Part shown: in pieces, positions 1 through 64,000 of the stretch | How the letters are laid out: each line of letters opens with the position of its first letter | Position numbering within the stretch: position 1 is the stretch's first letter | Source of the DNA: an uncultured Verrucomicrobiota bacterium | GTDB lineage: Bacteria > Verrucomicrobiota > Kiritimatiellia > CAIVKH01 | NCBI GenBank assembly: GCA_937872895.1 | Contig: CALMUP010000001.1 | Coordinates: 1-64,000, forward strand | Length of the DNA: 64,000 nt | Direction: 5' to 3' | Position numbers and translations under genes: made by a program | The notes under the pieces: generated by a model | Database searches by the model: none | Told to the model about the DNA's origin: nothing | The model's input: only the letters and a program-made list of their open reading frames with translations

Positions 1-1953
1 CCCCCCCTGTGCGCCGCGCCCTCAAGGGCGGCCGGCGTTCCCCCCCCCCCCCCCCCCCCCCCCCTCCCCCCCGCCCCCCACCCCCCCCCCACCCCCCCCG
101 CCGCGCCCGCCGAGCCGCCCCCGGCCCCGGTCGCACTGAAGACCATCCACGACGTACCCCACACCTACCGCCTGATCGATCGCGACGACGAGGTCGCCGC
201 GCTCGTCGAGGAACTCGGCCGCCTGCCGCGGTTCTGCTTCGACATCGAGACCGACCGGCTGAATCCGAAACTCGCCCGCATCGCCGGCATCGCCTTCAGC
301 TGGGAACGCGGCCACGGCGTGTATGTCCGCATCCCCCGCTCCGACACCGTGCCCGCCCCGCGCCTCGCCCTGCTCGCCCCGATCCTCCAACGCCCCGGTA
401 TCGAGAAGATCGGCCACAACCTGAAATTCGACATGGGCGTGCTGCTGTGGAACGGCGTCGAGGTGCACGGCCCCGTGTTCGATACGATGATCGCCCACGC
501 CCTGCTCGAACCGGACCGCCGCCACGGCATGGACGCCCTGTCCGAACAGTACCTCGGCTACACCCCGATCCCGTTCGATGACGTGGTCGGCGCGAAAGGC
601 CCCACCCAGACCACCATGTTCGACGCCCCCGCCGAGAAGGTCGCCGAATACGCCGCCGAGGACGCCGACGTGACCTGGCAACTGCACGGACTCTTCGCCG
701 AACGGTTGCGCGAGGCCGGCCTCGACCGCGTCTTCCGCGAGATCGAGATGCCGCTGCTCCCCGTCCTGCTGCACATGGAGAAGGCCGGCATCCGCCTCGA
801 CCGCGCCACCCTCGCGACCACCTCGACCGAACTCGCCGCGCAACTCCTCACGCTCGAAACCCGCATCCACGATCTGGCCGGCGGCCCGTTCAACATCAAC
901 TCCCCGCGCCAGCTCGGCGAGGTGCTGTTCGAGCGGATGGCCCTCGGCGGCCCCAAGGCGAAGAAGACCCGCACCGGCCAGTACGCCACCGACGAAAGCA
1001 TCCTGTCCGAGCTGGCCACCGAGCACGAGATCGCCCGCCGCCTGCTGGAGTACCGCGAGGCCGCGAAGCTGAAATCGACCTACGTCGATGCCCTGCCCGA
1101 AACCGTGTTTCCGCCGACCGGCCGCATCCACACCACCTTCATGCCCACCGGCGCGGTGACCGGCCGCCTCGCCTCGGTGAACCCGAACCTGCAGAACATC
1201 CCCATCCGCACCGAGGCCGGCCAGGGCATCCGCGCCGCCTTCCTGCCCACCGAGGGCTGGCAGTTGCTCTCGGCCGACTATTCGCAGATCGAATTGCGCG
1301 TGATGGCCTCGCTGAGCGGCGATCCCGGCATGATCGACGCCTTCGCGCGCGGCCTCGACATCCATGCCGCCACCGCCGCCCGCGTGTACCGCGTCGAACT
1401 CGACCAGGTCACCGCCGATATGCGCCGCACCGCGAAGATGGTGAACTTCGGCATCATCTACGGCATCTCCGCCTTCGGCCTCGCCCAGCGCCTCGGCATC
1501 CCGCGCAGCGAAGCCGCCTCGATCATCCAGCAGTACTTCGTCGAATACCCCGGCGTGAAGGCCTACATGGAACAGGTCGTAGCGACCTGCCGGACCACCG
1601 GCTACGTCGAGACGATGACCGGACGCCGCCGCTGGATCCGCGACATCACCTCCGCGAACGGTACCGTGCGCGCCGCCGCCGAACGCACCGCGATCAACAC
1701 CCCGATCCAGGGCACCGCCGCCGACATGATCAAGATCGCCATGGTCCGCATCGACACGGCCCTGCGCGCCGCCAACCTGCGCACCACCATGCTGCTGCAG
1801 GTCCACGACGAACTGGTGTTCGACCTCGCCCCGGGGGAGGAGGACGCCGCGCGCGCGTTGATCGTCCGCGGCATGAAGGACGCCCTGCCGCTGAACGTCC
1901 CGGTCGAGGTGCAGACCGGCATCGGGGCGACCTGGCTCGCGGCCCACGGGTGA
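1..1953 (+). CDS. polA: DNA polymerase I, 3' part of gene (5' end outside window)
   Basis: Family A DNA polymerase used in replication gap filling and repair. Frame 1 is open from base 1 to the TGA at 1951-1953. The 3'-5' exonuclease motifs are all present: DIE near base 241, HNLKFD near 416 and a YAAEDAD motif near 650, so proofreading should be active. Polymerase motifs follow: SADYSQIELR (near 1270), the O-helix KMVNFGIIYG (near 1436) and VHDE (near 1801). The first ~60 codons are a proline-rich linker made by long C runs, expected between the 5' nuclease and proofreading domains. The 5' nuclease domain is not in the window. The C homopolymers make the exact frame upstream of ~base 120 uncertain. 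The next gene starts 4 bases downstream. Confidence 0.95.
   Translation, partial: PPLCAAPSRAAGVPPPPPPPPLPPAPHPPPTPPAAPAEPPPAPVALKTIHDVPHTYRLIDRDDEVAALVEELGRLPRFCFDIETDRLNPKLARIAGIAFSWERGHGVYVRIPRSDTVPAPRLALLAPILQRPGIEKIGHNLKFDMGVLLWNGVEVHGPVFDTMIAHALLEPDRRHGMDALSEQYLGYTPIPFDDVVGAKGPTQTTMFDAPAEKVAEYAAEDADVTWQLHGLFAERLREAGLDRVFREIEMPLLPVLLHMEKAGIRLDRATLATTSTELAAQLLTLETRIHDLAGGPFNINSPRQLGEVLFERMALGGPKAKKTRTGQYATDESILSELATEHEIARRLLEYREAAKLKSTYVDALPETVFPPTGRIHTTFMPTGAVTGRLASVNPNLQNIPIRTEAGQGIRAAFLPTEGWQLLSADYSQIELRVMASLSGDPGMIDAFARGLDIHAATAARVYRVELDQVTADMRRTAKMVNFGIIYGISAFGLAQRLGIPRSEAASIIQQYFVEYPGVKAYMEQVVATCRTTGYVETMTGRRRWIRDITSANGTVRAAAERTAINTPIQGTAADMIKIAMVRIDTALRAANLRTTMLLQVHDELVFDLAPGEEDAARALIVRGMKDALPLNVPVEVQTGIGATWLAAHG
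40..108 (+). repeat. Poly-C tract encoding a polyproline linker in polA
   Basis: A run of about 25 C residues (40-64) is followed by several more C runs broken by single A, T or G bases. In the polA frame it encodes an almost pure proline linker. The complementary strand is G-rich and could form G-quadruplexes. Homopolymers of this length are prone to slippage and to sequencing or assembly error, so the tract length is not reliable. Confidence 0.8.
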
Positions 1954-1957
1954 TGCC

Positions 1958-3040
1958 ATGGTGGTGTACCATCCAGGCGATATCCGGGCCACCCTCTGGC
2001 CGAAACGCTTGCTCGAGGTCCGGCGCAAGCTGACCCGCTCGTCGGTGATCATCGTCGCCCTCGGCCTGCTCGCCCTGTCCGGCAACGCCTTCTGGGTCTG
2101 GCACGACCGCAACGAGTTCATCGCCGCGCTGAACCCCTCCGCCCCGCGCACCTGGTTCCACCCCGCCCCGGTGAACAGCCTGCTGATCGCGGTGATCATG
2201 CTCTACGCACTGCGCCAGATAACCAAGACCCGCCGCAAACTCGCCCCGCTGGGCTACCCGCTGCTCGAGGCCGAGGAGAAGTACCGCGGGGTCGAGGTCT
2301 GGACCAGTGTCGAGCCGCTGACCAAACGCCCGGCCATGCTGTACATGATCCACCCCGACCGCTCGGGCATCGGCCGCGACGCTTGGCGCGAGGTGAGCCA
2401 CCGCTGGGTGCGCCGCTCGGAGAAGGCGCGCCGGTTGAACTCGCCGCACGTGGCCCGCGTGCTCGATGCCGGCTACGCCCAGCACGAACGTTTCTACACC
2501 GTGGTCGAGATGCCGCGCGGCCTGCGCTTCGACGAACTGGTCCGCGAACACGGCGCCCTGCCGGTGAACCGCGCGGTCTTCCTGATGGCCCAGGTCGCCC
2601 ATGCCGTGCAGGAGGCGCACGCGGCCGGCCTGTTCGGCCTCGCCCTGCACCCGCGCCACTGCTGGGTCGGCTCGCGTTCGTCGAACGTGGACTGGGTGAC
2701 CGTGATGGTGTCGGGGCATTGCGTGGACGAGGAGGCGACGACCGACGCCGCGCCCGACCAGCGCGCCTTCGCGCTGATCCTGCTCGGGCTGCTCAGCGGC
2801 ACCTGGCCGTCCGCGCAGGATGCCGTCGCCGCGCACGACGCGGCCATCGAGCGCCTCGCCCTGCCCTACGGCGTCGCCAGCGCCCTGCGCCGCTGCCTGC
2901 GCGCCACCGCCTCGGACCCCCTGCCGCCGATCGATGAACTGGTGCGCGGCATGTGGGCCTCCCTGCCCGGCCCGTTCTGGAACAACGACCTCGCCGAGGC
3001 CTGGTGGAACGACCGCAAACCGGAGCGCGAATCGGCATGA
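1958..3040 (+). CDS. Membrane-anchored protein-kinase-like protein (probable pseudokinase)
   Basis: 360 residues. Two hydrophobic segments lie near residues 31-48 and 70-88. They are followed by a region with the shape of the C-lobe of a eukaryotic-type Ser/Thr kinase (FDELVREHGALP, then AHAVQEAHAAGLFGLALHPRHCWV). The catalytic loop position reads HPRHCWV instead of HRDxxxxN, and no DFG or glycine-rich loop is visible, so catalytic activity is unlikely. This is a structural guess from local similarity; the family is not certain. It starts 4 bases after polA and its stop overlaps the start of the phosphoesterase gene (ATGA), which points to one transcript. The partners and ligand are unknown. 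Confidence 0.6.
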   Translation: MVVYHPGDIRATLWPKRLLEVRRKLTRSSVIIVALGLLALSGNAFWVWHDRNEFIAALNPSAPRTWFHPAPVNSLLIAVIMLYALRQITKTRRKLAPLGYPLLEAEEKYRGVEVWTSVEPLTKRPAMLYMIHPDRSGIGRDAWREVSHRWVRRSEKARRLNSPHVARVLDAGYAQHERFYTVVEMPRGLRFDELVREHGALPVNRAVFLMAQVAHAVQEAHAAGLFGLALHPRHCWVGSRSSNVDWVTVMVSGHCVDEEATTDAAPDQRAFALILLGLLSGTWPSAQDAVAAHDAAIERLALPYGVASALRRCLRATASDPLPPIDELVRGMWASLPGPFWNNDLAEAWWNDRKPERESA

Positions 3041-3882
3041 AGATCGCGGTCCTGTGCGACATCCACGCCAACCTCCCGGCCTTCCGCGCCGTGCTGGCGC
3101 ACCTCGAGGCGGTCGCCCCGCACCTCGTCGTGGTCGGTGGCGACATCATCAACCGCGGCCCCGAGCCGCGCGCCTGCCTCGAACTCGTGCTCGACCGCAT
3201 CGCCCACCACGGCTGGCGGTACCTCAAGGGCAACCACGAGGACTATGTCCTCAAGGCCGCGGCGGGCAGCGCGGGCCTGCCCGAGTGGGAGCGCAAGCTC
3301 TGCGCGCATTCCGCGTGGACCGCCGACCGCGTGCGCGACTGGCTGCCGGAGATCGCCCGGTGGCCGGACAGTGTCGAATGCCCCGCCCCCGACGGCACCT
3401 CGCTCGCCGTCTTCCATGCCTCGCGCAAGGGCAACCGGGTCGGCCTGTACGAGTTCATGCAGGACCACGAGATCGCCGACTGCGTGCGCCCGCTGCACTC
3501 CGCCATCTGCGTCGGCCACACCCATGTCCCGTTCATCCGCGAGATCGAAGGCACCCTCGTTGTCAACGCCGGGGCGGTGGGCATGCCGTTCGACGGCGAT
3601 CCGCGCGCCAGCTACGCCCTGTTCGAATGGAGCCCGGAAGGCTGGCGGACCGAGATCGTGCGGATTCCCTACGACCGGGCCGAGACCGAGGCCGCCTACC
3701 ACCGGACCGGCTACTGGACCGATGCGGGGCCGATGGTCCCGTTGATCCTCGAGGAACTCCACCACGCCTCCTCGCGCCTCGGCTGGTGGCACCGGCACTA
3801 CGAAGCCAGCGTGCGCACCGGCGCCATCAGCGTCGAGGAATCCGTAGCCGCCCTGCTCCGCGACGGCCCGCCCAAACCGTGA
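3037..3882 (+). CDS. Calcineurin-like metallophosphoesterase
   Basis: 281 residues. All the metal-binding motifs of the superfamily are visible in order: CDIHAN (D-x-H) at the N-terminus, GGDIIN (GD), GNHED (GNH) and GHTHVP (GH-x-H). Size and motif order resemble the YfcE/diadenosine tetraphosphatase-like cytoplasmic phosphodiesterases. The start ATG overlaps the stop of the pseudokinase gene, so the two are probably translated together. The substrate cannot be read from the sequence. The C-terminal ~70 residues (LILEELHHASSRLGWWHRHYE) are an extension beyond the catalytic fold. Confidence 0.88.
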   Translation: MKIAVLCDIHANLPAFRAVLAHLEAVAPHLVVVGGDIINRGPEPRACLELVLDRIAHHGWRYLKGNHEDYVLKAAAGSAGLPEWERKLCAHSAWTADRVRDWLPEIARWPDSVECPAPDGTSLAVFHASRKGNRVGLYEFMQDHEIADCVRPLHSAICVGHTHVPFIREIEGTLVVNAGAVGMPFDGDPRASYALFEWSPEGWRTEIVRIPYDRAETEAAYHRTGYWTDAGPMVPLILEELHHASSRLGWWHRHYEASVRTGAISVEESVAALLRDGPPKP

Positions 3883-4061
3883 GGGGGTGTCGGGTTTCGG
3901 GTGTCGGTGTTCGGGACTAACCGGTTCGATCATGATAGGCGCCGTGGCGTCATGCCTTCCCCTCATGCCGCACGTCGGCGCTTGACCCTTCATCGGATTC
4001 CCTTCGCTGACCCGCTTCGTCCCTCCGGTTCAGGCCTTGTTCCGTTACCAAGTCCCTGTCA
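3883..4061. other. Intergenic segment with short GTGTCGG-type repeats
   Basis: No gene is supported here. Directly after the phosphoesterase stop, a short run alternates GGGTGTCGG, GGTTTCGGG and GTGTTCGGG (about 3883-3915). The rest is unremarkable GC-rich sequence leading into the duplicated leader block and the cassette array. Confidence 0.5.
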
Positions 4062-4300
4062 CATCGGAATGGTTCACCAACAGCGTTACGGGTTGCATAT
4101 GCTCTGTGGAGACATGGGCTATAACACCCTGCACCATCAACCCCTCTATTCGAAAGGAACATCAGGCTCATATCTCACCGACTCCCCGCTTTACGCCCCG
4201 CGAAAAACCCGCTACGCTACGCCCTGTCTTTGAGGAGGTTGCGACCGCACAAATAGAACATCGCCGGATCACAAGAAAACTATCCAATTACTTGTTGGGC
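4062..4300 (+). repeat. Duplicated ~240-bp leader block, copy A (attI-like position)
   Basis: This block recurs at 7858-8098. The last ~120 bp (from the ACTCCCCGCTTTACG segment on) are nearly identical in the two copies, while the first half is clearly diverged. Both copies end in a GTTGGG core (here GTTGGGC at 4294-4300) immediately before a cassette gene, which is the position of an integron attI site or of a preceding attC R' core. An open frame of ~88-92 codons runs through both copies, but the differences do not favour synonymous positions, so it is treated as non-coding. It may act as cassette-array leader, promoter source or recombination platform. Confidence 0.6.
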
Positions 4301-4306
4301 TAAGCA

Positions 4307-5308
4307 ATGAATACAAATAAAGTTAATCTAGAGAACGCTAAGTTTGTCATATCGTCTAAACTTGCGTATTCAATTCTGGCCGCCTTTTGCACAATTATTG
4401 GAGCCGCATTTATCTGTGGCATAAAATTTGAAGAATCAAATAATGCCGCTGAAGTTGCGACCATCATTGGTGAAAAGTCAGTGCTCGAAATAAAAAACCA
4501 AGGATTACAGAATTTTACTGATATTGAGCGCGCCAATAGCGGTGCAACCATTGAGCGATTGCGGGAACGAATGAACAATATGCACCAAATGCTTGAATTT
4601 GATAAGGAAGGCCAAGCAAGTATATTTTCGCATGGAACAATTCTATTAAACAAGAAAGATGCTCAATCACTTATCGCCACTGGTAATTATAGCTCCAGGG
4701 GTGATTTTCTATTCGAAACACTTAAAGATTATGGCTGGAAAGACGAGGAGGAGCTCTATCTTGCCCAAATATGGTCAATGGCCTATCTTGATGAAATTGA
4801 GTTGCTTGACGATGACGAAATTGCAAACAATCCTAATCCCCTTTGGCGAGCCAAGACATGGCTGATCAAATACGATTCTTTAAGTACGAACGTAGCCGGT
4901 ATATGTCTTGCTGGATACTGCAAAATCGACGATGCACTAAATATTGCATCATATATTTTTACATCCGAGGTTGTAAAATCATCATCAGGTGTTCTGCTCG
5001 ATCACGACCGAAACAAAGCCTCTACAAGCAAGCTAAAAGAACCATTTCTAGATTTCACATTACCTTTCATTAACACAAAGATTCGGGATATGAAATTTTC
5101 TTTAGCGTATATAACTCCAAAAATGATTTTAGTATCAGCAGAGAAGAAAAAAGTATTAGGCGACAATTATGCCGATGTCACATTTCTTGCTGTTGAACAA
5201 GGCGACATAGCATATTTCTTTTTGTCGGCAGCCTATGCAAACACGCAGGTTCACCCTGTAATGATAGAGTCAAAGCGATGGATTTACTCGGCAAGAGTTA
5301 TGGAATGA
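4307..5308 (+). CDS. Cassette 1: unknown protein with one N-terminal membrane helix
   Basis: 333 residues. One hydrophobic helix lies at residues ~18-38, followed by a mostly acidic/polar region of mixed structure; no family is recognised. Base composition is much more AT-rich than the flanking chromosome. The gene sits between the core GTTGGGC (4294-4300) and an attC-like site that begins with the exactly complementary GCCCAAC at 5310, so it is the coding part of one integron-type gene cassette. No convincing Shine-Dalgarno sequence precedes the ATG, which follows the recombination core by 6 bases. The function is unknown; the topology would fit a small membrane-tethered sensor or effector, but this is speculation. 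Confidence 0.8.
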   Translation: MNTNKVNLENAKFVISSKLAYSILAAFCTIIGAAFICGIKFEESNNAAEVATIIGEKSVLEIKNQGLQNFTDIERANSGATIERLRERMNNMHQMLEFDKEGQASIFSHGTILLNKKDAQSLIATGNYSSRGDFLFETLKDYGWKDEEELYLAQIWSMAYLDEIELLDDDEIANNPNPLWRAKTWLIKYDSLSTNVAGICLAGYCKIDDALNIASYIFTSEVVKSSSGVLLDHDRNKASTSKLKEPFLDFTLPFINTKIRDMKFSLAYITPKMILVSAEKKKVLGDNYADVTFLAVEQGDIAYFFLSAAYANTQVHPVMIESKRWIYSARVME

Positions 5309-5309
5309 A

Positions 5310-5363
5310 GCCCAACATGCGCCTCCAGCGCAGGCTTCGCCGCACTGAGGCTTGTCGTTAGCC
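5310..5363 (+). other. attC-like recombination site 1 (end of cassette 1)
   Basis: The site runs from R'' GCCCAAC (5310-5316) to R' GTTAGCC (5357-5363), 54 bp, matching the RYYYAAC...GTTRRRY consensus. Internal arms GCCTCCAG and CTGAGGC are imperfectly complementary, giving the expected hairpin. R'' is the exact complement of the GTTGGGC core at the leading edge of the same cassette, as expected if the cassette excises as a circle. Confidence 0.85.
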
Positions 5364-5370
5364 AGAAGAC

Positions 5371-7485
5371 ATGAAACTGACACACATCAATGTCCGAAAC
5401 TACAAAGGCTTGCGCGAAACCGAGTGCAAGCTTTCCGACTTCGTCTGCGCTGTGGGTGAAAACAATGCAGGGAAGTCGACACTTCTCCAAGCCCTACTGC
5501 TGTTTCTAAACGGAACCAAGCTGTCCAAGACAGACTACTACGACCCGATCGCTGATATCGTCATCACCGTCACTGTGCACGGCTTGTCTGCCGATGTGCT
5601 GGCCCGTTTGACTGACGAGCACAGGGCCAAGATCAGTCCATACATCGACGCGGAGACAATCGTCCTCGCACGACGATATTCGACGGATGGATCATCCAAA
5701 CTCCGCGTGATTACCCGCGTGCCAATTGATCCCAAATATGGCGATGAACAACTGGATTTGATTTTCAAAGGCAAGAAGGGTCGGGAAATCGCCGAGGTAC
5801 TACTCGCGGTTTACCCCGAGGTCGCACCACGCGAGGTTGCGTTCGCGGCCACGACGCAGAAGGCTGCGAAAGACCTTATTCAGCATTACATTCTCGCCCT
5901 ACCTGCTGATCAGACAACATTATCCGACATCCCACTTCCGACCGGGATCGACAACAGCATTCGGTCGGTACTCCCGGAGCCTGTTTACATTCCGGCAGTA
6001 AAAGACCTCATGGATGACCTCAAGACGAAGGAGAGTGCCTCCTTCGGCAAATTGCTCAACATACTGCTTGATGTCATCGAGGGCGATCTTACGGACACAG
6101 CAGAGACATTTGAAGCTCTTCGCAAGAAACTGAATCGGATCACTGGTGAAGATGGCGTCGTGACGGACGACAGAATGGAGCGGGTCAAGGCGATCGAGAA
6201 GACGATCCAAGACAATCTCCAGGAAACATTTAGGAATGTGCGGGTCGAACTGGAAATTCCTCCGCCAGAGATAAAGACGGTTCTATCCAACGCTACCATT
6301 ATTGCCGATGACGGGGTCCGTGGTCCTGCCGACCTGAAGGGCGATGGGTTCAAGCGTGCTATCACCTTCAGTATCCTGCGCACATACGTCCAGTTGTCCC
6401 AAGATGTTGCGTGGCGCTCGGAGCCCGAGGAAGGGCGACCAACTCGTGAAAAGTTCCTGTTCCTATTTGAAGAGCCCGAGCTCTATCTCCATCCTAGGGC
6501 ACAGAATATCTTGTTCGACGCGCTAACGCTCATTGCCAGAAATCACCAGGTCGTGGTTACGACCCACTCCCCAATGTTCCTCTCCGCTTCCGGAACCAAG
6601 ACATTCATCAAAGTCGCAAAGCGTACAGCACCAGAAGCTCCGAAGCCATTTGGCGAATGCTATCCAGTGGACCTCACGGATATTGCCGAACGGGATGCAT
6701 TTCAGTTGATCTCATTCGAGAGCAGCAACGTGGCCTTTTTCTCGAGCAAGATAGTTCTCGTGGAAGGCGATAGCGAGTTGATTGCCTTACCTCACATCTC
6801 CGCGATTCTAGATCCAAAGTGGGATTTCAAATCTACATCAACGAACGTTATCAAAGTTTCTGGGAAAGGGGCATTCAAGAGATATCGCGAGTTCTTCAAG
6901 CGCTTTGGCGTGAAGGTGTATATCGTGGCCGACTTGGATGTTCTTGTTGAGGACTTCGACAAACTCGACGCAAGTGAACGCGCGACGGAGCTACGACGGG
7001 ATTTGCTCAGGCTCGTCGACGCGATTATTGATGCCGAGAACAGGCTCGAACAACCATCGCCCAGACTTCTCCGCGAGGAGTTGCAGCGGGACCGGGCGCG
7101 AGTCCTTTACGAGCAACTCGGTGTTGCGCGACGGGCGAACGACGTTCCCAGCCAAACCCGTATCCTCGATGAACTATTTGTGTTTGAGCGCTCAAAGCCT
7201 CGGCTTGTTTTATTGGCTGATAACGCAAGAGTTGACGTTCTCGCGCTCAAGCGGCAGTTGTTATCGGAGCTCAGGTCAACCGGAGTGTGCGTTCTAGAGA
7301 GAGGCGCGATTGAGGCTTACTACTCGGCTGGCGTTGTCGGCGACGACAAGCCCACCAAAGCACAGTCCTTCTGCCTGTCGGTTACGACCCAGGATCAGGT
7401 GCGTGCACTCAGTGATCAAATTGAAAGCGGCGGGGAACAGGTCTCAGAACTGGAAGCAATTATGAGGACGATATTCGATGGCTAA
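5371..7485 (+). CDS. Cassette 2: OLD-family ATP-dependent nuclease (AAA ATPase + TOPRIM)
   Basis: 704 residues. The N-terminal ABC-type ATPase has Walker A GENNAGKST (residues ~30-38) and Walker B LFLFEEPELYLHP (near 365), followed by a VVVTTHSP H-loop segment. The C-terminal TOPRIM domain has LVEGDSE (conserved Glu) and IVADLD (DxD). This order is that of the OLD (overcoming lysogenisation defect) nucleases, which include phage-defence proteins such as P2 Old and GajA. No UvrD-like gajB partner follows, so it resembles the stand-alone class. It is carried by a cassette whose leading core GTTAGCC pairs exactly with GGCTAAC at 7480, overlapping the stop codon. An antiphage role is likely from family knowledge. 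Confidence 0.9.
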   Translation: MKLTHINVRNYKGLRETECKLSDFVCAVGENNAGKSTLLQALLLFLNGTKLSKTDYYDPIADIVITVTVHGLSADVLARLTDEHRAKISPYIDAETIVLARRYSTDGSSKLRVITRVPIDPKYGDEQLDLIFKGKKGREIAEVLLAVYPEVAPREVAFAATTQKAAKDLIQHYILALPADQTTLSDIPLPTGIDNSIRSVLPEPVYIPAVKDLMDDLKTKESASFGKLLNILLDVIEGDLTDTAETFEALRKKLNRITGEDGVVTDDRMERVKAIEKTIQDNLQETFRNVRVELEIPPPEIKTVLSNATIIADDGVRGPADLKGDGFKRAITFSILRTYVQLSQDVAWRSEPEEGRPTREKFLFLFEEPELYLHPRAQNILFDALTLIARNHQVVVTTHSPMFLSASGTKTFIKVAKRTAPEAPKPFGECYPVDLTDIAERDAFQLISFESSNVAFFSSKIVLVEGDSELIALPHISAILDPKWDFKSTSTNVIKVSGKGAFKRYREFFKRFGVKVYIVADLDVLVEDFDKLDASERATELRRDLLRLVDAIIDAENRLEQPSPRLLREELQRDRARVLYEQLGVARRANDVPSQTRILDELFVFERSKPRLVLLADNARVDVLALKRQLLSELRSTGVCVLERGAIEAYYSAGVVGDDKPTKAQSFCLSVTTQDQVRALSDQIESGGEQVSELEAIMRTIFDG

Positions 7486-7759
7486 CCAGAGGGTGCTGCT
7501 TATCGTGAAGGTATAGGGGTCACGTCTAGACATTGTACAATCACCCACTTCCCTTTTCCTGAACACATTGGAACGGCCGTGGTCTTCCGGTCTTTCCTGT
7601 TCCGCGAATCCATACGCCAGCGGGTCAACCTACATGCCATCGCCCGCTCACCATCTTAATCGGGGTGGCCGTTTCGGCAGCCGATCAATCAAACCATCCC
7701 GTTCACGCTATGCGCTATGTATAAGGTCACGACGTGACCCCTGGCGCTGTCAGTTAAAC
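7480..7759 (+). other. attC-like site 2, split by an inserted MITE-like element
   Basis: R'' GGCTAAC (7480-7486) is the exact complement of the cassette 2 leading core GTTAGCC. About 25 bp later the site is interrupted by the element at ~7512-7746. A consensus R' core, GTTAAAC (7753-7759), follows the element. The simplest reading is one attC site with the repeat inserted between its two arms. Confidence 0.6.
7512..7746. mobile_element. MITE-like repeat, copy 1
   Basis: About 235 bp, repeated with high identity at 11098-11330. The left end AGGGGTCACGTC and the right end (reverse complement also AGGGGTCACGTC) form an imperfect terminal inverted repeat of about 24 bp. No open frame of useful length is present, so it would be non-autonomous. 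Both copies have the same orientation and interrupt attC-like sites at a comparable place. It could alternatively be the remnant of a larger element. Confidence 0.65.
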
Positions 7760-7828
7760 ATCAGCCACCTGCGGAAGTCGGTTTGTTCGCGGACGGGTAT
7801 CTGCTGCGTGGCCAACTGATCGTTATAA
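7753..7828 (+). other. Possible further degenerate attC-like hairpin
   Basis: AACATCAGCCAC (from 7757) and GTGGCCAACTGATCGTT (ending 7824) are complementary apart from one extra base and a four-base interruption, a layout seen in attC hairpins with an extrahelical base. The outer cores do not match the consensus well, and no gene lies between this point and the leader block. The call is tentative. Confidence 0.3.
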
Positions 7829-7857
7829 GCCGGCAACAACGCGGAAGGGATGGGTTT

Positions 7858-8098
7858 CATCGGATTGGTTCACCAAAAAGGGGATGGATTGCTCATATGC
7901 TCTGTAGAATCATGGGTGAGAACACCTTGTGGCATCAACCTATCTTTTCGTAAGAAACATCAGACAAAAACCACACCGACTCCCCGCTTTACGCCCCGCG
8001 AAAAACCCGCTACGCTACGCCCTGTCTTTGAGGAGGTTGTGACCGCACAAATAGAACAGCGCCGGATCACAAGAAAACTATCCAATAACTTGTTGGGA
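7858..8098 (+). repeat. Duplicated ~240-bp leader block, copy B
   Basis: Second copy of the block at 4062-4300. It ends in the core GTTGGGA (8092-8098), directly before cassette 3. The distal ~120 bp are nearly identical to copy A. The 7760-7857 stretch in front of it holds only the degenerate hairpin noted separately. Confidence 0.6.
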
Positions 8099-8111
8099 TC
8101 GCGGAGACGAT

Positions 8112-9158
8112 ATGTGGAACGTGGTTAAAACAATAGGAAAGGTTCTAGCAGCGTGGCTCGGGATATGCGGGGCATTCGCTTCCCTTTATGCAATCCGTGC
8201 AGACATCACGGCCACGGCAGAAAATATCGCGTTTCACAAGGTCCTTCTTGCGACGATCAGTAAGCCGACCTTCATTGTTGGAGCCACCTGCGCGTTGCCT
8301 CTTATCGCATTTGCCATTTTCACGCACCTCAACCTCAAAGCGAGGGGCCACGTTTCCCTCCGCAAGTTCCTTCGTCGCCTCAACCCGTTGGTGTTCGGCC
8401 GAGTCTGCATTCAACTTCACCGGCTCGAACACCTCTATCAGGACATGGTGCACTTCATACGCGATCACAGGAAAGAGGGCGGAGTTTTCGACAGGGACGA
8501 TTTCAAGCGACACGTGTACCTGTTCCTAACACAATGCAAGTATATCCTCGATCTCTCAACCGGGGATGACGTGGCCGTTCACATTAAACTGTTTGAGCAC
8601 AAGAAGACGGACGGCAAGGCCCGTATTCCGCTTCCCAAGGCGATACTCAAGGCCTATGTCCGCGCACCGTCACAGCGTGAATGCATCCTTGTCGAACAGC
8701 AAAAACTGAGCCCGCGCGAGAGCGACGAGGAATTCCGCATCATCCGCGGAAATCAGGGGCTGGCATCCCGTATGATTGAGCGGAAAGACAAACTAGACAA
8801 TGCCCTTTACCGGCATTGCAGTGGATACAATCATGTATTCTCGGACCCGGAACACTTTTTCCTGTGCAACAACATTCCTCGCAAAGCGAGGCAGGGGCGG
8901 TTTTATAGCACAAGCAACAATTATCACCTGTACTACCGTAGTGCTGGAGTATTCCTCATTCACCAGCACCTGCAGTATGGAGAGACCGTCAATCACGACC
9001 CATTATGGGGTCTTCTCATCGTTGATTCTTTCGCGGTTGGTGTCTTTGAAAAGTTCATAACCAAGTATTTGGCTGGGTACATGGCGCATCGTCTTTTCGA
9101 TGCGTTCTCGTTCGCTGAGCAAATCGGAGCAGTCGGAGCACAGAAAGGGACAACATGA
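8112..9158 (+). CDS. Cassette 3: two-TM protein with GAF-like C-terminal domain
   Basis: 348 residues. Two hydrophobic helices lie near residues 8-30 and 52-72. A soluble region follows; its C-terminal part (WGLLIVDSFAVGVFEKFITKYLAGYMAHRL) has the end-of-domain pattern of GAF sensor folds. It shares a four-base ATGA overlap with a 64-residue partner gene, and both lie in one cassette bounded by GTTGGGA (8092) and its exact complement TCCCAAC (9351). A membrane effector with a ligand-sensing domain would fit, but no catalytic motif is visible and the GAF assignment is from pattern only. Confidence 0.7.
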   Translation: MWNVVKTIGKVLAAWLGICGAFASLYAIRADITATAENIAFHKVLLATISKPTFIVGATCALPLIAFAIFTHLNLKARGHVSLRKFLRRLNPLVFGRVCIQLHRLEHLYQDMVHFIRDHRKEGGVFDRDDFKRHVYLFLTQCKYILDLSTGDDVAVHIKLFEHKKTDGKARIPLPKAILKAYVRAPSQRECILVEQQKLSPRESDEEFRIIRGNQGLASRMIERKDKLDNALYRHCSGYNHVFSDPEHFFLCNNIPRKARQGRFYSTSNNYHLYYRSAGVFLIHQHLQYGETVNHDPLWGLLIVDSFAVGVFEKFITKYLAGYMAHRLFDAFSFAEQIGAVGAQKGTT

Positions 9159-9349
9159 GCAAGCAGAAGAAGCATGAAGTGACCACAAGCAAGGCGGAAA
9201 CCTCCACCCCACAGGTGTTTGCCTTCTCAAGGGGCGCGGTGAGTGGGTACGTAGTCGATCACAAAGCGCACATGGCACAGTGCAGTCACCCGACCCCCCA
9301 CAGAGATAGCATCGTGCGCTTTCTGAAGACCGCGGTGAGTGGAAAGTAG
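9155..9349 (+). CDS. Cassette 3: small 64-residue partner protein
   Basis: 64 residues, basic at the N-terminus (MSKQKKHE), no membrane segment and no recognised family. It starts within the stop of the 2TM/GAF-like gene (ATGA), which implies translational coupling, and ends one base before the attC-like site at 9351. Being retained within the same cassette supports it as a real second gene rather than a chance frame. Confidence 0.55.
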   Translation: MSKQKKHEVTTSKAETSTPQVFAFSRGAVSGYVVDHKAHMAQCSHPTPHRDSIVRFLKTAVSGK

Positions 9350-9350
9350 A

Positions 9351-9408
9351 TCCCAACCAAGCACTCCACGGTACGGCGTACCGCCGCCCGTGAGTGCAGG
9401 CGTTCAAT
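9351..9408 (+). other. attC-like recombination site 3 (end of cassette 3)
   Basis: R'' TCCCAAC (9351-9357) is the exact complement of the leading core GTTGGGA of the same cassette. The inner arms GCACTCCACGG and CCGTGAGTGC pair with one unpaired base, the extrahelical-base feature of attC. The R' position reads GTTCAAT (9402-9408), one base off the GTTRRRY consensus. Length 58 bp. Confidence 0.8.
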
Positions 9409-9421
9409 CAAACGAGGCGTC

Positions 9422-9450
9422 TTGACGTCATGCCGTCATAGCGGTATGTT
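9422..9450 (+). promoter_or_regulatory. Sigma70-type promoter within the RelBE cassette
   Basis: TTGACG (9422-9427) and TATGTT (9445-9450) are separated by exactly 17 bp. The transcription start would fall within a few bases of the antitoxin ATG at 9460, and no Shine-Dalgarno sequence lies between, so the transcript may be leaderless. Confidence 0.6.
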
Positions 9451-9459
9451 ATAGTCATT

Positions 9460-9681
9460 ATGAGTAAAGCAACCCTATACCTTGACGAGACGATCCATAA
9501 AGCAATTCGGATTAAAGCTGCCGAAACACGCCAATCCATGTCCGACCTGGTCAATGATGCTCTCCGGGCCAGCCTAACTGAAGACCTTGATGATCTTCAC
9601 GAGATCAAAAAGCGGCGACATGAGAAAACAGTTGGATTTGAGGCGTTTCTGGGGCAATTGAAAAAAGATGGCATCATTTAG
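9460..9681 (+). CDS. Cassette 4: RelB/CopG-type antitoxin
   Basis: 73 residues. The N-terminal ribbon-helix-helix pattern (ATLYLDETIHKAIRIKAAETRQSMSDLVNDALR) binds DNA in this family. The C-terminal part should wrap the toxin. It overlaps the downstream toxin gene by 14 bases. Antitoxins of this type repress their own operon, and the promoter ends right at the start codon, so autoregulation there is likely. Confidence 0.88.
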   Translation: MSKATLYLDETIHKAIRIKAAETRQSMSDLVNDALRASLTEDLDDLHEIKKRRHEKTVGFEAFLGQLKKDGII

Positions 9682-9928
9682 GATCGAATTTGCCACCAGC
9701 GTTCGGAAAGATTTCAGGAATATTCCCAAGCAGGACGCATCTCGGATACTGAAGCGGATCGAGGGCTTAGCCGAGAACCCTCGCCCACCAGACAGCAAGA
9801 AACTTTCTGGTGACAATGCCATGAGGATTCGTATCGGCATGTATCGTGTCATATACGAAATCCGCAATGAAGCTTTGATCGTACTTATTCTTAGAGTCGG
9901 GCACCGAAAAGATATTTACCGAAAATAA
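9668..9928 (+). CDS. Cassette 4: RelE/ParE-type toxin
   Basis: 86 residues, the usual RelE length. Visible family features are the N-terminal FRIEFATSVRKDFRNIPK strand-helix, the PPDSKKLSGDNAMRIRIGMYRVIYEI core and the C-terminal VLILRVGHRKDIYR. Such toxins are ribosome-dependent mRNA endonucleases (RelE) or gyrase poisons (ParE); the basic RIRIGMYR segment favours the RelE side. The gene overlaps the antitoxin by 14 bases and is followed 4 bases later by attC-like site 4. Toxin-antitoxin pairs are common in integron arrays, where they can stabilise the array. Confidence 0.9.
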   Translation: MASFRIEFATSVRKDFRNIPKQDASRILKRIEGLAENPRPPDSKKLSGDNAMRIRIGMYRVIYEIRNEALIVLILRVGHRKDIYRK

Positions 9929-9932
9929 GACG

Positions 9933-9988
9933 ATCGAACATGTGCCTCCAGCACACCCTTCGGGGCGCACTGAGGCTGGTCGTTGCGC
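9933..9988 (+). other. attC-like recombination site 4 (end of cassette 4)
   Basis: R'' ATCGAAC (9933-9939) pairs with the leading core GTTCAAT (9402) with one mismatch. The arms TGCCTCCAGCAC and GCACTGAGGC are close to those of site 1, and R' is GTTGCGC (9982-9988), one base off consensus. Length 56 bp. Confidence 0.75.
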
Positions 9989-10049
9989 CAGAAGAAGATC
10001 CCCGAATCAGGCTGTTGCCATAATGCACACATTGTGCTGCATTCCGTAA

Positions 10050-10331
10050 ATGAAAGCTTACGACTGGAGTGACCAAAAGAATGAGGCGCTAAACCACGAA
10101 CGCGGTATCTCGTTTGAAGACATCATCTTCCATATCACCAGCGGCGGACTATTAGACACCATTGAACATCCAAACAGCACGCAATATCCAGGACAACGTA
10201 TATTTATCGTCAACGTCGAGGGCTATGCTTTTTAAGTGCCGTTCGTAGAAGATGCCGAAACAATATTTTTGAAGACAATTACTCCAAGCCGAAAAATGAC
10301 AAAGAAACATTTGGGAGGTGAGAAAACATGA
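10050..10331 (+). pseudogene. brnT: Cassette 5: BrnT-type toxin gene with an in-frame stop
   Basis: The first 61 codons (DWSDQKNEALNHERGISFED..., as in BrnT RNase toxins) end at a TAA at 10233-10235. The same frame then continues as VPFVEDAETIFLKTITPSRKMTKKHL, which matches the expected C-terminal half of BrnT, and closes with a TGA (10329-10331) that overlaps the antitoxin ATG as in intact brnTA operons. The simplest explanation is one nonsense change in a formerly complete 93-codon gene. The truncated toxin would lack the C-terminal catalytic half. A sequencing error at one base is the alternative. Confidence 0.75.
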
Positions 10332-10600
10332 ATCTGACTAAAGAGGAAAAAGACTTGCTTGATTCCGTCGAGAGGGGCGAATGGAAAAGAATTCCAAATT
10401 TTAAGCGAGAAGTCTCTCGGTTCCAAGAGGCCGCTAGAAACACACTTCGAAAAGATAAACGCGTTAACATTCGAATCACCGAGCGGGATCTCGTTCGAAT
10501 CCAGAAGGCAGCTGTGCATGAGGGGCTTCCCTATCAAACACTTATTTCCCGCGTTCTTCACAAATACGTGAATGGAAGACTAGTGGAAAAAGCCGGATAA
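10328..10600 (+). CDS. brnA: Cassette 5: BrnA-type antitoxin
   Basis: 90 residues. A charged N-terminal region is followed by a ribbon-helix-helix segment (RVNIRITERDLVRIQKAAVHEGLPYQTLISRVLHKYVNGRL) typical of BrnA/CopG antitoxins, which bind the operator and the toxin. Its ATG overlaps the stop of the original toxin frame. A GGGAGGTGAG Shine-Dalgarno region lies just upstream, so it can still be translated although the toxin is interrupted. It ends at the attC-like site. Confidence 0.82.
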   Translation: MNLTKEEKDLLDSVERGEWKRIPNFKREVSRFQEAARNTLRKDKRVNIRITERDLVRIQKAAVHEGLPYQTLISRVLHKYVNGRLVEKAG

Positions 10601-10663
10601 GCACAACATGTCCCGCCATGAGGACGCGGCGAAGCGCCGCGCCCCTGAGGCTTGTCGTTAGGC
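10601..10663 (+). other. attC-like recombination site 5 (end of cassette 5)
   Basis: R'' GCACAAC (10601-10607) pairs with the leading core GTTGCGC (9982) with one mismatch, and R' is a consensus GTTAGGC (10657-10663). The centre (GACGCGGCGAAGCGCCGCGCC) forms a strong GC hairpin. Length 63 bp. Confidence 0.8.
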
Positions 10664-10695
10664 TTTTTACTCAATAATCAAAAAGGAGAGAACAA

Positions 10696-11052
10696 ATGAC
10701 CGAGTCAGCATCAAAAGGTATAGACGAAAAGTATTGCACAGAGTGTGGGGCAATAATCAAGGCGAAGGCAGAGATATGTCCCAAGTGCGGTGTCCGTCAG
10801 ATTGCGAAGTCAGCTGCGATCAATCTAGGCCCCACTACCGCAAATGGAAAAAGTAGAATTGCTGCGGCACTTCTTGCGTTTTTCCTGGGTGGTATAGGTG
10901 TGCACAAGTTCTATTTGGGGCAGCCGGGACTCGGCATTGTGTATCTGCTGTTTTGTTGGACATTTATTCCCGCAATTATTGCATTCATCGAATTCATTAT
11001 ATATCTGACCATGAGCGACGAAGCATTTAATCAGAAGTACGGCCAAGCCTAA
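10696..11052 (+). CDS. Cassette 6: zinc-ribbon/TM2 domain membrane protein
   Basis: 118 residues. An N-terminal zinc ribbon (CTECG ... CPKCG, residues ~14-35) is followed by a TM2 domain with two helices and the conserved GGIGVHKFYLGQ turn, then CWTFIPAIIAFIEFI. An AAAGGAG Shine-Dalgarno sequence precedes the ATG. The leading core GTTAGGC and the trailing GCCTAAC (11047-11053, overlapping the stop) are exact complements, so this is one cassette. TM2 proteins have no settled function in bacteria. Confidence 0.88.
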   Translation: MTESASKGIDEKYCTECGAIIKAKAEICPKCGVRQIAKSAAINLGPTTANGKSRIAAALLAFFLGGIGVHKFYLGQPGLGIVYLLFCWTFIPAIIAFIEFIIYLTMSDEAFNQKYGQA

Positions 11053-11339
11053 CATTTACCGCCAGAGGGACGCGGCCAAAGCGCCGCGCCCCTGAGGTAT
11101 AGGGGTCACGTCTAGACATCGTACAATGGCCCATTTCCCTTTTCATGAACACATTGGAACGGCCGTGGTCTCCCGGTCTTTCTTGTTCCGCGAATCCATG
11201 CGCCAGCAGGTCAACCTACATGCCATCGCCCGCCCACCATCTTGATCGGGTGGCCGTTTCGCCGCCGTTCAATCAAATGATCGCGTTCACGCTATGGGCA
11301 ATGTACAATAGCGAGTCGTGATCCCTGGCGATGTTGAAG
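11047..11339 (+). other. attC-like site 6, split by an inserted MITE-like element
   Basis: R'' GCCTAAC (11047-11053) and most of the inner arms match site 5 base for base as far as CCCCTGAGG (11097). The sequence then switches to the repeat element (11098-11330). After the element GTTGAAG (11333-11339) lies at the expected R' place, one base off consensus. Confidence 0.6.
11098..11330. mobile_element. MITE-like repeat, copy 2
   Basis: Second copy of the 7512-7746 element, in the same orientation and with imperfect terminal inverted repeats (left AGGGGTCACG, right end reading AGGGATCACG on the other strand, both continuing to a shared ATTGTAC). It again starts after an AGG that belongs to an attC-like arm. 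No coding capacity is seen. Confidence 0.65.
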
Positions 11340-11366
11340 CAAACGAACCAACCGAGGAGATGTCAG

Positions 11367-11741
11367 ATGACGAAGCGAGCAGGAATTGCGGCAGGCCTCA
11401 TGCTGTGTGCGGTGTTCATGACCGGTTGCGCCATACCCTCCGCATCGAAATTCGGCAACGATTTCGATCACACGAAACAGGAAGCCATCGTCAAGGGGAA
11501 GACCACCAAGCAGGAGTTGATCGGCTTGCTCGGACAACCTCAAGACAAGACGTTGGACAGCGGGGCGAAGGAGAAATGGATTTACGTGTATGCCGAGTCC
11601 AACGTCAGGGTCAACCCGTGGAACAATGCTGCCACTGGCGATGTGAGAACAAAGAAGCTTGAAGTCATGTTCGATGATGAGGTCGTTGCGAATTTCGTGT
11701 ATTCAGACTCCACCGTCCCTGCGGAATCGACACGACGCTAA
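11367..11741 (+). CDS. Small outer-membrane lipoprotein, SmpA/OmlA (BamE)-like
   Basis: 124 residues from the ATG at 11367, preceded by GAGGAG at a 7-base spacing. The signal peptide ends in a lipobox (VFMTGC). The mature part has the SmpA/OmlA pattern, IVKGKTTKQELIGLLGQP...KEKWIYVYA, seen in BamE-like and related envelope lipoproteins. It lies right after MITE copy 2 and may be the last cassette of the array; no convincing attC follows. Because true BamE is normally encoded elsewhere, a paralogue is more likely. Confidence 0.75.
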   Translation: MTKRAGIAAGLMLCAVFMTGCAIPSASKFGNDFDHTKQEAIVKGKTTKQELIGLLGQPQDKTLDSGAKEKWIYVYAESNVRVNPWNNAATGDVRTKKLEVMFDDEVVANFVYSDSTVPAESTRR

Positions 11742-12032
11742 ACGACACAAGGTCCGCAGGGTGGTATTGACCATCGGGCTTCCATTCAACGGTTGCATGG
11801 TACTCCAAAGGAATGCACCGCGGATGGGGTGGCGGGGGCGCGAGGAGACCGGTCGGCCATTCCGAATCCGCCTCGTGACCGGTTCTTCAGCGGGATGCCA
11901 CACCCTCCCCCGTTGACCTCGGGGTCAGAGGGTCCGGCGCGCGGAGTATTGGCCCGTTTGCAGCCGCGTGGCCTGCGGCAATAGCCTCGTGTCCCGGTTG
12001 CGTTTCGGTTGTTCGATGGTAGTGTTTGGCCC
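11742..12032. other. Intergenic region at the right edge of the cassette array
   Basis: No gene is supported. ATTCAAC (11784-11790) fits the RYYYAAC core and is followed by a GGTTGCAT/ATGCACC hairpin, a possible decayed attC of the lipoprotein cassette, but no R' core is found. A second weak inverted repeat built on ACCGGTC/GACCGGT lies at about 11846-11885. The promoter for the following outer-membrane gene should be here, but no clear box is seen. Confidence 0.35.
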
Positions 12033-13097
12033 ATGACGTACTCCCTTCGTGCCCTTGTCCGCCTCAAACCGGCCCTCGTGTGGGCGGTGATTGCCGTGGC
12101 TTTCCCCGCCATCGCGCGGGACGTGGTAATCGAGGCGGATCGTCCAAGCTCCGGAATCCTGTCGGTTCGGATTGTCCAGGCTTCGGACAAACCGTACGGG
12201 TCGCCGGCGGTGTTCGAGACGAACGTGCCGGCCCAGGTCTCGGTGCGCATCCCCCTGCCCCCGTTGCCCGAGGGCTCCTATTTGGTGCGGGTGCTGCACG
12301 ATGCGAACGGTGACGGGCGCATGAACGCCAATGCGTTCGGCGTTCCCACCGAGTCGGTCGCGCGCCTGCCCCTCGCCCCCGGATCAGCCGAAACCCGCGT
12401 GACCCTGCTGCCTCCACCCGCCGATCCGCGCGCCTGGGGGGCCGGGGTGATGACCCTGTACGCCTCGAACCCGTACCGTGGCGGCGACCGGGTGCTGCGG
12501 GTGTTGCCGCTGTTGACCTATGTCGGCGAAAAGGCCTTCGTCGTCGGACCGCGCGCCGGCTACAACCTGTTCAAGAACCGGTTGGCCAGCATCAACCTGA
12601 CTGCGGAGTACCTGTTCGCCGGGGATGCGTTTGATGATTCGCGTTTCCTGGACGGCATGGAGAAACGCCGCGATACGTTGATGGCGGGAGCGGACGTGAA
12701 CTTGCGGTTCGGCGATTGGCGGATCGAGCTTGCCGCGTCGTCGGACGTTCTCGGCCGCCACGACGGGCAGGAGGTCGAGCTCTCGGTCGGGCGGATGTTT
12801 CGCGGTGCCCGCGGTTCGATCACGCCCAGCGCCGGCGTGTTCTGGCGCAGCTCGAACTACAACAATTATTATTACGGGGTGCGCGCCGACGAAGCGACCG
12901 ACTCACGACCGGCCTATGATCCCGGAGCAAGTGTGGATGGCTTTCTCGCCCTGTTCGGGCGGTGGCAGTTCAATGACCGCTGGTCGCTGCTGGCGAGCCT
13001 GCGTGGCGAGTGGTTGAGCGAGGACATCCAGGACAGCCCGATCGTGGACGCGGAATTCGTGACCACGACGTTCCTCGGCCTGAATTACGCATTCTAA
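12033..13097 (+). CDS. MipA/OmpV-like outer-membrane protein with N-terminal DUF2141-like domain
   Basis: 354 residues from the ATG at 12033, with a cleavable signal peptide ending near VAFPAIA-R. Residues ~25-115 contain LVRVLHDANGDGRMNANAFGVPTE, the DUF2141 signature of secreted beta-sandwich proteins. The remainder (from ~130) is rich in alternating strands (YNLFKNRLASINLTAEYLF..., ending FLGLNYAF) like MipA/OmpV barrels and ends in Phe as barrel proteins usually do. The combination of the two domains in one chain is notable. It is convergent with, and overlaps by four bases, the YfhO-like gene. Confidence 0.75.
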   Translation: MTYSLRALVRLKPALVWAVIAVAFPAIARDVVIEADRPSSGILSVRIVQASDKPYGSPAVFETNVPAQVSVRIPLPPLPEGSYLVRVLHDANGDGRMNANAFGVPTESVARLPLAPGSAETRVTLLPPPADPRAWGAGVMTLYASNPYRGGDRVLRVLPLLTYVGEKAFVVGPRAGYNLFKNRLASINLTAEYLFAGDAFDDSRFLDGMEKRRDTLMAGADVNLRFGDWRIELAASSDVLGRHDGQEVELSVGRMFRGARGSITPSAGVFWRSSNYNNYYYGVRADEATDSRPAYDPGASVDGFLALFGRWQFNDRWSLLASLRGEWLSEDIQDSPIVDAEFVTTTFLGLNYAF

Positions 13098-15598
13098 CCG
13101 CGGCGGCGGACCAGGACACCCAGCAAGGCGAGCGCGGCGAGGCCCATCCCGGCAAATTGCACATACAACGTGGTGCGTTGCGGATGGAAGGCGAGCACCA
13201 CCTCGCGTTCGCGGTCGGCGGGGGGGAGCAGGACGCCCAGGAACACGGCATCGGCACGCACCACCGGCTGCTCCACGCCATCGACCCAGGCGCGCCAATC
13301 GGCGGCATACTTCTCGGCGGCCCGCAACACCACCTCGCGTTCAGTGGGCGGAATGCGCAGGGCGATCCGACCGGAACGGTAGCGGCTGACCGTGACGTCC
13401 CCCACCCGCCCCGGTTCGCCGGGCGCTGGCCAGGCGGCCGTGCCTTCCGGATCCACCTGCACGGTCGCGAACGGCTCGGACTGCGCCATGGCCGCGACCG
13501 CCTCGGCGAGGGACGCACGGTTCCACGCGCCGATCAGGGCAAAGCGATCCGCCGGCCGGTTGAACTGGAGCAGCACATGCTGGGATGGCTGGTTGGGCGC
13601 GGCGAGCACCGTGGTGGCGCCGGTTTTGCCGGCCGGTACGACGTTGAAGCCGGCCACCGGCTCAAAGGCGCCGCGGAGTGATGGATCGTTGCGGACCTGC
13701 ATCCAGAAATCGGCCGGGGCGAGCGCCATGCCGAGTCCGAGGTGGGACCACAGCAGGGCGGGCCGGGTTCCGAGGGCGCCGAAAAACGCCTTGTAGTCTT
13801 CCGGCATGCGCATCTGGGCGATGTTCAGCAGCGGGACCTGGTAATACGGGAACAGGATGGTGGACCACTGGTTGTACAAGCCGCCCCACGGACTGTTCAT
13901 GCTTGGCGGGGGATTCCACAGGTAACCGCGCTGGTGGCCGAGCCCCTGTTGCAGGGCCGGGATCAACGCACCTTCACTGACCAGCGACGCGGTCTCGACC
14001 GATTGCACGTAACGGCGGCTGACCAGCAACTGGTCCACCATCACGACCACCAGCACCGCCGCACCGAGGTGCCGCCACGAGGTGTGCTTGATCCCGCCGG
14101 ATGCGAAACCGAGCCGGAACAGGCCGTAGGCGATCCACGCCATGACCGCGGCATGCACCATCGCCTGGCTGCGGGTGGAGACGATCGCCTTGGCGAGGTC
14201 CTGCCATCCCTGCGCGGCAAACGACGCCACCGCTCCGCCCGATTGGACCAGCAGCAGGAGGGCAAACACCGAGAAGACAATCGCGACATGGAGGGTAAAG
14301 CGGGCAAAACGTTGGATCACCGGCTGGTCGGGATCCTGCTTCAACGTGCCGCGCCGGCTCAACCACGTCAGCCAGTAGTCCAGCCCGATCGCGGCGAGGT
14401 AGGCCATGGCGAACTGGGTGATCTGCATGAACTTCACCGGGTTGCGGATCGAGGAGACGCCGGGCAACTCGAAGAACAGGCGGTAGAGCGGGGTGTATTT
14501 GCCGCAGGACAGGAGAAACGTGACGCCCATGGCGATGGTCCAGAACAAAGCCTGCTGGCGCTGGTCGCGGTCATCGCGCTTGCGGATCAGCGAATGGTAG
14601 AGGCCGAGGGCGAGGAACAACAGCGGGATGAGCCCCTTGTAGAAGGTCTCGAGCTTGAAGTTCATGCCGTTCGGGCCGAACTGCGGCTGCCACTGGGCGG
14701 AGCGGCCGAGCGCGCCCCAGTACGGACCGGTCGGCTCGCCGCTGCGCCAGCCCATGTAGCCGGGCGCGATGAACTCGATGGTCTCCGAAGGCGGCCAGCT
14801 CCATTGCGTGCAGTAGTCCCACAATTCCTGCCACGAGTCCCCGCCGGCGGAAGCCTCGGGCTTGTCGAGCCGGTAGAACGAGTAGGCGGCATACACGGCA
14901 TGGAAACCAATCATCGCGGTGACCACACCGACCGGCACGAGGATCTTCAGGTAGGCGCTCCAGGCGCGGCCGAACGATTGCCAGCAGCGGAACACCGCGT
15001 AGGGACCGAGCACGGTCGCGAAGAACAAGGCCGAGTCCGATTGCTCGACGAACATGCCGGCCATCGAGGCGCCGGCCAGCACGGCGAAGGCGATGGATCG
15101 GTCGCGCACCGCCCGCTCGATGCTGTAGAGGTAGAGTCCGGTGAACAGGACGACACCGAACTTGCCGATGTGGCCGGCATAGGTCAGGAAAAACGTGCTG
15201 CCCAGCCAGTAGGCAAGTAGCGCACCGAGCGTTGCCGCCATCCAGCCGATTCCGCGCAAGCGGAGGAATAGCATGAAGAACCAACTGCCGAGGATGAGGT
15301 CGATGGCATGGATCCAGTTCACGAAGGCGCGCGGTGACAACACGGACAGGACGAGGTTGGTGAAATTCACCGGCGTGTTCATCGGCTGACCGGCCACCGT
15401 CGAGTCGTCCCAGCCGCCGAGGAAGGCATGCGGCAGGGTGGACTTGCGCAATCCAATCGCGCCGATGTTGTCGTCGGTGGTGAACAGCACGCGACCCGGG
15501 ACCAGGGCATCGCGGTACACGAGGACGCCGAAAACGAGGACAAGCAGGAGGTAGATCCATCCGTGACGGTGGGCTTCGGGCGTGGTGGACTGGTTCAT
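13094..15598 (-). CDS. Large YfhO-like polytopic membrane protein
   Basis: 834 residues with about a dozen hydrophobic helices and a long C-terminal extracytoplasmic part (from ~residue 520). The N-terminal DALVPGRVLFTTDDNIGAIGL loop and the helix layout recall the YfhO/GT-C family of lipid-linked sugar transferases, where an acidic pair after the first helix is typical. It is the last gene of a minus-strand run (methyltransferase, GT39, this gene) and probably works on envelope glycans. The family call is moderate, and the substrate is unknown. Confidence 0.7.
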   Translation of the reverse strand: MNQSTTPEAHRHGWIYLLLVLVFGVLVYRDALVPGRVLFTTDDNIGAIGLRKSTLPHAFLGGWDDSTVAGQPMNTPVNFTNLVLSVLSPRAFVNWIHAIDLILGSWFFMLFLRLRGIGWMAATLGALLAYWLGSTFFLTYAGHIGKFGVVLFTGLYLYSIERAVRDRSIAFAVLAGASMAGMFVEQSDSALFFATVLGPYAVFRCWQSFGRAWSAYLKILVPVGVVTAMIGFHAVYAAYSFYRLDKPEASAGGDSWQELWDYCTQWSWPPSETIEFIAPGYMGWRSGEPTGPYWGALGRSAQWQPQFGPNGMNFKLETFYKGLIPLLFLALGLYHSLIRKRDDRDQRQQALFWTIAMGVTFLLSCGKYTPLYRLFFELPGVSSIRNPVKFMQITQFAMAYLAAIGLDYWLTWLSRRGTLKQDPDQPVIQRFARFTLHVAIVFSVFALLLLVQSGGAVASFAAQGWQDLAKAIVSTRSQAMVHAAVMAWIAYGLFRLGFASGGIKHTSWRHLGAAVLVVVMVDQLLVSRRYVQSVETASLVSEGALIPALQQGLGHQRGYLWNPPPSMNSPWGGLYNQWSTILFPYYQVPLLNIAQMRMPEDYKAFFGALGTRPALLWSHLGLGMALAPADFWMQVRNDPSLRGAFEPVAGFNVVPAGKTGATTVLAAPNQPSQHVLLQFNRPADRFALIGAWNRASLAEAVAAMAQSEPFATVQVDPEGTAAWPAPGEPGRVGDVTVSRYRSGRIALRIPPTEREVVLRAAEKYAADWRAWVDGVEQPVVRADAVFLGVLLPPADREREVVLAFHPQRTTLYVQFAGMGLAALALLGVLVRRRG

Positions 15599-15614
15599 GG
15601 TGGTTCCGTGCAGG

Positions 15615-17606
15615 TTACGGTGTGGGCGTGGCAGGTTGCAATTCGACGGCGGCGATCAGCAGCGGTTGCGGATCGCGGGTCCAGAGCGGATCGGAAAGGA
15701 CGAGCGTGGACGAGCCGGGTGCGATCTCGACCGGTCCGAACGTCCAGGTCTGCATCTGACCGGGGGCAAACTTGAACCGGTTGACGCTTCCGGCCTGTTC
15801 AACCAGCTTCGCGCCGCGCGGCGCGACCGCACTGACCTGCACCATGACCGGGATCGTGGCATCGGTGGTGTTGACCAGGATCAGGTCGCCCTGCTGGTCC
15901 ATGCGCCGCCAGTCCATGAACTGCTGGGTCTGCAGGCGGAAGATGCCCATCGGACCGCTCTTCTCGTACGGCAGGTTGGCGCCGAAGAGGGTGAGCACCG
16001 GACGGCCGGTGCGGGCGGCCCGGGCGATGCGGTCCTCGGTGAGGTCGTAAAAAATCTCCGCGACCAGCCGATTGGTGTTCGCCGCATAGAAGTCCTCGTT
16101 GGCGGCATAACCGCGCTCACGTTGCCAAAGACCCGCCTCGTTCTTCACCACGCCGCGGCGGGTGAAGTAGGTTTCCGGCCAGGTCCACAAGCCGTCACGG
16201 TTCTCGTGGTTGCGGGTCAGCCGGATAAAGGCGTCCCCCTTGCCCGCCTCGATGGCGGCACGGGTCACTTCGCGCCACTGCAACTGACGGTAGGTGTCAT
16301 AGGGTTCGTCCGGAACGGTGAAGGTCACGACGACATTCGTCGGGGCGTACCGTGCCATCTCGTTCCACGGTTCGTACCAGCGATCGACCACGACCACCGA
16401 GCCAGGCTCGAGGTTCTGGTCCAGCCAGGCCTGCAGGACCTTGTAGGGTACCGGCTTGCCTTCGAGCTGGGTGACCATCCATGCCGGCTTGGCGAGCAGA
16501 GCCACCAGGATCAAGGCCAGGACGATCGTGGCGGCCAGGTTGGCACGGGCCGGCAACCGCGCGAGCAGGATGCTGAACGTGTACACCGCCCAGACCAGGA
16601 ACAGCGGCAGGAGGGCGGTAAAATAGGAGATCTTTGCCGCGCCGCCGCCGACCAGGCCGATGTAGGCATAGGCCGCAGAGAAGCCGGCGAGCACGAGCAG
16701 GGTCAAGCCGCCATAATACGGATCGCGCTGGGCGCGCGCCGTGCGCAGGAAGGTCAGTCCGGCCACGAGGGCGGTGAGCGCGATGGCCAGGGAAACCGCA
16801 ACGCCGAGGGGATTCGCACCAACGGTGAAGAACGGGATCACCCGCGGACCGACCCAGCCGAACGCACCGCCGAGGTGTCCGTCGGCCTGGCTCACCTTCT
16901 GCATCTCGGCCAGGGCACGCAACACCCAGCGCACCATGAACACACCGATAACTGCAGCCGCGATGCCCATGCGCTGGAGGTGCCGGCGGCGATCGGCCGG
17001 CTCGAGCGTCTTCCACCCCTCCAGTACCAGGAGCACCCAGCAGATGGCGGCGATGACCCAGGTGGACATGTGGGTCAGGCAGGTAGTCACCGCCCAGAAG
17101 GTCCACCACGCGACCGCCTTGATCGAGGGCGCGCGCCGTACCCGCAGCCCGGAGAACAGATCCACGGTGTACAAGGTCATGCCTGCGGCGAAGGCCATGA
17201 CAACCACGTAGTAATAGGCCTCCCGTGATTGATAGACATGGAACGGGAGCAGCGCCATCCAGAGTCCGACAAGGACACCCGCGCCAACGCCGCGCCGCCG
17301 CATCAGCCAGGCGGCCGATCCGAGCACGGTCAGGGTTCCGATCAGCGCGAACGGTTCGCGCACGGTGCGTTCATCGGGCGTGCCCGGGCGAACCCGGTGC
17401 CAGATCACCGGGATCGAGTCGGCGAGCGGAATCTGGTTCATCCACGGCGGGTTCTTCCAGAGGTTGGCCACCGACTGACCGGGCTGGGACAGGTTCAGGA
17501 AATTGATCTCATCGCTGCGTACGGCGGCGCGGTCGAGGTCGATCATCCGGACCGACAAGGTCACCAGGGCGAGCGCGGCAAGGGCAATCCACATCGGCTT
17601 GTTCAT
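15615..17606 (-). CDS. GT39-type (ArnT/PMT-like) membrane glycosyltransferase
   Basis: 663 residues from the ATG at 17606. The first extracytoplasmic loop has RSDEINFLN, the acidic motif of GT-C/PMT_2 enzymes. About ten membrane helices follow, then a ~270-residue C-terminal extracytoplasmic domain (WYEPWNEMARYAPTN...) . These enzymes transfer sugars from polyprenyl phosphate donors to lipid or protein acceptors on the periplasmic side. The start follows the stop of the upstream methyltransferase by two bases. It is paralogous in layout to the gene at 26229-28247 (both have VYQSREAYYY/YAREAYYYA and a WPETYF/WPHSYF motif). Confidence 0.85.
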   Translation of the reverse strand: MNKPMWIALAALALVTLSVRMIDLDRAAVRSDEINFLNLSQPGQSVANLWKNPPWMNQIPLADSIPVIWHRVRPGTPDERTVREPFALIGTLTVLGSAAWLMRRRGVGAGVLVGLWMALLPFHVYQSREAYYYVVVMAFAAGMTLYTVDLFSGLRVRRAPSIKAVAWWTFWAVTTCLTHMSTWVIAAICWVLLVLEGWKTLEPADRRRHLQRMGIAAAVIGVFMVRWVLRALAEMQKVSQADGHLGGAFGWVGPRVIPFFTVGANPLGVAVSLAIALTALVAGLTFLRTARAQRDPYYGGLTLLVLAGFSAAYAYIGLVGGGAAKISYFTALLPLFLVWAVYTFSILLARLPARANLAATIVLALILVALLAKPAWMVTQLEGKPVPYKVLQAWLDQNLEPGSVVVVDRWYEPWNEMARYAPTNVVVTFTVPDEPYDTYRQLQWREVTRAAIEAGKGDAFIRLTRNHENRDGLWTWPETYFTRRGVVKNEAGLWQRERGYAANEDFYAANTNRLVAEIFYDLTEDRIARAARTGRPVLTLFGANLPYEKSGPMGIFRLQTQQFMDWRRMDQQGDLILVNTTDATIPVMVQVSAVAPRGAKLVEQAGSVNRFKFAPGQMQTWTFGPVEIAPGSSTLVLSDPLWTRDPQPLLIAAVELQPATPTP

Positions 17607-17608
17607 GG

Positions 17609-18484
17609 TCAAACGGCCCTTTCCGGTGCGTGTTTGGTGAGGGTGAAGATTTCCGTTCCGGACGGCGCGAGGGTGGCAACCAGCCAGGCAGGAAGGATCA
17701 AGGCATTGAACATCAGCCCGTGGTAGCGGCCAAGCAACGCGGTCGGGACACTCGCGGCCAGCGTGTTCGGGAAGGTGGCATAGCCGGATGCGGTCACCGA
17801 AAGGTCATGCTCCTTGCCGAGCGAGGCCGCGTGGCGGACTGACGGGAAGCTGATATGCCGCGGCGCGTCGAGCCCGTGCCAATTACGCCCGAACCAACGG
17901 GCCTCCCACGAGCGGATGTTCGGCACGGCGATGTACAGGCGGCCGCCGGGTTTCAACAGCCGGCCGAACAAGGCCATCGTGCCGCGCAGGTCGGTCACGT
18001 GTTCCATGACATAATGGGCGGTGATGACATCAAAGCAACGCGACCAGGCCGCAGCCAGGGCCTCGGTGTCGGAATACACCGGGAAGCCATCGGCCTTGGT
18101 CAACGCGGCAGCGAGGGCCGCTCCCGGCTCGTACCCGACCACGGCCTTGTACCGGGCGCGGACTTCACGCAGGTACACTCCGTCGCCGCACCCGAAATCG
18201 AGCAGGGTTTCCCCGCCCGACGCCGGACCGGGCTGGTGGTACACCTCGCGCTGGAGCCATCGGCGCGCCAGGCGCTGCAGCAGCGAGCGGCGCTGGTGAA
18301 CCGGGTAGTCGGCATAAAACGGTGCGACATCGGCGGGAATCGGATGCTGCTGCACGAGGTCGCACTGCGCACAGGTCACGTAGTCCACCGCCGGGCCCAA
18401 TCCGAGGTAGAGGTCGCGGCAGGCCGCGCGGTACGGCGTCGCATCATGTCCCCCGCAAGCGAGGCACTGGAAAGATACAATCAC
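17609..18484 (-). CDS. SAM-dependent methyltransferase with N-terminal Cys4 motif
   Basis: About 291 residues from the GTG at 18484 (an upstream TTG at 18514 is possible). An N-terminal CLACGG...CAQCD zinc-ribbon-like motif precedes a class I methyltransferase domain with the SAM motif LLDFGCGDGVYL and the post-motif IVMEHV-type segment (YVMEHVTDL). The C-terminus has a hydrophobic stretch (ALILPAWLVATLAPSG). This architecture is common in glycan-locus methyltransferases that modify sugars or lipid-linked intermediates. Confidence 0.82.
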   Translation of the reverse strand: MIVSFQCLACGGHDATPYRAACRDLYLGLGPAVDYVTCAQCDLVQQHPIPADVAPFYADYPVHQRRSLLQRLARRWLQREVYHQPGPASGGETLLDFGCGDGVYLREVRARYKAVVGYEPGAALAAALTKADGFPVYSDTEALAAAWSRCFDVITAHYVMEHVTDLRGTMALFGRLLKPGGRLYIAVPNIRSWEARWFGRNWHGLDAPRHISFPSVRHAASLGKEHDLSVTASGYATFPNTLAASVPTALLGRYHGLMFNALILPAWLVATLAPSGTEIFTLTKHAPERAV

Positions 18485-18577
18485 GGCAAATCGGTTCTCC
18501 GGGAGCAGGTGCAATTGACACCGCTATCAATCGGTGGCAGTGTAGCGGTTTGACCGCGATTGACAACAGAAAGCACG

Positions 18578-19432
18578 ATGAACCAGCCCCTTGTATCCAT
18601 TTGTATCCCCGTATACAACGGCGAGGCCTTCATCGGCGAAACCATCGCGAGCGCACTCGCCCAGACCTACCCGAACACCGAGATCGTCGTCTCCGATAAT
18701 GCCTCCACCGACCGGACCACTGACGTCGTGGCCGCGGCCGCCGCATCCGATCCACGGATTCGGTACGAACGGGCGGGTAGCAACGTCGGCCCGGTCGGCA
18801 ACTTCAACCGCTGCCTCGACCTCGCCCGTGGCACCTACATCAAGATCCTCTGTGCCGACGACCTCCTCTACCCTGACTGTCTGACACGTCAGGTCGCCGT
18901 CTTCGAGGATGAGTCCGGCCGGGACATCAGCCTGGTCAGCGCGGCCCGCGACATCGTGGACGAACGCAGCCGGGTTCGGCTCCGCCCGCGCCAACCCGTC
19001 CCGGCCGGTCGCATACCTGCCACCGACGCGGTCCAGCGCACGGTGCGCAGCGGCACCAACCTCTACGGCGAGCCGCAATCCGTCCTGTTCCGCACCGCCG
19101 ACGCCCGCGCGGTCGGCGGGTTCAATCCGAACTACGGGTTCTGCCTCGACCTCGACCTGTGGTTCCGTCTGCTGACCTGCGGCGACCTGTTCCGCATCCC
19201 CGACGCCCTGTGCGCCTTCCGCGTCTCCCCACACTCGTGGAGTACCGGTCTCTCCGGCAAGCAGGCAACCGAGTTCCAGCGATTCCTTGACGACTGGAAA
19301 ACCAACGGGCCGTTCGGCCTCACCGACGAGGTGATCCGCCTCGGCGTGCGCCGGGCCGCCCTGAACGACCGCAAGCGGAGGCTATTTTATATCTGGCTTT
19401 CCCTGACGGAATTCCTACGATTCGGTCGATGA
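18578..19432 (+). CDS. Family 2 glycosyltransferase
   Basis: 284 residues. It has the GT-A start SICIPVYNGE, the DNASTDRT donor-binding turn and CADDLLYP, where the acidic pair replaces the usual DxD for metal-nucleotide sugar. It ends without membrane helices, so it is a cytoplasmic or peripheral sugar transferase. It is divergent from the methyltransferase gene; the ~90-bp gap between them should hold both promoters, though no clear box is seen. Donor and acceptor are unknown. Confidence 0.88.
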   Translation: MNQPLVSICIPVYNGEAFIGETIASALAQTYPNTEIVVSDNASTDRTTDVVAAAAASDPRIRYERAGSNVGPVGNFNRCLDLARGTYIKILCADDLLYPDCLTRQVAVFEDESGRDISLVSAARDIVDERSRVRLRPRQPVPAGRIPATDAVQRTVRSGTNLYGEPQSVLFRTADARAVGGFNPNYGFCLDLDLWFRLLTCGDLFRIPDALCAFRVSPHSWSTGLSGKQATEFQRFLDDWKTNGPFGLTDEVIRLGVRRAALNDRKRRLFYIWLSLTEFLRFGR

Positions 19433-19480
19433 TGCTGGAGGCGGAAAACCGACCATGAACCGTTCACCGTGGAGTATCGC

Positions 19481-20719
19481 ATGACCAAGCCCCTGTGCTG
19501 CCGTAGCTGTGGCAAACCCATCCACCATGTCGTGGTCGACCTCGGCGTTTCCCCGCTGTCCAACCGCTACCTGCGCGACGAGGACCTTGAGGGTCTCGAG
19601 CCGTTTTACCCGCTGAAGTTGCGGGTCTGCGACGCCTGCTGGCTGGTCCAGATTCCCGAATTCGTGCCGCCCTCCGACATCTTCCGCGACTACGCCTACT
19701 TTTCCTCGTTCAGCGATTCGTGGCTGAAGCACTGCAGCGATTACGTGGATATGATCACCGACCGCCTGAAGCTCGGCCCCTCCAGCCAGGTCGTCGAGCT
19801 CGCCAGCAACGACGGCTACCTGCTCCAGTACTTCGTGAAGAAGGGCATCCCGGCGACCGGTGTCGAACCCGCCGCCAACGTGGCCGAGGTCGCGATCAAG
19901 AAGGGCGTCCCCACCCTCGCCGAATTCTTCGGCCGCAAGTTCGCCCACACCCTGATCACCCTCGGCAAATCCGCCGACCTGGTCATCGCCAACAACGTGC
20001 TCGCCCATGTGCCCGACCTGAACGATTTCATCGGCGGCATCCGGATGATCCTCAAGCCGGGCGGCGTGCTGACCGGGGAATTCCCCCACCTGAAGAACCT
20101 GTTCGAGCAGGGGCAGTTCGACACCATCTACCACGAACACTTCAGCTACTTCTCGCTGATCGGCATGGAGAACGCCCTCGCCCGGCACGACCTCGTGCTG
20201 TTCGACGTGCAGCAGTTGCCGACGCACGGCGGGTCGCTGCGCATCTTCGCCCGCCGCAAGGAGGACACCCACATCGCGATCCAACCGTCGGTGAAGCAGC
20301 TGCGCGACGAGGAAATCGCGGCCGGCTACCAGGACCTCGAGGTGTACCGGAACTTCCGCCGCCGCGTGGAGACGATCAAGTTCGACCTCGTCAGCTTCCT
20401 GATCCAGGCCCGCCGCGAGGGCAAGACGGTGGCCGGCTACGGCGCGCCCGCGAAAGGCAATTCGCTGCTGATGTACTGCGGCATCCGCACCGACCTGCTG
20501 GCCTACACCGTCGATCGCAATCCGGTAAAGCAGGGGCGCTACCTCCCCGGCGTGCGCATCCCGATCTGCGCCCCGGAGAAGATCGCCGAGACCAAACCCG
20601 ACTACGTGTTGATCCTGCCGTGGAACCTGAAGAACGAGATCGTCCGTCAGATGGCACACATCCGTGAATGGGGCGGGAAATTCGTCGTGCCGATCCCGAA
20701 CCTGGAGATCATCCCTTGA
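19481..20719 (+). CDS. Sugar C-methyltransferase (TylCIII/NovU-like)
   Basis: 412 residues from the ATG at 19481. The order is that of NDP-sugar C-3/C-5 methyltransferases: N-terminal zinc motif (CCRSCGK ... CDACW, residues ~4-55), SAM-binding VVELASNDGYLLQYF, the conserved IYHEHFSYFS and LPTHGGSLRIF segments, and a C-terminal Rossmann-like domain (GYGAPAKGNSLLMYCGI). It adds a branch methyl to a keto-deoxysugar nucleotide. Its stop overlaps the TTG start of the next gene, an rfbC-like epimerase, which fits a shared deoxysugar pathway. Confidence 0.9.
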   Translation: MTKPLCCRSCGKPIHHVVVDLGVSPLSNRYLRDEDLEGLEPFYPLKLRVCDACWLVQIPEFVPPSDIFRDYAYFSSFSDSWLKHCSDYVDMITDRLKLGPSSQVVELASNDGYLLQYFVKKGIPATGVEPAANVAEVAIKKGVPTLAEFFGRKFAHTLITLGKSADLVIANNVLAHVPDLNDFIGGIRMILKPGGVLTGEFPHLKNLFEQGQFDTIYHEHFSYFSLIGMENALARHDLVLFDVQQLPTHGGSLRIFARRKEDTHIAIQPSVKQLRDEEIAAGYQDLEVYRNFRRRVETIKFDLVSFLIQARREGKTVAGYGAPAKGNSLLMYCGIRTDLLAYTVDRNPVKQGRYLPGVRIPICAPEKIAETKPDYVLILPWNLKNEIVRQMAHIREWGGKFVVPIPNLEIIP

Positions 20720-21246
20720 TCTTCACGCCGACGACCATTCCCGGCGTGTGCGTGGTGGATCTCGCACCGAACGTGGATGAGCGCGGCTTCTTCGCCCGCA
20801 GCTGGTGCGTGGACGAATTCACCCGGAACGGCCTGGAGCCCCGCCTGGTCCAGTGCAACGTCTCCTTCAACCGCCACCGCGGCACCCTGCGCGGCCTGCA
20901 CTACCAGGCCGACCCCCACCCCGAAGCGAAGCTGGTGCGGTGCACCCGGGGCGCGATCTACGACGTGGCGCTGGACCTCCGGCCCGGCTCCCCGACCTAC
21001 CTGCGCTGGTTCGGCGTTGAACTGACCGCGGACAACCACCGCGCCCTGTTTGTTCCGGTCGGTTGCGCCCACGGATTCCAGAGCCTGACCGATGATTCCG
21101 AGGTCCTCTACCACATGAGCGAGGTGTACCACGCGGACCTCGCCCGAGGCGTGCGCTGGAATGACCCGGCCTTCGGCATCACCTGGCCCCTGCCCGATCC
21201 CATCCTGTCGCCCAAGGACGCCGCCTACCCCGACTTCACGCCATGA
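20716..21246 (+). CDS. rfbC: dTDP-4-dehydrorhamnose 3,5-epimerase family protein
   Basis: 176 residues starting at TTG 20716, which overlaps the upstream stop (TTGA). A cupin-fold sugar epimerase of RmlC type: DERGFFARSW, RGLHYQ (catalytic His), VRCTRGAIYDVALDLR and the LYHMSEVY region with the catalytic Tyr. In this operon it more likely serves a C-methylated deoxysugar than plain rhamnose, because rmlA, rmlB and rmlD are not present. It overlaps the next gene by four bases (ATGA). Confidence 0.9.
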   Translation: MIFTPTTIPGVCVVDLAPNVDERGFFARSWCVDEFTRNGLEPRLVQCNVSFNRHRGTLRGLHYQADPHPEAKLVRCTRGAIYDVALDLRPGSPTYLRWFGVELTADNHRALFVPVGCAHGFQSLTDDSEVLYHMSEVYHADLARGVRWNDPAFGITWPLPDPILSPKDAAYPDFTP

Positions 21247-22166
21247 ATGTCCTCGTCACCGGAGCCGCCGGTTTCATCGGCGCACACGTCTGCCGCCAGT
21301 TGCTGGCCGATGGCCACCGCGTCACCGCCGTCATCGAACCGGGCCAGGCGACGCCGCGCCTGGATCCGGTGCGCGACCAGGTAACCCTCGCCGCATGCGA
21401 CCTGTTTGGTTCCAGCGAAGCCGACCTGCGTCACCTCGGCCACGGGATCGATCGCGCCATTCATGCCGCCTGGTACGCCGTCCCCGGCAAGTACCTCACC
21501 TCGCCGGCCAATATCGACGCCCTCGCCGGTTCGCTGCGCCTGTTCGCCGCCTTGTGGTCGAGCGGTTGCCGCGCGATCACCGGCATCGGCACCTGCCTCG
21601 AATACCGCATGGCCGACCGGCCCCTGCGCGAGGACGACCCGTGCGAACCCGCCATCCTGTATGCCGCGGCCAAACACAGCACCTGGCTGACCGGCCGTGA
21701 ACTGGCCCGACAGATGGGCGGACGTCTCACCTGGGCCCGCCTGTTCTATCTGTACGGCCCGGAAGAGGCCCCGGCGCGGCTGATCCCGGATCTCGCGGGC
21801 AACCTGTTGCGCGGGCAACGGGTTGCGGTGACCGAAGGGCGGCAGGTGCGCGACTACCTGCACGTCGCCGATGTCGCCTCGGCCATCACCGCCATCGCCA
21901 CCGGCGAGACCGAGGGAGCCTTCAACGTCGGCTCGGGCGAACCGTGCACGGTACGCGACATCATCGCCACCCTCGCCGAACTCACCGGCGGCGCCGACCG
22001 GGTGGACTACGGCGCGCGCCCCGCCAACCTGATGGATCCGCCCTACATCGTCGCCGAGACGACACGCTTGCGTTCGGAAACCGGATGGCGACCAGCCTAC
22101 ACGCTGGAAACAGGACTGGCCCGGACGGTGGCCTGGTGGAAGGAGCGGATCGCGGCATCCGCGTGA
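21243..22166 (+). CDS. NAD-dependent sugar epimerase/dehydratase (extended SDR)
   Basis: 307 residues. The N-terminal VTGAAGFIGAHVC is the GxxGxxG NAD(P) site. The catalytic Tyr-Lys lies in LYAAAKHSTW, with the preceding Thr/Ser in GIGTCLEY. The C-terminal FNVGSGEPCTVRDII is typical of sugar-nucleotide reductases and epimerases. It ends the four-gene plus-strand run (GT2, C-methyltransferase, RfbC-like, SDR), probably as the keto-reductase of the deoxysugar. Confidence 0.9.
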   Translation: MNVLVTGAAGFIGAHVCRQLLADGHRVTAVIEPGQATPRLDPVRDQVTLAACDLFGSSEADLRHLGHGIDRAIHAAWYAVPGKYLTSPANIDALAGSLRLFAALWSSGCRAITGIGTCLEYRMADRPLREDDPCEPAILYAAAKHSTWLTGRELARQMGGRLTWARLFYLYGPEEAPARLIPDLAGNLLRGQRVAVTEGRQVRDYLHVADVASAITAIATGETEGAFNVGSGEPCTVRDIIATLAELTGGADRVDYGARPANLMDPPYIVAETTRLRSETGWRPAYTLETGLARTVAWWKERIAASA

Positions 22167-22179
22167 ATTCGGAGCAGGC

Positions 22180-23154
22180 TCAGCGCGTGCTCGCGCCGTA
22201 TTCGCGGCGCACCGCCTCGAGGTCCTTGAGGTAGTAAAGCGGACGCTTCTTGCTCTCCTCGAAGATCCGGCTGATGTACTGGCCGATCAGCCCGAGGCAG
22301 ATCAATTGAAGTCCGCCGATGATCAGGATCAGCGAGGCCACGGTGGCCCAGCCGGGAACCATCGATTCGGGATTGAAAATACGATTCCAGATGATGTTCA
22401 CCACCATAAGCGAGCCGATGACCGAGACGAAAAGGCCTCCGCCGGTAATCCAGCGCAACGGCGCGCCGGAGAACGAGGTGATCGCGTCGAAGGCCAGCCG
22501 CGCCGATTTCCACACCGGGTATTTCGTCGATCCGGCATGCCGCGCCGCCCGGCGGTAATGCACCGCGCACTGGCGGTAGCCGACCCAGCAGGTCAACCCG
22601 CGCATGAACCGGTGCAGCTCACGCACCTCGCGCAACGCCTCGATCACCTTGCGGTCCACCAGGCGGAAGTCGCCGGTGTTGGCCGGGATCGGAACCTTAA
22701 CCAGCTTCTGGAAGATCTTGTAGAACGAGGCGGCGAGGAACTTCTTCGACCAGGTCTCGCCCTCGCGGCTGTCGCGCACCGCATACACCACGTCGTAGCC
22801 CTCGCGCCAGCGTGCGGCGAGGTCGGCGATCACTTCCGGAGGATCCTGCAGGTCGCAGTCGATGATCACCGTCGCGTCGGCATCCGACACGTCCATGCCC
22901 GCGGTGATCGCGATCTGGTGGCCGTAGTTGCGCGACAGCGGGACCAGCTTCACCCGCGGGTCCTCGGCCATCTTCGCCAGCAGCCACCGCACCGAGCCGT
23001 CGGAACTGCCATCGTCCACGAACAGGAACTTCCCCTGCTCCGGCATCTTCGCGAACAACGCATCCAACCGCTTGTACATCTCGGGAATATTGTCCTCCTC
23101 GTTGAGAAACGGGATGACCACGGCGATGGTTTTGCGGCTGTCGTTGACTGTCAT
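22180..23154 (-). CDS. Polyprenyl-phosphate glycosyltransferase (GtrB/DPM1-like)
   Basis: 324 residues from the ATG at 23154. It has GT2 features AVVIPFLNEEDN, VDDGSSDGS and the DCDLQDPPE acidic motif, the R-G pattern in DFRLVDRKVIE...HRFMRGL, and two C-terminal membrane helices (about 235-300). It transfers a sugar to undecaprenyl phosphate on the cytoplasmic face, supplying GT39-type enzymes such as those encoded nearby. It is convergent with the SDR gene. Confidence 0.9.
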   Translation of the reverse strand: MTVNDSRKTIAVVIPFLNEEDNIPEMYKRLDALFAKMPEQGKFLFVDDGSSDGSVRWLLAKMAEDPRVKLVPLSRNYGHQIAITAGMDVSDADATVIIDCDLQDPPEVIADLAARWREGYDVVYAVRDSREGETWSKKFLAASFYKIFQKLVKVPIPANTGDFRLVDRKVIEALREVRELHRFMRGLTCWVGYRQCAVHYRRAARHAGSTKYPVWKSARLAFDAITSFSGAPLRWITGGGLFVSVIGSLMVVNIIWNRIFNPESMVPGWATVASLILIIGGLQLICLGLIGQYISRIFEESKKRPLYYLKDLEAVRREYGASTR

Positions 23155-23289
23155 GGCCGGAAGATTGGCAAAGGCCCTGCCATTCCGCAAGTGCAATACC
23201 GTTCACAACGCGCCCATGCGCATGGCCCCACCGTTGCTTGACGCTCCGGTAGGCATGGGTTACTTCTACCCGCAACATAACGAGGAACC

Positions 23290-24762
23290 TTGTTGAACCC
23301 ATCATCCACCACCACCGGCGAATTGGTCATCCTGGGCGCTGGTCCGTCCGGTTTGAGCTGCGCCTACGAACTTTCCCAGCGCGGCATACCGACCATCGTC
23401 CAGGAGCGGCACCGCCAGGTCGGCGGCCTGTGCCGTACCATGGAGTTCAAGGGCTACCTCTTTGACGTCGGCCCACACCGCTTCTTTACCAAGAACGACG
23501 AGGTGGACCGGCTGTGGCATGACCTGCTCGGCAACGAAGTGGCCCATGTGAACCGGCTGACCCGCATCCTGTACCGCAACCGGTTCTTCGACTACCCGTT
23601 GAAACCGATCTCCGCCCTGACCGGCCTCGGCCTCTTCACCAGCGCCCACGCCGTCGGCTCCTACGCCTGGTCGCGCATGACCCGTGGCAACCAGCCCCCC
23701 CACAGCTTCGAGGATTGGGTGGTGAGCCAGTTCGGCAAGGTCCTCTACGAGATCTTTTTCAAGACCTACACGGAAAAAGTCTGGGGAATCCCCTGCTCCG
23801 GCATTTCGGCCGAATGGGCCGGCCAGCGCATCAAGGGCCTCAGCCTGAGCAAGGCGGTGATCAACGGCCTGTTCCCGAAGCTCAACCGCGGCAGCGGCGG
23901 GGTGAAATCGCTGGTGGATCAATTCGACTACCCGCAACGCGGCGCCGGCCAGGTATTCGAGATCATGGCCGACCGCAGCAGGGCGAGCGGGACCCGCATC
24001 GACCTCGGTGTTTCCGCCCAGGCCATCGTCCACGAGAACAAGCGCATCGTCGCGGTGGAGAGCGACACCCCGGGCGGACCGCAAACCACCCGCGTCCAAC
24101 ACCTGTTCTCCTCGATCCCGCTGACCGAGTTTATCCTGCGCCTCCGTCCCGCCCCGCCGGCCGAGGTCCTCGAGGCCGCCCGCGCCCTGTATTACCGCGA
24201 CCACATCACGGTAAACCTGATCGTGAAGAAACGCGCCCCGTTCCCGGACAACTGGATCTACGTCCACTCGCCCGAAGTGAAGGTGGCGCGTATTTCCAGC
24301 TACGGCAACTTTTCGCCCGGCATGCTGGCCGACCAGAACAAGGACGCCCTGTCGGTCGAGTATTTCGCCTTCGCTCACGAGGATATCTGGCAGATGTCCG
24401 ATGCCGAACTGGTGAAGCTCGGCGTGCGTGAACTCGTGCAGCTCGGCCTGATCGAACAATCCGACTTCGAGGACGGTTTCATCATCCGCGAGCGCGACTC
24501 GTATCCGACCTATTACCTCGGCTACAAGCACAACCTCGACACCATCCGTGCCTATGTGGACCAGTTCGCCAACCTGACCCTGGTCGGTCGCGGCGGCATG
24601 TACCGCTATAACAACCAGGACCATGCCATGCTCTCCGGCCTGCTCGCCGCCCGGAACTTCACCGGCGTCGGCAAGCGCTACAACCTGTGGGAGATCAACG
24701 AGGAGGACGAGTACCTCGAGGAAAAACAACTCCCCTCCCCGATGCATGCCGGCAATCAATGA
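23290..24762 (+). CDS. FAD/NAD(P)-dependent oxidoreductase (UDP-galactopyranose mutase/protoporphyrinogen oxidase-like)
   Basis: About 490 residues from TTG (23290, or the adjacent TTG 23293; the GAGGA at 23282 favours the latter). The N-terminal VILGAGPSGLSCAYELSQRG is the FAD dinucleotide-binding motif, followed by GGLCRTMEFKGYLFDVGPHRFF, typical of amine-oxidase-like and UGM-related flavoproteins. The C-terminus has the GRGGMYRYNNQDHAM FAD-contact segment. Proteins of this type recur in exopolysaccharide and LPS loci; the reaction is not established here. Confidence 0.85.
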   Translation: MLNPSSTTTGELVILGAGPSGLSCAYELSQRGIPTIVQERHRQVGGLCRTMEFKGYLFDVGPHRFFTKNDEVDRLWHDLLGNEVAHVNRLTRILYRNRFFDYPLKPISALTGLGLFTSAHAVGSYAWSRMTRGNQPPHSFEDWVVSQFGKVLYEIFFKTYTEKVWGIPCSGISAEWAGQRIKGLSLSKAVINGLFPKLNRGSGGVKSLVDQFDYPQRGAGQVFEIMADRSRASGTRIDLGVSAQAIVHENKRIVAVESDTPGGPQTTRVQHLFSSIPLTEFILRLRPAPPAEVLEAARALYYRDHITVNLIVKKRAPFPDNWIYVHSPEVKVARISSYGNFSPGMLADQNKDALSVEYFAFAHEDIWQMSDAELVKLGVRELVQLGLIEQSDFEDGFIIRERDSYPTYYLGYKHNLDTIRAYVDQFANLTLVGRGGMYRYNNQDHAMLSGLLAARNFTGVGKRYNLWEINEEDEYLEEKQLPSPMHAGNQ

Positions 24763-24771
24763 GGTAACCGC

Positions 24772-26232
24772 GTGAAGAAACCGCCCGCCCCGACGGCCGT
24801 CCCTGCTCCATCACTCCAAAACGCCGCGGCGTCGGCGGCAACCGCGCGCATCGACCTCCCGACCATGCTGGCCCGTTTCTTCCCGTGGGCCGCTGCCGTG
24901 CTGGCCTGGGCCGTGTTCAACCCCGGCATCTTCCCGCCCGATGCCACCCACATCCTGTACTTCGCCTACACCCGCGACTACTGCAACCCGCACCCGGTGA
25001 TCCTGCTCGTCCTCGCCCGGCAGGTGATCAACTGGCTGCTCTACCCCGGCTTCATCACCCTGATCCAGTCGGTGTTCATCATCCAGGGCCTGCGCTTCCT
25101 GGCCAGCCAGTTGCTGATGCTGGCGGATCCGGCATCACGCACCGACGCCGCGCGCCGCGACCGGAAATCCGCGCTGATCCTGCTGATCCTGCTCGCCCCG
25201 CTGACCCCGCTGCTCTTTACCGCCGTATCGTTCCTCAAGGATGCCTGGATGCTCGGGGGAACAGCCTGGATGACCGGACTGCTGGCGAGCCTGGCCCGTC
25301 GCGACACACCACGCAGTATCGGCGCGGAAGCCACGCTCGTGCTGACCTGCTCGGCGATGACCGCGTTCTCCGTACTGTTCCGCTACAACGCCGTCGTCCT
25401 GATGCCGCTGTTCTGCGTATTGCTCTTCGTGGTGGTACAGCACCGCACGTTGCGCTGGCTGGCAGTGATGCCGATCGTCGCCCTCGTCGCCGCCAACGCC
25501 ACGATGAAGTCATCCCTGACCATCCGCGAGGAATACCCCGAACGCCAGGTGATGTTCCTCGACATCATCGGCATGTGCGTACTCGACCCCGAACTCGAAA
25601 AGGTTTTCCCCGAGCTGATGAGCCAGACCCGGCCCGACTATGCGAACTTCTACGCCTTCGGGGACATGACCCGGCTCTACGAAGTCGCCCCGTTCAACCA
25701 GGTGATGTACGGCAACCAGGAACCGCGCCGAGACGGGTTCAAGAAGGACGCCGTCGTCCCGACCATCTACCCGCGCGTGCTCCAGCACCCGTTCACCCTT
25801 GCCCGGGTGAAACTCTATTCGTTCCTGCGCCTTTACTTTTCCACATCCTACAGCGATGTGTTCATGCGCGGCATCTTCCAGCACCCGATCCAACTGCCGG
25901 AAAATCCCCACTTCGCTTCGCTGCGCAGCCAGTTGTACGAGTTCTATGACTTCTGGCTGATGCGCTCCCCGACCCGCTGGCTGATGTCGGTTCACCTGGT
26001 CTGGAATATCGGCGGACTGGCCCTGCTGGTCTGGATGTGGCGCACCCGCCATTCCCTGCGCTGGCTGGTGCTGGTACCCGTGGCCTACCCCTTCACCTTC
26101 CTGCCGGCGACCACCGCGATGGACTTCCGCTTCCTGATGCCATCGACGATGGTGCTGCAGGTGTTCGTCCTGGTGCTTGTGCTTTCCGGCGCGTTTTCCC
26201 GCCGGAATACACCGGCGGCATCCGTACGCTAA
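24772..26232 (+). CDS. Polytopic membrane protein, DUF6020-like (GT-C fold suspected)
   Basis: 486 residues from a GTG start 9 bases after the flavoprotein gene. About ten hydrophobic segments. FNPGIFPPDATHI...NPHPVILL contains the PG...D and xHP features of the DUF6020 family of putative GT-C glycosyltransferases. It overlaps the convergent GT39 gene by four bases. Involvement in glycan transfer is inferred from location and topology. Confidence 0.65.
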   Translation: MKKPPAPTAVPAPSLQNAAASAATARIDLPTMLARFFPWAAAVLAWAVFNPGIFPPDATHILYFAYTRDYCNPHPVILLVLARQVINWLLYPGFITLIQSVFIIQGLRFLASQLLMLADPASRTDAARRDRKSALILLILLAPLTPLLFTAVSFLKDAWMLGGTAWMTGLLASLARRDTPRSIGAEATLVLTCSAMTAFSVLFRYNAVVLMPLFCVLLFVVVQHRTLRWLAVMPIVALVAANATMKSSLTIREEYPERQVMFLDIIGMCVLDPELEKVFPELMSQTRPDYANFYAFGDMTRLYEVAPFNQVMYGNQEPRRDGFKKDAVVPTIYPRVLQHPFTLARVKLYSFLRLYFSTSYSDVFMRGIFQHPIQLPENPHFASLRSQLYEFYDFWLMRSPTRWLMSVHLVWNIGGLALLVWMWRTRHSLRWLVLVPVAYPFTFLPATTAMDFRFLMPSTMVLQVFVLVLVLSGAFSRRNTPAASVR

Positions 26233-28247
26233 GGCGTACGCACACGCTCGACCATCAGGGCCTGGATGCGGCCCTGCTTCTGGGGATCGGTCACCAGTTC
26301 GAGCGGCGGACCGCCGGGTGCAATCGTGATCCCTGCGGCGAGCAACTCGTTGAGGCGCGAGGTGGACCAGCGCCCGTTGGTCACCACCTGCCCGCCCTGC
26401 TCCAACCGGACCGCGACCTCCGGATCGGCCGAAGCGACGGACCCGCGTACGACGACATCACCGGTTACCGGGGCATCACCGACGGGTGACAACGCGATCG
26501 CCGCGCGCGACGGAGGATGGACCCGCATGTACACGCCCTGTGCGACCTGGGCCATCCGCCAGGCTCCGTCGAACGAGGCCCAACTGCGACCGCCTTGCGC
26601 GGCTACCACCGACGGCATGTCACCCGGCTCGTTGAACCAGATGGTTGTATGGTACTCGATGTCCGGCATGCCTGCGGCGTGGATCTGCGGCCAGATACCG
26701 CGCGCGACGAGCGTTTGCAGGGGGCGGTTCCACAAGTCGGCCCGTTGCCGGAAATAGGAATGCGGCCAGGTCCAGACCGGAACACTCGGGTTGAACTCGG
26801 TGCCGTGGCGTGATGCCTCGACGAAAGGTATGTCGGGATTGGCCACCATGATCTCCTGCTGGATCGCCCGCAGACGGGCCACGTCCTCGGCGGTGGAATG
26901 GAAAAAAGGGGTCATCGGGGTACGGTCAGGCGTGCGGTGGTATTGCCCGAGGAACCGAACATCATACGCGCTCTCAATCAGATACCCTCCGCCTTCGGGA
27001 ACCTGCTGATTGATCCACCGTGCCATGCCGCCATAGTTTCGCGCCTTGGCCTCAAGTTGGTACGCCACACCGTGGAAGAAGACCAGGTGCGCTGCCGCGA
27101 ACAAGACGACCAGCACCCAGGTCACCACCGCCGTGCGCGACGCCACTCCACGGCCGATCACGTGTGCGATGGCACCGAAACCCGCGGCGAAAAACAGGTA
27201 CATGCCCGGTGCCGCCACGGAAAAATACCGTGCGCTGTACTGCGTCTTGAGCGCGCCGATCAGGATCATCAGGACCAGCGCCACCGTGACCCAGCCCACC
27301 CGACGCAACGAACCGCCCGCCCGAACCACGGCCACGATCCCCGCCAGCAGCACGATCACCGCGACGGCGAAAGCCACCGGCGATACCCCGGCAAACAACT
27401 TGCCGATCATGTCGTAGAGAATCATCCACCACGACGGCGCCCCGCTGACCCCCTGCTGGCCGGGATTGGCCATACGAATCAACAGGAACGGGATCAGCGG
27501 GAGGGTGCTGAGCACCGGCAACGCAATCGCCAGACCCGGCGCCTTCGGCGCGGTATCCGGGGAACGCCTGGCGATCACCAGGCCGATCAGCCCGACCAGC
27601 GCAAACGCGAGCGGCAGCATCACGCCCGAGATATGGCAGAGCGTCGTTGCAGCCATCGCGCCCAGCCACAACAAGGTCGGCCGCCAGCGCGGACCTTCTT
27701 CCGTCCAGCGGGCATACCCGTACAGCGACGCGATGGAGAAAAAGATCAGCGGCGCGTAGTAATACGCCTCACGGGCATAGAACACCGGGAAGAAGCCCAC
27801 CGCAAACAAGGCCCCGGCCACGCGACCCGTCAGCTCCCCGGCCAACCGCCGCGCCGCGAGGTAGAACAGCGGCACCGAGAGGATGCCCCAGATCACGGCA
27901 GGCAAACGTTGCAGCAGCGGGCTGTACACGATGGTTTCGGGTGATTGTCCGGTGAGGTGCAGCAGGGCGTTGTGGAACATTGCACCGAGGGGAAGGTGCC
28001 CGATCGCGGGGAACTTCTGGTAGTGATGCGACCACACCTGCCACGGCGACATGGTGATGTTCGAATCCCACATGAACAGCAGTTCGTCCACCCACAGGTC
28101 GGAGCGGCCGAGGAACGGCAGGCGGATCAACGCCGCGACCAGCAGCAGGCCCCACACCCAGCGGGAATCCGGACGCGGGATCGACAGCGGTGCGGAGGTA
28201 GAAGAAACCGCGGAGGGAGCGGCGGGTTTCCGGGCGGATTTAGCCAT
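26229..28247 (-). CDS. GT39-type (ArnT/PMT-like) membrane glycosyltransferase
   Basis: 672 residues. A short Ala/Pro-rich cytoplasmic N-terminus precedes the first helix. The first outer loop has GRSDLWVDELLFMWD, the acidic motif of PMT_2 enzymes. Around ten helices and a C-terminal extracytoplasmic domain follow. It shares several motifs with the 15615-17606 protein (REAYYYA, WPHSYF), so the two are paralogues. The start overlaps the end of asnB by 8 bases, which makes gmhB-asnB-GT39 one transcription unit. Confidence 0.86.
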   Translation of the reverse strand: MAKSARKPAAPSAVSSTSAPLSIPRPDSRWVWGLLLVAALIRLPFLGRSDLWVDELLFMWDSNITMSPWQVWSHHYQKFPAIGHLPLGAMFHNALLHLTGQSPETIVYSPLLQRLPAVIWGILSVPLFYLAARRLAGELTGRVAGALFAVGFFPVFYAREAYYYAPLIFFSIASLYGYARWTEEGPRWRPTLLWLGAMAATTLCHISGVMLPLAFALVGLIGLVIARRSPDTAPKAPGLAIALPVLSTLPLIPFLLIRMANPGQQGVSGAPSWWMILYDMIGKLFAGVSPVAFAVAVIVLLAGIVAVVRAGGSLRRVGWVTVALVLMILIGALKTQYSARYFSVAAPGMYLFFAAGFGAIAHVIGRGVASRTAVVTWVLVVLFAAAHLVFFHGVAYQLEAKARNYGGMARWINQQVPEGGGYLIESAYDVRFLGQYHRTPDRTPMTPFFHSTAEDVARLRAIQQEIMVANPDIPFVEASRHGTEFNPSVPVWTWPHSYFRQRADLWNRPLQTLVARGIWPQIHAAGMPDIEYHTTIWFNEPGDMPSVVAAQGGRSWASFDGAWRMAQVAQGVYMRVHPPSRAAIALSPVGDAPVTGDVVVRGSVASADPEVAVRLEQGGQVVTNGRWSTSRLNELLAAGITIAPGGPPLELVTDPQKQGRIQALMVERVRTP

Positions 28248-30123
28248 AATTCTCTTTCCACATCTGGAAGGCCAGCAGGGTCCAGATCATCTTCCGGTAA
28301 TCGCGGCGTCCGGCATAATGGTCATCCAGCATCGTGCGCACGAAGGCCGGATTGAAATAGCCGTCGCGTTTGATCCGTGACTCCGAACACAGGTCCTCGA
28401 CGATTGGCTTCAGGTCGGCCTTGAGCCAGGTGGCCAGCGGAATCATGAACCCGGCCTTGCGGCGTTTGATGATTTCCGGCGGCAACAGGGAAACCGCGGC
28501 CTTTTTCAACAGGTACTTCGAGGTGAACCCGTGCAGCTTGTAGACGCTTTGCACCCCGGACATGTACTCCACGATGCCGTGATCGAGGTACGGGACGCGC
28601 ACTTCGAGGCCGTGGGCCATGCTCGCGCGGTCCACCTTCACGAGAATGTCGTCCTGCAGGTACATCTTCATGCAGAGGTACAGGATACGCTCGAAGTCGC
28701 TGACCAGGCCGCTCTGGTTCACATAGCGCAGGATGTCCTCGAACGGATTCTGGCGCAGGATCGACTTCTGGAGCTCGGCGGTGAGCAGGCCGCGTTTCTG
28801 TTCGTTGCTGTAGGGGCCCATCCACAGGAAGAACCGGATCTCCGGGGAAACGCCGGCCCCCTTGAAGAACTGCTCCAGCAGGAATCCGGCGCTGGCGTAT
28901 TTCTGCGAGACCGGCAGCTTGCGGGCTAACCGGTTCAGGGCATCACGCCAGCCGGTGGGCAGGAAGGACAACTTCTCCATGACCCGGTGGGCCTGGAACG
29001 ACGGATACCCGGCGAACAGCTCGTCGCCGCCATCGCCGCCGAGGATCACCTTTACGTGTTGCGCGGTGAACTGCGACAGCAGGTAGGTGGGCAGGATCGA
29101 GGCGTCGCCAAACGGCTCGTCGAGGATACCCATCACGGTAGGGAACATCGACACCGCCTTCTGCAGCGAAAGGACATCGTGGTGGTGTTCGGTGCCGTAG
29201 CGTTCGGCGACCATCCGCGCATACGGCGACTCGTCGTAGCTCGACTCCTCGAACCCGACGGAGAAGGTGTGCAGCTTGCCCGGCACCTGGGTGGCGGCGA
29301 CCGCAGTGGACAGGCTGGAGTCGATGCCGCCGCTGAGGAACACCCCCACCGGGACGTCGCTGCGCAACTGCTTGGCCACCGCATCGCGGAACAGATCGAG
29401 GAATTGCGCCGCGCACTCATCGGCGTTGAGGCCGCTGATCGGATTGTCGGTCAGCGGGATGTCCCAGTACAGGGCCTTGCCGAGACCGCTCCGGGTGAAC
29501 TGGGCATAGGCGCCCGGCTCGAGCTTGTGCACGGCCTTGAAAATCGTGTGCGGTGCCGGGATGTATCCGAAGGTGATGTACTTGCTGACGGAGAGCGGTT
29601 CGATCTCGCGCGAGACGCCGGGATGCCTGAGCAGGGCTTTCAGCTCGGAGGCGAAAACGAGGTCGCAACCGACCTGGGCGTAGTAGAGCGGCTTGATGCC
29701 GATCCGGTCGCGGGCAATCAGCAGGGTGCCGGCGTCACGGTCCCAGAACGCGAAGGCGAACATGCCGTTCACATCGTCGAGACCGGCCGGGCCGTGGCGG
29801 CGGAGCTGGTGCAGCAGGACCTCGGTGTCGGAGTGGGTCGCGAAGACCTGACCTTCCCGTTCGAGGGCCTGGCGGAGCTCGATGTAGTTGTAGATCTCGC
29901 CGTTAAAACAGAGGGTGTGGCGACCGTCGGGGGTGGACATCGGCTGGCGGCCGCACTCGATATCGATGATGCTCAGCCGTCGATGGCCGAGGGCGATGCC
30001 GGGATCCTCGTAAAATCCCTCCCCGTCCGGACCGCGGTGGGCTATGGCCGAGGCCATGTTCCGGATGACTCCGGTGGCATCGGCCAGCGGGGCGAAGGTG
30101 GTGAAGCCGGCAATGCCGCACAT
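28240..30123 (-). CDS. asnB: Asparagine synthase (glutamine-hydrolysing), AsnB type
   Basis: 627 residues. The N-terminal Ntn amidotransferase domain starts MCGIAGF with the catalytic Cys2 exposed after Met removal, followed by AHRGPDGEGFY. The C-terminal synthetase domain has the pyrophosphatase loop SGGIDSS and GGDGGDELFAGYP. In glycan loci such AsnB paralogues often amidate uronic acids or similar substrates rather than make free asparagine. It starts 1 base after the gmhB stop and overlaps the GT39 gene downstream. Confidence 0.94.
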   Translation of the reverse strand: MCGIAGFTTFAPLADATGVIRNMASAIAHRGPDGEGFYEDPGIALGHRRLSIIDIECGRQPMSTPDGRHTLCFNGEIYNYIELRQALEREGQVFATHSDTEVLLHQLRRHGPAGLDDVNGMFAFAFWDRDAGTLLIARDRIGIKPLYYAQVGCDLVFASELKALLRHPGVSREIEPLSVSKYITFGYIPAPHTIFKAVHKLEPGAYAQFTRSGLGKALYWDIPLTDNPISGLNADECAAQFLDLFRDAVAKQLRSDVPVGVFLSGGIDSSLSTAVAATQVPGKLHTFSVGFEESSYDESPYARMVAERYGTEHHHDVLSLQKAVSMFPTVMGILDEPFGDASILPTYLLSQFTAQHVKVILGGDGGDELFAGYPSFQAHRVMEKLSFLPTGWRDALNRLARKLPVSQKYASAGFLLEQFFKGAGVSPEIRFFLWMGPYSNEQKRGLLTAELQKSILRQNPFEDILRYVNQSGLVSDFERILYLCMKMYLQDDILVKVDRASMAHGLEVRVPYLDHGIVEYMSGVQSVYKLHGFTSKYLLKKAAVSLLPPEIIKRRKAGFMIPLATWLKADLKPIVEDLCSESRIKRDGYFNPAFVRTMLDDHYAGRRDYRKMIWTLLAFQMWKENYG

Positions 30124-30124
30124 G

Positions 30125-30664
30125 TCAGGAGCGCTCCGGGGCGGGCGGGATCAGCGAGGCGACCTTGGCGGCGAGCTCGTCCATGTCCGCTACCTGATGG
30201 GTCGGCGTGGTCTTCAACGCCTTGGTGCCGACGAAGATGGTACGGCAGCCCGCACGCTGCCCGGCGATCACATCCTTCTCGTTATCACCGATCATCCACG
30301 AGTGTTCCAGGTCGAGGGCATGCTTCTCCGCCGCCTCGAGCAGCATGCCGGGATTCGGCTTGCGGCGCGGGTGCCCCTCGTCCGGCGCGTCACAGTAGAG
30401 AATGTCGAGCACGGACAGGCCCTTTGCCTCGGCATGGTCACAGATCATGGCGTGCATCGCGTGGAGCTCCTCCAACGGTGTCGCCCCGGTGGAGACGCCC
30501 TTCTGGTTGGTCACGATGACCGCGACATACCCCTGCCGGATCACCTGCTCCAGGGTATCGAGGAACCCGGGTAGGATGTGGAAATCCTCCCGGCGCTCCA
30601 CATACCGGGAGGTCGGGGCCCGGTTCACAATCCCATCGCGGTCAAAAAATACACATGCTTGCAT
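30125..30664 (-). CDS. gmhB: D-glycero-D-manno-heptose 1,7-bisphosphate phosphatase-like HAD hydrolase
   Basis: 179 residues. The HAD motifs are clear: FFDRDGIVNR (catalytic DxD), VTNQKG, a zinc-type loop between (CDAPDEGHPRRKPNPGM, where the usual Cys/His ligands are partly present) and SWMIGDNEKDV. GmhB removes the 1-phosphate in ADP-heptose synthesis. It is the first gene of the gmhB-asnB-GT39 unit. A related histidinol-phosphatase role is possible but less likely in this context. Confidence 0.85.
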   Translation of the reverse strand: MQACVFFDRDGIVNRAPTSRYVERREDFHILPGFLDTLEQVIRQGYVAVIVTNQKGVSTGATPLEELHAMHAMICDHAEAKGLSVLDILYCDAPDEGHPRRKPNPGMLLEAAEKHALDLEHSWMIGDNEKDVIAGQRAGCRTIFVGTKALKTTPTHQVADMDELAAKVASLIPPAPERS

Positions 30665-30720
30665 GAAACCTCGTCACTCCGGCTCTTGACGAACGATATA
30701 AACAAGCGTGTAATCAGGCG

Positions 30721-31431
30721 ATGAAATTTTCTGTGGTAGTTCCGGTTTACAACGAGGAGGACAATGTCTCCCTGCTGGTCGATGAGCTGGCCGCGGTGGT
30801 TGCCGGAAGCACGGATGCCGAGGTGATCCTGGTGGACGACGGCAGCCGGGACCAGACCTGGAAACGCATCGAGCAGGCTGCCGCCACCCATTCCTTCGTC
30901 CACGGCGTCCGCAGCATCCGCAACCGGGGACAGTCGGCCGCCATGTTGCTTGGCCTCAGCCACGCCAAGGGAGACATCGTGGTGACCATGGACGGCGACC
31001 TCCAGAACAACCCGGCCGACATACCGGCACTAATCGAGGAACTGGCCGATTGCGATGTGGTCTGCGGCTACCGGGCCAAGCGGCGTGACACGTTTTCGCG
31101 CCGGGTGGCTTCGCGCATCGGCAACGGTATCCGCAATCGCGTCACCCGCGACGGCCTGCGCGACACCGGCTGCAGCCTGAAGGCCTTCAGACGCGCCTGC
31201 ATTGCCGACCTCCCCCCGGTGAACGGCATGCACCGGTTCATGGGGGCCTATTTCGCACTGAACGGGCGCACCATCAAACAGGTCCCGGTCGACCACCGGG
31301 CGCGCCAATACGGGCAATCGAAATACACCAACCTGAAACGTTTGCCCAAGACGGCCTACGACCTGCTCGGCTTTGTCTGGTTCCGCAGCCGCTACCTCAA
31401 GCCGAACCGCGACATCGAACTTACACCGTAG
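30721..31431 (+). CDS. Family 2 glycosyltransferase (polyprenyl-phosphate type, no membrane helices)
   Basis: 236 residues. FSVVVPVYNEEDNV, VDDGSRDQT and MDGDLQNNPADIP are the GT2 motifs of dolichol/undecaprenyl-phosphate sugar transferases; RFMGAYFALNG and YGQSKYT are further hallmarks. Unlike the 22180-23154 protein it has no C-terminal helices. It is divergent from gmhB and convergent with, and overlapping by 11 bases, the flippase gene. Confidence 0.9.
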   Translation: MKFSVVVPVYNEEDNVSLLVDELAAVVAGSTDAEVILVDDGSRDQTWKRIEQAAATHSFVHGVRSIRNRGQSAAMLLGLSHAKGDIVVTMDGDLQNNPADIPALIEELADCDVVCGYRAKRRDTFSRRVASRIGNGIRNRVTRDGLRDTGCSLKAFRRACIADLPPVNGMHRFMGAYFALNGRTIKQVPVDHRARQYGQSKYTNLKRLPKTAYDLLGFVWFRSRYLKPNRDIELTP

Positions 31432-32713
31432 TGTCGCCGGCGGGCTGATGGCTATTCCGGCGTCCGGCCCGGAGCAGGATCGCTGCGGTGAATCCCACCG
31501 CCGACAACACGCTGACCCCGGCCAGCACCATGACCACGTGCTCCATGGTGTCGTGCCAGAAAACCACCCCGCCGATGTAGAGCGCGGCACAGACCACGAG
31601 CAACCAGGTCATGCCGAAACGGCGCTGGGCCATTTCGTAGTTCATCAGCAGGAAGGTCAGGGCCAACGGGGCAATCGAGGCGACGAACAGGCAGAGCAAC
31701 CGGGTCATCTCCGCCGAGGGTTCGTCAATCCCGTACATCAGCCGCAATGGCAGCCACGGCATCGCGAGGATCGCCCCGACCGCACCGAAAATCAGCAGGC
31801 CGACGAGGCCGATGGCCTTGAGCAGGGTCATCCGGCTGTACCGCGTGGAGGGTCCGCTGGTAATCACTTTCGGGAACATCACCAGGGCGATCGGCATCGG
31901 CAGGAAGATGACCGAACGGCCAATCGTCGCCGCGCGCGCGAATTCGCCCGCCTCATCCGGCGAGAACAGGTGTTTCACAAAGATCAGGTCCGCGTTCATC
32001 ATCACCGCATAGCTGCCCAGCATAAGCAGTGAGCGGAAGAAGAAACCGCCGATCCCGGTAGCCGGCCGGTCCGTGAGGCTGCCCTTGGTCAGTCGGCATA
32101 TTCCCCAGATGCTGATCCCGATACCGAACAGGGTGGCCAGGGCATGTGCCGACAAGGCGGCGATCGCGGTCGGCGACCACGCCGTGAGCACGATGACCAG
32201 GCCAAGCTTGATCACCGTCCAGGCATGCATCGAGGCCGACATCCAGTAGAACTGCTGCATACCCTGGAAGACCCCGTTCAGCAGCGGCAGAAAAAAGGTC
32301 AGGCTGACCAGCCCGCAGGCCACGACAAACGGCAACCCGTGTTCGAGCTGGAAGAAGTCCGCCGCCTGGTGACGGAGCAGCACCGCCAGGCTCATCAGAC
32401 CCACCGCAAGCCAGACCAGGTTGCGGCTCCACGCGATGACGATCCAGCGGACCGCGCCGAGGTTCCCGGTGCGAACCGCGCGCGTGGCAAAGTGCGCCAT
32501 CGCCGTGCGCAAGGCATCGAGCGGAGTCGAGGCGATGAGGAAGATGCTCATCATCGCCCCCAGCACCCCGTACTCCTCCACCGGCAACTGACGTCCGGTC
32601 ACGAACTGGAACAGCAGGTTGGCGACATTCGCTATCTGGGTGGCCGCGAAAAGAAAGATGCTGTGGCGCAGCAATCCCTGTTTCAGATCGTGGTTCTCCG
32701 CGTGTTCACTCAT
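31421..32713 (-). CDS. Polysaccharide flippase (Wzx/MATE-like)
   Basis: 430 residues with about 12 hydrophobic helices. The N-terminus LFAATQIANVANLLFQFVTGRQLPVEEYG has the pattern of O-antigen/teichoic-acid exporters (MOP superfamily). It would flip an undecaprenyl-linked glycan to the periplasm. It overlaps the upstream GT2 gene by four bases (ATGA), and no Wzy polymerase is recognised in the window. Confidence 0.85.
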   Translation of the reverse strand: MSEHAENHDLKQGLLRHSIFLFAATQIANVANLLFQFVTGRQLPVEEYGVLGAMMSIFLIASTPLDALRTAMAHFATRAVRTGNLGAVRWIVIAWSRNLVWLAVGLMSLAVLLRHQAADFFQLEHGLPFVVACGLVSLTFFLPLLNGVFQGMQQFYWMSASMHAWTVIKLGLVIVLTAWSPTAIAALSAHALATLFGIGISIWGICRLTKGSLTDRPATGIGGFFFRSLLMLGSYAVMMNADLIFVKHLFSPDEAGEFARAATIGRSVIFLPMPIALVMFPKVITSGPSTRYSRMTLLKAIGLVGLLIFGAVGAILAMPWLPLRLMYGIDEPSAEMTRLLCLFVASIAPLALTFLLMNYEMAQRRFGMTWLLVVCAALYIGGVVFWHDTMEHVVMVLAGVSVLSAVGFTAAILLRAGRRNSHQPAGDTTV

Positions 32714-33474
32714 GGGCGTTGCACCAGGCGACCGATGGTTCGGTCATAAAGCGTGACGATCCAGCGCAAAGGCGAGTAGATCAGCCGCAACCGTACAATG
32801 GCGATCAACATCTCCACCGATGCCTTGACGATCCGCAATTGCGAACCGCCCTCGTCGTGCCAGACCGTCGGCCATTCGGTGATCCCGTACCCGGCACGGT
32901 GGACCTGGAACAGGAGATCGACATCGAAGGCCCACCGGGTGATCCCGAGGTGCGGCAGGATCGCCACCAAGGCTTCGCGGCGCAATACCTTCGCCCCGCA
33001 CTGGGTATCGTGGATATCCATGCCGAACAGCGTTCGCACCAGGAAATTGAACACCCGCGAAACGAATCGGCGCTTGAACGGCTGGCGCGGTTCGACCACC
33101 GATTCGGCAAACCAGCGCGAGGCGATGATCGCCCCGGCCTCGCCGATGTTCGCGGCAAGGTCGTTGAAAGCCTCGGGAGGCGTCGAGCCATCGGCATCGG
33201 CAAATCCGACCAGTTCCCCCGCTGCATGCTTGAAACCGAGGATCACTGCCCCGCCCTTCCCGATGGCCGCCTTCTCCTCGACGACGCTGACCTGCGCATG
33301 GCGCGCCGCATAGCCACGCGCGACATCCGCCGTGTCGTCACGCGAACCGTTGACCACGACGATGATCTCGAACTGATCGCCATACGCAGGAACGAAATAC
33401 GCGAGGTAGACGTCGAGCATGCGCCCGATGCGCTTCGATTCGTTGTAGGCGGGAACGACGATGGACAAGTTCAT
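32710..33474 (-). CDS. Family 2 glycosyltransferase (dolichyl-phosphate glucosyltransferase-like)
   Basis: 254 residues. SIVVPAYNESKRIG, a VVNGSRDDT turn and FADADGSTPPE (DxD) mark a GT2 of the DPG-synthase type; HDTQCGAKVLRREA and RWAFDVDLL match that subfamily. It probably charges polyprenyl phosphate with a hexose for the adjacent GT39 enzyme. Both ends overlap neighbouring genes by four bases, so GT39-GT2-flippase are co-transcribed. Confidence 0.9.
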   Translation of the reverse strand: MNLSIVVPAYNESKRIGRMLDVYLAYFVPAYGDQFEIIVVVNGSRDDTADVARGYAARHAQVSVVEEKAAIGKGGAVILGFKHAAGELVGFADADGSTPPEAFNDLAANIGEAGAIIASRWFAESVVEPRQPFKRRFVSRVFNFLVRTLFGMDIHDTQCGAKVLRREALVAILPHLGITRWAFDVDLLFQVHRAGYGITEWPTVWHDEGGSQLRIVKASVEMLIAIVRLRLIYSPLRWIVTLYDRTIGRLVQRP

Positions 33475-35099
33475 GGTGTGTCCGCTCCATCATCGCGACG
33501 GCGGTAGATCTCGAGCGTCGTCGCCGCCTGCCCGAAGCGCGGCACCGTGCGTTTAAGTACGTACCGCTCCGCCACACGGGCGAGCAACGCGGCGCGTTCC
33601 TCGTCCGGAACCGGCTGCACGGCCGGCGAGGCGATGCCGAGTCCGTATCCGCTGAACGCGGCAAAGCGGGCGGAGGAGGTGGCCAGTTCACGCTCCAGCC
33701 GGTTCCGGTTGACCAGGTGCAGCGCCTCGGCCCGCTCATCGGACCAGTCGGGATAGTAACTGAAAGGACCCATCTCCCAGCCGCGCGGAACCTTCAACCC
33801 GGCCTCGACGGCAAGGTAGGTATCCTGGGTCAGGAGAATGCCGCTGTCGTCCTCCGCGCGCAAGCGGCGCGCCTCGTCGCGCAACTGGAGCAGCGAAGGC
33901 GTCGGCTTGATGTTCCACCAGATCCGGTCGCGTCCGGCGATCATCCATTCCTGGTTGATCGGCGATGAAAAGGCCGCGGCCGTCGCGGCCAACACCACAC
34001 CCCAGACCAGCCAGCGGGTGCACGGCGGATCGGCCGGCTCCTCGTTCGCCCGCCAGCGGAATCCAAGCGACGACCAGGCTCGGGCGGCATAGGCCCAGGA
34101 GACGGAAAGCGCAACCGCAAGCACCGGGAACAACGGAACCTGGTAGTCGTCGTAGGGAAACGGTGCCGACAAGTGGACCAGCGTGACCACCCCGACTCCG
34201 ACCCATAGCATCCGCACCAGGGCAAAGGCGTCCGTCTGGTGGTATCCCGAATCGTGACCCCGGAACGGACGCCACACCTTGGCCGCCGCGAGCAACAGCA
34301 CGAGGATCGTCGCCACCCCGTAGGCCTGTACCAACCGCGACACAAAGCCGCCCTTGAACACCAGCGAGGAGATGAACGAACCCGCCTCGCGCAAGGTATG
34401 GAACTCGAGCAAGCCGAAGAGGAAGCCCTCCCGCGCGGTCACCAGGAACGGCACGAATACCACCAGCAGCGTCACGCCCCCTCCCACCCCGAACCAGAAC
34501 CAGCTCCACGTTCCCCACCGCGTCCGGTTGAACAACAACCACAACCCGACCACCGGCAGCAACGCGCCCGAGGAAATCCGCGTGCCCGCGGCCAGCGCCA
34601 ACGCGGCACCCGCGAGCACCAGCCACGGTGCCGCACGGCGATCCACCCAGCGGACCAGGGCATACACCGCCACGGCGAGGAACAGGGCACATAACGCATA
34701 GGTCTTCACCACCGTGGTGAAGTAACTGTGGTATACGTTGACGCCGATCAGCGCGAACGCCATGACCTGGGCCGCCCGGCCGCCCAACCGGCGCGCCGAC
34801 GACGCCGCCAGCAGCGCCGCGACCAACCCGAGTAACCACGTGAAACCACGACCGGCAGCGAGGCCCTGCGCCTCCACCCACGGCGTGATCAGGCTGTACA
34901 CCAGCGGCAGCATCGGCCCCTGGGTGAAGGCGAAATCGCGGTACGGGAAACGGCCTTCCGCCACCTCCCCGGCCGCATACAGGTACCAGCCCTCGTCCTG
35001 GTTCAGATCGCCCAGCAACAGGTTGGCCGCACCGAGCATGACGGCGACCGCCACCGCGGCCGCAAAGGCACCGGTATAGCGCGGACGATGAATCAGCAT
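33471..35099 (-). CDS. GT39-type (PMT-like) membrane glycosyltransferase
   Basis: 542 residues from the ATG at 35099. DLNQDEGWYLYAAG, directly after the first helix, is the acidic motif of PMT_2 transferases, and FAFTQGPMLPLVYSL follows as in bacterial family members. About ten helices, then a ~130-residue periplasmic tail. It would use the lipid-linked sugar made by the overlapping GT2. It lies 4 bases after the M20 peptidase gene. Confidence 0.86.
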   Translation of the reverse strand: MLIHRPRYTGAFAAAVAVAVMLGAANLLLGDLNQDEGWYLYAAGEVAEGRFPYRDFAFTQGPMLPLVYSLITPWVEAQGLAAGRGFTWLLGLVAALLAASSARRLGGRAAQVMAFALIGVNVYHSYFTTVVKTYALCALFLAVAVYALVRWVDRRAAPWLVLAGAALALAAGTRISSGALLPVVGLWLLFNRTRWGTWSWFWFGVGGGVTLLVVFVPFLVTAREGFLFGLLEFHTLREAGSFISSLVFKGGFVSRLVQAYGVATILVLLLAAAKVWRPFRGHDSGYHQTDAFALVRMLWVGVGVVTLVHLSAPFPYDDYQVPLFPVLAVALSVSWAYAARAWSSLGFRWRANEEPADPPCTRWLVWGVVLAATAAAFSSPINQEWMIAGRDRIWWNIKPTPSLLQLRDEARRLRAEDDSGILLTQDTYLAVEAGLKVPRGWEMGPFSYYPDWSDERAEALHLVNRNRLERELATSSARFAAFSGYGLGIASPAVQPVPDEERAALLARVAERYVLKRTVPRFGQAATTLEIYRRRDDGADTP

Positions 35100-35103
35100 C
35101 GGC

Positions 35104-36279
35104 TCAGGTGCGTTCACGTGCGGTGTGGAGGAGGAAGGAGTGCATGATCGCGGCACCGCGGATCAGTTCGTCGAGGTCAATGTACTCATCGGCCGTATGG
35201 GCCTGCCGGATGCTGCCCGGACCAAACACCGCGACATCACGGCAGGTGCGCGAGAAGGGGCCGGCGTCGCTGTACCACCCCGCACCTTCGGTGACCGGCG
35301 CGACCCCGTGATCGCCCAGCGCGAGGGAAAGCCGGCGGACCAGCGGCGAGGCGGCGGTGGTCTGGAAGGGAACCCCTTCCTTGATGCGGCGAACACTCCC
35401 CTGCACAAGGACACCGGAGGCCACCAGGTCGGCCAGGTACGCGCGAACCTCGGCGAGGATCGCTTCGCTGTCCTCGCCCGGCAGGGTGCGCCGGTCCACT
35501 TCGATCACGCACCGATCCGGCACGATGTTGATGGACGTGCCGCCGCGGATGATCCCGACATTGACCGTGGCCGTACCGAGCACATCGTTGCGGAGCGGAA
35601 CGGCAGCGGTCAGCTGATACAACCGCTCGATCACCCGGGACATGCCCTGGATCGCGCTGAGCCCCTTGTCAGGATTGGATCCGTGGGCGGCACGGCCCTT
35701 GACCTCGACCTCGAACCAGAAGGCACCCTTGTGGGCATGCACGACGTGGAGATCGGTCGGCTCGAGCACAAGGATCTCGTCGCCGCCAATTCCGGCATCG
35801 GCCAGCTCGATCGCGCCGAGGTTGCCGGTCTCCTCACCGACCGCCGCGATGAAGGTCAGTTGCACACCGGCCTTGTTCAGCGCGGCCAGCACATCGGGCG
35901 TGAAATTGACCAGCGCGGCGGCCATCGGCCCTTTCATGTCACAGGCGCCACGCCCGTAAAGGCGCCCGTCGGCGATGACGCCCTCGAACGGCGGCACCGT
36001 CATCCCGTGCACCCCCTGGGTGTCGAGGTGGGCCTCGATCACCAGCCGGTGCGCGGGCGAAGACGGACCGTAGGTGGCGACCAGGTTGGGACGACCACGG
36101 ATCGCCTCGTGGAAGTCGATGCGGAAACCGCGTTGCCGCAGGTATTCGGCGAGGTATTCGGCGAGGCGGCGTTCCCCCGCGATGGCCGGATCGTCCGCCA
36201 GCACCGGATTGACGCTCGGAATCGACACCAGGGTACGGGCTAGGGCGACGACGTCATGATTATGGGGAACCTCGCTCAT
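35104..36279 (-). CDS. M20 family metallopeptidase (ArgE/DapE type)
   Basis: 391 residues from the ATG at 36279. The di-zinc ligands are visible in EAHLDTQG, ACDMKGP, GEETGN (catalytic Glu-Glu), LEPTDLHVV and the C-terminal QAHTADEY. The dimerisation domain insert (HGSNPDKGLSAI...GTSINIVPDRC) is normal. The best fits are acetylornithine deacetylase or succinyl-diaminopimelate desuccinylase; the sequence does not decide between them. It heads the minus-strand run with GT39, GT2 and the flippase. Confidence 0.88.
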   Translation of the reverse strand: MSEVPHNHDVVALARTLVSIPSVNPVLADDPAIAGERRLAEYLAEYLRQRGFRIDFHEAIRGRPNLVATYGPSSPAHRLVIEAHLDTQGVHGMTVPPFEGVIADGRLYGRGACDMKGPMAAALVNFTPDVLAALNKAGVQLTFIAAVGEETGNLGAIELADAGIGGDEILVLEPTDLHVVHAHKGAFWFEVEVKGRAAHGSNPDKGLSAIQGMSRVIERLYQLTAAVPLRNDVLGTATVNVGIIRGGTSINIVPDRCVIEVDRRTLPGEDSEAILAEVRAYLADLVASGVLVQGSVRRIKEGVPFQTTAASPLVRRLSLALGDHGVAPVTEGAGWYSDAGPFSRTCRDVAVFGPGSIRQAHTADEYIDLDELIRGAAIMHSFLLHTARERT

Positions 36280-36344
36280 GTCGCTGCCAAGGTAACGGCA
36301 TCCGTATCCGTGGTTCAAGGGCGAAAACGGCGAGATTGCCCCGG

Positions 36345-37277
36345 TCAGGAACCGGTTGCCGTGGCGTGCAGGAACTCGCGCTCGAGGTCGGAGCCACGGG
36401 TGACCTCCTCGATGCCGACCCCGGCATCGAGCAGGACCCGCAGGATCAGCGCATTGACCTCGACCGGGTCGCGCTGCTCGTCGTCCAGCATCACTTCCAT
36501 CACCTGCTTGTCCGGCAGGAACGACCAGGTCGCCTGCACCGGCAACGCACGGAGCATGCCCTCCGGCCAATTCCCTGGTCGCAGCCGGTAGGTCAGCCGG
36601 TGATGGCGCCGCACCATCGCGGACAACGGCCCTTGCTTGACGCGTTTGCCCTTCTCGATGAACGCGACGTGGTCGCAGATCATCTCGAGTTCACCGAGGA
36701 TGTGGGAGCTGATGACGATGGTCTGGCCGGCGGGACGCCGGGTGAGCAGGTCGCGCAGCCGGTTGACCTCGCGCGGATCGAGCCCGCTCATCGGCTCATC
36801 GAGGAAGACCAGTTCCGGCTGTCCGAGGAATGCCTGCGCGACGGTGAGGCGCCGCATCATCCCGTGCGACAGGGTGCGGACCGGCGCGTCGCGCCGGTCC
36901 GACAGGTTGACCCACTCCAGCAACTCCCCAATCTGGTTCCGAGCGTCCGCCGCCGTCATTCCGATCAAGCGGGCATAGTAGAACATCAATTCCCCCACCC
37001 GCGCATGCAACGGCAGCCGCGCATCCTGCGGCAGGATCGCATACCGTCCGCGCAACCGGTCCGGATCCGGGAATCCCGAGCCCAGCAGGTTGATCTCCCC
37101 GCCATCCACCTGCAGCAACCCGGCACAACAGGTCATCATCGTCGTCTTGCCCGCGCCGTTGCTGCCGACCAGGCCGAACAGCGATCCACGCGGCACGTCG
37201 AGATCAAGTCCATCGAGCGCCCACCGCCTCCCGTACCGTTTGCGCAAGCCGCGGACCGTCAACGCCGTCGTCTGCAT
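36345..37277 (-). CDS. ABC transporter ATP-binding protein
   Basis: 310 residues. Walker A GSNGAGKTT, Q-loop ILPQDA, a signature region reading LSHGMMRR (in place of LSGGQ) and Walker B LVFLDEPMSGLDP with SSH (H-loop). A ~90-residue C-terminal extension follows. It belongs to the CcmA/DrrA-type exporter ATPases. The start overlaps the stop of the permease gene (TGATG), so the order of transcription is anchored protein, permease, ATPase. Confidence 0.92.
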   Translation of the reverse strand: MQTTALTVRGLRKRYGRRWALDGLDLDVPRGSLFGLVGSNGAGKTTMMTCCAGLLQVDGGEINLLGSGFPDPDRLRGRYAILPQDARLPLHARVGELMFYYARLIGMTAADARNQIGELLEWVNLSDRRDAPVRTLSHGMMRRLTVAQAFLGQPELVFLDEPMSGLDPREVNRLRDLLTRRPAGQTIVISSHILGELEMICDHVAFIEKGKRVKQGPLSAMVRRHHRLTYRLRPGNWPEGMLRALPVQATWSFLPDKQVMEVMLDDEQRDPVEVNALILRVLLDAGVGIEEVTRGSDLEREFLHATATGS

Positions 37278-38194
37278 CACAGGTCCCTCCGGCGCAACCG
37301 CAGGTAACCGGCCAGCAACCCGAGCAAGCCGAGCAGGAGTAAACTCAATCCGGCCGGCACCGTATGCGACCATCCAGGCCGCAACAAGTCCACCTGGTAG
37401 GCCTGGGGCGCGAACAGCCGCGTGACCTCGAAGATGAACGTCCACCCGGCATCGGCGTAATGCGAGGATACATGGTACCAGGCCGACCAGCCCGCCAACC
37501 CGATCACCCCCAGCGCGGTGGCGACACCCGGATTCCGCACCCACAACGACAATCCGGACACCATGCCCAGGTAGGCCAGGCTGAACACCCATGCCTTGAG
37601 CGAAAAAACCAGCATGGTCGTGGCCGTCGCGACGCCGGGAAAATCGTCCATGCGCCACCAGCCGACCGCCCACGCGACCGGGATGCTGGCCACCAGTGCA
37701 ACCAGCAGGACCACCGCCTGGCCCGAGAACTTGCCGAGGCACCAGGCGAACCGCGACGTGCGGAAGAGGACGAACCGGCTCGCCCCGGTCCACAACTCCT
37801 CGGTCAGCCGGTGTGACGAGGTCATCGCGACCAGCAGCGGGGTGAGCAGGAACAGCAGGCCGCAATAGAACAGGCTGAGCGGTGGCGTGGCCAGCAGCGT
37901 CTCGGCCAGCGAGGCATCGGAGACCAGGTCGGTCACCGTGCTGCGGAACGACGGATTCTTCCACAAGGTAGCGGTCATGCTGCCCGTGCCGTCGGTCGGC
38001 TCGATGATCAACGCGCGCGCCAGGTTGCGTTCGATCGAGCGGATGAACGCGATCGACAGCAGCGTGCCGCCAACCAGACCGGCGAGGAACATCAGCAGCA
38101 CCACCATGCCGCGGCGGCTGCGCACCGCATCGCGCACCTCGTGCCGCGCGATCAGGGCGACATCGCGGAGGAACGGATCCCGGTCCGGCATCAT
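37277..38194 (-). CDS. ABC transporter permease
   Basis: 305 residues with about six hydrophobic helices. The N-terminal cytoplasmic FLRDVALIARHEVRDAVRSRRG precedes the first helix, as in ABC-2 exporters. A periplasmic loop (~50 residues) lies between helices 1 and 2. It overlaps both neighbours and would form the membrane part of the exporter. The substrate is unknown. Confidence 0.85.
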   Translation of the reverse strand: MMPDRDPFLRDVALIARHEVRDAVRSRRGMVVLLMFLAGLVGGTLLSIAFIRSIERNLARALIIEPTDGTGSMTATLWKNPSFRSTVTDLVSDASLAETLLATPPLSLFYCGLLFLLTPLLVAMTSSHRLTEELWTGASRFVLFRTSRFAWCLGKFSGQAVVLLVALVASIPVAWAVGWWRMDDFPGVATATTMLVFSLKAWVFSLAYLGMVSGLSLWVRNPGVATALGVIGLAGWSAWYHVSSHYADAGWTFIFEVTRLFAPQAYQVDLLRPGWSHTVPAGLSLLLLGLLGLLAGYLRLRRRDL

Positions 38195-38961
38195 GGCGAC
38201 TCCGCATCCTCCCAATCCGCGTCCTCGTCGTCGGTGTGGTCTTCGATGTCCTCCAGATCCTGCAGCGGCGTGAGCACCTCCGGATCGATGAACCGCATCA
38301 GGTCGAATTTCGGCCCGACCTTCTCCCGCCACCCCGCCGGCATCGTGCGGTCCATCTCGTCGTAGGTCAGCACCATCGCCTCGCTGAGTTCGTTCATCAT
38401 GCGCAACCCGTCCTCCTCGTTGACCGATCCCTGTTCGAGCAGCTTCGTGCTCCAGGCATCGACCGTCGCCCCCAACCGCAGGTTCATCGCCTCGACCAGC
38501 ACATCGAACTGGTTGACCGAGGTTTCCGGAAGGGCAAGCTGGCGGATCAGGTTGTTGCGGGCCAGGTCGCGCCGCATGTCCCATCCCTTCTTGAGATGGT
38601 TGATGCTGTTGGACAAACTGGACCGGTCGCGCACCGCCTCGACGCGGGAGGTGGTAACCGCCACCGCGTCCACGGCTCCGTTGGTGACCACCGGCAACGC
38701 GGCCTCGGCCACCACCTCGTTGGTCATCAGTTGCCGGGCCCGGCGGATGCGCCGCGCCTTGTCCATGTCCTGGTCGGACACCTGCAGCATCGAGCGGACC
38801 CCGGTGACGGCCGCCTCCGACGGCGTGCGCCGTACCGGCCCCGCCTTGGCCTCGGCCAGTTCCGCCTCGACCCGGCGCAAATCGGCCAGCGGCGCCAACC
38901 GTCCCACCAGCAGACCGGCAAACAGACACAACACGGCGAGTATGAACGAACGGGCGCGCAT
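38191..38961 (-). CDS. Membrane-anchored periplasmic protein of an ABC exporter operon
   Basis: 256 residues from the ATG at 38961, preceded by AAGGA. One N-terminal helix (ARSFILAVLCLFAGLLVGRL) is followed by a helix-rich domain and a very acidic C-terminal tail (DLEDIEDHTDDEDADWEDAES). No family is recognised. The four-base overlap with the permease suggests it works with the transporter, perhaps as an accessory or substrate-handling protein. This is inference from position only. Confidence 0.7.
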   Translation of the reverse strand: MRARSFILAVLCLFAGLLVGRLAPLADLRRVEAELAEAKAGPVRRTPSEAAVTGVRSMLQVSDQDMDKARRIRRARQLMTNEVVAEAALPVVTNGAVDAVAVTTSRVEAVRDRSSLSNSINHLKKGWDMRRDLARNNLIRQLALPETSVNQFDVLVEAMNLRLGATVDAWSTKLLEQGSVNEEDGLRMMNELSEAMVLTYDEMDRTMPAGWREKVGPKFDLMRFIDPEVLTPLQDLEDIEDHTDDEDADWEDAESP

Positions 38962-39051
38962 AGAACCATCCTTGTTCAGGGATCGGGCGATCCGGTTCAA
39001 ATCATCGCAAGATTATTCGACACGGTCAAGGCCGCCCCCTAGCATGACCGC

Positions 39052-40920
39052 ATGTCCGTTTTCCTTGTCTTGCCACCGATGACGCAGGTCAACACGCCGT
39101 ATCCCGCGACGGCGTTCCTGACCGGTTTCCTGCACCAGCGTGGCATCGCCTGCGTCCAGGCCGACTTCGCCATCGAACTGGTCCTCCGCCTGTTCAGCCG
39201 CAACGGGCTGGAACGGGTGGCGTCGGCACTCCCGACCGGTTCGGCCTCACCCCTGATCGAGCGGTACCGCGACCTCGCCCCCACCTACGAGGCCACCGTC
39301 GATCCGGTCATCCGCTTCCTGCAAGGCCGCGATCCATCGCTGGCCCTGCGCATCGTCAGCCGTTCGTTCCTGCCCGAGGGACCCCGGTTCGATGCGCTCG
39401 AGGACATGCAGGACCAACTGCACTGGGCCTTCGGCACCCTCGGCCTGCAGGACCAGGCGAAATACCTCGCCACCCTGTACCTCGCCGACCTCGCCGATGT
39501 CATACGGGAAGGCATCGACGCCCGCTTTGAACTGACTCGCTATGCCGAGAAACTCGCGATCAGTGCGCCCACCTTCGACGAGCTCCACGCGGCGCTGCAC
39601 CACCCGCCGTCCCTCGTGGACACGATGCTGGCCGAGATCACCCGCGAACACCTCGAGCGCGTGCAACCCCGTCTGGTCGGCATCACCACGCCCTTCCCCG
39701 GCAATGTCTACGGCGCACTGCGCATCGCCCAGACCATCCGCACCGCCGATCCTTCCATCCGCATCGCCTGGGGCGGCGGCTACCCCAACACCGAACTGCG
39801 CGAACTGAAGGACCCCCGCGTGTTCGACTTCGTCGATTACGTGACCCTCGACGCCGGCGAAATACCCGTCCTGCGCATCCTTGACGCCATCTCCGGACGC
39901 CCCGGCGTGCGCCTGCACAAGACCTTCACCAGCGAGCATGGTTCGGTGGTCCTCCACCACGACCCGGAAGCGATCCCGCTACCCCACTCCGAAACCGGAA
40001 CCCCGACCTACGACGGGTTACCGATGGAGCGGTACCTCTACGTCTTCGACACCTTGAATCCGATGCACCGGATCTGGTCGGACGGGCGATGGAACAAGTT
40101 GATGGTCGCCCACGGCTGCTACTGGAGCCAGTGCACCTTCTGCGATACGCGGCTCGACTACATCGATCGCTTCAGCAAGGCCCCGGCACGGTTGCTGGTC
40201 GACCGGATGGAGGCGTTGATCCGCGAGACCGGGCAGACCGGCTTCCACTTCGTCGACGAAGCCGCGCCACCGGCCATGCTCAAGGCGCTCAGCGAGGAGA
40301 TCCTGCGACGCGGCCTCGTCTGCACCTGGTGGGGCAACATCCGTTTCGAGAAGAGCTTCACGCCGGAATTGTGCGAGCTCATGGCGTCGGCCGGATGCGT
40401 CGCGGTCAGCGGCGGACTCGAGGTCGCCGAGGACCGGTTGCTGGCGCTCATCAGGAAGGGTGTCACCGTCGAGCAGGTCGCACGGGTGACCCATGCCTTC
40501 ACCGAGGCGGGCATCATGGTGCATGCCTACCTGATGTACGGGTATCCGACGCAGACCGTGCAGGAGACGGTCAATTCGCTCGAGATGGTCCGGCAGTTGT
40601 TCGAGGCCGGCTGCATCCAGTCCGGCTTCTGGCACCGCTTCGCGCTCACCGCGCACAGCCCGATCGCCGCCGATCCGGACGCCTACGGCATCACCCTGCT
40701 GCCCGAACCGGAGGTCACCTTCGCCCGCAACGAGATTCCCTTCCGCGACCCGGTCAAGGCGGACCACGACAAACTCGGCGAAGGCCTGCGCAAGGCACTC
40801 TTCAACTACATGCACGGCACCGGCCTCGATCTCCCCGTTCACCGCTGGTTCCCCGGCAAGGTCCCCAAATCCACCGTCCCGCCCGATCTTGTGCAGGCAT
40901 CGTTGCCCGTCGGGGACTAA
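39052..40920 (+). CDS. B12-binding-domain radical SAM protein
   Basis: 622 residues. The N-terminal part (PPMTQVNTPYPATAFLTGFLHQRG, then IAWGGGYPNTELREL) resembles a cobalamin-binding fold of the BchE type. The radical SAM cluster motif is CYWSQCTFC (CxxxCxxC, near residue 355), followed by a GGLEVAEDRLLALIRKGV segment typical of the TIM barrel. The reaction is not predictable; class B methylases and ring-forming enzymes have this layout. It is divergent from the anchored-protein gene, with ~90 bp between them. Confidence 0.88.
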   Translation: MSVFLVLPPMTQVNTPYPATAFLTGFLHQRGIACVQADFAIELVLRLFSRNGLERVASALPTGSASPLIERYRDLAPTYEATVDPVIRFLQGRDPSLALRIVSRSFLPEGPRFDALEDMQDQLHWAFGTLGLQDQAKYLATLYLADLADVIREGIDARFELTRYAEKLAISAPTFDELHAALHHPPSLVDTMLAEITREHLERVQPRLVGITTPFPGNVYGALRIAQTIRTADPSIRIAWGGGYPNTELRELKDPRVFDFVDYVTLDAGEIPVLRILDAISGRPGVRLHKTFTSEHGSVVLHHDPEAIPLPHSETGTPTYDGLPMERYLYVFDTLNPMHRIWSDGRWNKLMVAHGCYWSQCTFCDTRLDYIDRFSKAPARLLVDRMEALIRETGQTGFHFVDEAAPPAMLKALSEEILRRGLVCTWWGNIRFEKSFTPELCELMASAGCVAVSGGLEVAEDRLLALIRKGVTVEQVARVTHAFTEAGIMVHAYLMYGYPTQTVQETVNSLEMVRQLFEAGCIQSGFWHRFALTAHSPIAADPDAYGITLLPEPEVTFARNEIPFRDPVKADHDKLGEGLRKALFNYMHGTGLDLPVHRWFPGKVPKSTVPPDLVQASLPVGD

Positions 40921-40946
40921 GCGCAGCCACCCGCCCCGGTCCCGGT

Positions 40947-42452
40947 TTACGCCACGGGCACGACCGTATCACCGTGGAATTCGATAACCAGGTATTCGGC
41001 CGGCACATCACCCGGATTGTGGATACCGTGCGGCTCCCCCGCCGCGAAATGAAAGACATCGTACGGCTTGGCAAGCACGCCGAGCGACTCCACGTTTCCT
41101 TGTAATACGATCAAGGCGACATCGTACGCATCGGCATGCGGCTCGTATCCGCCGCCCGGCTGCAACCGGCTGCGGTGCAGGTGAAGTTTGCGTAGATGAT
41201 CGACCGGCTGATCCATAATGCCGCACGCTTGAAACCCCCTCCCATTCGGAATGTTGATCCACCCGTTGTGATCACCGTACCAGCCGAACAGGGCATCGTT
41301 TCCGCAAACCGACGGCACCGCCGCACGACGCCATTTGAATACCATATACGACACGGGCCGGTCGGTTCGGTTCTTCATGGTGTGGAAGCAACCGCGGGGA
41401 AGGAACACATATTGGCCAACCTCCAGACGACGACTCGACCACCCGAATCGGCCAAGCAGGATGTCCAGCGTGCCATCGAGCATCAACACCAGTTCCTCAT
41501 GGTCGTGACGGTGCGGCGGATGGGTACGGATGCCCGGCATCAGGCAGGAGGCGTGGCAACTGAATTCATCCAGGTAGGCGGTCGATCCACTGTGCAGGAA
41601 AGCGACCTGCCAGCCCTTGCCGTGTTCGGGAATGCCCCGAAAGGGCAGCGACACGGGGGATAAGCGGCTCGCGATTCGCGGGCGCCCTTCGTGCGCGAAG
41701 GACGGGGTGGGCGCAATCCGGTTAACCGACGCGTCACTCCCGCCTCGAACCAGCAAGCATGGCGGCTTGGGATCCTCGATGTAGCGCATGGGCCAGCCCA
41801 GCTTCGTGACATCGCCCTCACGCACCGGCACATCCGCACGGGCGTAGTGGAGCAGCAGGGCAACCCGCTCGCACGCCGTGGTGTTGTTCGTACCATGCCA
41901 AAGCCGCCCGTCGAAGAAGACCGCGTCGCCATCGGCCATGTCGGGTTTCTCAAGACGACAACGCACATCCAGCGTACGTGACCAGGCCTCTACACCCGCC
42001 TCGTCCATCCGTTCGCGCGGTATCGCCTGCTCGTCCGCCACCTGCTGCACACTCACACCGAGCCGGTGAGAACCGGCGATCACGTGTAGCGACGTCGCGC
42101 GGCACAGGTTCTCCAACCCGATCCACACCGATACCGTTCCTCCCTCCGGCATCGCCGTCTCCATGTCGGTGTGCCAGGGATGAACCGCACCCGGAGGTCG
42201 CCGCAGCAGCACACCGCCGAACAGGACAACATCCTTGCCCAACAACGACGCCACCCGATCCACGATTCCACGAAACGTCCCCAACGCGAAAAACCGCGGA
42301 TCGCTCACCACATGCCCCTTGCGCCAATCCACTGGTTGATCCGGTGGAGACGCCTGAAACGACGCCACCAGACGCCGGCAGTCCCCGGCAGAAAGCAGCC
42401 CACGGACGACTGAGAAACCCTCTTCGGCAAACTGCGATTTGAACGCATCCAT
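40947..42452 (-). CDS. PhyH-type Fe(II)/2-oxoglutarate dioxygenase fused to two cupin domains
   Basis: 501 residues from the ATG at 42452. Residues ~1-250 form a phytanoyl-CoA-dioxygenase-like domain with HPWHTD (HxD) and RLWHGTN (distal His), followed by an Arg (ACERVALLLHY) expected to bind 2-oxoglutarate. Residues ~290-380 are a cupin with THPPHRHDHEELVLML and PRGCFHTM metal motifs. Residues ~415-500 are a second cupin (GGGYEPHADAYDVALIVLQG ... AGEPHGIHNPG). The triple fusion is unusual. It probably hydroxylates a small metabolite; the substrate is unknown. It is convergent with the radical SAM gene. Confidence 0.82.
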   Translation of the reverse strand: MDAFKSQFAEEGFSVVRGLLSAGDCRRLVASFQASPPDQPVDWRKGHVVSDPRFFALGTFRGIVDRVASLLGKDVVLFGGVLLRRPPGAVHPWHTDMETAMPEGGTVSVWIGLENLCRATSLHVIAGSHRLGVSVQQVADEQAIPRERMDEAGVEAWSRTLDVRCRLEKPDMADGDAVFFDGRLWHGTNNTTACERVALLLHYARADVPVREGDVTKLGWPMRYIEDPKPPCLLVRGGSDASVNRIAPTPSFAHEGRPRIASRLSPVSLPFRGIPEHGKGWQVAFLHSGSTAYLDEFSCHASCLMPGIRTHPPHRHDHEELVLMLDGTLDILLGRFGWSSRRLEVGQYVFLPRGCFHTMKNRTDRPVSYMVFKWRRAAVPSVCGNDALFGWYGDHNGWINIPNGRGFQACGIMDQPVDHLRKLHLHRSRLQPGGGYEPHADAYDVALIVLQGNVESLGVLAKPYDVFHFAAGEPHGIHNPGDVPAEYLVIEFHGDTVVPVA

Positions 42453-42609
42453 ACCCTTACAACGTAGCCGGTATGGACTTACACCGGCGATCAAAAACCA
42501 GCCCCAAAACCACCAAATATAGTGGTTGAACCACCGAGATGCCACATGGTATCGTTGACCCTCGCCGGTAACGGCATTCAACACGGGTTTTGGTAAGTGG
42601 GGTTCTAGC
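42453..42609. promoter_or_regulatory. Divergent promoter region of smc and the PhyH-cupin gene
   Basis: TTGACC (42555-42560) could be a -35 box for smc, but the -10 at 17 bp (TCAACA) is poor. An inverted repeat CCACC-AAATATA-GTGG with a further CCACC lies at about 42518-42537 and could be an operator. GTGGGG precedes the smc ATG as a weak Shine-Dalgarno sequence. Confidence 0.35.
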
Positions 42610-45600
42610 ATGTACTTAAAGCGCCTGGAAATCATCGGATTCAAGAGTTTTGCCGACAAGACCCGCCTGGAATTTGAACCGGGCATGACCTCGATCGTGG
42701 GGCCGAACGGCTGCGGCAAAAGCAACGTGAGCGACGCGATCCGGTGGGTGCTCGGCGAGCAGAGCGCGAAGGCGCTGCGCGGCGGCAAGATGGAGGACGT
42801 GATCTTCAACGGTACCGACAACTCCAAGCCGCTCGGCATGGCCGAAGTGAGCCTGACCCTGGCCGACTGCGAGGCGACCCTCGGCATGGAGTACAACGAG
42901 GTGACGGTGACCCGCCGCGTATTCCGTTCCGGCGAAGGCCAGTATTTCATCAACAAGGCCCCCTGCCGCCTGAAGGACATCCAGCGCCTGTTCATGGACA
43001 CCGGCGTCGGCACCAATTCCTACTCGATCATGGAGCAGGGCAAGATCGATCGCATTCTCAGCTCCCACCCCGAGGACCGCCGCGCGGTGTTCGAAGAGGC
43101 GAGCGGCATCACCAAGTTCAAGGCCGACAAGAAGGAAGCCTTGCGCAAGCTCGACCAGACCGAGGCCAACCTGCTCCGCCTCGACGACATCATCCGCGAA
43201 GTGAAGCGGCAGATCATCTCCCTGCAGCGCCAGGCCGGCAAGGCCCGCCGCTACCAGGAACTGCGCGACGAAGTGCGCGGCATCGAATTGTTCCACACCC
43301 GCGAGCGCCTGACCGCGCTCGACGCCGACATCAAGGCCCTCGAGGCCCGCCTCGCCGCGATCCGCGAGCAGGACGAAGCCGTCCGCCACGACATCGAGCA
43401 GGAGGAACAGGTCGCCACCCAGTTGCGCGAACAGCTCGACGCCATCGACCTCGAGATCAACCAGCTGATGGAACAGGGAATGCAGTCGAAGTCGGAACTG
43501 AACCGCCTGCGCGACCTGATCCGCACCAACGAGGAGCGCGTGGTCGAACTGCAGCAGTTGTCCGAACGCGACTCGCGCGACGCCGGCGAAGCCAAGGCCC
43601 GCCTGGAGCAACACATCGCCACCCGCACCGAGGAACAGCAGAAACATGCCACCGTCACCTCCCAGCGCGATGCGATGGAGAAGGAACTCGCCGAAAGCGT
43701 GCAGCGGCTCCAGCGCGACGAGAAGGCCGTGCAGGACACGAACCGGCAGAGCAACCAGTTGCGCTCGGAACAGATCGATGTCGAGTCCCGCCAGGCCCGC
43801 CTCCAGAACGAATTGACCGAGATCGACGCCGAGGAACGCAAGAACGACATCCGCCGCGAGCGGCTCTCCGCCGAACTGGGCGAATCGACCCGCGCCAGCG
43901 AGACCTTCAAGACCCGCCAGGCCGAGATGACCGCCCAACTGGCCTCGCTGCAAAGCGCCGTCGAGGAAGCGACCCGCGGGCTCGAGACCGCGAAGAACGC
44001 CAAGGCCGACCAGGCCGGTGCCATCGCGACCAGCCGCACCGAACTGAACAAGCTGCAACCCCAGGCCGCGGCGATCGACGCGAAGATCAACCTCCTTGCC
44101 GCGAGCCAGAAGGACCAGGAAGGCTTTCCCGAAGGCGCCCGTCGCATCCTCAGCCGCGATGCCGCCCTGCCGTACAAGCCCGAGGACGTGCTCGGCCCGC
44201 TGGCCGATCTCGTCCGCGCCGAAAACGGATACGAACGGGCCCTGGAGACGGTCATGCGTCCGCTGCTCGACTCGATCGTCGTGCGCCACGACGAGACCAT
44301 CGCCTATTTCGTCCGCGAGATCGAACGCCACGGATTCGGCTCGGTACGCCTGGTCTCGCTGCGCGGCCCGGATGCCGAGACCACGGTCCCGGCCGGCGCC
44401 GACCGCCTGATCGACCACGTGCGCTGCGCCGACGAGGTGAAGCCGCTGCTCGCCCGCCTGTTCGGCAACGTCATCGTCGTGGAATCGGGGGACCAATTGC
44501 CGCAAACCCCCGACCCGCGCCTGATCGCCTTGAGCCGCAACGGCGCCCTCGCCGCCGCCGGCCACGGCGAGTTCTGGAACCCGAAGAACCAGGCCACCAC
44601 CCCCCTCGCCCGCAGCCACATGCTCGCCGCGTGGAAAGAGGAAAGCGCCTCGATCAAGCAGAACATCGCCCGCGTCCAGCAGCAGCTCGCCGCCCTCCAG
44701 AAGGAGGAAGTGAACTTCGACCGCGCCATCGAGGAACGCCGCACCGCCCTCGACCAGAGCCGCCGCCAACTGAACCTCGCCCAGGGCGAAAGCCAGGTGG
44801 TCATCCAGCAGGCGAAACAGATGGCCCAGCGCGTGGAGACGATCAGCTTCGAGCTGCAGGCCCTCCAGTCGAGCAACAGCAACAGCGACGAACGCCGCGC
44901 CCGTATCCAGGGCCAGCTCGACCAGTACCGCGATCGCCTCGCCGAGATCCGCACCGGCATCGCCACCCAGACCAACACCCTGCGTGACCTCGAACAGGCC
45001 CGGCTGAACAGCCAGACCGAGACAACCGAACGCCGGGTACGCTTCTCCGAGCTGAAACAGACCGCCGACCACACCGCCTCGCGCATCGATCAACTCGGCG
45101 CGCGCATCCGCGAACTGGAGAGCCTGATCGATGAACGCACCCGCGGCGTGAACTCCTACCAGGAGCGCATGGGCAACCTGAACGGCGGCATCGCCGGCGC
45201 GAAGAAACAGATCGAGCCGGTCGAGTTGGCCATCGCCGAAAACGCCGCCGCCATCGAGACCGCCCGCACCCGCAAGGATGCCGCCCACAAGGAATTCAGC
45301 GCCCGCGAGCACGCCCTGCGCCAGAAGCGCCAGCAGCTCGAGGACATCCACAAGCGGCAGAGCCAGGGCGACATCGAACTCGCCCAGCAGCGCATGCGCA
45401 AGCAGAACCTGGTCGAGCGCGTCACCGGCGAGTACAAGATCACCGCCGAGGACGTGTACCAGGCGGCCGAACCGGCCTGGGAAAACGGCGAACGCCCGGC
45501 CGCGGAAATCGTCGAGGCCCGCATCGCCGAGATGCACGCCAAGATCGAAGCCATGGGCCCGGTCAACCTCGTCGCCATCGAGGAGCACGCGGAACTGGAG

Positions 45601-46227
45601 GAGCGCTACGCGTTCCTGACCGCGCAACAGACCGACCTGGTCAACGCCAAGACCCAGCTCGTGGACATGATCAGGCAGATCAACGCCACCACCACCGAAC
45701 TGTTCTCGAAGACCTTCAACCAGGTGAACGAGAACTTCATGAAGATGTTCACCCAGATGTTCGGCGGCGGCTCGGCCAAGCTCGTGCTGGTCGACGAAGG
45801 CGACGTGCTGGAGTCCGGTATCGAGATCATCGCCCGCCCCCCCGGCAAGAAGCTCCAGACCGTCTCGCTGCTCTCGGGCGGCGAACGCACGATGACCGCG
45901 GTGGCCCTGCTCTTCTCCCTCTACATGGTCAAGCCCAGCCCGTTCTGCGTGCTCGACGAGCTCGACGCCGCCCTCGACGACGCCAACATCGGCCGCTTCG
46001 TCAAGACCGTGCGTGGCTTCATCGACAAGTCCCAGTTCGTGGTCATCACCCACAACCGCCAGACCATCGCCGCCTCGCGGGCCATCTACGGCGTGACCAT
46101 GGAAAAACAGGGCATCTCGAAGATCATCTCGGTCAAGTTCTCCGACTACGAGAAGGAAGCCCCGCCCAGCCCGGCCCCTGCCGCCGGCTCCGAGGCCCCG
46201 CAGGAAGAGAAAGCCGAAGCGACCTGA
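42610..46227 (+). CDS. smc: Chromosome segregation protein SMC
   Basis: 1205 residues, the usual length. N-terminal Walker A GPNGCGKSNVSDAIRWVLGE, two long coiled coils (about 165-500 and 670-1010) and a hinge between them (PYKPEDVLGPLADLVRAENGYERALE). The C-terminal ABC half has signature LLSGGERTMTA and Walker B CVLDELDAALDDAN. It forms condensin with ScpA and ScpB, which are not in the window. A Pro/Ala/Glu-rich tail follows the head domain. The long antisense frame across it is a codon-bias shadow. Confidence 0.97.
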   Translation: MYLKRLEIIGFKSFADKTRLEFEPGMTSIVGPNGCGKSNVSDAIRWVLGEQSAKALRGGKMEDVIFNGTDNSKPLGMAEVSLTLADCEATLGMEYNEVTVTRRVFRSGEGQYFINKAPCRLKDIQRLFMDTGVGTNSYSIMEQGKIDRILSSHPEDRRAVFEEASGITKFKADKKEALRKLDQTEANLLRLDDIIREVKRQIISLQRQAGKARRYQELRDEVRGIELFHTRERLTALDADIKALEARLAAIREQDEAVRHDIEQEEQVATQLREQLDAIDLEINQLMEQGMQSKSELNRLRDLIRTNEERVVELQQLSERDSRDAGEAKARLEQHIATRTEEQQKHATVTSQRDAMEKELAESVQRLQRDEKAVQDTNRQSNQLRSEQIDVESRQARLQNELTEIDAEERKNDIRRERLSAELGESTRASETFKTRQAEMTAQLASLQSAVEEATRGLETAKNAKADQAGAIATSRTELNKLQPQAAAIDAKINLLAASQKDQEGFPEGARRILSRDAALPYKPEDVLGPLADLVRAENGYERALETVMRPLLDSIVVRHDETIAYFVREIERHGFGSVRLVSLRGPDAETTVPAGADRLIDHVRCADEVKPLLARLFGNVIVVESGDQLPQTPDPRLIALSRNGALAAAGHGEFWNPKNQATTPLARSHMLAAWKEESASIKQNIARVQQQLAALQKEEVNFDRAIEERRTALDQSRRQLNLAQGESQVVIQQAKQMAQRVETISFELQALQSSNSNSDERRARIQGQLDQYRDRLAEIRTGIATQTNTLRDLEQARLNSQTETTERRVRFSELKQTADHTASRIDQLGARIRELESLIDERTRGVNSYQERMGNLNGGIAGAKKQIEPVELAIAENAAAIETARTRKDAAHKEFSAREHALRQKRQQLEDIHKRQSQGDIELAQQRMRKQNLVERVTGEYKITAEDVYQAAEPAWENGERPAAEIVEARIAEMHAKIEAMGPVNLVAIEEHAELEERYAFLTAQQTDLVNAKTQLVDMIRQINATTTELFSKTFNQVNENFMKMFTQMFGGGSAKLVLVDEGDVLESGIEIIARPPGKKLQTVSLLSGGERTMTAVALLFSLYMVKPSPFCVLDELDAALDDANIGRFVKTVRGFIDKSQFVVITHNRQTIAASRAIYGVTMEKQGISKIISVKFSDYEKEAPPSPAPAAGSEAPQEEKAEAT

Positions 46228-46266
46228 CCATCCTCATGGCCTCACCACGTCCACGCCCGGTCGCCG

Positions 46267-47223
46267 CTAGTAGAAGGTCGTGCGGTACACCGGCTGGAAC
46301 AACGCCGTGTCCCGCTGGCAGATGGCGTTGACCGGACACTCCGCGCATTTCGGCTCGGTGGTCTCCGGACACCGCGTGCGGTTGGTGAAGAAGAAGTAGT
46401 CGATGGCCGCGACCGACAACCCCGACGCCGCGACCAGCTTTTCCACCGCCTCGTAGACCGTGCGCCGCACCTCGCCCTCGACCTCGCGCGGCAGCAGCGT
46501 CCGCGCCACCAGCTTGGCCCGCAGGTTCGCATCCGTGACCTTCACCAGGCCCGTGCGCAGCGCGCTCCGTTGCAGGTGGTAGTCGATCACCGGCACCGCA
46601 CTCCCGGGGTCCGTGACCTTGAGGAATCCCTCCGGCCGGTTCCACAACATCAGCGCCAGCAGCATCGCCTTCTTCTGCAACGTATCCTCGCGGTACCCCG
46701 GCACCTCCCGCAACTGGTCGAGAAAATACCGCAACGGCTTGCGCGCCCGGTTGGCCTTGACCACCAGCGCCTCCGGCGACGTCCGGTTCACCGCCATCCA
46801 CTCTGCATAGGCGTAACAGAGGTTCTTGCGCTCCGGCCACATCGGCAGCGGATTGCGCCCGTGGTCGTCGTAGAAGAACCGGTCCATGTCCCGGCCGTTC
46901 ATCGCCGCCAGTTTCTCGGGCCGGAAGAAATCCGGGTCGCCGTTCAACGCCCGCTGCGTGCAGTAGAACACGTAGTCGGATCCCTTGCGGTCCACCCCGC
47001 CCGCCTGCGCCACCATCGGCCGTCCATACCGGTTTCCCTCGAGCGACCAGAAGCCGAACTGGTGCGCGGCATTGAAGAAAAACGCCGACACCGCGCCGGG
47101 ATGTCCCTTCGGCGGAAACAGGACGCCCTCCTGTCCGGTGCAGAAATCAAACGGCTTGACCGAGGACAGGGTCGGCAGCAACGCGGCAAAACGGGTTATC
47201 TGGTCTGGATTGATCTGGATCAT
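46267..47223 (-). CDS. HhH-type glycosylase-like protein with endonuclease III-type FeS loop
   Basis: 318 residues. The C-terminus has Cys ligands C-x8-C-x2-C-x5-C (RCPETTEPKCAECPVNAIC), close to the C-x6-C-x2-C-x5-C loop that holds the [4Fe-4S] cluster of endonuclease III/MutY. The N-terminal two-thirds (DFCTGQEGVLFPPKGHPGAV..., HQFGFWSLEG) is not a classical DNA glycosylase and recalls queuosine-salvage nucleosidase-like proteins. A role in base or nucleoside glycosidic-bond cleavage is a reasonable guess. It is convergent with smc. Confidence 0.55.
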   Translation of the reverse strand: MIQINPDQITRFAALLPTLSSVKPFDFCTGQEGVLFPPKGHPGAVSAFFFNAAHQFGFWSLEGNRYGRPMVAQAGGVDRKGSDYVFYCTQRALNGDPDFFRPEKLAAMNGRDMDRFFYDDHGRNPLPMWPERKNLCYAYAEWMAVNRTSPEALVVKANRARKPLRYFLDQLREVPGYREDTLQKKAMLLALMLWNRPEGFLKVTDPGSAVPVIDYHLQRSALRTGLVKVTDANLRAKLVARTLLPREVEGEVRRTVYEAVEKLVAASGLSVAAIDYFFFTNRTRCPETTEPKCAECPVNAICQRDTALFQPVYRTTFY

Positions 47224-47266
47224 GGATTCGACTCATACCACAGCCGGATCGATCCGCGAAACGGGA

Positions 47267-47932
47267 TTATTCACCGCGCGCCACATTCGCCGCCGGCTCG
47301 GTCCGCGGCGACCGCCACCCACCCGTCGCCGCATAGCCGCCAAGTCCCGCCAGCACCGCGAGGAACATCGCCCCGCCCGCGTCGTTGAACGACTTGATCC
47401 ATGCCACCACGCGGAACCGCCCTTCCATCGCCTGGAAGGCCGCCGCGTTGGCCTCCGTGCCGGCCAGCGGCAGGGTCGGCAGCCACTGGTAGCCCAGATG
47501 CCGCAAGGCCGCCTCCTGCACCTCGATGGTCAAATGAAACGCACCCACCAGCAACAGGCCGACCACCAGCACCGGCACCCCGCGCAACCGGTCCCGCCAC
47601 CGCACCGACGGCGCGGCAAACACCGCGACCCCGATAACCAGCAGGTTCAGCGTCGTCCCCGCGCCACGCTTCCACGTGCCCGGGACCGCCGGCAACGGCT
47701 GGCCATTGGCCATCGTGAGGTCGAGGGCGATGGCCCCCTCGATGATCAGCGTCGCACCATCGGCCCGCATGCCCGCATCCTCGACATACGGGAAGCTCGC
47801 CGCGGTCAAGGCGTTGGTAACCGGCGCGAGGATCCGCACCCAGACCGCCGGCCACCCGTAAACCAGCACCGCCATCAGGGCGAACGCCAGCACCACCCTC
47901 CCCAGCATCGCCAGCAGGTAGCGCCGGTTCAT
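47267..47932 (-). CDS. Exosortase-associated membrane protein
   Basis: 221 residues with four to five hydrophobic helices and one ~55-residue periplasmic loop (EDAGMRADGATLIIEGAIALDL). Its start overlaps the stop of the exosortase gene (ATGA). Its size, topology and position match the membrane partner found next to exosortase H. The function within the sorting system is unknown. Confidence 0.65.
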   Translation of the reverse strand: MNRRYLLAMLGRVVLAFALMAVLVYGWPAVWVRILAPVTNALTAASFPYVEDAGMRADGATLIIEGAIALDLTMANGQPLPAVPGTWKRGAGTTLNLLVIGVAVFAAPSVRWRDRLRGVPVLVVGLLLVGAFHLTIEVQEAALRHLGYQWLPTLPLAGTEANAAAFQAMEGRFRVVAWIKSFNDAGGAMFLAVLAGLGGYAATGGWRSPRTEPAANVARGE

Positions 47933-48486
47933 CCCGCCCCCGCCGGACGGCCCGCGCGCGAACCCTCGACGTGCCACAAGACGAACACCGCCGCGCTCAA
48001 CACCATGACGCTCTGCCAGATCAAGCCGTGCGCGAGGTCGAACCATTCCGGTCGATGGATCACCACATGGAACATCGTCACGATGCGCAGCAGGTTCAGC
48101 ACGAAGATCAGCGCCGTGCCCAGCGCCAGTCCGCGCACCCGCCGACGCCACGGATCCGGCAGCACCAGCAACGCCGTGACCAGCAGCAACCACGCCTCGA
48201 CCCCGTCGCAACCGCGCCGGATCTCCATGATCACCCCCGGCGTGCTCAAGCTCGCCGTGTCGTACCACACCGGACGATCCGGCAACGTCAGCCGCGCCAG
48301 CCACGCCGCCGGCCGCACCTGGGCATGATGGATCAACACATCGCGGGTGAAGGCATAACTCGCGTTGTACGCGACCAGCGAGACCGCATACAGCCCCAGC
48401 CACAACCCCAGCCAAAGCAGGAAACGCCGCCGCCCGCCAGCCGGCGCGGCACGAACAGGGACCGGTGATGCCATCGACTCCGTCAC
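47929..48486 (-). CDS. Exosortase (probably XrtH type)
   Basis: 185 residues (GTG start at 48486; an internal ATG at 48474 is an alternative). The membrane cysteine protease/transpeptidase triad is visible in order: Cys in RRGCDGVEAW, Arg in FVLNLLRIV and His in FDLAHGLIWQ. Helices before and after each motif fit the exosortase/archaeosortase fold. These enzymes cut C-terminal sorting tags from exported proteins and couple them to envelope material. No protein with a PEP-CTERM or related tag is seen in this window, so the substrates lie elsewhere. Confidence 0.85.
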   Translation of the reverse strand: MTESMASPVPVRAAPAGGRRRFLLWLGLWLGLYAVSLVAYNASYAFTRDVLIHHAQVRPAAWLARLTLPDRPVWYDTASLSTPGVIMEIRRGCDGVEAWLLLVTALLVLPDPWRRRVRGLALGTALIFVLNLLRIVTMFHVVIHRPEWFDLAHGLIWQSVMVLSAAVFVLWHVEGSRAGRPAGAG

Positions 48487-48531
48487 CCCGCCATACTGTC
48501 AGCCTCCGCGCACCCCATCAACCATGAACCA

Positions 48532-48592
48532 TCCCCACTCCCATCCCCATCTCCATCTCCATCTCCATCCCCATCCCCATCCCCATCTTCCG
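48532..48592 (+). repeat. CCATCY hexanucleotide microsatellite
   Basis: About ten tandem units alternate between CCATCC-CC and CCATCT forms (a CATCYC hexamer) just upstream of the carbonic anhydrase gene. Such tracts can change length by slippage and could alter the spacing of upstream control sequences. Confidence 0.75.
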
Positions 48593-48670
48593 CTTCATTC
48601 TCTTTCCTCTCGCCTTCAAACGCCTTGCCCCCTATGTTCTGCGGCAAACTTGTTGTGGAGGCCGTTGTCT

Positions 48671-49465
48671 ATGAACGCTGGATCACGTTGGATGCTTGGA
48701 ATCGTTGCGCTGGTGTCGGGGGTGTTGGTGAGCGGTTGTTCCACCACGCCCCATCATTCCGCCGCACATTGGAGTTACGAGGGCGATACCGGACCTGAAC
48801 ATTGGGGTTCGCTGGATCCGGCCTACCACCTCTGCGCGACCGGCACCCGCCAATCCCCGATCAACCTCGATCCCTCGGCCACCACGAACCTTCCGGACAT
48901 CGTGTTCGCCTATGCGCCGTCGCCCTGGGTGCTAACCAACAACGGCCACACCATCCAGGCGACCCCCGCCCCCGGCTCGGCGATCCTGCTGGACGGCGAA
49001 CGCTTCGAACTCGTGCAATTCCATCTCCATGCCCCCAGCGAACACACCGTGGTCGGCCTCCCGGCCGCCGCGGAAATGCACTTCGTCCACCGGTCCCCCG
49101 ACGGACGCCTCGCCGTGCTCGGCGTCCTGCTCGTGGCGACCGACACGCCGCACCCCGACTACGCCGCCTTCTTCGACAACCTCCCCGCGAAGCCCGGTGC
49201 ATCGACCACCCTGGACGCCCCGCGCTCGCCGGAAAACCTGCTTCCGTCCGACCGCCGGACCATCCGCTACGACGGATCCCTCACCACCCCGCCCGGCACC
49301 GAAGGCGTGCGCTGGAACGTCTTCCCCACCCGCGTCGGGATCTCCGCCGGGCAACTCGCCGCCTTCACCGCGATCATCCCCCCGAACAACCGGCCCGTCC
49401 AACCCCGCAACGACCGCGAAATCCTGCTCGATGCCGCGATCGACGCGCCGGCCGCCGCCCCGTGA
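48671..49465 (+). CDS. Alpha-class carbonic anhydrase, lipoprotein
   Basis: 264 residues from the ATG at 48671. The signal peptide ends in VLVSGC, a lipobox, so the protein is anchored in the periplasm or outer membrane. HWSYEGDTGPEHW and RQSPINL are alpha-CA marks. The three zinc histidines are in FHLHAPSEH (HLH) and AEMHFVH, and the Thr gate is in YDGSLTTPPGTEGV. It interconverts CO2 and bicarbonate. It overlaps the MazG-like gene (GTGA). Confidence 0.93.
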   Translation: MNAGSRWMLGIVALVSGVLVSGCSTTPHHSAAHWSYEGDTGPEHWGSLDPAYHLCATGTRQSPINLDPSATTNLPDIVFAYAPSPWVLTNNGHTIQATPAPGSAILLDGERFELVQFHLHAPSEHTVVGLPAAAEMHFVHRSPDGRLAVLGVLLVATDTPHPDYAAFFDNLPAKPGASTTLDAPRSPENLLPSDRRTIRYDGSLTTPPGTEGVRWNVFPTRVGISAGQLAAFTAIIPPNNRPVQPRNDREILLDAAIDAPAAAP

Positions 49466-49797
49466 ACCTGAACACGCTGCGCGATGCGCTGCACCGGACC
49501 GCGCGCGACAAGGGCTGGTACGACCAGCCCGAGTCCGACGACGCGTTCATCACCCGGTTCGTCGCCAATATCCACGGCGAGGTCTCTGAACTCTGGGAAG
49601 CCCACCGCCGCGGTTCCCTGCACCAACCCTGTGACAAGGACGCCGCCCTGACCAACCTCGAGGAGGAGATGGCCGACATCCTGATCCGCACCCTCGATGC
49701 CTGCGGCCGCCTGGACATCGACATCGACCGAGCCGTCCGGATCAAGCACGCGTGCAACCAGGCACGCGCCTACCGCCACGGCGGCAAGAAGGCCTGA
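49462..49797 (+). CDS. MazG-like nucleotide pyrophosphohydrolase
   Basis: 111 residues starting at GTG 49462 within the carbonic anhydrase stop. The MazG metal motif is visible as EVSELWEAHRR followed ~25 residues later by EEEMADILIRTLD (ExxE...ExxD). Such small all-alpha NTP pyrophosphatases cleave non-canonical or stress nucleotides. It is the last gene before the repeat-rich accessory island. Confidence 0.85.
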   Translation: MNLNTLRDALHRTARDKGWYDQPESDDAFITRFVANIHGEVSELWEAHRRGSLHQPCDKDAALTNLEEEMADILIRTLDACGRLDIDIDRAVRIKHACNQARAYRHGGKKA

Positions 49798-49831
49798 CTG
49801 ATTCGCGGCAACCCGCCCCCACCGCGGACTC

Positions 49832-49884
49832 GCCCTGCATCCGGGCATCGAAATCCCGCATCGATTGCGCCAAGGTTAACGACC
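49832..49884 (+). repeat. 53-bp dispersed repeat, copy 1
   Basis: The segment beginning CTGCATCCGGGCATCGAAAT and ending at AACGACCACG recurs at about 50281-50333 with one or two changes. The flanking CCCACCGCGG sequences are also shared, so the unit is a duplicated intergenic module. Confidence 0.75.
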
Positions 49885-49968
49885 ACGTTCCCGCCCACAC
49901 ACCTAATCGCCCCCACCCTTACTCGGATACCCTTACCCGCCTACACCTACTCGCGCCAACGCCCCCCC

Positions 49969-50020
49969 TTGAACGTTGGAAGTTGGATGTTGAAAGTTGG
50001 AAGTTGAATGTTGAATGCAG
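49969..50020 (+). repeat. GTTGRAN heptad tract 1
   Basis: Six consecutive 7-bp units of the form GTTGGAA, GTTGGAT, GTTGAAA, GTTGGAA, GTTGAAT, GTTGAAT, preceded by TTGAAC. The following GCAGGCTCTTGCCCGCC stretch recurs at 61636. Related tracts lie at 50116, 61412, 61596 and 61743. Confidence 0.85.
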
Positions 50021-50115
50021 GCTCTTGCCCGCCAAAAGCGGCCCCACCTCCGCTCAACAGTCCGTGCTCGTAATCGCAATCCTAATCCTACTCGCGCTCC
50101 CGTTCCCTCGCCCCC

Positions 50116-50157
50116 TTGAACGTTGGAAGTTGGACGTTGAAAGTTGAACGTTGAACG
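50116..50157 (+). repeat. GTTGRAN heptad tract 2
   Basis: Units GTTGGAA, GTTGGAC, GTTGAAA, GTTGAAC, GTTGAAC after TTGAAC, again followed by a GCCCGCCAAA module. Between tracts 1 and 2 lies a unit (CTCAACAGTCCGTGCTCGTAATC...) that also recurs at about 61541 and 61673. Confidence 0.85.
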
Positions 50158-50280
50158 CTGCCCGCCAAAGGCGCACCCGCCTCCGGCACCCAACCCCCAA
50201 CGCGGTGAGGGCACCGCGTCTCCACCACCACACGACGGCCCCTCCCGATGGAGCCGCGGTGCCCCCACCGCGGTCACGCC

Positions 50281-50333
50281 CTGCATCCGGGCATCGAAAT
50301 CCCACATCGATTGCGCCAAGGTTAACGACCACG
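50281..50333 (+). repeat. 53-bp dispersed repeat, copy 2
   Basis: Second copy of the 49832-49884 unit. From here to the IS remnant the sequence is low-complexity C/A-rich with no gene; short ACCCGGATACCCTTACTCGCC phrases also repeat part of 49921-49955. Confidence 0.75.
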
Positions 50334-50477
50334 CACGACCACGTGCCCGCATTCACACACGTACCCGGATACCCTTACTCGCCTACACCCACTCGCACCC
50401 ACGTACCCGACCCCATTTCCACCCGAACCAACCGATTACGTCGCTCCATCAACCCATCGCCTTTCCGCGTCCGCCCC

Positions 50478-50591
50478 CTAACACCGATCACTGATCCCGG
50501 CCCGGCGGATCAAGTCCTTGAGCTCCGTGCCTGCTTCATGCTGCTTCGGCATCCCAATGATCTGCTCTTCGCTGTATCGCTTGCGCTTCAT
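50478..50591 (-). pseudogene. IS3-family transposase orfA remnant
   Basis: The minus-strand frame from the ATG at 50591 reads MKRKRYSEEQIIGMPKQHEAG, then LIRRAGISD, which is the N-terminus of IS3-family (IS2/IS407 group) OrfA helix-turn-helix proteins. It stops after 37 codons at TAG (50478-50480). A GGAGG Shine-Dalgarno sequence is kept. Only the first third of orfA remains, and no orfB is present. The remnant marks a past insertion at the island edge. Confidence 0.75.
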
Positions 50592-50926
50592 CTCGCCCTC
50601 CTGGGTTGTTCGTTTTACCCGGAAGGACTAACACATTAAACACTACAGTTTACGGGGTGCGTGCCACCGGCTTAATCAAGCGCCAATAGTACAGATGCCA
50701 GCGGCCGGGAGGCGGGAAAAATCCCCCGGGCCAGGCATCCGCCTGGGCTCAACTGGCAATGTTTACCAGCGGTCTCCGGAAAAGCAGATGCCGCCGCCCC
50801 TCTGGCTCGAACAACTCGCCATTCACTGCCACGCCCAAGGCCGGCGGGTGCAGCACGCAAATGATCACCCTTTCATAGGGCGACGCCCGATTGTCGCGAC
50901 ATGTCGTTTGTCATAGGATGCGATCC

Positions 50927-52030
50927 ATGAATATTGATCAAACCGTGGTTCGACACGCCTTGCCGGATGATGAACCGGGCTCTGGCGACACAGACTGGTT
51001 CTATCGTCAAACCCCGTTTGAACGGGAAGAAATCAAACACCTGGTTTCCTACAAGCGAAACATCCTTGGCATTCGCGAGGATGGTCGCTATCCAAAGAAG
51101 CCGACACTTACGTATCCGCACATTCTGCCTGATGGATACAAGACTGCTGCCTTTTGCCCCAATATCGCTGACCAAATTATTGCGCACCTGAAAGAAGAGG
51201 GTATTCAGGAACATACGGAACTCTTGAACCTCAAGAGTTCGCAGGCTGCTTGCTTGAATATTCTCTTTCCGCTTCGACTGAACAAAAGTCTGGCGGCGCG
51301 TGTTCTGCACAAACACCTGCCCGGACTTGATGTGATTTCTGACATTCAGTTTGAATACACCGGCCAGGATGAAGCACCAGGCGCTCGACTGGAGTGTACC
51401 GAGTGGCTCGGCGAACCGCCGAATGGTAAGCGTGGTCAATACCGCACCAGTATCGACGCGGCGATATTCTGGTCGGACACATCGTCCCGAGCACACATCA
51501 CGCTGGTTGAGTGGAAATACACCGAACGATCCTTTGGATCTTGTAGCGCTTTCGCTAACGCCAACGCCCTGGAGCAGGCCGCTTGCAAGTCATCGACGTA
51601 TAAAGACACCTGCTTGCTCGTGAACCATGGTCCGCGTCGAAATCGCCGCTACTGGGACCATCTCGACGCATCTGGCATCAAGCTCGAGAAAATGAAGGGA
51701 TTGTCCGGATGCCCGTTCCGGGGCCCTTTTTATCAACTGATGCGCCAGTTCCTGGTTGCCCAGTATCTTCGCAACAAGCATCCACAGACGATTGTTGATG
51801 TTTTGGCGATTCATTTTGCCAAGAACAAGGCGTTGAATGACGTTCCCAAGGAACTGAAACCGTTATGCCGGCCCGATCATTCGACCGTCATATCGGCATG
51901 GAATTCAACGCTGGCTGATGTTCCTGAGCTACGCTCGCTTCACATTGAAGACATCATGACGGAATTTGATGCGGCCTCTGAAACGGATACTGAATGGAGA
52001 TCCTTTATCCGTCAACGGTACCGCGTTTGA
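50927..52030 (+). CDS. PGN_0703-like putative restriction endonuclease
   Basis: 367 residues from the ATG at 50927, with AGGA at an 8-base spacing; earlier starts at 50891 or 50918 are possible. LLNLKSSQAACLNILFPL near residue 110 and a later PD-(D/E)xK-like core, SIDAAIFW...ITLVEWKYTE (Asp, then Glu-x-Lys), fit the PGN_0703 family of putative restriction enzymes. No methyltransferase is adjacent. GC content is lower than in the chromosome core. Nuclease function is predicted, not proven. Confidence 0.7.
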   Translation: MNIDQTVVRHALPDDEPGSGDTDWFYRQTPFEREEIKHLVSYKRNILGIREDGRYPKKPTLTYPHILPDGYKTAAFCPNIADQIIAHLKEEGIQEHTELLNLKSSQAACLNILFPLRLNKSLAARVLHKHLPGLDVISDIQFEYTGQDEAPGARLECTEWLGEPPNGKRGQYRTSIDAAIFWSDTSSRAHITLVEWKYTERSFGSCSAFANANALEQAACKSSTYKDTCLLVNHGPRRNRRYWDHLDASGIKLEKMKGLSGCPFRGPFYQLMRQFLVAQYLRNKHPQTIVDVLAIHFAKNKALNDVPKELKPLCRPDHSTVISAWNSTLADVPELRSLHIEDIMTEFDAASETDTEWRSFIRQRYRV

Positions 52031-52716
52031 GCCAAAAGCGGACTCGCCCTCGGGTGGCGGCCCTCGGCCTGGGGTTGGTCGCCGGATCCCGGTGGGCGGG
52101 ATGCTCGGCTCCACGGCCAGCCTGGGCCGGCTGGCCTACCGGGTCTCGCTGGACACTCGACCGCGGCGGCGCGGCACGAAATCGCGTTTCCCCCTGGCGG
52201 TTCTCCGAACCCCTCCCTTCGCCCCCTTCCAGATATTGTACTGGTCTCAGGGAACCCACCGGGGGCAACTTTCGACGAGAACAACGTAAGCACACAAAAC
52301 CCTCGCCGGCTGAGGCCGTCGATTCCTTGCTTTTTTTTGTGTGGTTCTCGGCCTTCGGCTTTCGCGCCTGATGCGCCGCCTGATCCACCCCCATGCCGGT
52401 CGCGAATATGTGAGCGCCCCTCAAGGGGCTCCGGCAAGCCTCCCGGCATCATGACCGGCTCGCGCCCTCGCACGGTCATTCCCGCCGGTCGCCCGCGGCC
52501 TTCGGGGTTTCGGCTCGACTCGTCTCGCACGAACTCCCCTTGACCGCTAAAGGGAAACCCGCGTCAGTTTCCCTCATCCTTCCCCTCATGGATCAAACAT
52601 TTTCCGATATCATTATGTTGAACACCTTGAACTCGATGCCTTCAGAAAAAACTGGTACGAAGTGCAATGAATTGCAACAGTCAGGGTGCTAAACACGCAA
52701 TGTATTCGCTCTATGA
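52031..52716. other. Intergenic GC-rich spacer
   Basis: No gene is supported in this ~690-bp stretch. It changes from GC-rich, possibly decayed coding sequence to AT-rich sequence after about 52590, the left edge of a compositionally different segment. No convincing promoter, RNA or repeat was recognised. Confidence 0.4.
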
Positions 52717-53589
52717 ATGGCAATCAATCTACTTAACACTGCAATGAACATTGATTTTGGAATAGTTACGAAATACCAAAGGGGTTTTGGTTTTGTTTCA
52801 CACACATTCCTTGATCCTGGCTTTCTTGACGCCGCCTTCCATTTAAGTGTTGTGCACAAAAGCCAGCCGATTATTGCCAAACTGCTTAGCACCAAGAAGG
52901 AAATCAATGTTTGTTTTTGGTATGAGTATAAAATTGAAGCAAGAGGATGCAATGTAATTTTAGTTTTAGAGGATGCTATAGCGCAAAAAATTAACCCTAA
53001 ACATTTAGCATCTCTAATCGACAAAACCATGAAACTATGGCCAATTGCATGGGGTTCTTTTTCTGAATTAGTAAAAAAAGCAACTTACGGCTTTTTAGAG
53101 CCTGATGAAGCAAGTCAATTGTCAATCTTGCTGAAGTTACTTGGCGCCGAGAAGCTAAAACGCAAAGAAGAGCTTGAAGAGGCTGAAAAATTACGCATTG
53201 AAGAGGCTGATTTGCTCAGATGGCAGAAGCAGTATAAGTCTGAACGAGCAGTCGAAGCAGCAAAACACAAAGAGTATACTGATCGCATGGCTGCTCAAAA
53301 AAAGATCGAAGATGATGAGTTTAAGCAATTACTTAACGAAATATCAGCGATGCACTTTACGCGTAGCAGTGAAGTTTCAGAGTACATAGTCCGTAACAAA
53401 CTCGGCTCAAAATATAAACATATTTCAGGCATACTAGAAATGGACCTTCATGGTCGGCGATGGAACTTCAACGGGGGGTTTTCACCAGAGGTGTACGCTC
53501 GATTATGCGAAGCACTTGGATTGGGCAATCAAGGATCGCAATCAACACCTGTGTCATTCACGCCGTATAAAGATCTATTTCAAAAGTGA
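52717..53589 (+). CDS. Protein with N-terminal cold-shock-like domain and coiled coil
   Basis: 290 residues (281 if the ATG at 52744 is used). The N-terminus GIVTKYQRGFGFVSH ... DAAFHLSVV has the RNP1 and RNP2 nucleic-acid-binding motifs of a cold-shock/OB-fold domain. Residues ~150-205 form a charged coiled coil (RKEELEEAEKLRIEEADLL...). The C-terminal ~70 residues (AMHFTRSSEVSEYIV...GRRWNFNGGFSPEVYARLCEALG) form a separate small domain. AT-rich, unlike its neighbours. RNA or ssDNA binding is likely; its biological role is unknown. Confidence 0.7.
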   Translation: MAINLLNTAMNIDFGIVTKYQRGFGFVSHTFLDPGFLDAAFHLSVVHKSQPIIAKLLSTKKEINVCFWYEYKIEARGCNVILVLEDAIAQKINPKHLASLIDKTMKLWPIAWGSFSELVKKATYGFLEPDEASQLSILLKLLGAEKLKRKEELEEAEKLRIEEADLLRWQKQYKSERAVEAAKHKEYTDRMAAQKKIEDDEFKQLLNEISAMHFTRSSEVSEYIVRNKLGSKYKHISGILEMDLHGRRWNFNGGFSPEVYARLCEALGLGNQGSQSTPVSFTPYKDLFQK

Positions 53590-53688
53590 CGTCCGCGTTC
53601 GACATGAATGCAGCCAGGTAATATGGCCTACTAACCCAATACGCAGTGCTTTCCTTGCCCGCCCCCTCCGCCGCCGTATCATCGCGGC

Positions 53689-54009
53689 ATGGATTCTGAG
53701 CCACTCACGTCCACCGAGCCTGTGGTTTCGTTGCTTCGCGGCGAAAACGGATGCTTTGTGCCTGGAAACCGTCCTCCTCCAGCCCAACCGGGCCGTGTCG
53801 GCGGCCGGGCCAAGGCGTTGCTGTTGCTCGACCGGATACTCTCCAAGGAGAAGCTGGGCGAGGAGGGCGCGATCCAATGGGTCAGGCTTTCAACTATGTT
53901 CCCCACGCCGGACAGCGGCTCATCCACGCCTCCGGTCATCAACGTTTCCGCGTCGTCTGTTGCGGACGACGCTGGGGAAAAACCCTCTGCCTTGCCGCCG
54001 AAATCCTAG
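53689..54009 (+). CDS. Possible small terminase subunit-like fragment
   Basis: 106-codon frame. Only the first ~65 codons (up to the terminase ATG at 53877) look protein-like: GGRAKALLLLDRILSKEKLGEEGA resembles phage small-terminase or packaging adaptor N-termini that precede Mu-type large terminases. The rest overlaps the terminase gene in another frame and is probably spurious, which suggests a truncated or frameshifted gene. Confidence 0.35.
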   Translation: MDSEPLTSTEPVVSLLRGENGCFVPGNRPPPAQPGRVGGRAKALLLLDRILSKEKLGEEGAIQWVRLSTMFPTPDSGSSTPPVINVSASSVADDAGEKPSALPPKS

Positions 54010-55121
54010 ACCGCGCCGGCGGGGAGGCGGCGGGCGATTACGCCTGGATTGCGCCGACCTACTTCATCGCCGAACGCGGGGTCGAGGCCTTGCGGGAGAT
54101 TGCCGGGGAGTTCGTCCGCTTCACCGGCCGGAATCCCATCCGGGCCGAGCTCGACGGCGCCTTCGGCACCTCGCGCATCCTGTTCCTCTCCGCCGACAAC
54201 CCGGAGTCGATCCTTGGTCTAGGCTTCCAGGGCATCGTGGTCGACGAGGCGGCCCGGATTCCGACGGACGTCTGGCACTACACCATCCGCCCCACCCTCG
54301 CCCAGACATTGGGCTGGGCCACGCTGATCTCGACTCCCAACGGCCGCGGCTGGTTCTACGACCTGCACACGCGGGGCAACGACCAGCAGGAGACGGACTA
54401 CCAGTCCTTCCACTTCGCCAGCAACACGAACCCCTACTTTCCGACCGAGGAATGGGAGGAGGCCAAGCGGACCATGCCGGCGGATGTTTTCCGACAGGAA
54501 TACATGGCCGAGTTCCTCGAGGACAGCGCCGGCGTCTTCCGCAACGTCGACGCCTGCCTACTCGCAGCTCCGCCCACACGCAGCGACGACGTAGCCATCG
54601 GCTGCGACCTCGCCAAACACACCGACCACACGGTCCTGATCGCCATGGACCGCAAGACCGGCCAGTGCCTCGACATGGAACGGTTCAACCACCTGGATTG
54701 GCCCATCCAGAAAGAACGGATTGTCGAGTTTACCCGCCGCCACAACGGCTTGCTGGTGATGGACGCCACCGGTATCGGCGATCCGGTCTACGACGACCTC
54801 CGCCACGTCCTGCCCAGGATCGAGCCGGTCAAGCTCACCAACCTATCCAAGGCCCAGTTGATTCAGCGCCTTGTGGTGGCCATCGAGCAGCGGCAGATCG
54901 TATGGCCCGCCGCCTGGTCAGTCGTGACCGACGAGCTAAAGCGTTATGAGTACGAGATTACCACCAACGGCTCGATCACCTACAACGCTCCAGTCGGTTA
55001 CCATGACGATTGCGTCATCGCCCTCTCCCTGGCCAACTCTGAGCGATTCCAGTTCATTTGGAGGGGCGAGGCGCGGGTGTTTGGCTCAAGAACGGTCTCC
55101 AGACAATTACTTTTGGGGTAG
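53877..55121 (+). CDS. Phage terminase large subunit (Mu gp28-like)
   Basis: 414 residues from the ATG at 53877. The ATPase domain has Walker A GRRWGKT (residues 30-36) and Walker B GIVVDEA (D123, E124), followed by the coupling motif TLISTPNGRG. The nuclease domain has acidic residues in AIGCDLAKHTDHTV, VMDATGIGDPVYDDL and GYHDDCVIAL. It would cut and package phage DNA. Only the terminase and a portal fragment remain of a morphogenesis module, so this is a prophage remnant. Confidence 0.88.
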   Translation: MGQAFNYVPHAGQRLIHASGHQRFRVVCCGRRWGKTLCLAAEILDRAGGEAAGDYAWIAPTYFIAERGVEALREIAGEFVRFTGRNPIRAELDGAFGTSRILFLSADNPESILGLGFQGIVVDEAARIPTDVWHYTIRPTLAQTLGWATLISTPNGRGWFYDLHTRGNDQQETDYQSFHFASNTNPYFPTEEWEEAKRTMPADVFRQEYMAEFLEDSAGVFRNVDACLLAAPPTRSDDVAIGCDLAKHTDHTVLIAMDRKTGQCLDMERFNHLDWPIQKERIVEFTRRHNGLLVMDATGIGDPVYDDLRHVLPRIEPVKLTNLSKAQLIQRLVVAIEQRQIVWPAAWSVVTDELKRYEYEITTNGSITYNAPVGYHDDCVIALSLANSERFQFIWRGEARVFGSRTVSRQLLLG

Positions 55122-55481
55122 AGGTTGTTTACGACCTGAGCACGCTCAGTGGACGCGGTCAGGTTTAGGGGGCAGATAGAATACTGCGAATGGAGGCCCG
55201 TCCTGTTCTCATTTTCAAGAATACCGAAACGGTTGCATTTCTAGTATGCAGTTGACAGGGCGGGCGGTTTCAGTCCACAAATGAGGCGTGATACAGTTTG
55301 GCCCCTACCCCAAACGCAGCAGCCGACGAAGCAGCCGGCCTGCGCATTCCTGTCTATTATACTTGTGTGCACATCTTTCTTCCGCATATCGTGTTTTCTC
55401 CCTTTTGAGACCATGAGCATTTACAACGGTTACAACTGGACATTGTCAAAAATTGTACACGGAATGCTAAAAGGTTAATGT
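55122..55481. other. Intergenic spacer between terminase and the inserted gene pair
   Basis: About 360 bp without a supported gene. Composition drops to AT-rich here, marking the left boundary of the inserted segment. TTGTCAAAAATTGTACACGGAA (about 55443-55464) is AT-rich promoter-like sequence, but no clean -35/-10 pair was found. Confidence 0.4.
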
Positions 55482-55667
55482 ATGAAAACTATCGATATCA
55501 GCGCTGGCCTGAACAACACTGGGTTTCGTCGGATGAGCGATACTTACGGCCCTGGTGTCGACAAGATTTCTCCGGATCCCGATAAGCGTCGCAAGGTTCA
55601 GTACAAATTTACCGGACGAACTATCAGCTTCGTCAAAGCCAATGGTGATCGCTTTTCATCGCGATGA
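55482..55667 (+). CDS. Possible small protein upstream of the gene pair
   Basis: 61 codons with an AAAGG Shine-Dalgarno-like sequence in front of the ATG. Highly charged (SPDPDKRRKVQYKFTGR), no recognised family. It lies 36 bp before the large gene, in the same direction, so it could be a third component or a leader peptide. It may also be a chance frame. Confidence 0.35.
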   Translation: MKTIDISAGLNNTGFRRMSDTYGPGVDKISPDPDKRRKVQYKFTGRTISFVKANGDRFSSR

Positions 55668-55703
55668 CCCGAGCGCAAGATTGTACTGTAAAAGTAGGCC
55701 GCC

Positions 55704-58700
55704 ATGGTTAGCCTACCTCCCCTGACAGAACTCGTCAGGATAAAATTCACAAAATCTGCGAACGGGATATTTCGGCCCGAGCAGAGTGACTCTGGCAAAT
55801 TGATAGTGCTGGGTTTCTTTGATCTCGTCGAGTTCTTCGTACGCCCGTTTATCTCGCCTCTTGTCGGCTCACCGTCAGGGCGAAACAAAAGATCGGTCCC
55901 ACTTTTCGACGATTCGCCTTATGATGTCCTTTCGACACTTTTGGATTCCAAAGGTAAAAAGACAGCGAAGAAAGATGCCACACCCTCGCCTTTAGAAATC
56001 CGAGTTCTGTCATGCCTTGGAACTAGCGAAGACTCTCATCGACTGAAGCACCAACTTGAGCGCGCCAAAGAACGCAAAAATGTCTGCGCCATCGTGCAAC
56101 TGACGCTGGGAGAATCGCATCGTGGCGCCCGCACTTATGAAGCAACCGCCCAATTACTAAAACATCTGCGCTCGTCAAACATACACGATTCAATATCTGA
56201 CTCGTGTATTTTCACGTGCCTGGATGCTCCCCATCTGGTCCTTGTTATGTGGGCAGATAAAGTGCGAACTATCTTCGACGCCATGGTTCGGTTGCGCTGC
56301 CTGCGTTCTGGTTCTGCCAAAGACAAGAAGCCGGTATTTGGAAATACTGTTACGACTCTGTGCGTAAAAGACTACGAACCTCTCGCCAAGAGCCTCACCA
56401 CCAAAGAGGTTGTAACTATGAGGCTGAAGGTGTCGCCTAAGCTCAACAATGAATTTCTGGGGCTTTCAAAAAGATTTTCCAGCAACTCGTCATCAGGTTC
56501 CTCACTGCGTTATGGACCTCACCTCACTTTCGGGTTCTACGACCAGGTATTGATTCCGCCCAATTCGCGAGTGGCAGATGCGTATAAGCTCATGTTGGCG
56601 AGGCAAAATAAAACTGCATGGGACGCCTCCACAACAATCTATACGCACCCAGACGCCGACATCAATACTAACCCTGTCGACCTTAACCTATCCTTTTCCT
56701 GCAGACCCTATGAGCTTGAATCACCAGGCGACTTCGATCTTCGTGAACTTTTGTTAGGAAATGCTAAAAAATACTCTGGTGCTAGCGGGAGGAGGCAACT
56801 ACGGGACTATCTGTCATGCCTTAACTATGAATTACTCCGAGAATGCCAACAGTTTACATCATTGCTAAACGCAATGTCTGACGACACAGACTACGTGCCG
56901 GGAAGGTATCAGGTAAAAGAGGTGGCAAGGCAGTTCTTTCGCCACTTGGGTGACAAAATTCGCCAGCATCTCGACTCCTGTCAACATATCGAATACGGCC
57001 GCGATACCGATAGACCCACCGAATTCCTTTTGCAGCAGTCCGACTATTTGAAATTTGTCAGTATCATGCACCGGGCTCTTGAAGCGAGGATGAGTGCATC
57101 GGTTCAAGTCCACGGACGCAAGATCGTTACATCAAGCCGTAGTTCGTTCCTCAAGGTAATTGCCGCTATTCAGACATTTTCCGACCTATTCCAACTATAC
57201 ATGTCGCGCTACGGATGCATTGGTTCATATCAGTTTCACAACGTCATTCTTGTGGAACCAATAGATCATTCGCAATGGAAGACGGTAGTTCCCCCTGAAG
57301 ATCTAAAGAGCCGCATTACGTTCAGCGAGACTCATATTAACCGCAATTCACTGGGTCATTTGGGCGTGGCGGCTATATCTGGCTTACATGAAATGAGCCA
57401 AAATGCACTAATGCGAATACTTAGGCAGCCAAGCTACACAAGCCGACTGTTCAGCAAATACGTACTGAATCGCCTTGTGGAAGAACTCTCCACCAGCGAC
57501 GGGACTATTTACAGCAAGCGTGGTCGAATGCTCGGTCAAGAGGAAGCAGCATGTTTGAGAATAAAGTGGGGGCAAGCATGTGCAAAATACTTTGCGGGTG
57601 ATCCTGTGGGACGGTATTTGGAGTTTTTCTCACACCTAGCCAAATATCATGGCCAACCGCACTTCGATCTCTATTTGCATGTTCAGAATGCACTAGTTGC
57701 AGGGCTTCCTTCGACAACCAAAAAAAAGCTTAAACAGACTAATGCTGCCAAGTCATACCTTGGCAGTTCAATGGGTAGAGTCAAAAACAGAATCAATTCT
57801 CTAACGACACTCAAACTTGCGGAAATGTGTGTTGCGATAGATACGGAAGAGTTTTTATGGCAGCAGGAATTGGTAGGAGATGGGTACGGTTGGCTGCGTG
57901 AGATACTCTTGACTAAACGGATCGAGATCGAAACACAGGAGGGCATTTCACCTTCGGACAGCCAGTTTAGACTGAGCCGCGATGTTTATAGCAAAATCGC
58001 AGGAACAGAGTTAAACATCTCGGAAATTGCCAAATCGTGCTTCACAAAGACACTATTGAAATTTTTCCCAAAGGGAAGTATTCCGTTAGACGCCCTGTGG
58101 AGCGTTGAAGGTTTTAGTAGTTTCTACCCCAAGCAGCGGGATTCAAGTGATGGAATAAGCCCTGGCAAGCTCGCCGACATAATTGCTAACTACGACTATT
58201 CTAATACATATCTTGCACAAACATCACCGAGCAAGATGACAAACCAGCCCGACCTCCCGACAGCAATTGCGGAGTTTTTAGATACGCCATCCTATAATGA
58301 TTTAGCCGTAGCATTTCATGAACTCTTACCGCATTTACGCTTACTGTTGTATGAAGCGCTTCGTGACACTTTTAGGTCGAACAGAAGTAATCATCCCGAG
58401 GATTTGATGTCTTTCCTTGATGCGCAAGCCGCGATAGCAGCGTCACTCAATATGATGACGGAACAACGGCTATGCTTTAGGGAGGAGATAGAGTTGCTCT
58501 CGGCGGCTGGAATACTACTTTTGTTTTCGGACTCTGATGAGAAAGCTCTACGCGAGCAAATTGCGATATGCGCACGTTTTTCCCTAAGCTTTCACTTGGT
58601 TTCAAAGAATCGCGAATCTGCGGATCAATTGCTGCGCAATTGCCGTCGCTGGCTACTCATATCTGTTGTCCGCGTAACTAAAGCCAGAAGAGGAAGCTGT

Positions 58701-59240
58701 TCCGCGCTGATGAACTTATGGTTGAATGACGCAAAGCATATTGAGAATTGCTTGGGCGATACAGTAAATTTAGTTCTCGACATCTTTCAGCGAACAACTG
58801 AGAGTCTTGTTAATATGGCTCGAAGCCAAGCCCAAGACGGCGATGTTTATTTGTTCAGTCGACGCGTACTTCACATTTATGATCATCTGTTTGTTCATTC
58901 ACGCAGCGAACTCCGCTCGAACTTGATGTCAACCGACGCGCTGCATCACATTGCGTTGCTGGCGGACTACTACGACACTTACACCGACAGCGCACGAATG
59001 AACGAGGATTCCCTAGGTGAAGTCGACACCGATATATTGCGAGACTTCTTGTGTGCCGTATGCTCATGCACGTTTGCAAGCGAAAAAGAGCAAAAGCAAA
59101 ACACATCAAAAACAGCGGACTTGATACTGCGCCTGTGGTCCACACAGTTTCTGCTGCCGGGCCTACGGGAAAATTTAAATGACATCAATACGGCGCGGGA
59201 ATTTAACGATCTCATATCTCTAAAGCAAAACTATGCTTAA
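55704..59240 (+). CDS. Unknown 1178-residue protein, first gene of a two-gene candidate system
   Basis: 1178 residues, no recognised family over its whole length and no membrane helices that stand out. The N-terminal ~230 residues look like a separate alpha/beta region (VCAIVQLTLG...HLVLVMWADKVRTIFDAMVRLR). The middle and C-terminal parts are mostly helical, with no Walker, TIR, CARF or nuclease motif visible. LHEMSQ at 561-566 resembles but does not fit a zincin HExxH. The gene overlaps the cyclase-like gene by 8 bases, so the products are probably made together. Composition is more AT-rich than the chromosome, consistent with transfer. It may be the effector or regulator of the pair. Confidence 0.85.
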   Translation: MVSLPPLTELVRIKFTKSANGIFRPEQSDSGKLIVLGFFDLVEFFVRPFISPLVGSPSGRNKRSVPLFDDSPYDVLSTLLDSKGKKTAKKDATPSPLEIRVLSCLGTSEDSHRLKHQLERAKERKNVCAIVQLTLGESHRGARTYEATAQLLKHLRSSNIHDSISDSCIFTCLDAPHLVLVMWADKVRTIFDAMVRLRCLRSGSAKDKKPVFGNTVTTLCVKDYEPLAKSLTTKEVVTMRLKVSPKLNNEFLGLSKRFSSNSSSGSSLRYGPHLTFGFYDQVLIPPNSRVADAYKLMLARQNKTAWDASTTIYTHPDADINTNPVDLNLSFSCRPYELESPGDFDLRELLLGNAKKYSGASGRRQLRDYLSCLNYELLRECQQFTSLLNAMSDDTDYVPGRYQVKEVARQFFRHLGDKIRQHLDSCQHIEYGRDTDRPTEFLLQQSDYLKFVSIMHRALEARMSASVQVHGRKIVTSSRSSFLKVIAAIQTFSDLFQLYMSRYGCIGSYQFHNVILVEPIDHSQWKTVVPPEDLKSRITFSETHINRNSLGHLGVAAISGLHEMSQNALMRILRQPSYTSRLFSKYVLNRLVEELSTSDGTIYSKRGRMLGQEEAACLRIKWGQACAKYFAGDPVGRYLEFFSHLAKYHGQPHFDLYLHVQNALVAGLPSTTKKKLKQTNAAKSYLGSSMGRVKNRINSLTTLKLAEMCVAIDTEEFLWQQELVGDGYGWLREILLTKRIEIETQEGISPSDSQFRLSRDVYSKIAGTELNISEIAKSCFTKTLLKFFPKGSIPLDALWSVEGFSSFYPKQRDSSDGISPGKLADIIANYDYSNTYLAQTSPSKMTNQPDLPTAIAEFLDTPSYNDLAVAFHELLPHLRLLLYEALRDTFRSNRSNHPEDLMSFLDAQAAIAASLNMMTEQRLCFREEIELLSAAGILLLFSDSDEKALREQIAICARFSLSFHLVSKNRESADQLLRNCRRWLLISVVRVTKARRGSCSALMNLWLNDAKHIENCLGDTVNLVLDIFQRTTESLVNMARSQAQDGDVYLFSRRVLHIYDHLFVHSRSELRSNLMSTDALHHIALLADYYDTYTDSARMNEDSLGEVDTDILRDFLCAVCSCTFASEKEQKQNTSKTADLILRLWSTQFLLPGLRENLNDINTAREFNDLISLKQNYA

Positions 59241-60774
59241 GACTATAGAGAAGCTAATTGCGGATGAGTGCAAAGACCTTCTTCCGAAGTTATTGCCTCT
59301 TGAAGACACCGACTTGCCAGCGCCCAACACCAATGATGTGGGGCGGCGTGGGCCTGACGGAGTCATGTATTCTTTGCCAGAACTGCAGGCATCGTTGAGC
59401 GTCTTCGAGAAATTCGGCCGATACTTCCCAGATCTTATAGCAGACGAATGGGCACATAGAGTTGTTCTGAAGTTCCTACTGTCTGAGAAGTCTCGTTACC
59501 ATCGCGATTCATGCTGCATCTGTGTTGCTCCTCCATTAAAAACTCCGGTCCATCGAGAGCAGTCGTTGCTACTTCACGCCCGCGCCAAAGACGCTGGATT
59601 CGCCTGCGGTATCCTGGTCGGAGAACTGAGCATGACCGATGGATTTATGTGCATCGCCTTCGTCAGCAGTCATAATGATCGCGACACGCTTGCTCACCAG
59701 GTGTTTTCTTTCCTTCGCGCCCTGAAAGATGACGCTAAAGAGCTGGGAATTCCGCTATTCGATCCTGCCGAAAAAACTACTACCGGACTAGAAATTGGCG
59801 TCGCATTCGGTCCTATGTCGTTTGAGGAAGATGATTCAACGTCGGTCAATGAAGTGCTCATAACTCGACGCGTCGGCGCAGCTGACGGATCGACGGCCAA
59901 CAAAGCAGGCCACCTTGCAAAGAGAAAATTGAGTGGAATTCTAGACGAGAATGCAATGAAGATTTGCCCTGGCTCATTGCGCTTCTGCTACCGAGAGAAC
60001 GGTATTAACCTCCCAAAGTACTTCTTGGATGTTTCCAAATTGCATCGTAAGCAAAAATTCATCGATGGCACAGATACTGTCTGCTCTTTACTCGCTGCCG
60101 ACCTTTCAAACCTATGCAGTAATTGGCCATCACGTCCGCGTGGAAGGTCAATGAGTACTGAGGAGTACGCAATACTGGCCGTCGATATCGACATTGGCAA
60201 CAACTCAATGGCCAGCAGTATCGTTCCGTCTTCCCTCAATACTTTCAAGCATCGTTTGCGCGAACAGGTTCAGTCACTCTTGGACCTTGGAGTCATCATC
60301 GGTCCGTGGGCCGGTGATGGAGTTACTCTCGTGCGAGTTATCTCACCGGGCGAGCAAGCCTATTCAGCGCATGTTCGTAGTGCACTTTTAATGGCGCTTT
60401 TAAAGATTGTTGATGATGCGGCTGCGTTTGACCACGGCGATCCTTATTATGTACGCGTTGGCGTAGGCTATTCTAATGTTCGCTGCTCGGTCAGGAATCT
60501 TTTTGCAGGAAACGCTACAGACAACCCCGAAGTTCAACGACTACGAACGACAGCACTTGACATGGCATACAAACTTCAAAATTCGAAGATGTTGAAGAAA
60601 CTTAATCCCGGTTTAGATTTTTTAGCCTGCGCTTGTGATCTCATTCAACAGACAGGTAGTTCGGAAAACGATTCTATATATAATACTATTACTTCAAGAC
60701 TTCATAAGGTTTCAATCGAGGATGGCCTGAAGTGCTACTACATAACTGCAGATAACAGAACTTCTAAACTTTGA
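59233..60774 (+). CDS. Class III nucleotide-cyclase-like protein with two cyclase-type halves
   Basis: 513 residues. The C-terminal half (about 310-455) follows the class III adenylate/guanylate cyclase pattern. The strand AILAVDIDIG carries the first metal Asp (D318), IIGPWAGDGVTLV carries the second (D362) exactly 44 residues later, then YVRVGVGYS, then ALDMAYKLQNS at the place of the VNxAxR transition-state motif (here Asp443/Lys447 instead of Asn/Arg). The N-terminal half (about 90-235) looks like a degenerate copy: MTDGFMCIAF, LEIGVAFGP and TANKAGHLAK. The substituted residues leave base specificity and activity open. The pair with the 1178-residue protein recalls Pycsar-type signalling but matches no described system that I recognise. 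Confidence 0.7.
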   Translation: MLKTIEKLIADECKDLLPKLLPLEDTDLPAPNTNDVGRRGPDGVMYSLPELQASLSVFEKFGRYFPDLIADEWAHRVVLKFLLSEKSRYHRDSCCICVAPPLKTPVHREQSLLLHARAKDAGFACGILVGELSMTDGFMCIAFVSSHNDRDTLAHQVFSFLRALKDDAKELGIPLFDPAEKTTTGLEIGVAFGPMSFEEDDSTSVNEVLITRRVGAADGSTANKAGHLAKRKLSGILDENAMKICPGSLRFCYRENGINLPKYFLDVSKLHRKQKFIDGTDTVCSLLAADLSNLCSNWPSRPRGRSMSTEEYAILAVDIDIGNNSMASSIVPSSLNTFKHRLREQVQSLLDLGVIIGPWAGDGVTLVRVISPGEQAYSAHVRSALLMALLKIVDDAAAFDHGDPYYVRVGVGYSNVRCSVRNLFAGNATDNPEVQRLRTTALDMAYKLQNSKMLKKLNPGLDFLACACDLIQQTGSSENDSIYNTITSRLHKVSIEDGLKCYYITADNRTSKL

Positions 60775-60893
60775 TCGCAGAACGATTAGTCTTTCAGTTT
60801 TCTAAATGCGGAACTTAGTCGCGGAGAAGCAGTAGAACCGCCTCACCAGTGCTTTCATTGCCCCTCCCACCTGCATGGTGTATGCCGCCATGC

Positions 60894-61372
60894 ATGGCCA
60901 ATTACCGTCCACAACCGAACTGGCGCGACCATTACAACCCGCTGCGCGGGTTGACGATGGCGCGTATTGTCGCCATGGAGGAGGCGGCCAACCGCGGCGA
61001 CCTGGCCGATCTGCAGTGGTTCTGGTTTCATATGCTCCAGACCGACGTGACGGTGGCCTCGGCGGTGGCGAAACGTCTCTCCCACATCGATTCGCTCGAC
61101 TGGGAGATCCGGACCATTGAGACGGCCGACCCGGTGCTCGCCCAGGAACAGGCGGCGGTGCTCCGCTATGCCTATGACCGGATCGAGAACCTGAAGGAGG
61201 CGGCCGGAAAACTGGCCTTCGCCTCGTTTACGGGCTTCACTGCCTTGGAAAAGATCACGACCGGTTACGGCCCCCTTGTTACCCGGTTAGATTACATCCC
61301 GTGCTGGCATTGGGTCCACGACAAAAAGACCGGTCGCTGGTACTTCAACCCCGAAGCCCGGCCCGGCCTCAT
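60894..61372 (+). pseudogene. DUF935 (Mu gp29-like) portal protein, 5' fragment
   Basis: About 160 codons from the ATG at 60894 (a GTG at 60849 is in frame). NWRDHYNPLRGLTMARIVAMEE and ADLQWFWFHMLQTDVTVASAVAKR are the start of DUF935 portal proteins of Mu-like phages. Intact members are roughly 400-500 residues. The homology ends at WYFNPEARPG, and the frame runs into the GTTGRAN repeat block, so the 3' two-thirds is missing. Normally it follows the terminase gene directly; here the cyclase gene pair lies between. Confidence 0.8.
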
Positions 61373-61411
61373 CCCCATAACCAAACACCCATACTCGCCC
61401 CCAAGTCCCCC

Positions 61412-61785
61412 TTTGGATGTTGGAAGTTGAACGTCGGAAGTTGAAAGTTGAACGTTGTCCGCCAAAAGCGGACCCGCCTCCTGTTCCATCCTCCACCCCC
61501 CTTCGCGCCCTGGCGTCTTTGCGTTAATACCGCCTCCGCTCAACAATCCGTGCCGACAATCGTAATCGTAATCCTAATCCTACTCGCGTCCCCCCTTGAA
61601 CGTTGGAAGTTGGAAGTTGAAAGTTGAATGTTGATTGCAGGCTCTTGCCCGCCAAAAGCGGCCCCGCCTCCGCTCAACAATCCGCGCTGGCAATCGTAAT
61701 CGTAATCCTAATCCTACTCACGCTCCCGTTCCCGCGCCCCCCTTGAAAGTTGGAAGTTGTATGTTGGAAGTTGAATGTTGATCCA
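61412..61785 (+). repeat. Cluster of three GTTGRAN heptad tracts with intervening modules
   Basis: Heptad tracts lie at 61412-61456, 61596-61635 and 61743-61780. The modules between them (TTGCCCGCCAAAAGCGG, CTCAACAATCCG, AATCGTAATCCTAATCCTACTC) are the same as those at 50018-50115. The cluster truncates the portal gene, so repeat spread followed or caused prophage decay. Confidence 0.85.
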
Positions 61786-61856
61786 TCTCTTCCCGCCTCG
61801 CCTCGCCATGGACAAACGACCGTGAAACGCGATAATGCGGGGCATCGAGGAACACG

Positions 61857-62786
61857 ATGACGGATTCGACAAAATCCATGCACGCCCACTGGCTCGGCCA
61901 ACTGCGGAAACTCAACCCCGCCACCGGCCGCGGCGCCTGCCACGGCAAGGCCCCGCACAAGCCTCTGCTCCTGCTCTCCCTGCTCGACCAGATCGAGGAC
62001 GGCGAGCTGACCCGCCAAACCTTCACCCGCGACGCCGGCCTGGTCCTGCGTTTCCGCACCTACGGCAGCCTGACCAGCGACCGCTGGCCTACCCGCCTCG
62101 ACCTGAAGATGCCGTTCTACCACCTCAAGAGCCAGGGCTTCTGGACCGCGCACCAGGCGGACGGCGCACCCGCCCGTTCACCGGAAAGCTGTGTCGCCTG
62201 CACCCTGCACGAGGACTTCTTCCGCGCCGCCATGGACCCCGGACTCCGCCTCAAGGCGCGCCTGCTGCTGATCGACACTTATTTCACGCCATCCGAACAG
62301 GTCGCCCTGCTCGAAAGCATGGGCCTGGGCGATTACCGCGACGCCACCCATCCGCGCCGCACCGACGTGATCCGGGAGGCCGAAAAGGCCGCCAAGCGGA
62401 AAGGCCGCAGCGCCCGGTTCGCCGTGCAGGTGGTCGCCCGGTACCGCTTCACCTGTGCCCTCACCGGCCTGAGCTGCATGACCACCGAAGGCGCCAGCAT
62501 CGTCGACGCCGCCCACATCGACCCCTGGTCCAGAAGCCGCAACGACGAACTCACCAACGGCCTCGCTCTCTGCAAGAACGCCCACTGGAGCTTCGACCAG
62601 GGCCTGTGGTCCGTCAACCCCCACGGAACAATCCTCGTCGCCCAACCCCGCTTCACCGAAGCCGGCCCCGACGCCCTGCGCCTGATCCCCTACACCAACC
62701 GCCCACTCAACTTCGCCCCATCCACCACCCTGCGCCCCGACCCCGCCCATTTCGCCGAGCACCGGAAGCGGTGGGGATTGGTTTAG
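61857..62786 (+). CDS. HNH endonuclease (putative restriction enzyme)
   Basis: 309 residues; GAGG at a 7-base spacing supports the ATG. The N-terminal ~170 residues (GKAPHKPLLLLSLLDQIEDGEL ... LKMPFYHLKSQGFW) match the non-catalytic domain of COG3440-like restriction proteins, in some cases a modified-base or sequence reader. The C-terminal HNH domain is CALTGLSC...VDAAHIDPWSRSRNDELTNGLALCKNAHWSFD. GC is high, unlike the gene pair upstream. It lies next to Vsr and an EcoRII-type enzyme, in a cluster of DNA-cutting functions. Confidence 0.85.
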   Translation: MTDSTKSMHAHWLGQLRKLNPATGRGACHGKAPHKPLLLLSLLDQIEDGELTRQTFTRDAGLVLRFRTYGSLTSDRWPTRLDLKMPFYHLKSQGFWTAHQADGAPARSPESCVACTLHEDFFRAAMDPGLRLKARLLLIDTYFTPSEQVALLESMGLGDYRDATHPRRTDVIREAEKAAKRKGRSARFAVQVVARYRFTCALTGLSCMTTEGASIVDAAHIDPWSRSRNDELTNGLALCKNAHWSFDQGLWSVNPHGTILVAQPRFTEAGPDALRLIPYTNRPLNFAPSTTLRPDPAHFAEHRKRWGLV

Positions 62787-62968
62787 CCGAACATCCGCCG
62801 CGTTCTTCCACCTCGGTGGTTTAGCCACCCGGGCAGAAAACATAATAGCGCAGGAAGGGAGATGAAGTATTGGTGGCTCAAGGAAGAATAGCTTTTCTAT
62901 CACGATTAACCGTTCGCCGAACAAAGCTCCGGTCAGCGACCATTTTAGCGCCATCCGTTCTGGTGCCA

Positions 62969-63394
62969 TTACTCATGCCCCTGACGCGATCCCAACCTCT
63001 TGATCACATTCGCCAAGGTGCCATTGGGATCTCGCTGAACGTCACACTCCCACACCACGATGACACTCCAACCGGCCCTCCGCAGTGCAATGCTGTTTCG
63101 CTTGTCACGAAGTACGTTTCCCGCGAACTTTTCCGTCCAAAATCGTTTTCGCGTCTTGGGCATCGCCGCAGACTTGCACCCCTTGTGCCGGTGCCAGAAA
63201 CAACCGTGAACAAATACCACGGCACGATACTTTGGCAGCACGATGTCGGGCCGCCCAGGCAAGTCACGGCGATGAAGCACGAACCTAAAACCCGCGCGAT
63301 GCAACATGGACCGAACGATCAGTTCCGGCTTGGTGTCAGAGGATCGAATCCGAGACATGACCATCGCACGTTTGGTTTTAGACCATATATCCAC
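62969..63394 (-). CDS. vsr: Very short patch repair endonuclease
   Basis: 141 residues, the family length. MDIWSKTKRAMVMSRIRSSDTKPE is the Vsr N-terminal signature, followed by DIVLPKYRAVVFVHGCFWHRHKGC with the catalytic Asp and zinc-binding His/Cys, and RRAGWSVIVVWEC near the end. Vsr nicks 5' to T in T:G mismatches formed when 5-methylcytosine deaminates, so a cytosine methyltransferase (Dcm/EcoRII type) is expected nearby, probably beyond the right edge. Confidence 0.95.
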   Translation of the reverse strand: MDIWSKTKRAMVMSRIRSSDTKPELIVRSMLHRAGFRFVLHRRDLPGRPDIVLPKYRAVVFVHGCFWHRHKGCKSAAMPKTRKRFWTEKFAGNVLRDKRNSIALRRAGWSVIVVWECDVQRDPNGTLANVIKRLGSRQGHE

Positions 63395-63521
63395 CGGATC
63401 ACTTCCGTTCTGAGCCTACAAGGGCTTGAACATCTCTAGCCGTGAATTGATTGCGATGATCAGATGCTTGATCAACACCATTGTTCAGGAACACCCCACG
63501 AAATGCTCCCGAAACGAGAGC

Positions 63522-64000
63522 CTATGGGACTGAAGCCTGTTTTTTTCGGACAAACTGAATAAAATCATCCACGCTCAACACATCAGCCAACTGCTTCTCC
63601 GTATAGGTTGCATGCAGACTGGCCGGAACAACCAATGTAAGGTGCTGCCGCCTCATTTCATCCGTTTGCTTGATTGAAATGCCTGCCTCCAACGTGCAGA
63701 GGTGTTTTTCCGGAATTCGATCCGCTTCTGTTAAAACTTGCCGCCAACGATCCTTACTCGTCGACTTTACACCCAACATCACAAGTAGCGCGGCGTCAAA
63801 GGATGCATCATGATATTCTCGCTCGCCGGGAAATAGAAAGTCCGGCCTGTTCGCCGCCTCAGTCCTGGCTTGCGGCACGAACGCGAGGCGGTGTCGCTTG
63901 AACAATTCCGCCAAATGATTCTGCAAGGCAAAACCCATCCGCGACTTGCGCCGATTCTGAACAGAAAGTGAGTATTGAATGAACTCGTCGACCGTTTCGA
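63522..64000 (-). CDS. EcoRII-type restriction endonuclease, C-terminal part (gene continues past window edge)
   Basis: About 159 codons are in the window; the frame is open to the right edge at 64000. VQNRRKSRMGFALQNHLAELF, TEAANRPDFLFPGEREYHD and VKSTSKDRWRQVLTEADRI match the EcoRII C-terminal catalytic domain, with the PD-(D/E)xK residues in PDFLFPG and K of VKSTSKD. The C-terminal LVVP...FVRKK is also typical. EcoRII cuts CCWGG sites; together with vsr this points to a full EcoRII-like R-M locus extending to the right. Confidence 0.9.
   Translation of the reverse strand, partial: ETVDEFIQYSLSVQNRRKSRMGFALQNHLAELFKRHRLAFVPQARTEAANRPDFLFPGEREYHDASFDAALLVMLGVKSTSKDRWRQVLTEADRIPEKHLCTLEAGISIKQTDEMRRQHLTLVVPASLHATYTEKQLADVLSVDDFIQFVRKKQASVP

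Follow-up and report, generated by a model that had tools for sequence, protein, structure and literature searches.

The window, a stretch of 64,000 nucleotides from an uncultured lineage of Verrucomicrobiota, carries near its left end an open reading frame at 5371-7485 on the forward strand that encodes 704 amino acids from an ATG start with no internal stops. The frame lies within a series of short boxes, attC-like hairpins and repeats whose features are as follows.

4062-4300, forward strand: attI-like leader, the conserved part of which ends at the crossover CCAATTACTTG^TTGGGC
4295-5357, forward strand: cassette A, encoding a 333-residue protein (4307-5308) of unassigned function without a Pfam match; the boxes GTTGGGC (4294) and GCCCAAC (5310) are exact reverse complements
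5310-5363, forward strand: complete attC of cassette A (R'' GCCCAAC, R' GTTAGCC), an imperfect inverted repeat with a hairpin fold, whose end is the 5' edge of the OLD cassette
5371-7485, forward strand: cassette B, an OLD-family ATPase-TOPRIM protein of 704 residues, recognised by Pfam and PADLOC and keeping most of the active-site residues of P2 Old
7480-7508, forward strand: left half of the OLD attC, the stop codon lying in its R'' box GGCTAAC, with about 22 nt between this box and an insertion
7509-7750, no strand assigned: MITE-like repeat of about 230 bp with terminal inverted repeats at 7515-7539 and 7718-7742, in place of the right half of the attC
7858-8097, forward strand: second attI-like leader, 86% identical over 240 nt to 4062-4300, which opens a second cassette series
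8093-9402, forward strand: cassette C, a 348-residue protein (8112-9158) without a Pfam match; boxes GTTGGGA (8092) and TCCCAAC (9351)
9403-9982, forward strand: cassette D, an antitoxin-like protein of 73 residues and a ParE toxin of 86 residues (ParE_toxin, 55 bits); boxes GTTCAAT (9402) and ATCGAAC (9933)
9983-10657, forward strand: cassette E, a small frame judged BrnT-like by eye and a CopG-type antitoxin (CopG_antitoxin, 25 bits, below the cut-off); boxes GTTGCGC (9982) and GCACAAC (10601)
10658-11094, forward strand: cassette F, a zinc-ribbon TM2-domain protein (TM2, 68.6 bits); boxes GTTAGGC (10657) and GCCTAAC (11047), its attC shortened by a repeat
11095-11334, no strand assigned: a further copy of the MITE-like repeat, which lies within cassette F's attC

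In an integron cassette, the R'' box at the 3' end is the reverse complement of the R' box at the same cassette's own 5' end. The OLD gene obeys this rule, its 5' box GTTAGCC (5357-5363) being the exact reverse complement of GGCTAAC (7480-7486), and its TAA stop (7483-7485) falls within the latter. When the boxes of all six cassettes in the array are compared, 22 of the 24 variable bases match, a result that only one of the 720 possible pairings, the true one, achieves. The cassette genes have 39-53% GC, the OLD gene standing at 53%, versus 70% in the left flank. No Rfam family matched across the region, and promoter-like and terminator-like sites were not clearly more frequent there than in shuffled sequence. 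At the very start of the contig (window 1-120), a long C-rich run truncates polA and has the look of an assembly or sequencing artefact.

The protein itself has an N-terminal ATPase domain (Pfam AAA_15, residues 1-403, 127 bits) and a C-terminal OLD-type TOPRIM domain (OLD-like_TOPRIM, residues 456-523, 65 bits), both above their curated cut-offs, which is the arrangement of an OLD-family nuclease, and the PADLOC 'Old' model scores it at 315 bits against 116 bits for the best GajA model. The reading frame, Pfam and PADLOC thus agree with the initial annotation, which had called it a 704-residue ATPase-TOPRIM gene of this family. In a tblastn search, the Old protein of phage P2 was the sole homologue in the phage collection (27.7% identity, E 2e-21), and no relative was found in the viral contigs searched. 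In a MAFFT alignment the ATPase residues K35, E367, H374 and H399 fall on K37, D299, H306 and H332 of P2 Old, so that the Walker A, Walker B, D-loop and H-loop residues are all present, the Walker B position being a glutamate as in Ts OLD. The TOPRIM residues E465, E469, D521, D523 and E648 likewise match positions among those listed as required in vivo in P2 Old (Schiltz et al., 2020; PMC7049728). Two P2 residues are not kept, D541 being replaced by A646 and K550 by V655, and the basic residues K660 and K663 close by might substitute. The equivalents of D541 and K550 are also absent from homologues at 59% and about 40% identity, suggesting that the differences are a feature of this longer subgroup and not decay. 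A long insert separates the DxD motif from the C-terminal motif in the window protein, and an AlphaFold2 model built on an alignment of two sequences had a mean pLDDT of 41.

Isolation is the defining trait of Class 1 OLD proteins (PMC10568477). Neither a helicase nor a reverse transcriptase adjoins the OLD gene in its array, where the neighbours are cassettes of unknown, toxin-antitoxin and TM2 type, and in the position of a gajB-type helicase, as expected for Class 2 or Gabija, the next frame downstream is cassette C, which has no helicase match. At 704 residues the protein is not short in the manner of Class 1 (586 for P2 Old, 528 for Ts OLD), and it is therefore assigned to Class 1 by context only.

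Within its own array, the OLD gene is the sole cassette with a defence-type domain, cassettes D and E being toxin-antitoxin pairs. An array on another contig of the genome (C19), which has the same leader, carries a SLFN_AlbA_2 cassette that follows the box rule (GTTGGGT / ACCCAAC) and then a type II-A retron (NDT_II-A, 188 bits; RT_II-A, 369 bits), laid out on the reverse strand (L020:9957-12084) as NDT effector, ncRNA-like region and reverse transcriptase. One leader copy on C19 (L020:9430-9582) has a PIN/AbrB toxin-antitoxin cassette attached in reversed orientation, its attC ending in the inverted left box of the leader (GTTGGAT). That the array of the OLD gene ships antiphage functions, as the initial annotation proposed, is plausible but unproven, and the present OLD copy is probably no longer shipped, its attC being a broken half-site.

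We consider it rather likely that the gene encodes a stand-alone OLD ATPase-nuclease (Class 1 by context), acquired as an integron cassette, that would stop phage infection; a stand-alone (Class 1) anti-phage nuclease is the most likely function, predicted from homology with moderate confidence. As described in PMC13261556, P2 Old blocks phage lambda and is triggered by loss of RecBC function, cleavage of host tRNA by it has been reported, induction of Escherichia coli YbjD yields anti-phage phenotypes, and a Class 1 OLD protein of Vibrio cholerae defends against phage; for Gabija, a RecBCD-guarding model has been put forward (PMC12407980). The ABC-type ATPase would sense a phage-caused state, by analogy with P2 Old and Gabija interference with DNA-end machinery of the RecBCD type, and the two-metal TOPRIM nuclease would then be unleashed on DNA, or on tRNA as for P2 Old, so that the infection is stopped.

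Alternatively, the gene could be a genuine cassette whose product acts in DNA repair, in cell-cycle control or in the maintenance of plasmids or cassettes, much as the archaeal Cran1 is described as an OLD ATPase with a non-defence role (PMC12796447); deletion of E. coli ybjD left phage susceptibility unchanged, and its Toprim domain was dispensable (PMC13261556). We regard such a role as rather unlikely: the P2-type Old model is the best profile and the active-site residues are largely kept, a sparse and horizontally moved gene fits defence better than housekeeping, and a type II-A retron is found in a sister array.

The initial annotation was right that the trailing attC core overlaps the stop codon, but what follows the gene is only the left half of a site and not a full attC. 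A right half complementary to GGCTAAC was sought downstream of the OLD gene and not found, and its place is taken by the MITE-like repeat, which matches 11095-11250 in the second copy at 93% identity over 156 nt. The 25-nt terminal inverted repeats of the element contain GGTCACGTCTAGACATTGTACAAT, and these ends recur both at other places in the window's own genome and in related genomes, in some cases beside genes for Y1/REP-associated transposases, the Y1 identity of which was assigned by motif rather than by profile search. By this likeness in sequence, the repeats appear to be MITEs derived from RAYT elements. Both copies interrupt an attC after a RAGG tetranucleotide. The element was possibly a single-strand transposon with a preference for folded attC sites. 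As the repeat has replaced the right half of its attC, the OLD cassette is probably fixed in place, and the presence of a transposon relic in two attC sites of this array points to one route by which mobile cassettes may turn permanent.

Could the trailing site nonetheless work as a giant attC, in which the repeat forms the hairpin that joins GGCTAAC (7480) to a GTTAAAC box at 7753, leaving the cassette mobile? The ends of the repeat do pair in a strong bottom-strand stem, and a GTTRRRY box does come after them. Yet GTTAAAC pairs with GGCTAAC in the core alone, with no complementarity past it and no L'/L'' pairing left, no next cassette starts at GTTAAAC with a matching R'', and in cassette F, whose attC is cut by the same repeat, no GTTRRRY box lies close behind. 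A giant attC across the repeat was accordingly judged very unlikely, and we retain the reading of a cassette probably fixed by the insertion.

A scan of genome contigs for OLD relatives identified one, a full-length homologue with 59% identity in the metagenome-assembled 'Deltaproteobacteria' genome M_MaxBin.025 (locus L023). This gene has the same edges, GTTAGCC and GGCTAAC, the same span of 2130 nt and the same stop within the box as the window copy. The window copy lacks a complete attC, whereas the relative is followed by one, ending in GTTCGGC; it also differs in having a DUF2726 cassette upstream as neighbour and in being AT-rich (34% GC). The M_MaxBin.025 genome holds a truncated gene resembling an integron integrase (220 bits over positions 2-214). 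Orthologues at E<1e-80 were found neither in 387 other sampled genomes of the window's phylum nor in 378 sampled genomes of the phylum of M_MaxBin.025, and a fixed chromosomal copy without attC, which would speak against cassette carriage, turned up in none of the 7 family members or the 387 phylum genomes. The absence of orthologues across the sampled phylum indicates that the OLD gene is not a fixed chromosomal one. We call the two bacteria distant on three grounds: the identity of 59%, a base composition that differs greatly, and the fact that neither gene recurs in the other members sampled from the two phyla. A cassette with equal edges in so distantly related a bacterium appears to have been carried from lineage to lineage by integrons.

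Homologues with 38-40% identity on plasmids of Streptomyces, Burkholderia and Rhodococcus were considered as further cassettes, and visual inspection of two of them, in Burkholderia and Streptomyces, revealed no attC pair. A DNA search of E. coli genomes gave no match, and the sole match in a DNA search with the L023 cassette was an attC-like stretch, not the gene, on the Citrobacter freundii plasmid pLNU-11: the attC of the L023 OLD gene (L023:8112-8175) is 84% identical to L054:3001-3063, which lies close to the reverse transcriptase of a group II intron.

Beyond the two leaders in the window, four further copies are scattered in the genome (contigs C19, C15 and C9), and two family members (G001 and G003) have single copies. 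Conservation of the leader ends at the G^TT crossover. In a third relative (G002, L060), the 3' core of the leader adjoins a divergent and damaged intI, and the cassette after it obeys the box rule, which supports the identity of the leader as attI. Integron integrases are present in seven of the eight family genomes. In the window's own genome, the sole intact intI (425 bits) lies on contig C21, close to the end of that contig; the array of the OLD gene is led by an attI-like site without an adjoining integrase, and is not a complete integron in which intI adjoins attI and array. It appears that the genome contains several arrays lacking an integrase, every one led by an attI of its own. After the intact integrase (L010:6008-8310) comes a second tyrosine recombinase frame, which overlaps it and runs in the same direction, and then, where the contig ends, an attI-like site, a two-recombinase arrangement that is unusual.

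That the boxes and hairpins around the OLD gene arose by chance, and that it is an ordinary island gene, might be argued from its incomplete trailing attC and from the lack of an adjoining integrase gene, but is made exceedingly improbable by the complementarity over six cassettes that only one of 720 pairings equals, by the L023 copy with identical boundaries, equal length and a complete attC, and by the attI-like leader that adjoins intI in a relative. The exact boxes, the array-wide rule and the independent copy in another genome uphold the earlier call of a cassette, and that the OLD gene is a genuine integron cassette by origin is strongly supported on these grounds of sequence. Judging from the matching boxes and the distant copy, the cassette would once have been mobilised by an integron integrase, through excision and insertion, coming to lie second behind the attI-like leader. 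With no integrase beside that leader and the only intact one on another contig, integration would have taken place in trans or before the loci were separated. The RAYT-derived MITE-like element would later have taken out the right half of the attC.

The role of integrons as stores of anti-phage cassettes was established in 2025 (Darracq, Kieffer, Getz; as related in PMC12409362), and a review of that year describes integron defence genes as streamlined in size (PMC12409362). Compared with these, the 2.1-kb, full-size OLD gene is unusually large for a cassette, as the initial annotation had remarked, and the window cassette is notable among integron defence cassettes for its full size and its conservation across lineages. 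No report of an OLD cassette was found in open papers, an absence of little weight as the 2025 primary studies lay outside the scope of the search. The presence of a 2.1-kb OLD ATPase-nuclease as a cassette in two distant bacteria means that full-size defence-type enzymes can also travel in this manner. More tentatively, full-size OLD nucleases may form a long-lived cassette lineage that crosses between distant groups via integrons, the integrase-less, attI-led arrays of this family may serve as dispersed defence stores (OLD, type II-A retron), and single-strand elements of the RAYT type may close array ends by insertion into attC; we offer this wider picture as a possibility that we think doubtful as yet.

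Among known systems, the closest experimentally studied homologue found is P2 Old (Class 1), likewise a single gene with ATPase and TOPRIM domains whose catalytic residues align with those of the window protein. It differs in length (586 versus 704 residues) and in being a prophage gene rather than a cassette, is 27.7% identical, and has the D541 and K550 that are not kept here. GajA of Gabija (Class 2) shares the ATPase-TOPRIM layout and is of similar length, but in the window no UvrD/Rep-like GajB partner adjoins the gene, and the match to the PADLOC GajA models, at up to 116 bits, is weaker than that to Old. The anti-phage cassettes of Vibrio chromosomal integrons and of mobile integrons, as presented in PMC12409362, likewise deliver a defence-type gene as a cassette; whereas those cassettes are streamlined, the window holds a full 2.1-kb OLD gene from an uncultured lineage, for which a role in defence is predicted by homology.

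Follow-up and report, generated by a model that had tools for sequence, protein, structure and literature searches.

Introduction

The combination of a cold-shock domain (CSD) with a coiled coil is a known theme among the CoCoNuT defence proteins, as presented in the accessible part of PMC11090510, and a fusion of TPR with a CSD is described for TALON/TOTE-type systems in the accessible part of PMC12458937. Here, we analyzed a gene within a 64,000-nucleotide stretch of DNA from an uncultured Verrucomicrobiota bacterium (the whole stretch is hereafter called the window), whose product joins a cold-shock-like N-terminus to a long charged helix and a conserved C-terminal domain. The C-terminal domain, and not the cold-shock part, is a widespread, defence-linked module, and this is our main finding. 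The first-pass annotation of this DNA, which was drawn to the cold-shock part, overlooked the C-terminal domain as such a module.

Results

A foreign gene in an AT-rich patch

The gene lies on the plus strand in an open reading frame at 52717–53589, which has 290 codons counted from its first ATG. Because the relatives from Shewanella start at the residue that aligns with the ATG at 52744, the product is probably the protein of 281 residues encoded by 52744–53589. The first-pass annotation took the low GC content as a mark of foreign origin, and the composition agrees with this view. The reading frame has a GC content of 40.0% and a GC3 of 0.36, compared with a GC3 of 0.90 in a host gene at 42610–46227 (smc-like by eye), and the AT-rich patch around it extends over about 52.6–53.65 kb. 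A search of its own genome with the gene returned only the gene itself, and in a set of 97 genomes, made up of its own and 96 from relatives, the protein was likewise found in its own alone. In 387 genomes of the phylum (own included), the sole match outside the own genome was a weak one over 43 residues (E 0.0087), which we judged to be chance, and the C-terminal domain profile A5 recovered only the own copy from 332 genomes of the phylum. The contrast in GC3, together with the near-absence from relatives and from the phylum genomes, therefore identifies the gene as foreign to its host. Only short imperfect repeats were found flanking the gene.

The surroundings hold further features. A large terminase subunit (53751–55121) and a short portal-like piece (Portal_Mu, 60849–61430) form an apparent prophage remnant around the island. 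Between them, at 55704–60774, lie two overlapping low-GC genes encoding proteins of 1178 and 513 residues, neither of which had a Pfam match above cut-off or any PHROG or PADLOC match. Stretches of the 513-residue protein recall nucleotide-cyclase domains by eye, a resemblance that a PDB search did not support. Farther along, a cluster at 61857–63938 that runs beyond the end of the window encodes an HNH_2 nuclease, Vsr, an EcoRII-C endonuclease and a C5 methylase, and looks like a type II restriction-modification (R-M) system. At 5371–7485, within a stretch of about 50% GC, there is a defence-type OLD/GajA-like ATPase-nuclease (PADLOC Old, 314.9 bits).

A divergent cold-shock-like region and a long charged helix

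The cold-shock-like region is encoded by 52744–52989 on the plus strand and carries the motifs RGFGFV (RNP1-like) and FHLS (RNP2-like). A profile built from three relatives without the window sequence matched window residues 3–68 at 22.5 bits, compared with a best score of 9.0 bits in 2000 shuffles of the window protein. PF00313 gave nothing at E≤1 against the window protein, both in the Pfam scan and in the scan of its own genome, and it remained below threshold in the two Shewanella relatives and in a further relative, L021 (14.5–16.8 bits vs the curated 27). With a four-row profile that included the window protein, E. coli CspA came first in the PDB at E 0.043, which alone is not significant, and it was closely followed by RRM proteins sharing the RGFGF string. 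RGFGF and FH are invariant across all four CSD-like rows, and the four-row profile aligns both to CspA. As seen by eye, the RNP2 motif of the window protein lacks one aromatic residue, with A replacing the F of CspA. In the predicted full model, confidence was low over residues 1–60, where the five-stranded OB barrel would be located, with block mean pLDDT values of 22–52. The motifs and the profile thus speak for the cold-shock N-terminus proposed in the first pass, whereas Pfam does not recognize the domain; judged from the motifs and the profile match, the region is real but divergent. The N-terminus alone found no match among plasmids. PF00313 matches nothing in the host genome, which is 95% complete; in 10 of 14 control genomes the family is present.

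An extra segment follows at 52990–53100 (plus strand), with two helices predicted at low confidence, and aligns mostly to gaps in the Shewanella relative. The next part, at 53101–53346 on the same strand, is a long charged helix according to the model and the composition: residues 120–201 of 281 form one helix in the predicted full model (mean pLDDT 54.2), and charged residues make up 46% of residues 131–208. The heptad signal in residues 131–208 is weak, with I, L, M, F or V at 36% of a/d positions vs 16% elsewhere, as raw frequencies without a significance test. Because of this weak signal and the 46% of charged residues, the middle region could also be a single alpha helix. What had been called a long coiled coil is hence borne out as one long predicted helix, and is predicted to be either a coiled coil or a single charged helix.

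No named family covers the C-terminal domain in the members scanned

The C-terminal domain is encoded by 53296–53586 on the plus strand, as delimited by profile and model; the long helix ends within the stretch that forms the first helix of the domain. It is a conserved unit of roughly 70–95 residues. A profile of five relatives that excluded the window protein matched window residues 187–278 at 93.3 bits, and 2000 shuffles of the window protein scored at most 8.4 bits. Together with the profile match of the cold-shock-like region and the predicted helix, this match confirms the three-part layout recognized in the first pass.

We found no convincing named family over the domain in Pfam (11 of the 13 members scanned), PHROGs (10 of 13) or NCBIfam (4 of 13), and no convincing PADLOC model match to it (11 of 13). 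Several sub-threshold matches were rejected: phrog_2979 on window residues 115–241 (E 0.0027), phrog_12357 on L021 residues 216–288 (E 0.006), phrog_28511 on L011 (E 0.0074), NF041844 on the helix of L006 (E 0.0011), and PbeA on L020 (E 0.0037), the last being the sole weak PADLOC match inside the domain. Sequence searches of the PDB with the profiles A5 and A6 returned nothing convincing. In word searches of the literature, which easily miss an unnamed domain, we recognized no paper describing it. The term "REase-ARP", the name of the nuclease family upstream in the window, was not met in such a search, and "cold shock" was not found in the accessible part of PMC13092281.

The domain is predicted to fold as helix-helix-short helix-beta hairpin-helix with moderate confidence (pLDDT 67.9, pTM 0.60). 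The order helix-helix-beta hairpin-helix might suggest a winged-helix-like DNA-binding domain, in which case the family would control the transcription of mobile-element or defence operons, in the manner of the C proteins that regulate R-M genes. VIA-align, with 85 chains aligned to the C-terminal model, gave three matches with Z≥2; two of these, PadR Rv3488 (the best, Z 3.1) and 1t6s (Z 2.1), are presumably winged-helix proteins, and the existence of stand-alone forms of the domain with 81–118 residues would also suit a regulator. However, Z-scores of 2–3 are within noise according to VIA-align's own note, Foldseek-type searches with the C-terminal model returned neither solved nor viral structures at E≤0.001, and a fusion to a cold-shock-like part and a long helix would be unusual for such regulators. 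We consider a regulatory family unlikely.

Relatives occur with different N-termini and on different replicons

The first-pass annotation proposed a search for homologues of the same layout and a look at their neighbours. Such homologues exist: the arrangement of CSD, helix and C-terminal domain recurs in a protein of 224 residues on the Shewanella baltica plasmid pS22301 (L002) and in one of 227 residues on the chromosome of Shewanella sp. ANA-3 (L006). The 328-residue protein of L021 is another in which a CSD, a linker and the C-terminal domain follow one another. With the window protein, these are the four of the 13 members examined in which the cold-shock part was recognized. The C-terminal domain stands alone in L003 (Acinetobacter), L020, L011 (Yersinia) and L012 (Aliivibrio), and it follows other N-termini in L019, L022, L023, L024 and L028. 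The reading frame in L003 (3610–3966), which encodes the C-terminal domain alone on the Acinetobacter plasmid, corresponds to no gene in the PLSDB table.

The domain falls into two sub-groups, A (window-like) and B, which are homologous (hhalign 96.5%, E 7e-10). Sub-group B has the signature HHEVN..IT..W..F..IRS.NDHG. In a tree of 13 rows, the split between A and B had a support of 99/100; the tree leaves 8 of its 10 inner branches open, and its bootstrap was still unsettled. CSD fusions are found on both the A and the B sides, and the branch starred in the tree forces at least two changes.

A search of plasmids with the Shewanella protein matched 43 records, comprising itself, 41 from Vibrio and one from Acinetobacter, and the coverage was at least 80% in 42 of the 43. 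According to the search listing, from which alone they are known, the Vibrio records have 80–90% identity to the Shewanella protein, and one of those listed is annotated "cold shock domain-containing protein". Among genomes, relatives were sparse. At E≤0.001, 4 of 369 genomes matched, two of which we judged to be chance, and a further search at the same threshold matched 6 of 394, one being the ANA-3 genome again; the sub-group B profile at E≤0.0001 matched 2 of 398, one already known. Two scans of genome contigs yielded none and one locus, respectively, and the DNA of one relative had no match in E. coli genomes. A tblastn search of 50,697 phage records with the window protein and its relatives from L028 and the Shewanella plasmid detected no relative, and neither did a scan of viral contigs with the window protein, A2 and the Shewanella relative, where single proteins reach close relatives only. 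For sub-group B, the search among viruses covered phage records. Weak matches in L004, L009 and L010, the latter two both interrupted by an internal stop, were dropped after examination, and L013, on a Pseudomonas plasmid, is a short remnant only.

Neighbouring genes are repeatedly of defence type

We examined the neighbours in 13 loci, which include neither the 41 Vibrio records nor the L013 remnant. The loci are not all independent because the proteins of L002 and L006 are near-identical. As to the second half of the first-pass proposal, the surroundings in most loci seen were accessory rather than housekeeping. As a rule, accessory islands carry many defence genes. In 6 of the 13 loci, a restriction or candidate-defence model recognizes the adjacent same-strand gene, a frequency that, without a matched control, indicates enrichment and does not measure it. 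The kinds of system are unrelated. In L019, HsdS is located 42 bp upstream and PDC-S11 25 bp downstream; hsdR was not identified in the part of this locus examined. In L023, the C-terminal part of an HsdR that is split by insertion-sequence-like genes ends 3 bp upstream, and in L024 a NERD+UvrD gene begins 2 bp downstream. PDC-S06 precedes the gene by 570 bp in L022, and PDC-M49B followed by PDC-M49A lies 178 bp upstream in L028.

The sixth is the window, where a PD-(D/E)xK restriction endonuclease of the REase-ARP family (PF22558, Pfam E 8.7e-37) is encoded upstream on the plus strand at 50891–52030, with 686 bp between it and the first ATG. The interval between the two genes starts with a GC-rich, apparently non-coding stretch (52031–52600, plus strand), bases 10–510 of which (52040–52540) form a 0.5-kb element with a second copy of 71% identity on contig 35 of the same genome. 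Because this repeated element occupies the gap, co-transcription of the two genes is doubtful, and among the six model-backed loci the window makes the weakest case.

Three further loci are suggestive. The gene in ANA-3 is preceded by a gene for 549 residues with RNYFAHH, which is HEPN-like by eye and has no library match. The one on pS22301 is preceded by a gene for 257 residues with an RNRGIGH motif, likewise HEPN-like by eye, and a gene about 1.6 kb upstream has a weak AbiU2 match below the cut-off (E 0.028). In L021, the preceding gene for 198 residues is PD-(D/E)xK-like by eye with no match in PADLOC; HNH and ankyrin genes lie within 2.2 kb according to Pfam, the HNH gene (PF01844) being 1.3 kb downstream.

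The remaining four loci have no adjacent defence gene. L020 adjoins an H-NS gene. The plasmids L003 (4.0 kb) and L011 (1.4 kb) carry little besides the gene. L012 has an annotated endonuclease, of a secreted type by eye, 0.8 kb away on the opposite strand; its N6-methylase/specificity gene is more distant, at 5.4 kb. These four loci, together with the cold-shock-like motifs, could be taken to mean that the window gene is ordinary RNA-chaperone-like cargo, a chance passenger of an accessory region with no link to defence. The cold-shock part, however, was recognized in a minority of the members examined, whereas the C-terminal domain persists, and the adjacency to unrelated defence-type genes is repeated. 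We regard chance cargo as improbable.

The carriers lend themselves to another interpretation. They include the Yersinia plasmid of 1.4 kb with just one other annotated gene, the mobilizable Acinetobacter plasmid of 4 kb, the conjugative Shewanella plasmid and the 41 Vibrio plasmid records, so the protein might be a plasmid or mobile-element factor, serving in anti-restriction, maintenance or as a replication aid, and present in restriction operons to restrain or counter them. The copies on genome contigs that lie only 2–3 bases from HsdR and NERD+UvrD genes argue against such a factor, as does the lack of a convincing named-family match among the members scanned, and we find it quite unlikely.

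Discussion

Relatives of the C-terminal domain thus repeatedly have immediate neighbours of restriction or candidate-defence type, and of unrelated kinds. We tentatively favour, at somewhat less than an even chance, the reading that the window gene was acquired horizontally and that its product is an accessory subunit of a restriction-type defence system, with a tail that docks to or controls an effector and a cold-shock part for the sensing of single-stranded nucleic acid. The C-terminal domain might act together with an adjoining nuclease/ATPase complex, as a docking or control module, and the variable N-termini might be its input modules. The cold-shock part of the window protein could bind single-stranded RNA or DNA exposed during infection, and the long helix might provide reach or dimerization. 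Sensing of phage RNA, as suggested in the first-pass annotation, is conjecture. The nearest candidate partner in the window would be the upstream REase-ARP nuclease; a partnership between the two is only a guess, because of the repeated element between their genes.

A more general proposal is that the C-terminal domain could be an undescribed mobile adaptor common to Type I R-M, NERD+UvrD, PDC-S06, PDC-M49 and REase-ARP systems, by which interchangeable inputs, such as a CSD sensing single strands, would be plugged into different nuclease or ATPase effectors. We hold this proposal to be doubtful. If the domain is common to unrelated defence operons, it would mark a shared regulation or sensing among systems that are now treated separately. 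It may be an unrecognized building block of bacterial immunity, with about half of the examined relatives adjoining antiviral defence genes, and it could serve as bait for further defence genes. An orphan hypothetical protein in the window thereby becomes a testable candidate.

Among known proteins, CspA and the other PF00313 proteins share with the window protein the G-x-[VI] start, the RGFGF motif and the FH motif. In contrast to them, the window protein falls under the Pfam cut-off, adds the long helix and the C-terminal domain, and belongs to a family found in accessory contexts; the Shewanella forms also have a longer loop. The PADLOC model CSD_V, which we take to represent the cold-shock protein of Type V retrons, is another CSD protein of a candidate defence system. 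It matched the Shewanella relative weakly (E 0.043) and had no match to the window protein at E≤0.1. The retron partner, a reverse transcriptase, had no match in the seven window proteins scanned (50891–62786), and no Rfam family reached its gathering score in 48000–64000, Rfam being without some retron RNAs.

The Type I CnuB/CnuC proteins of CoCoNuT systems, which are predicted to target RNA, combine a CSD-like OB fold with a coiled coil according to the accessible part of PMC11090510, a combination like the one predicted here; the C-terminal domain of the window protein differs from theirs. For the partners of the CoCoNuT and TOTE systems, the same seven window proteins had no Pfam match to a McrB-like GTPase or McrC, and no match to the TOTE partners TPR and TBP. 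The TOTE/TALON systems, as far as the accessible part of PMC12458937 describes them, resemble the window in having a CSD joined to a helical part and PD-(D/E)xK nucleases, which are encoded in the operons of these systems.
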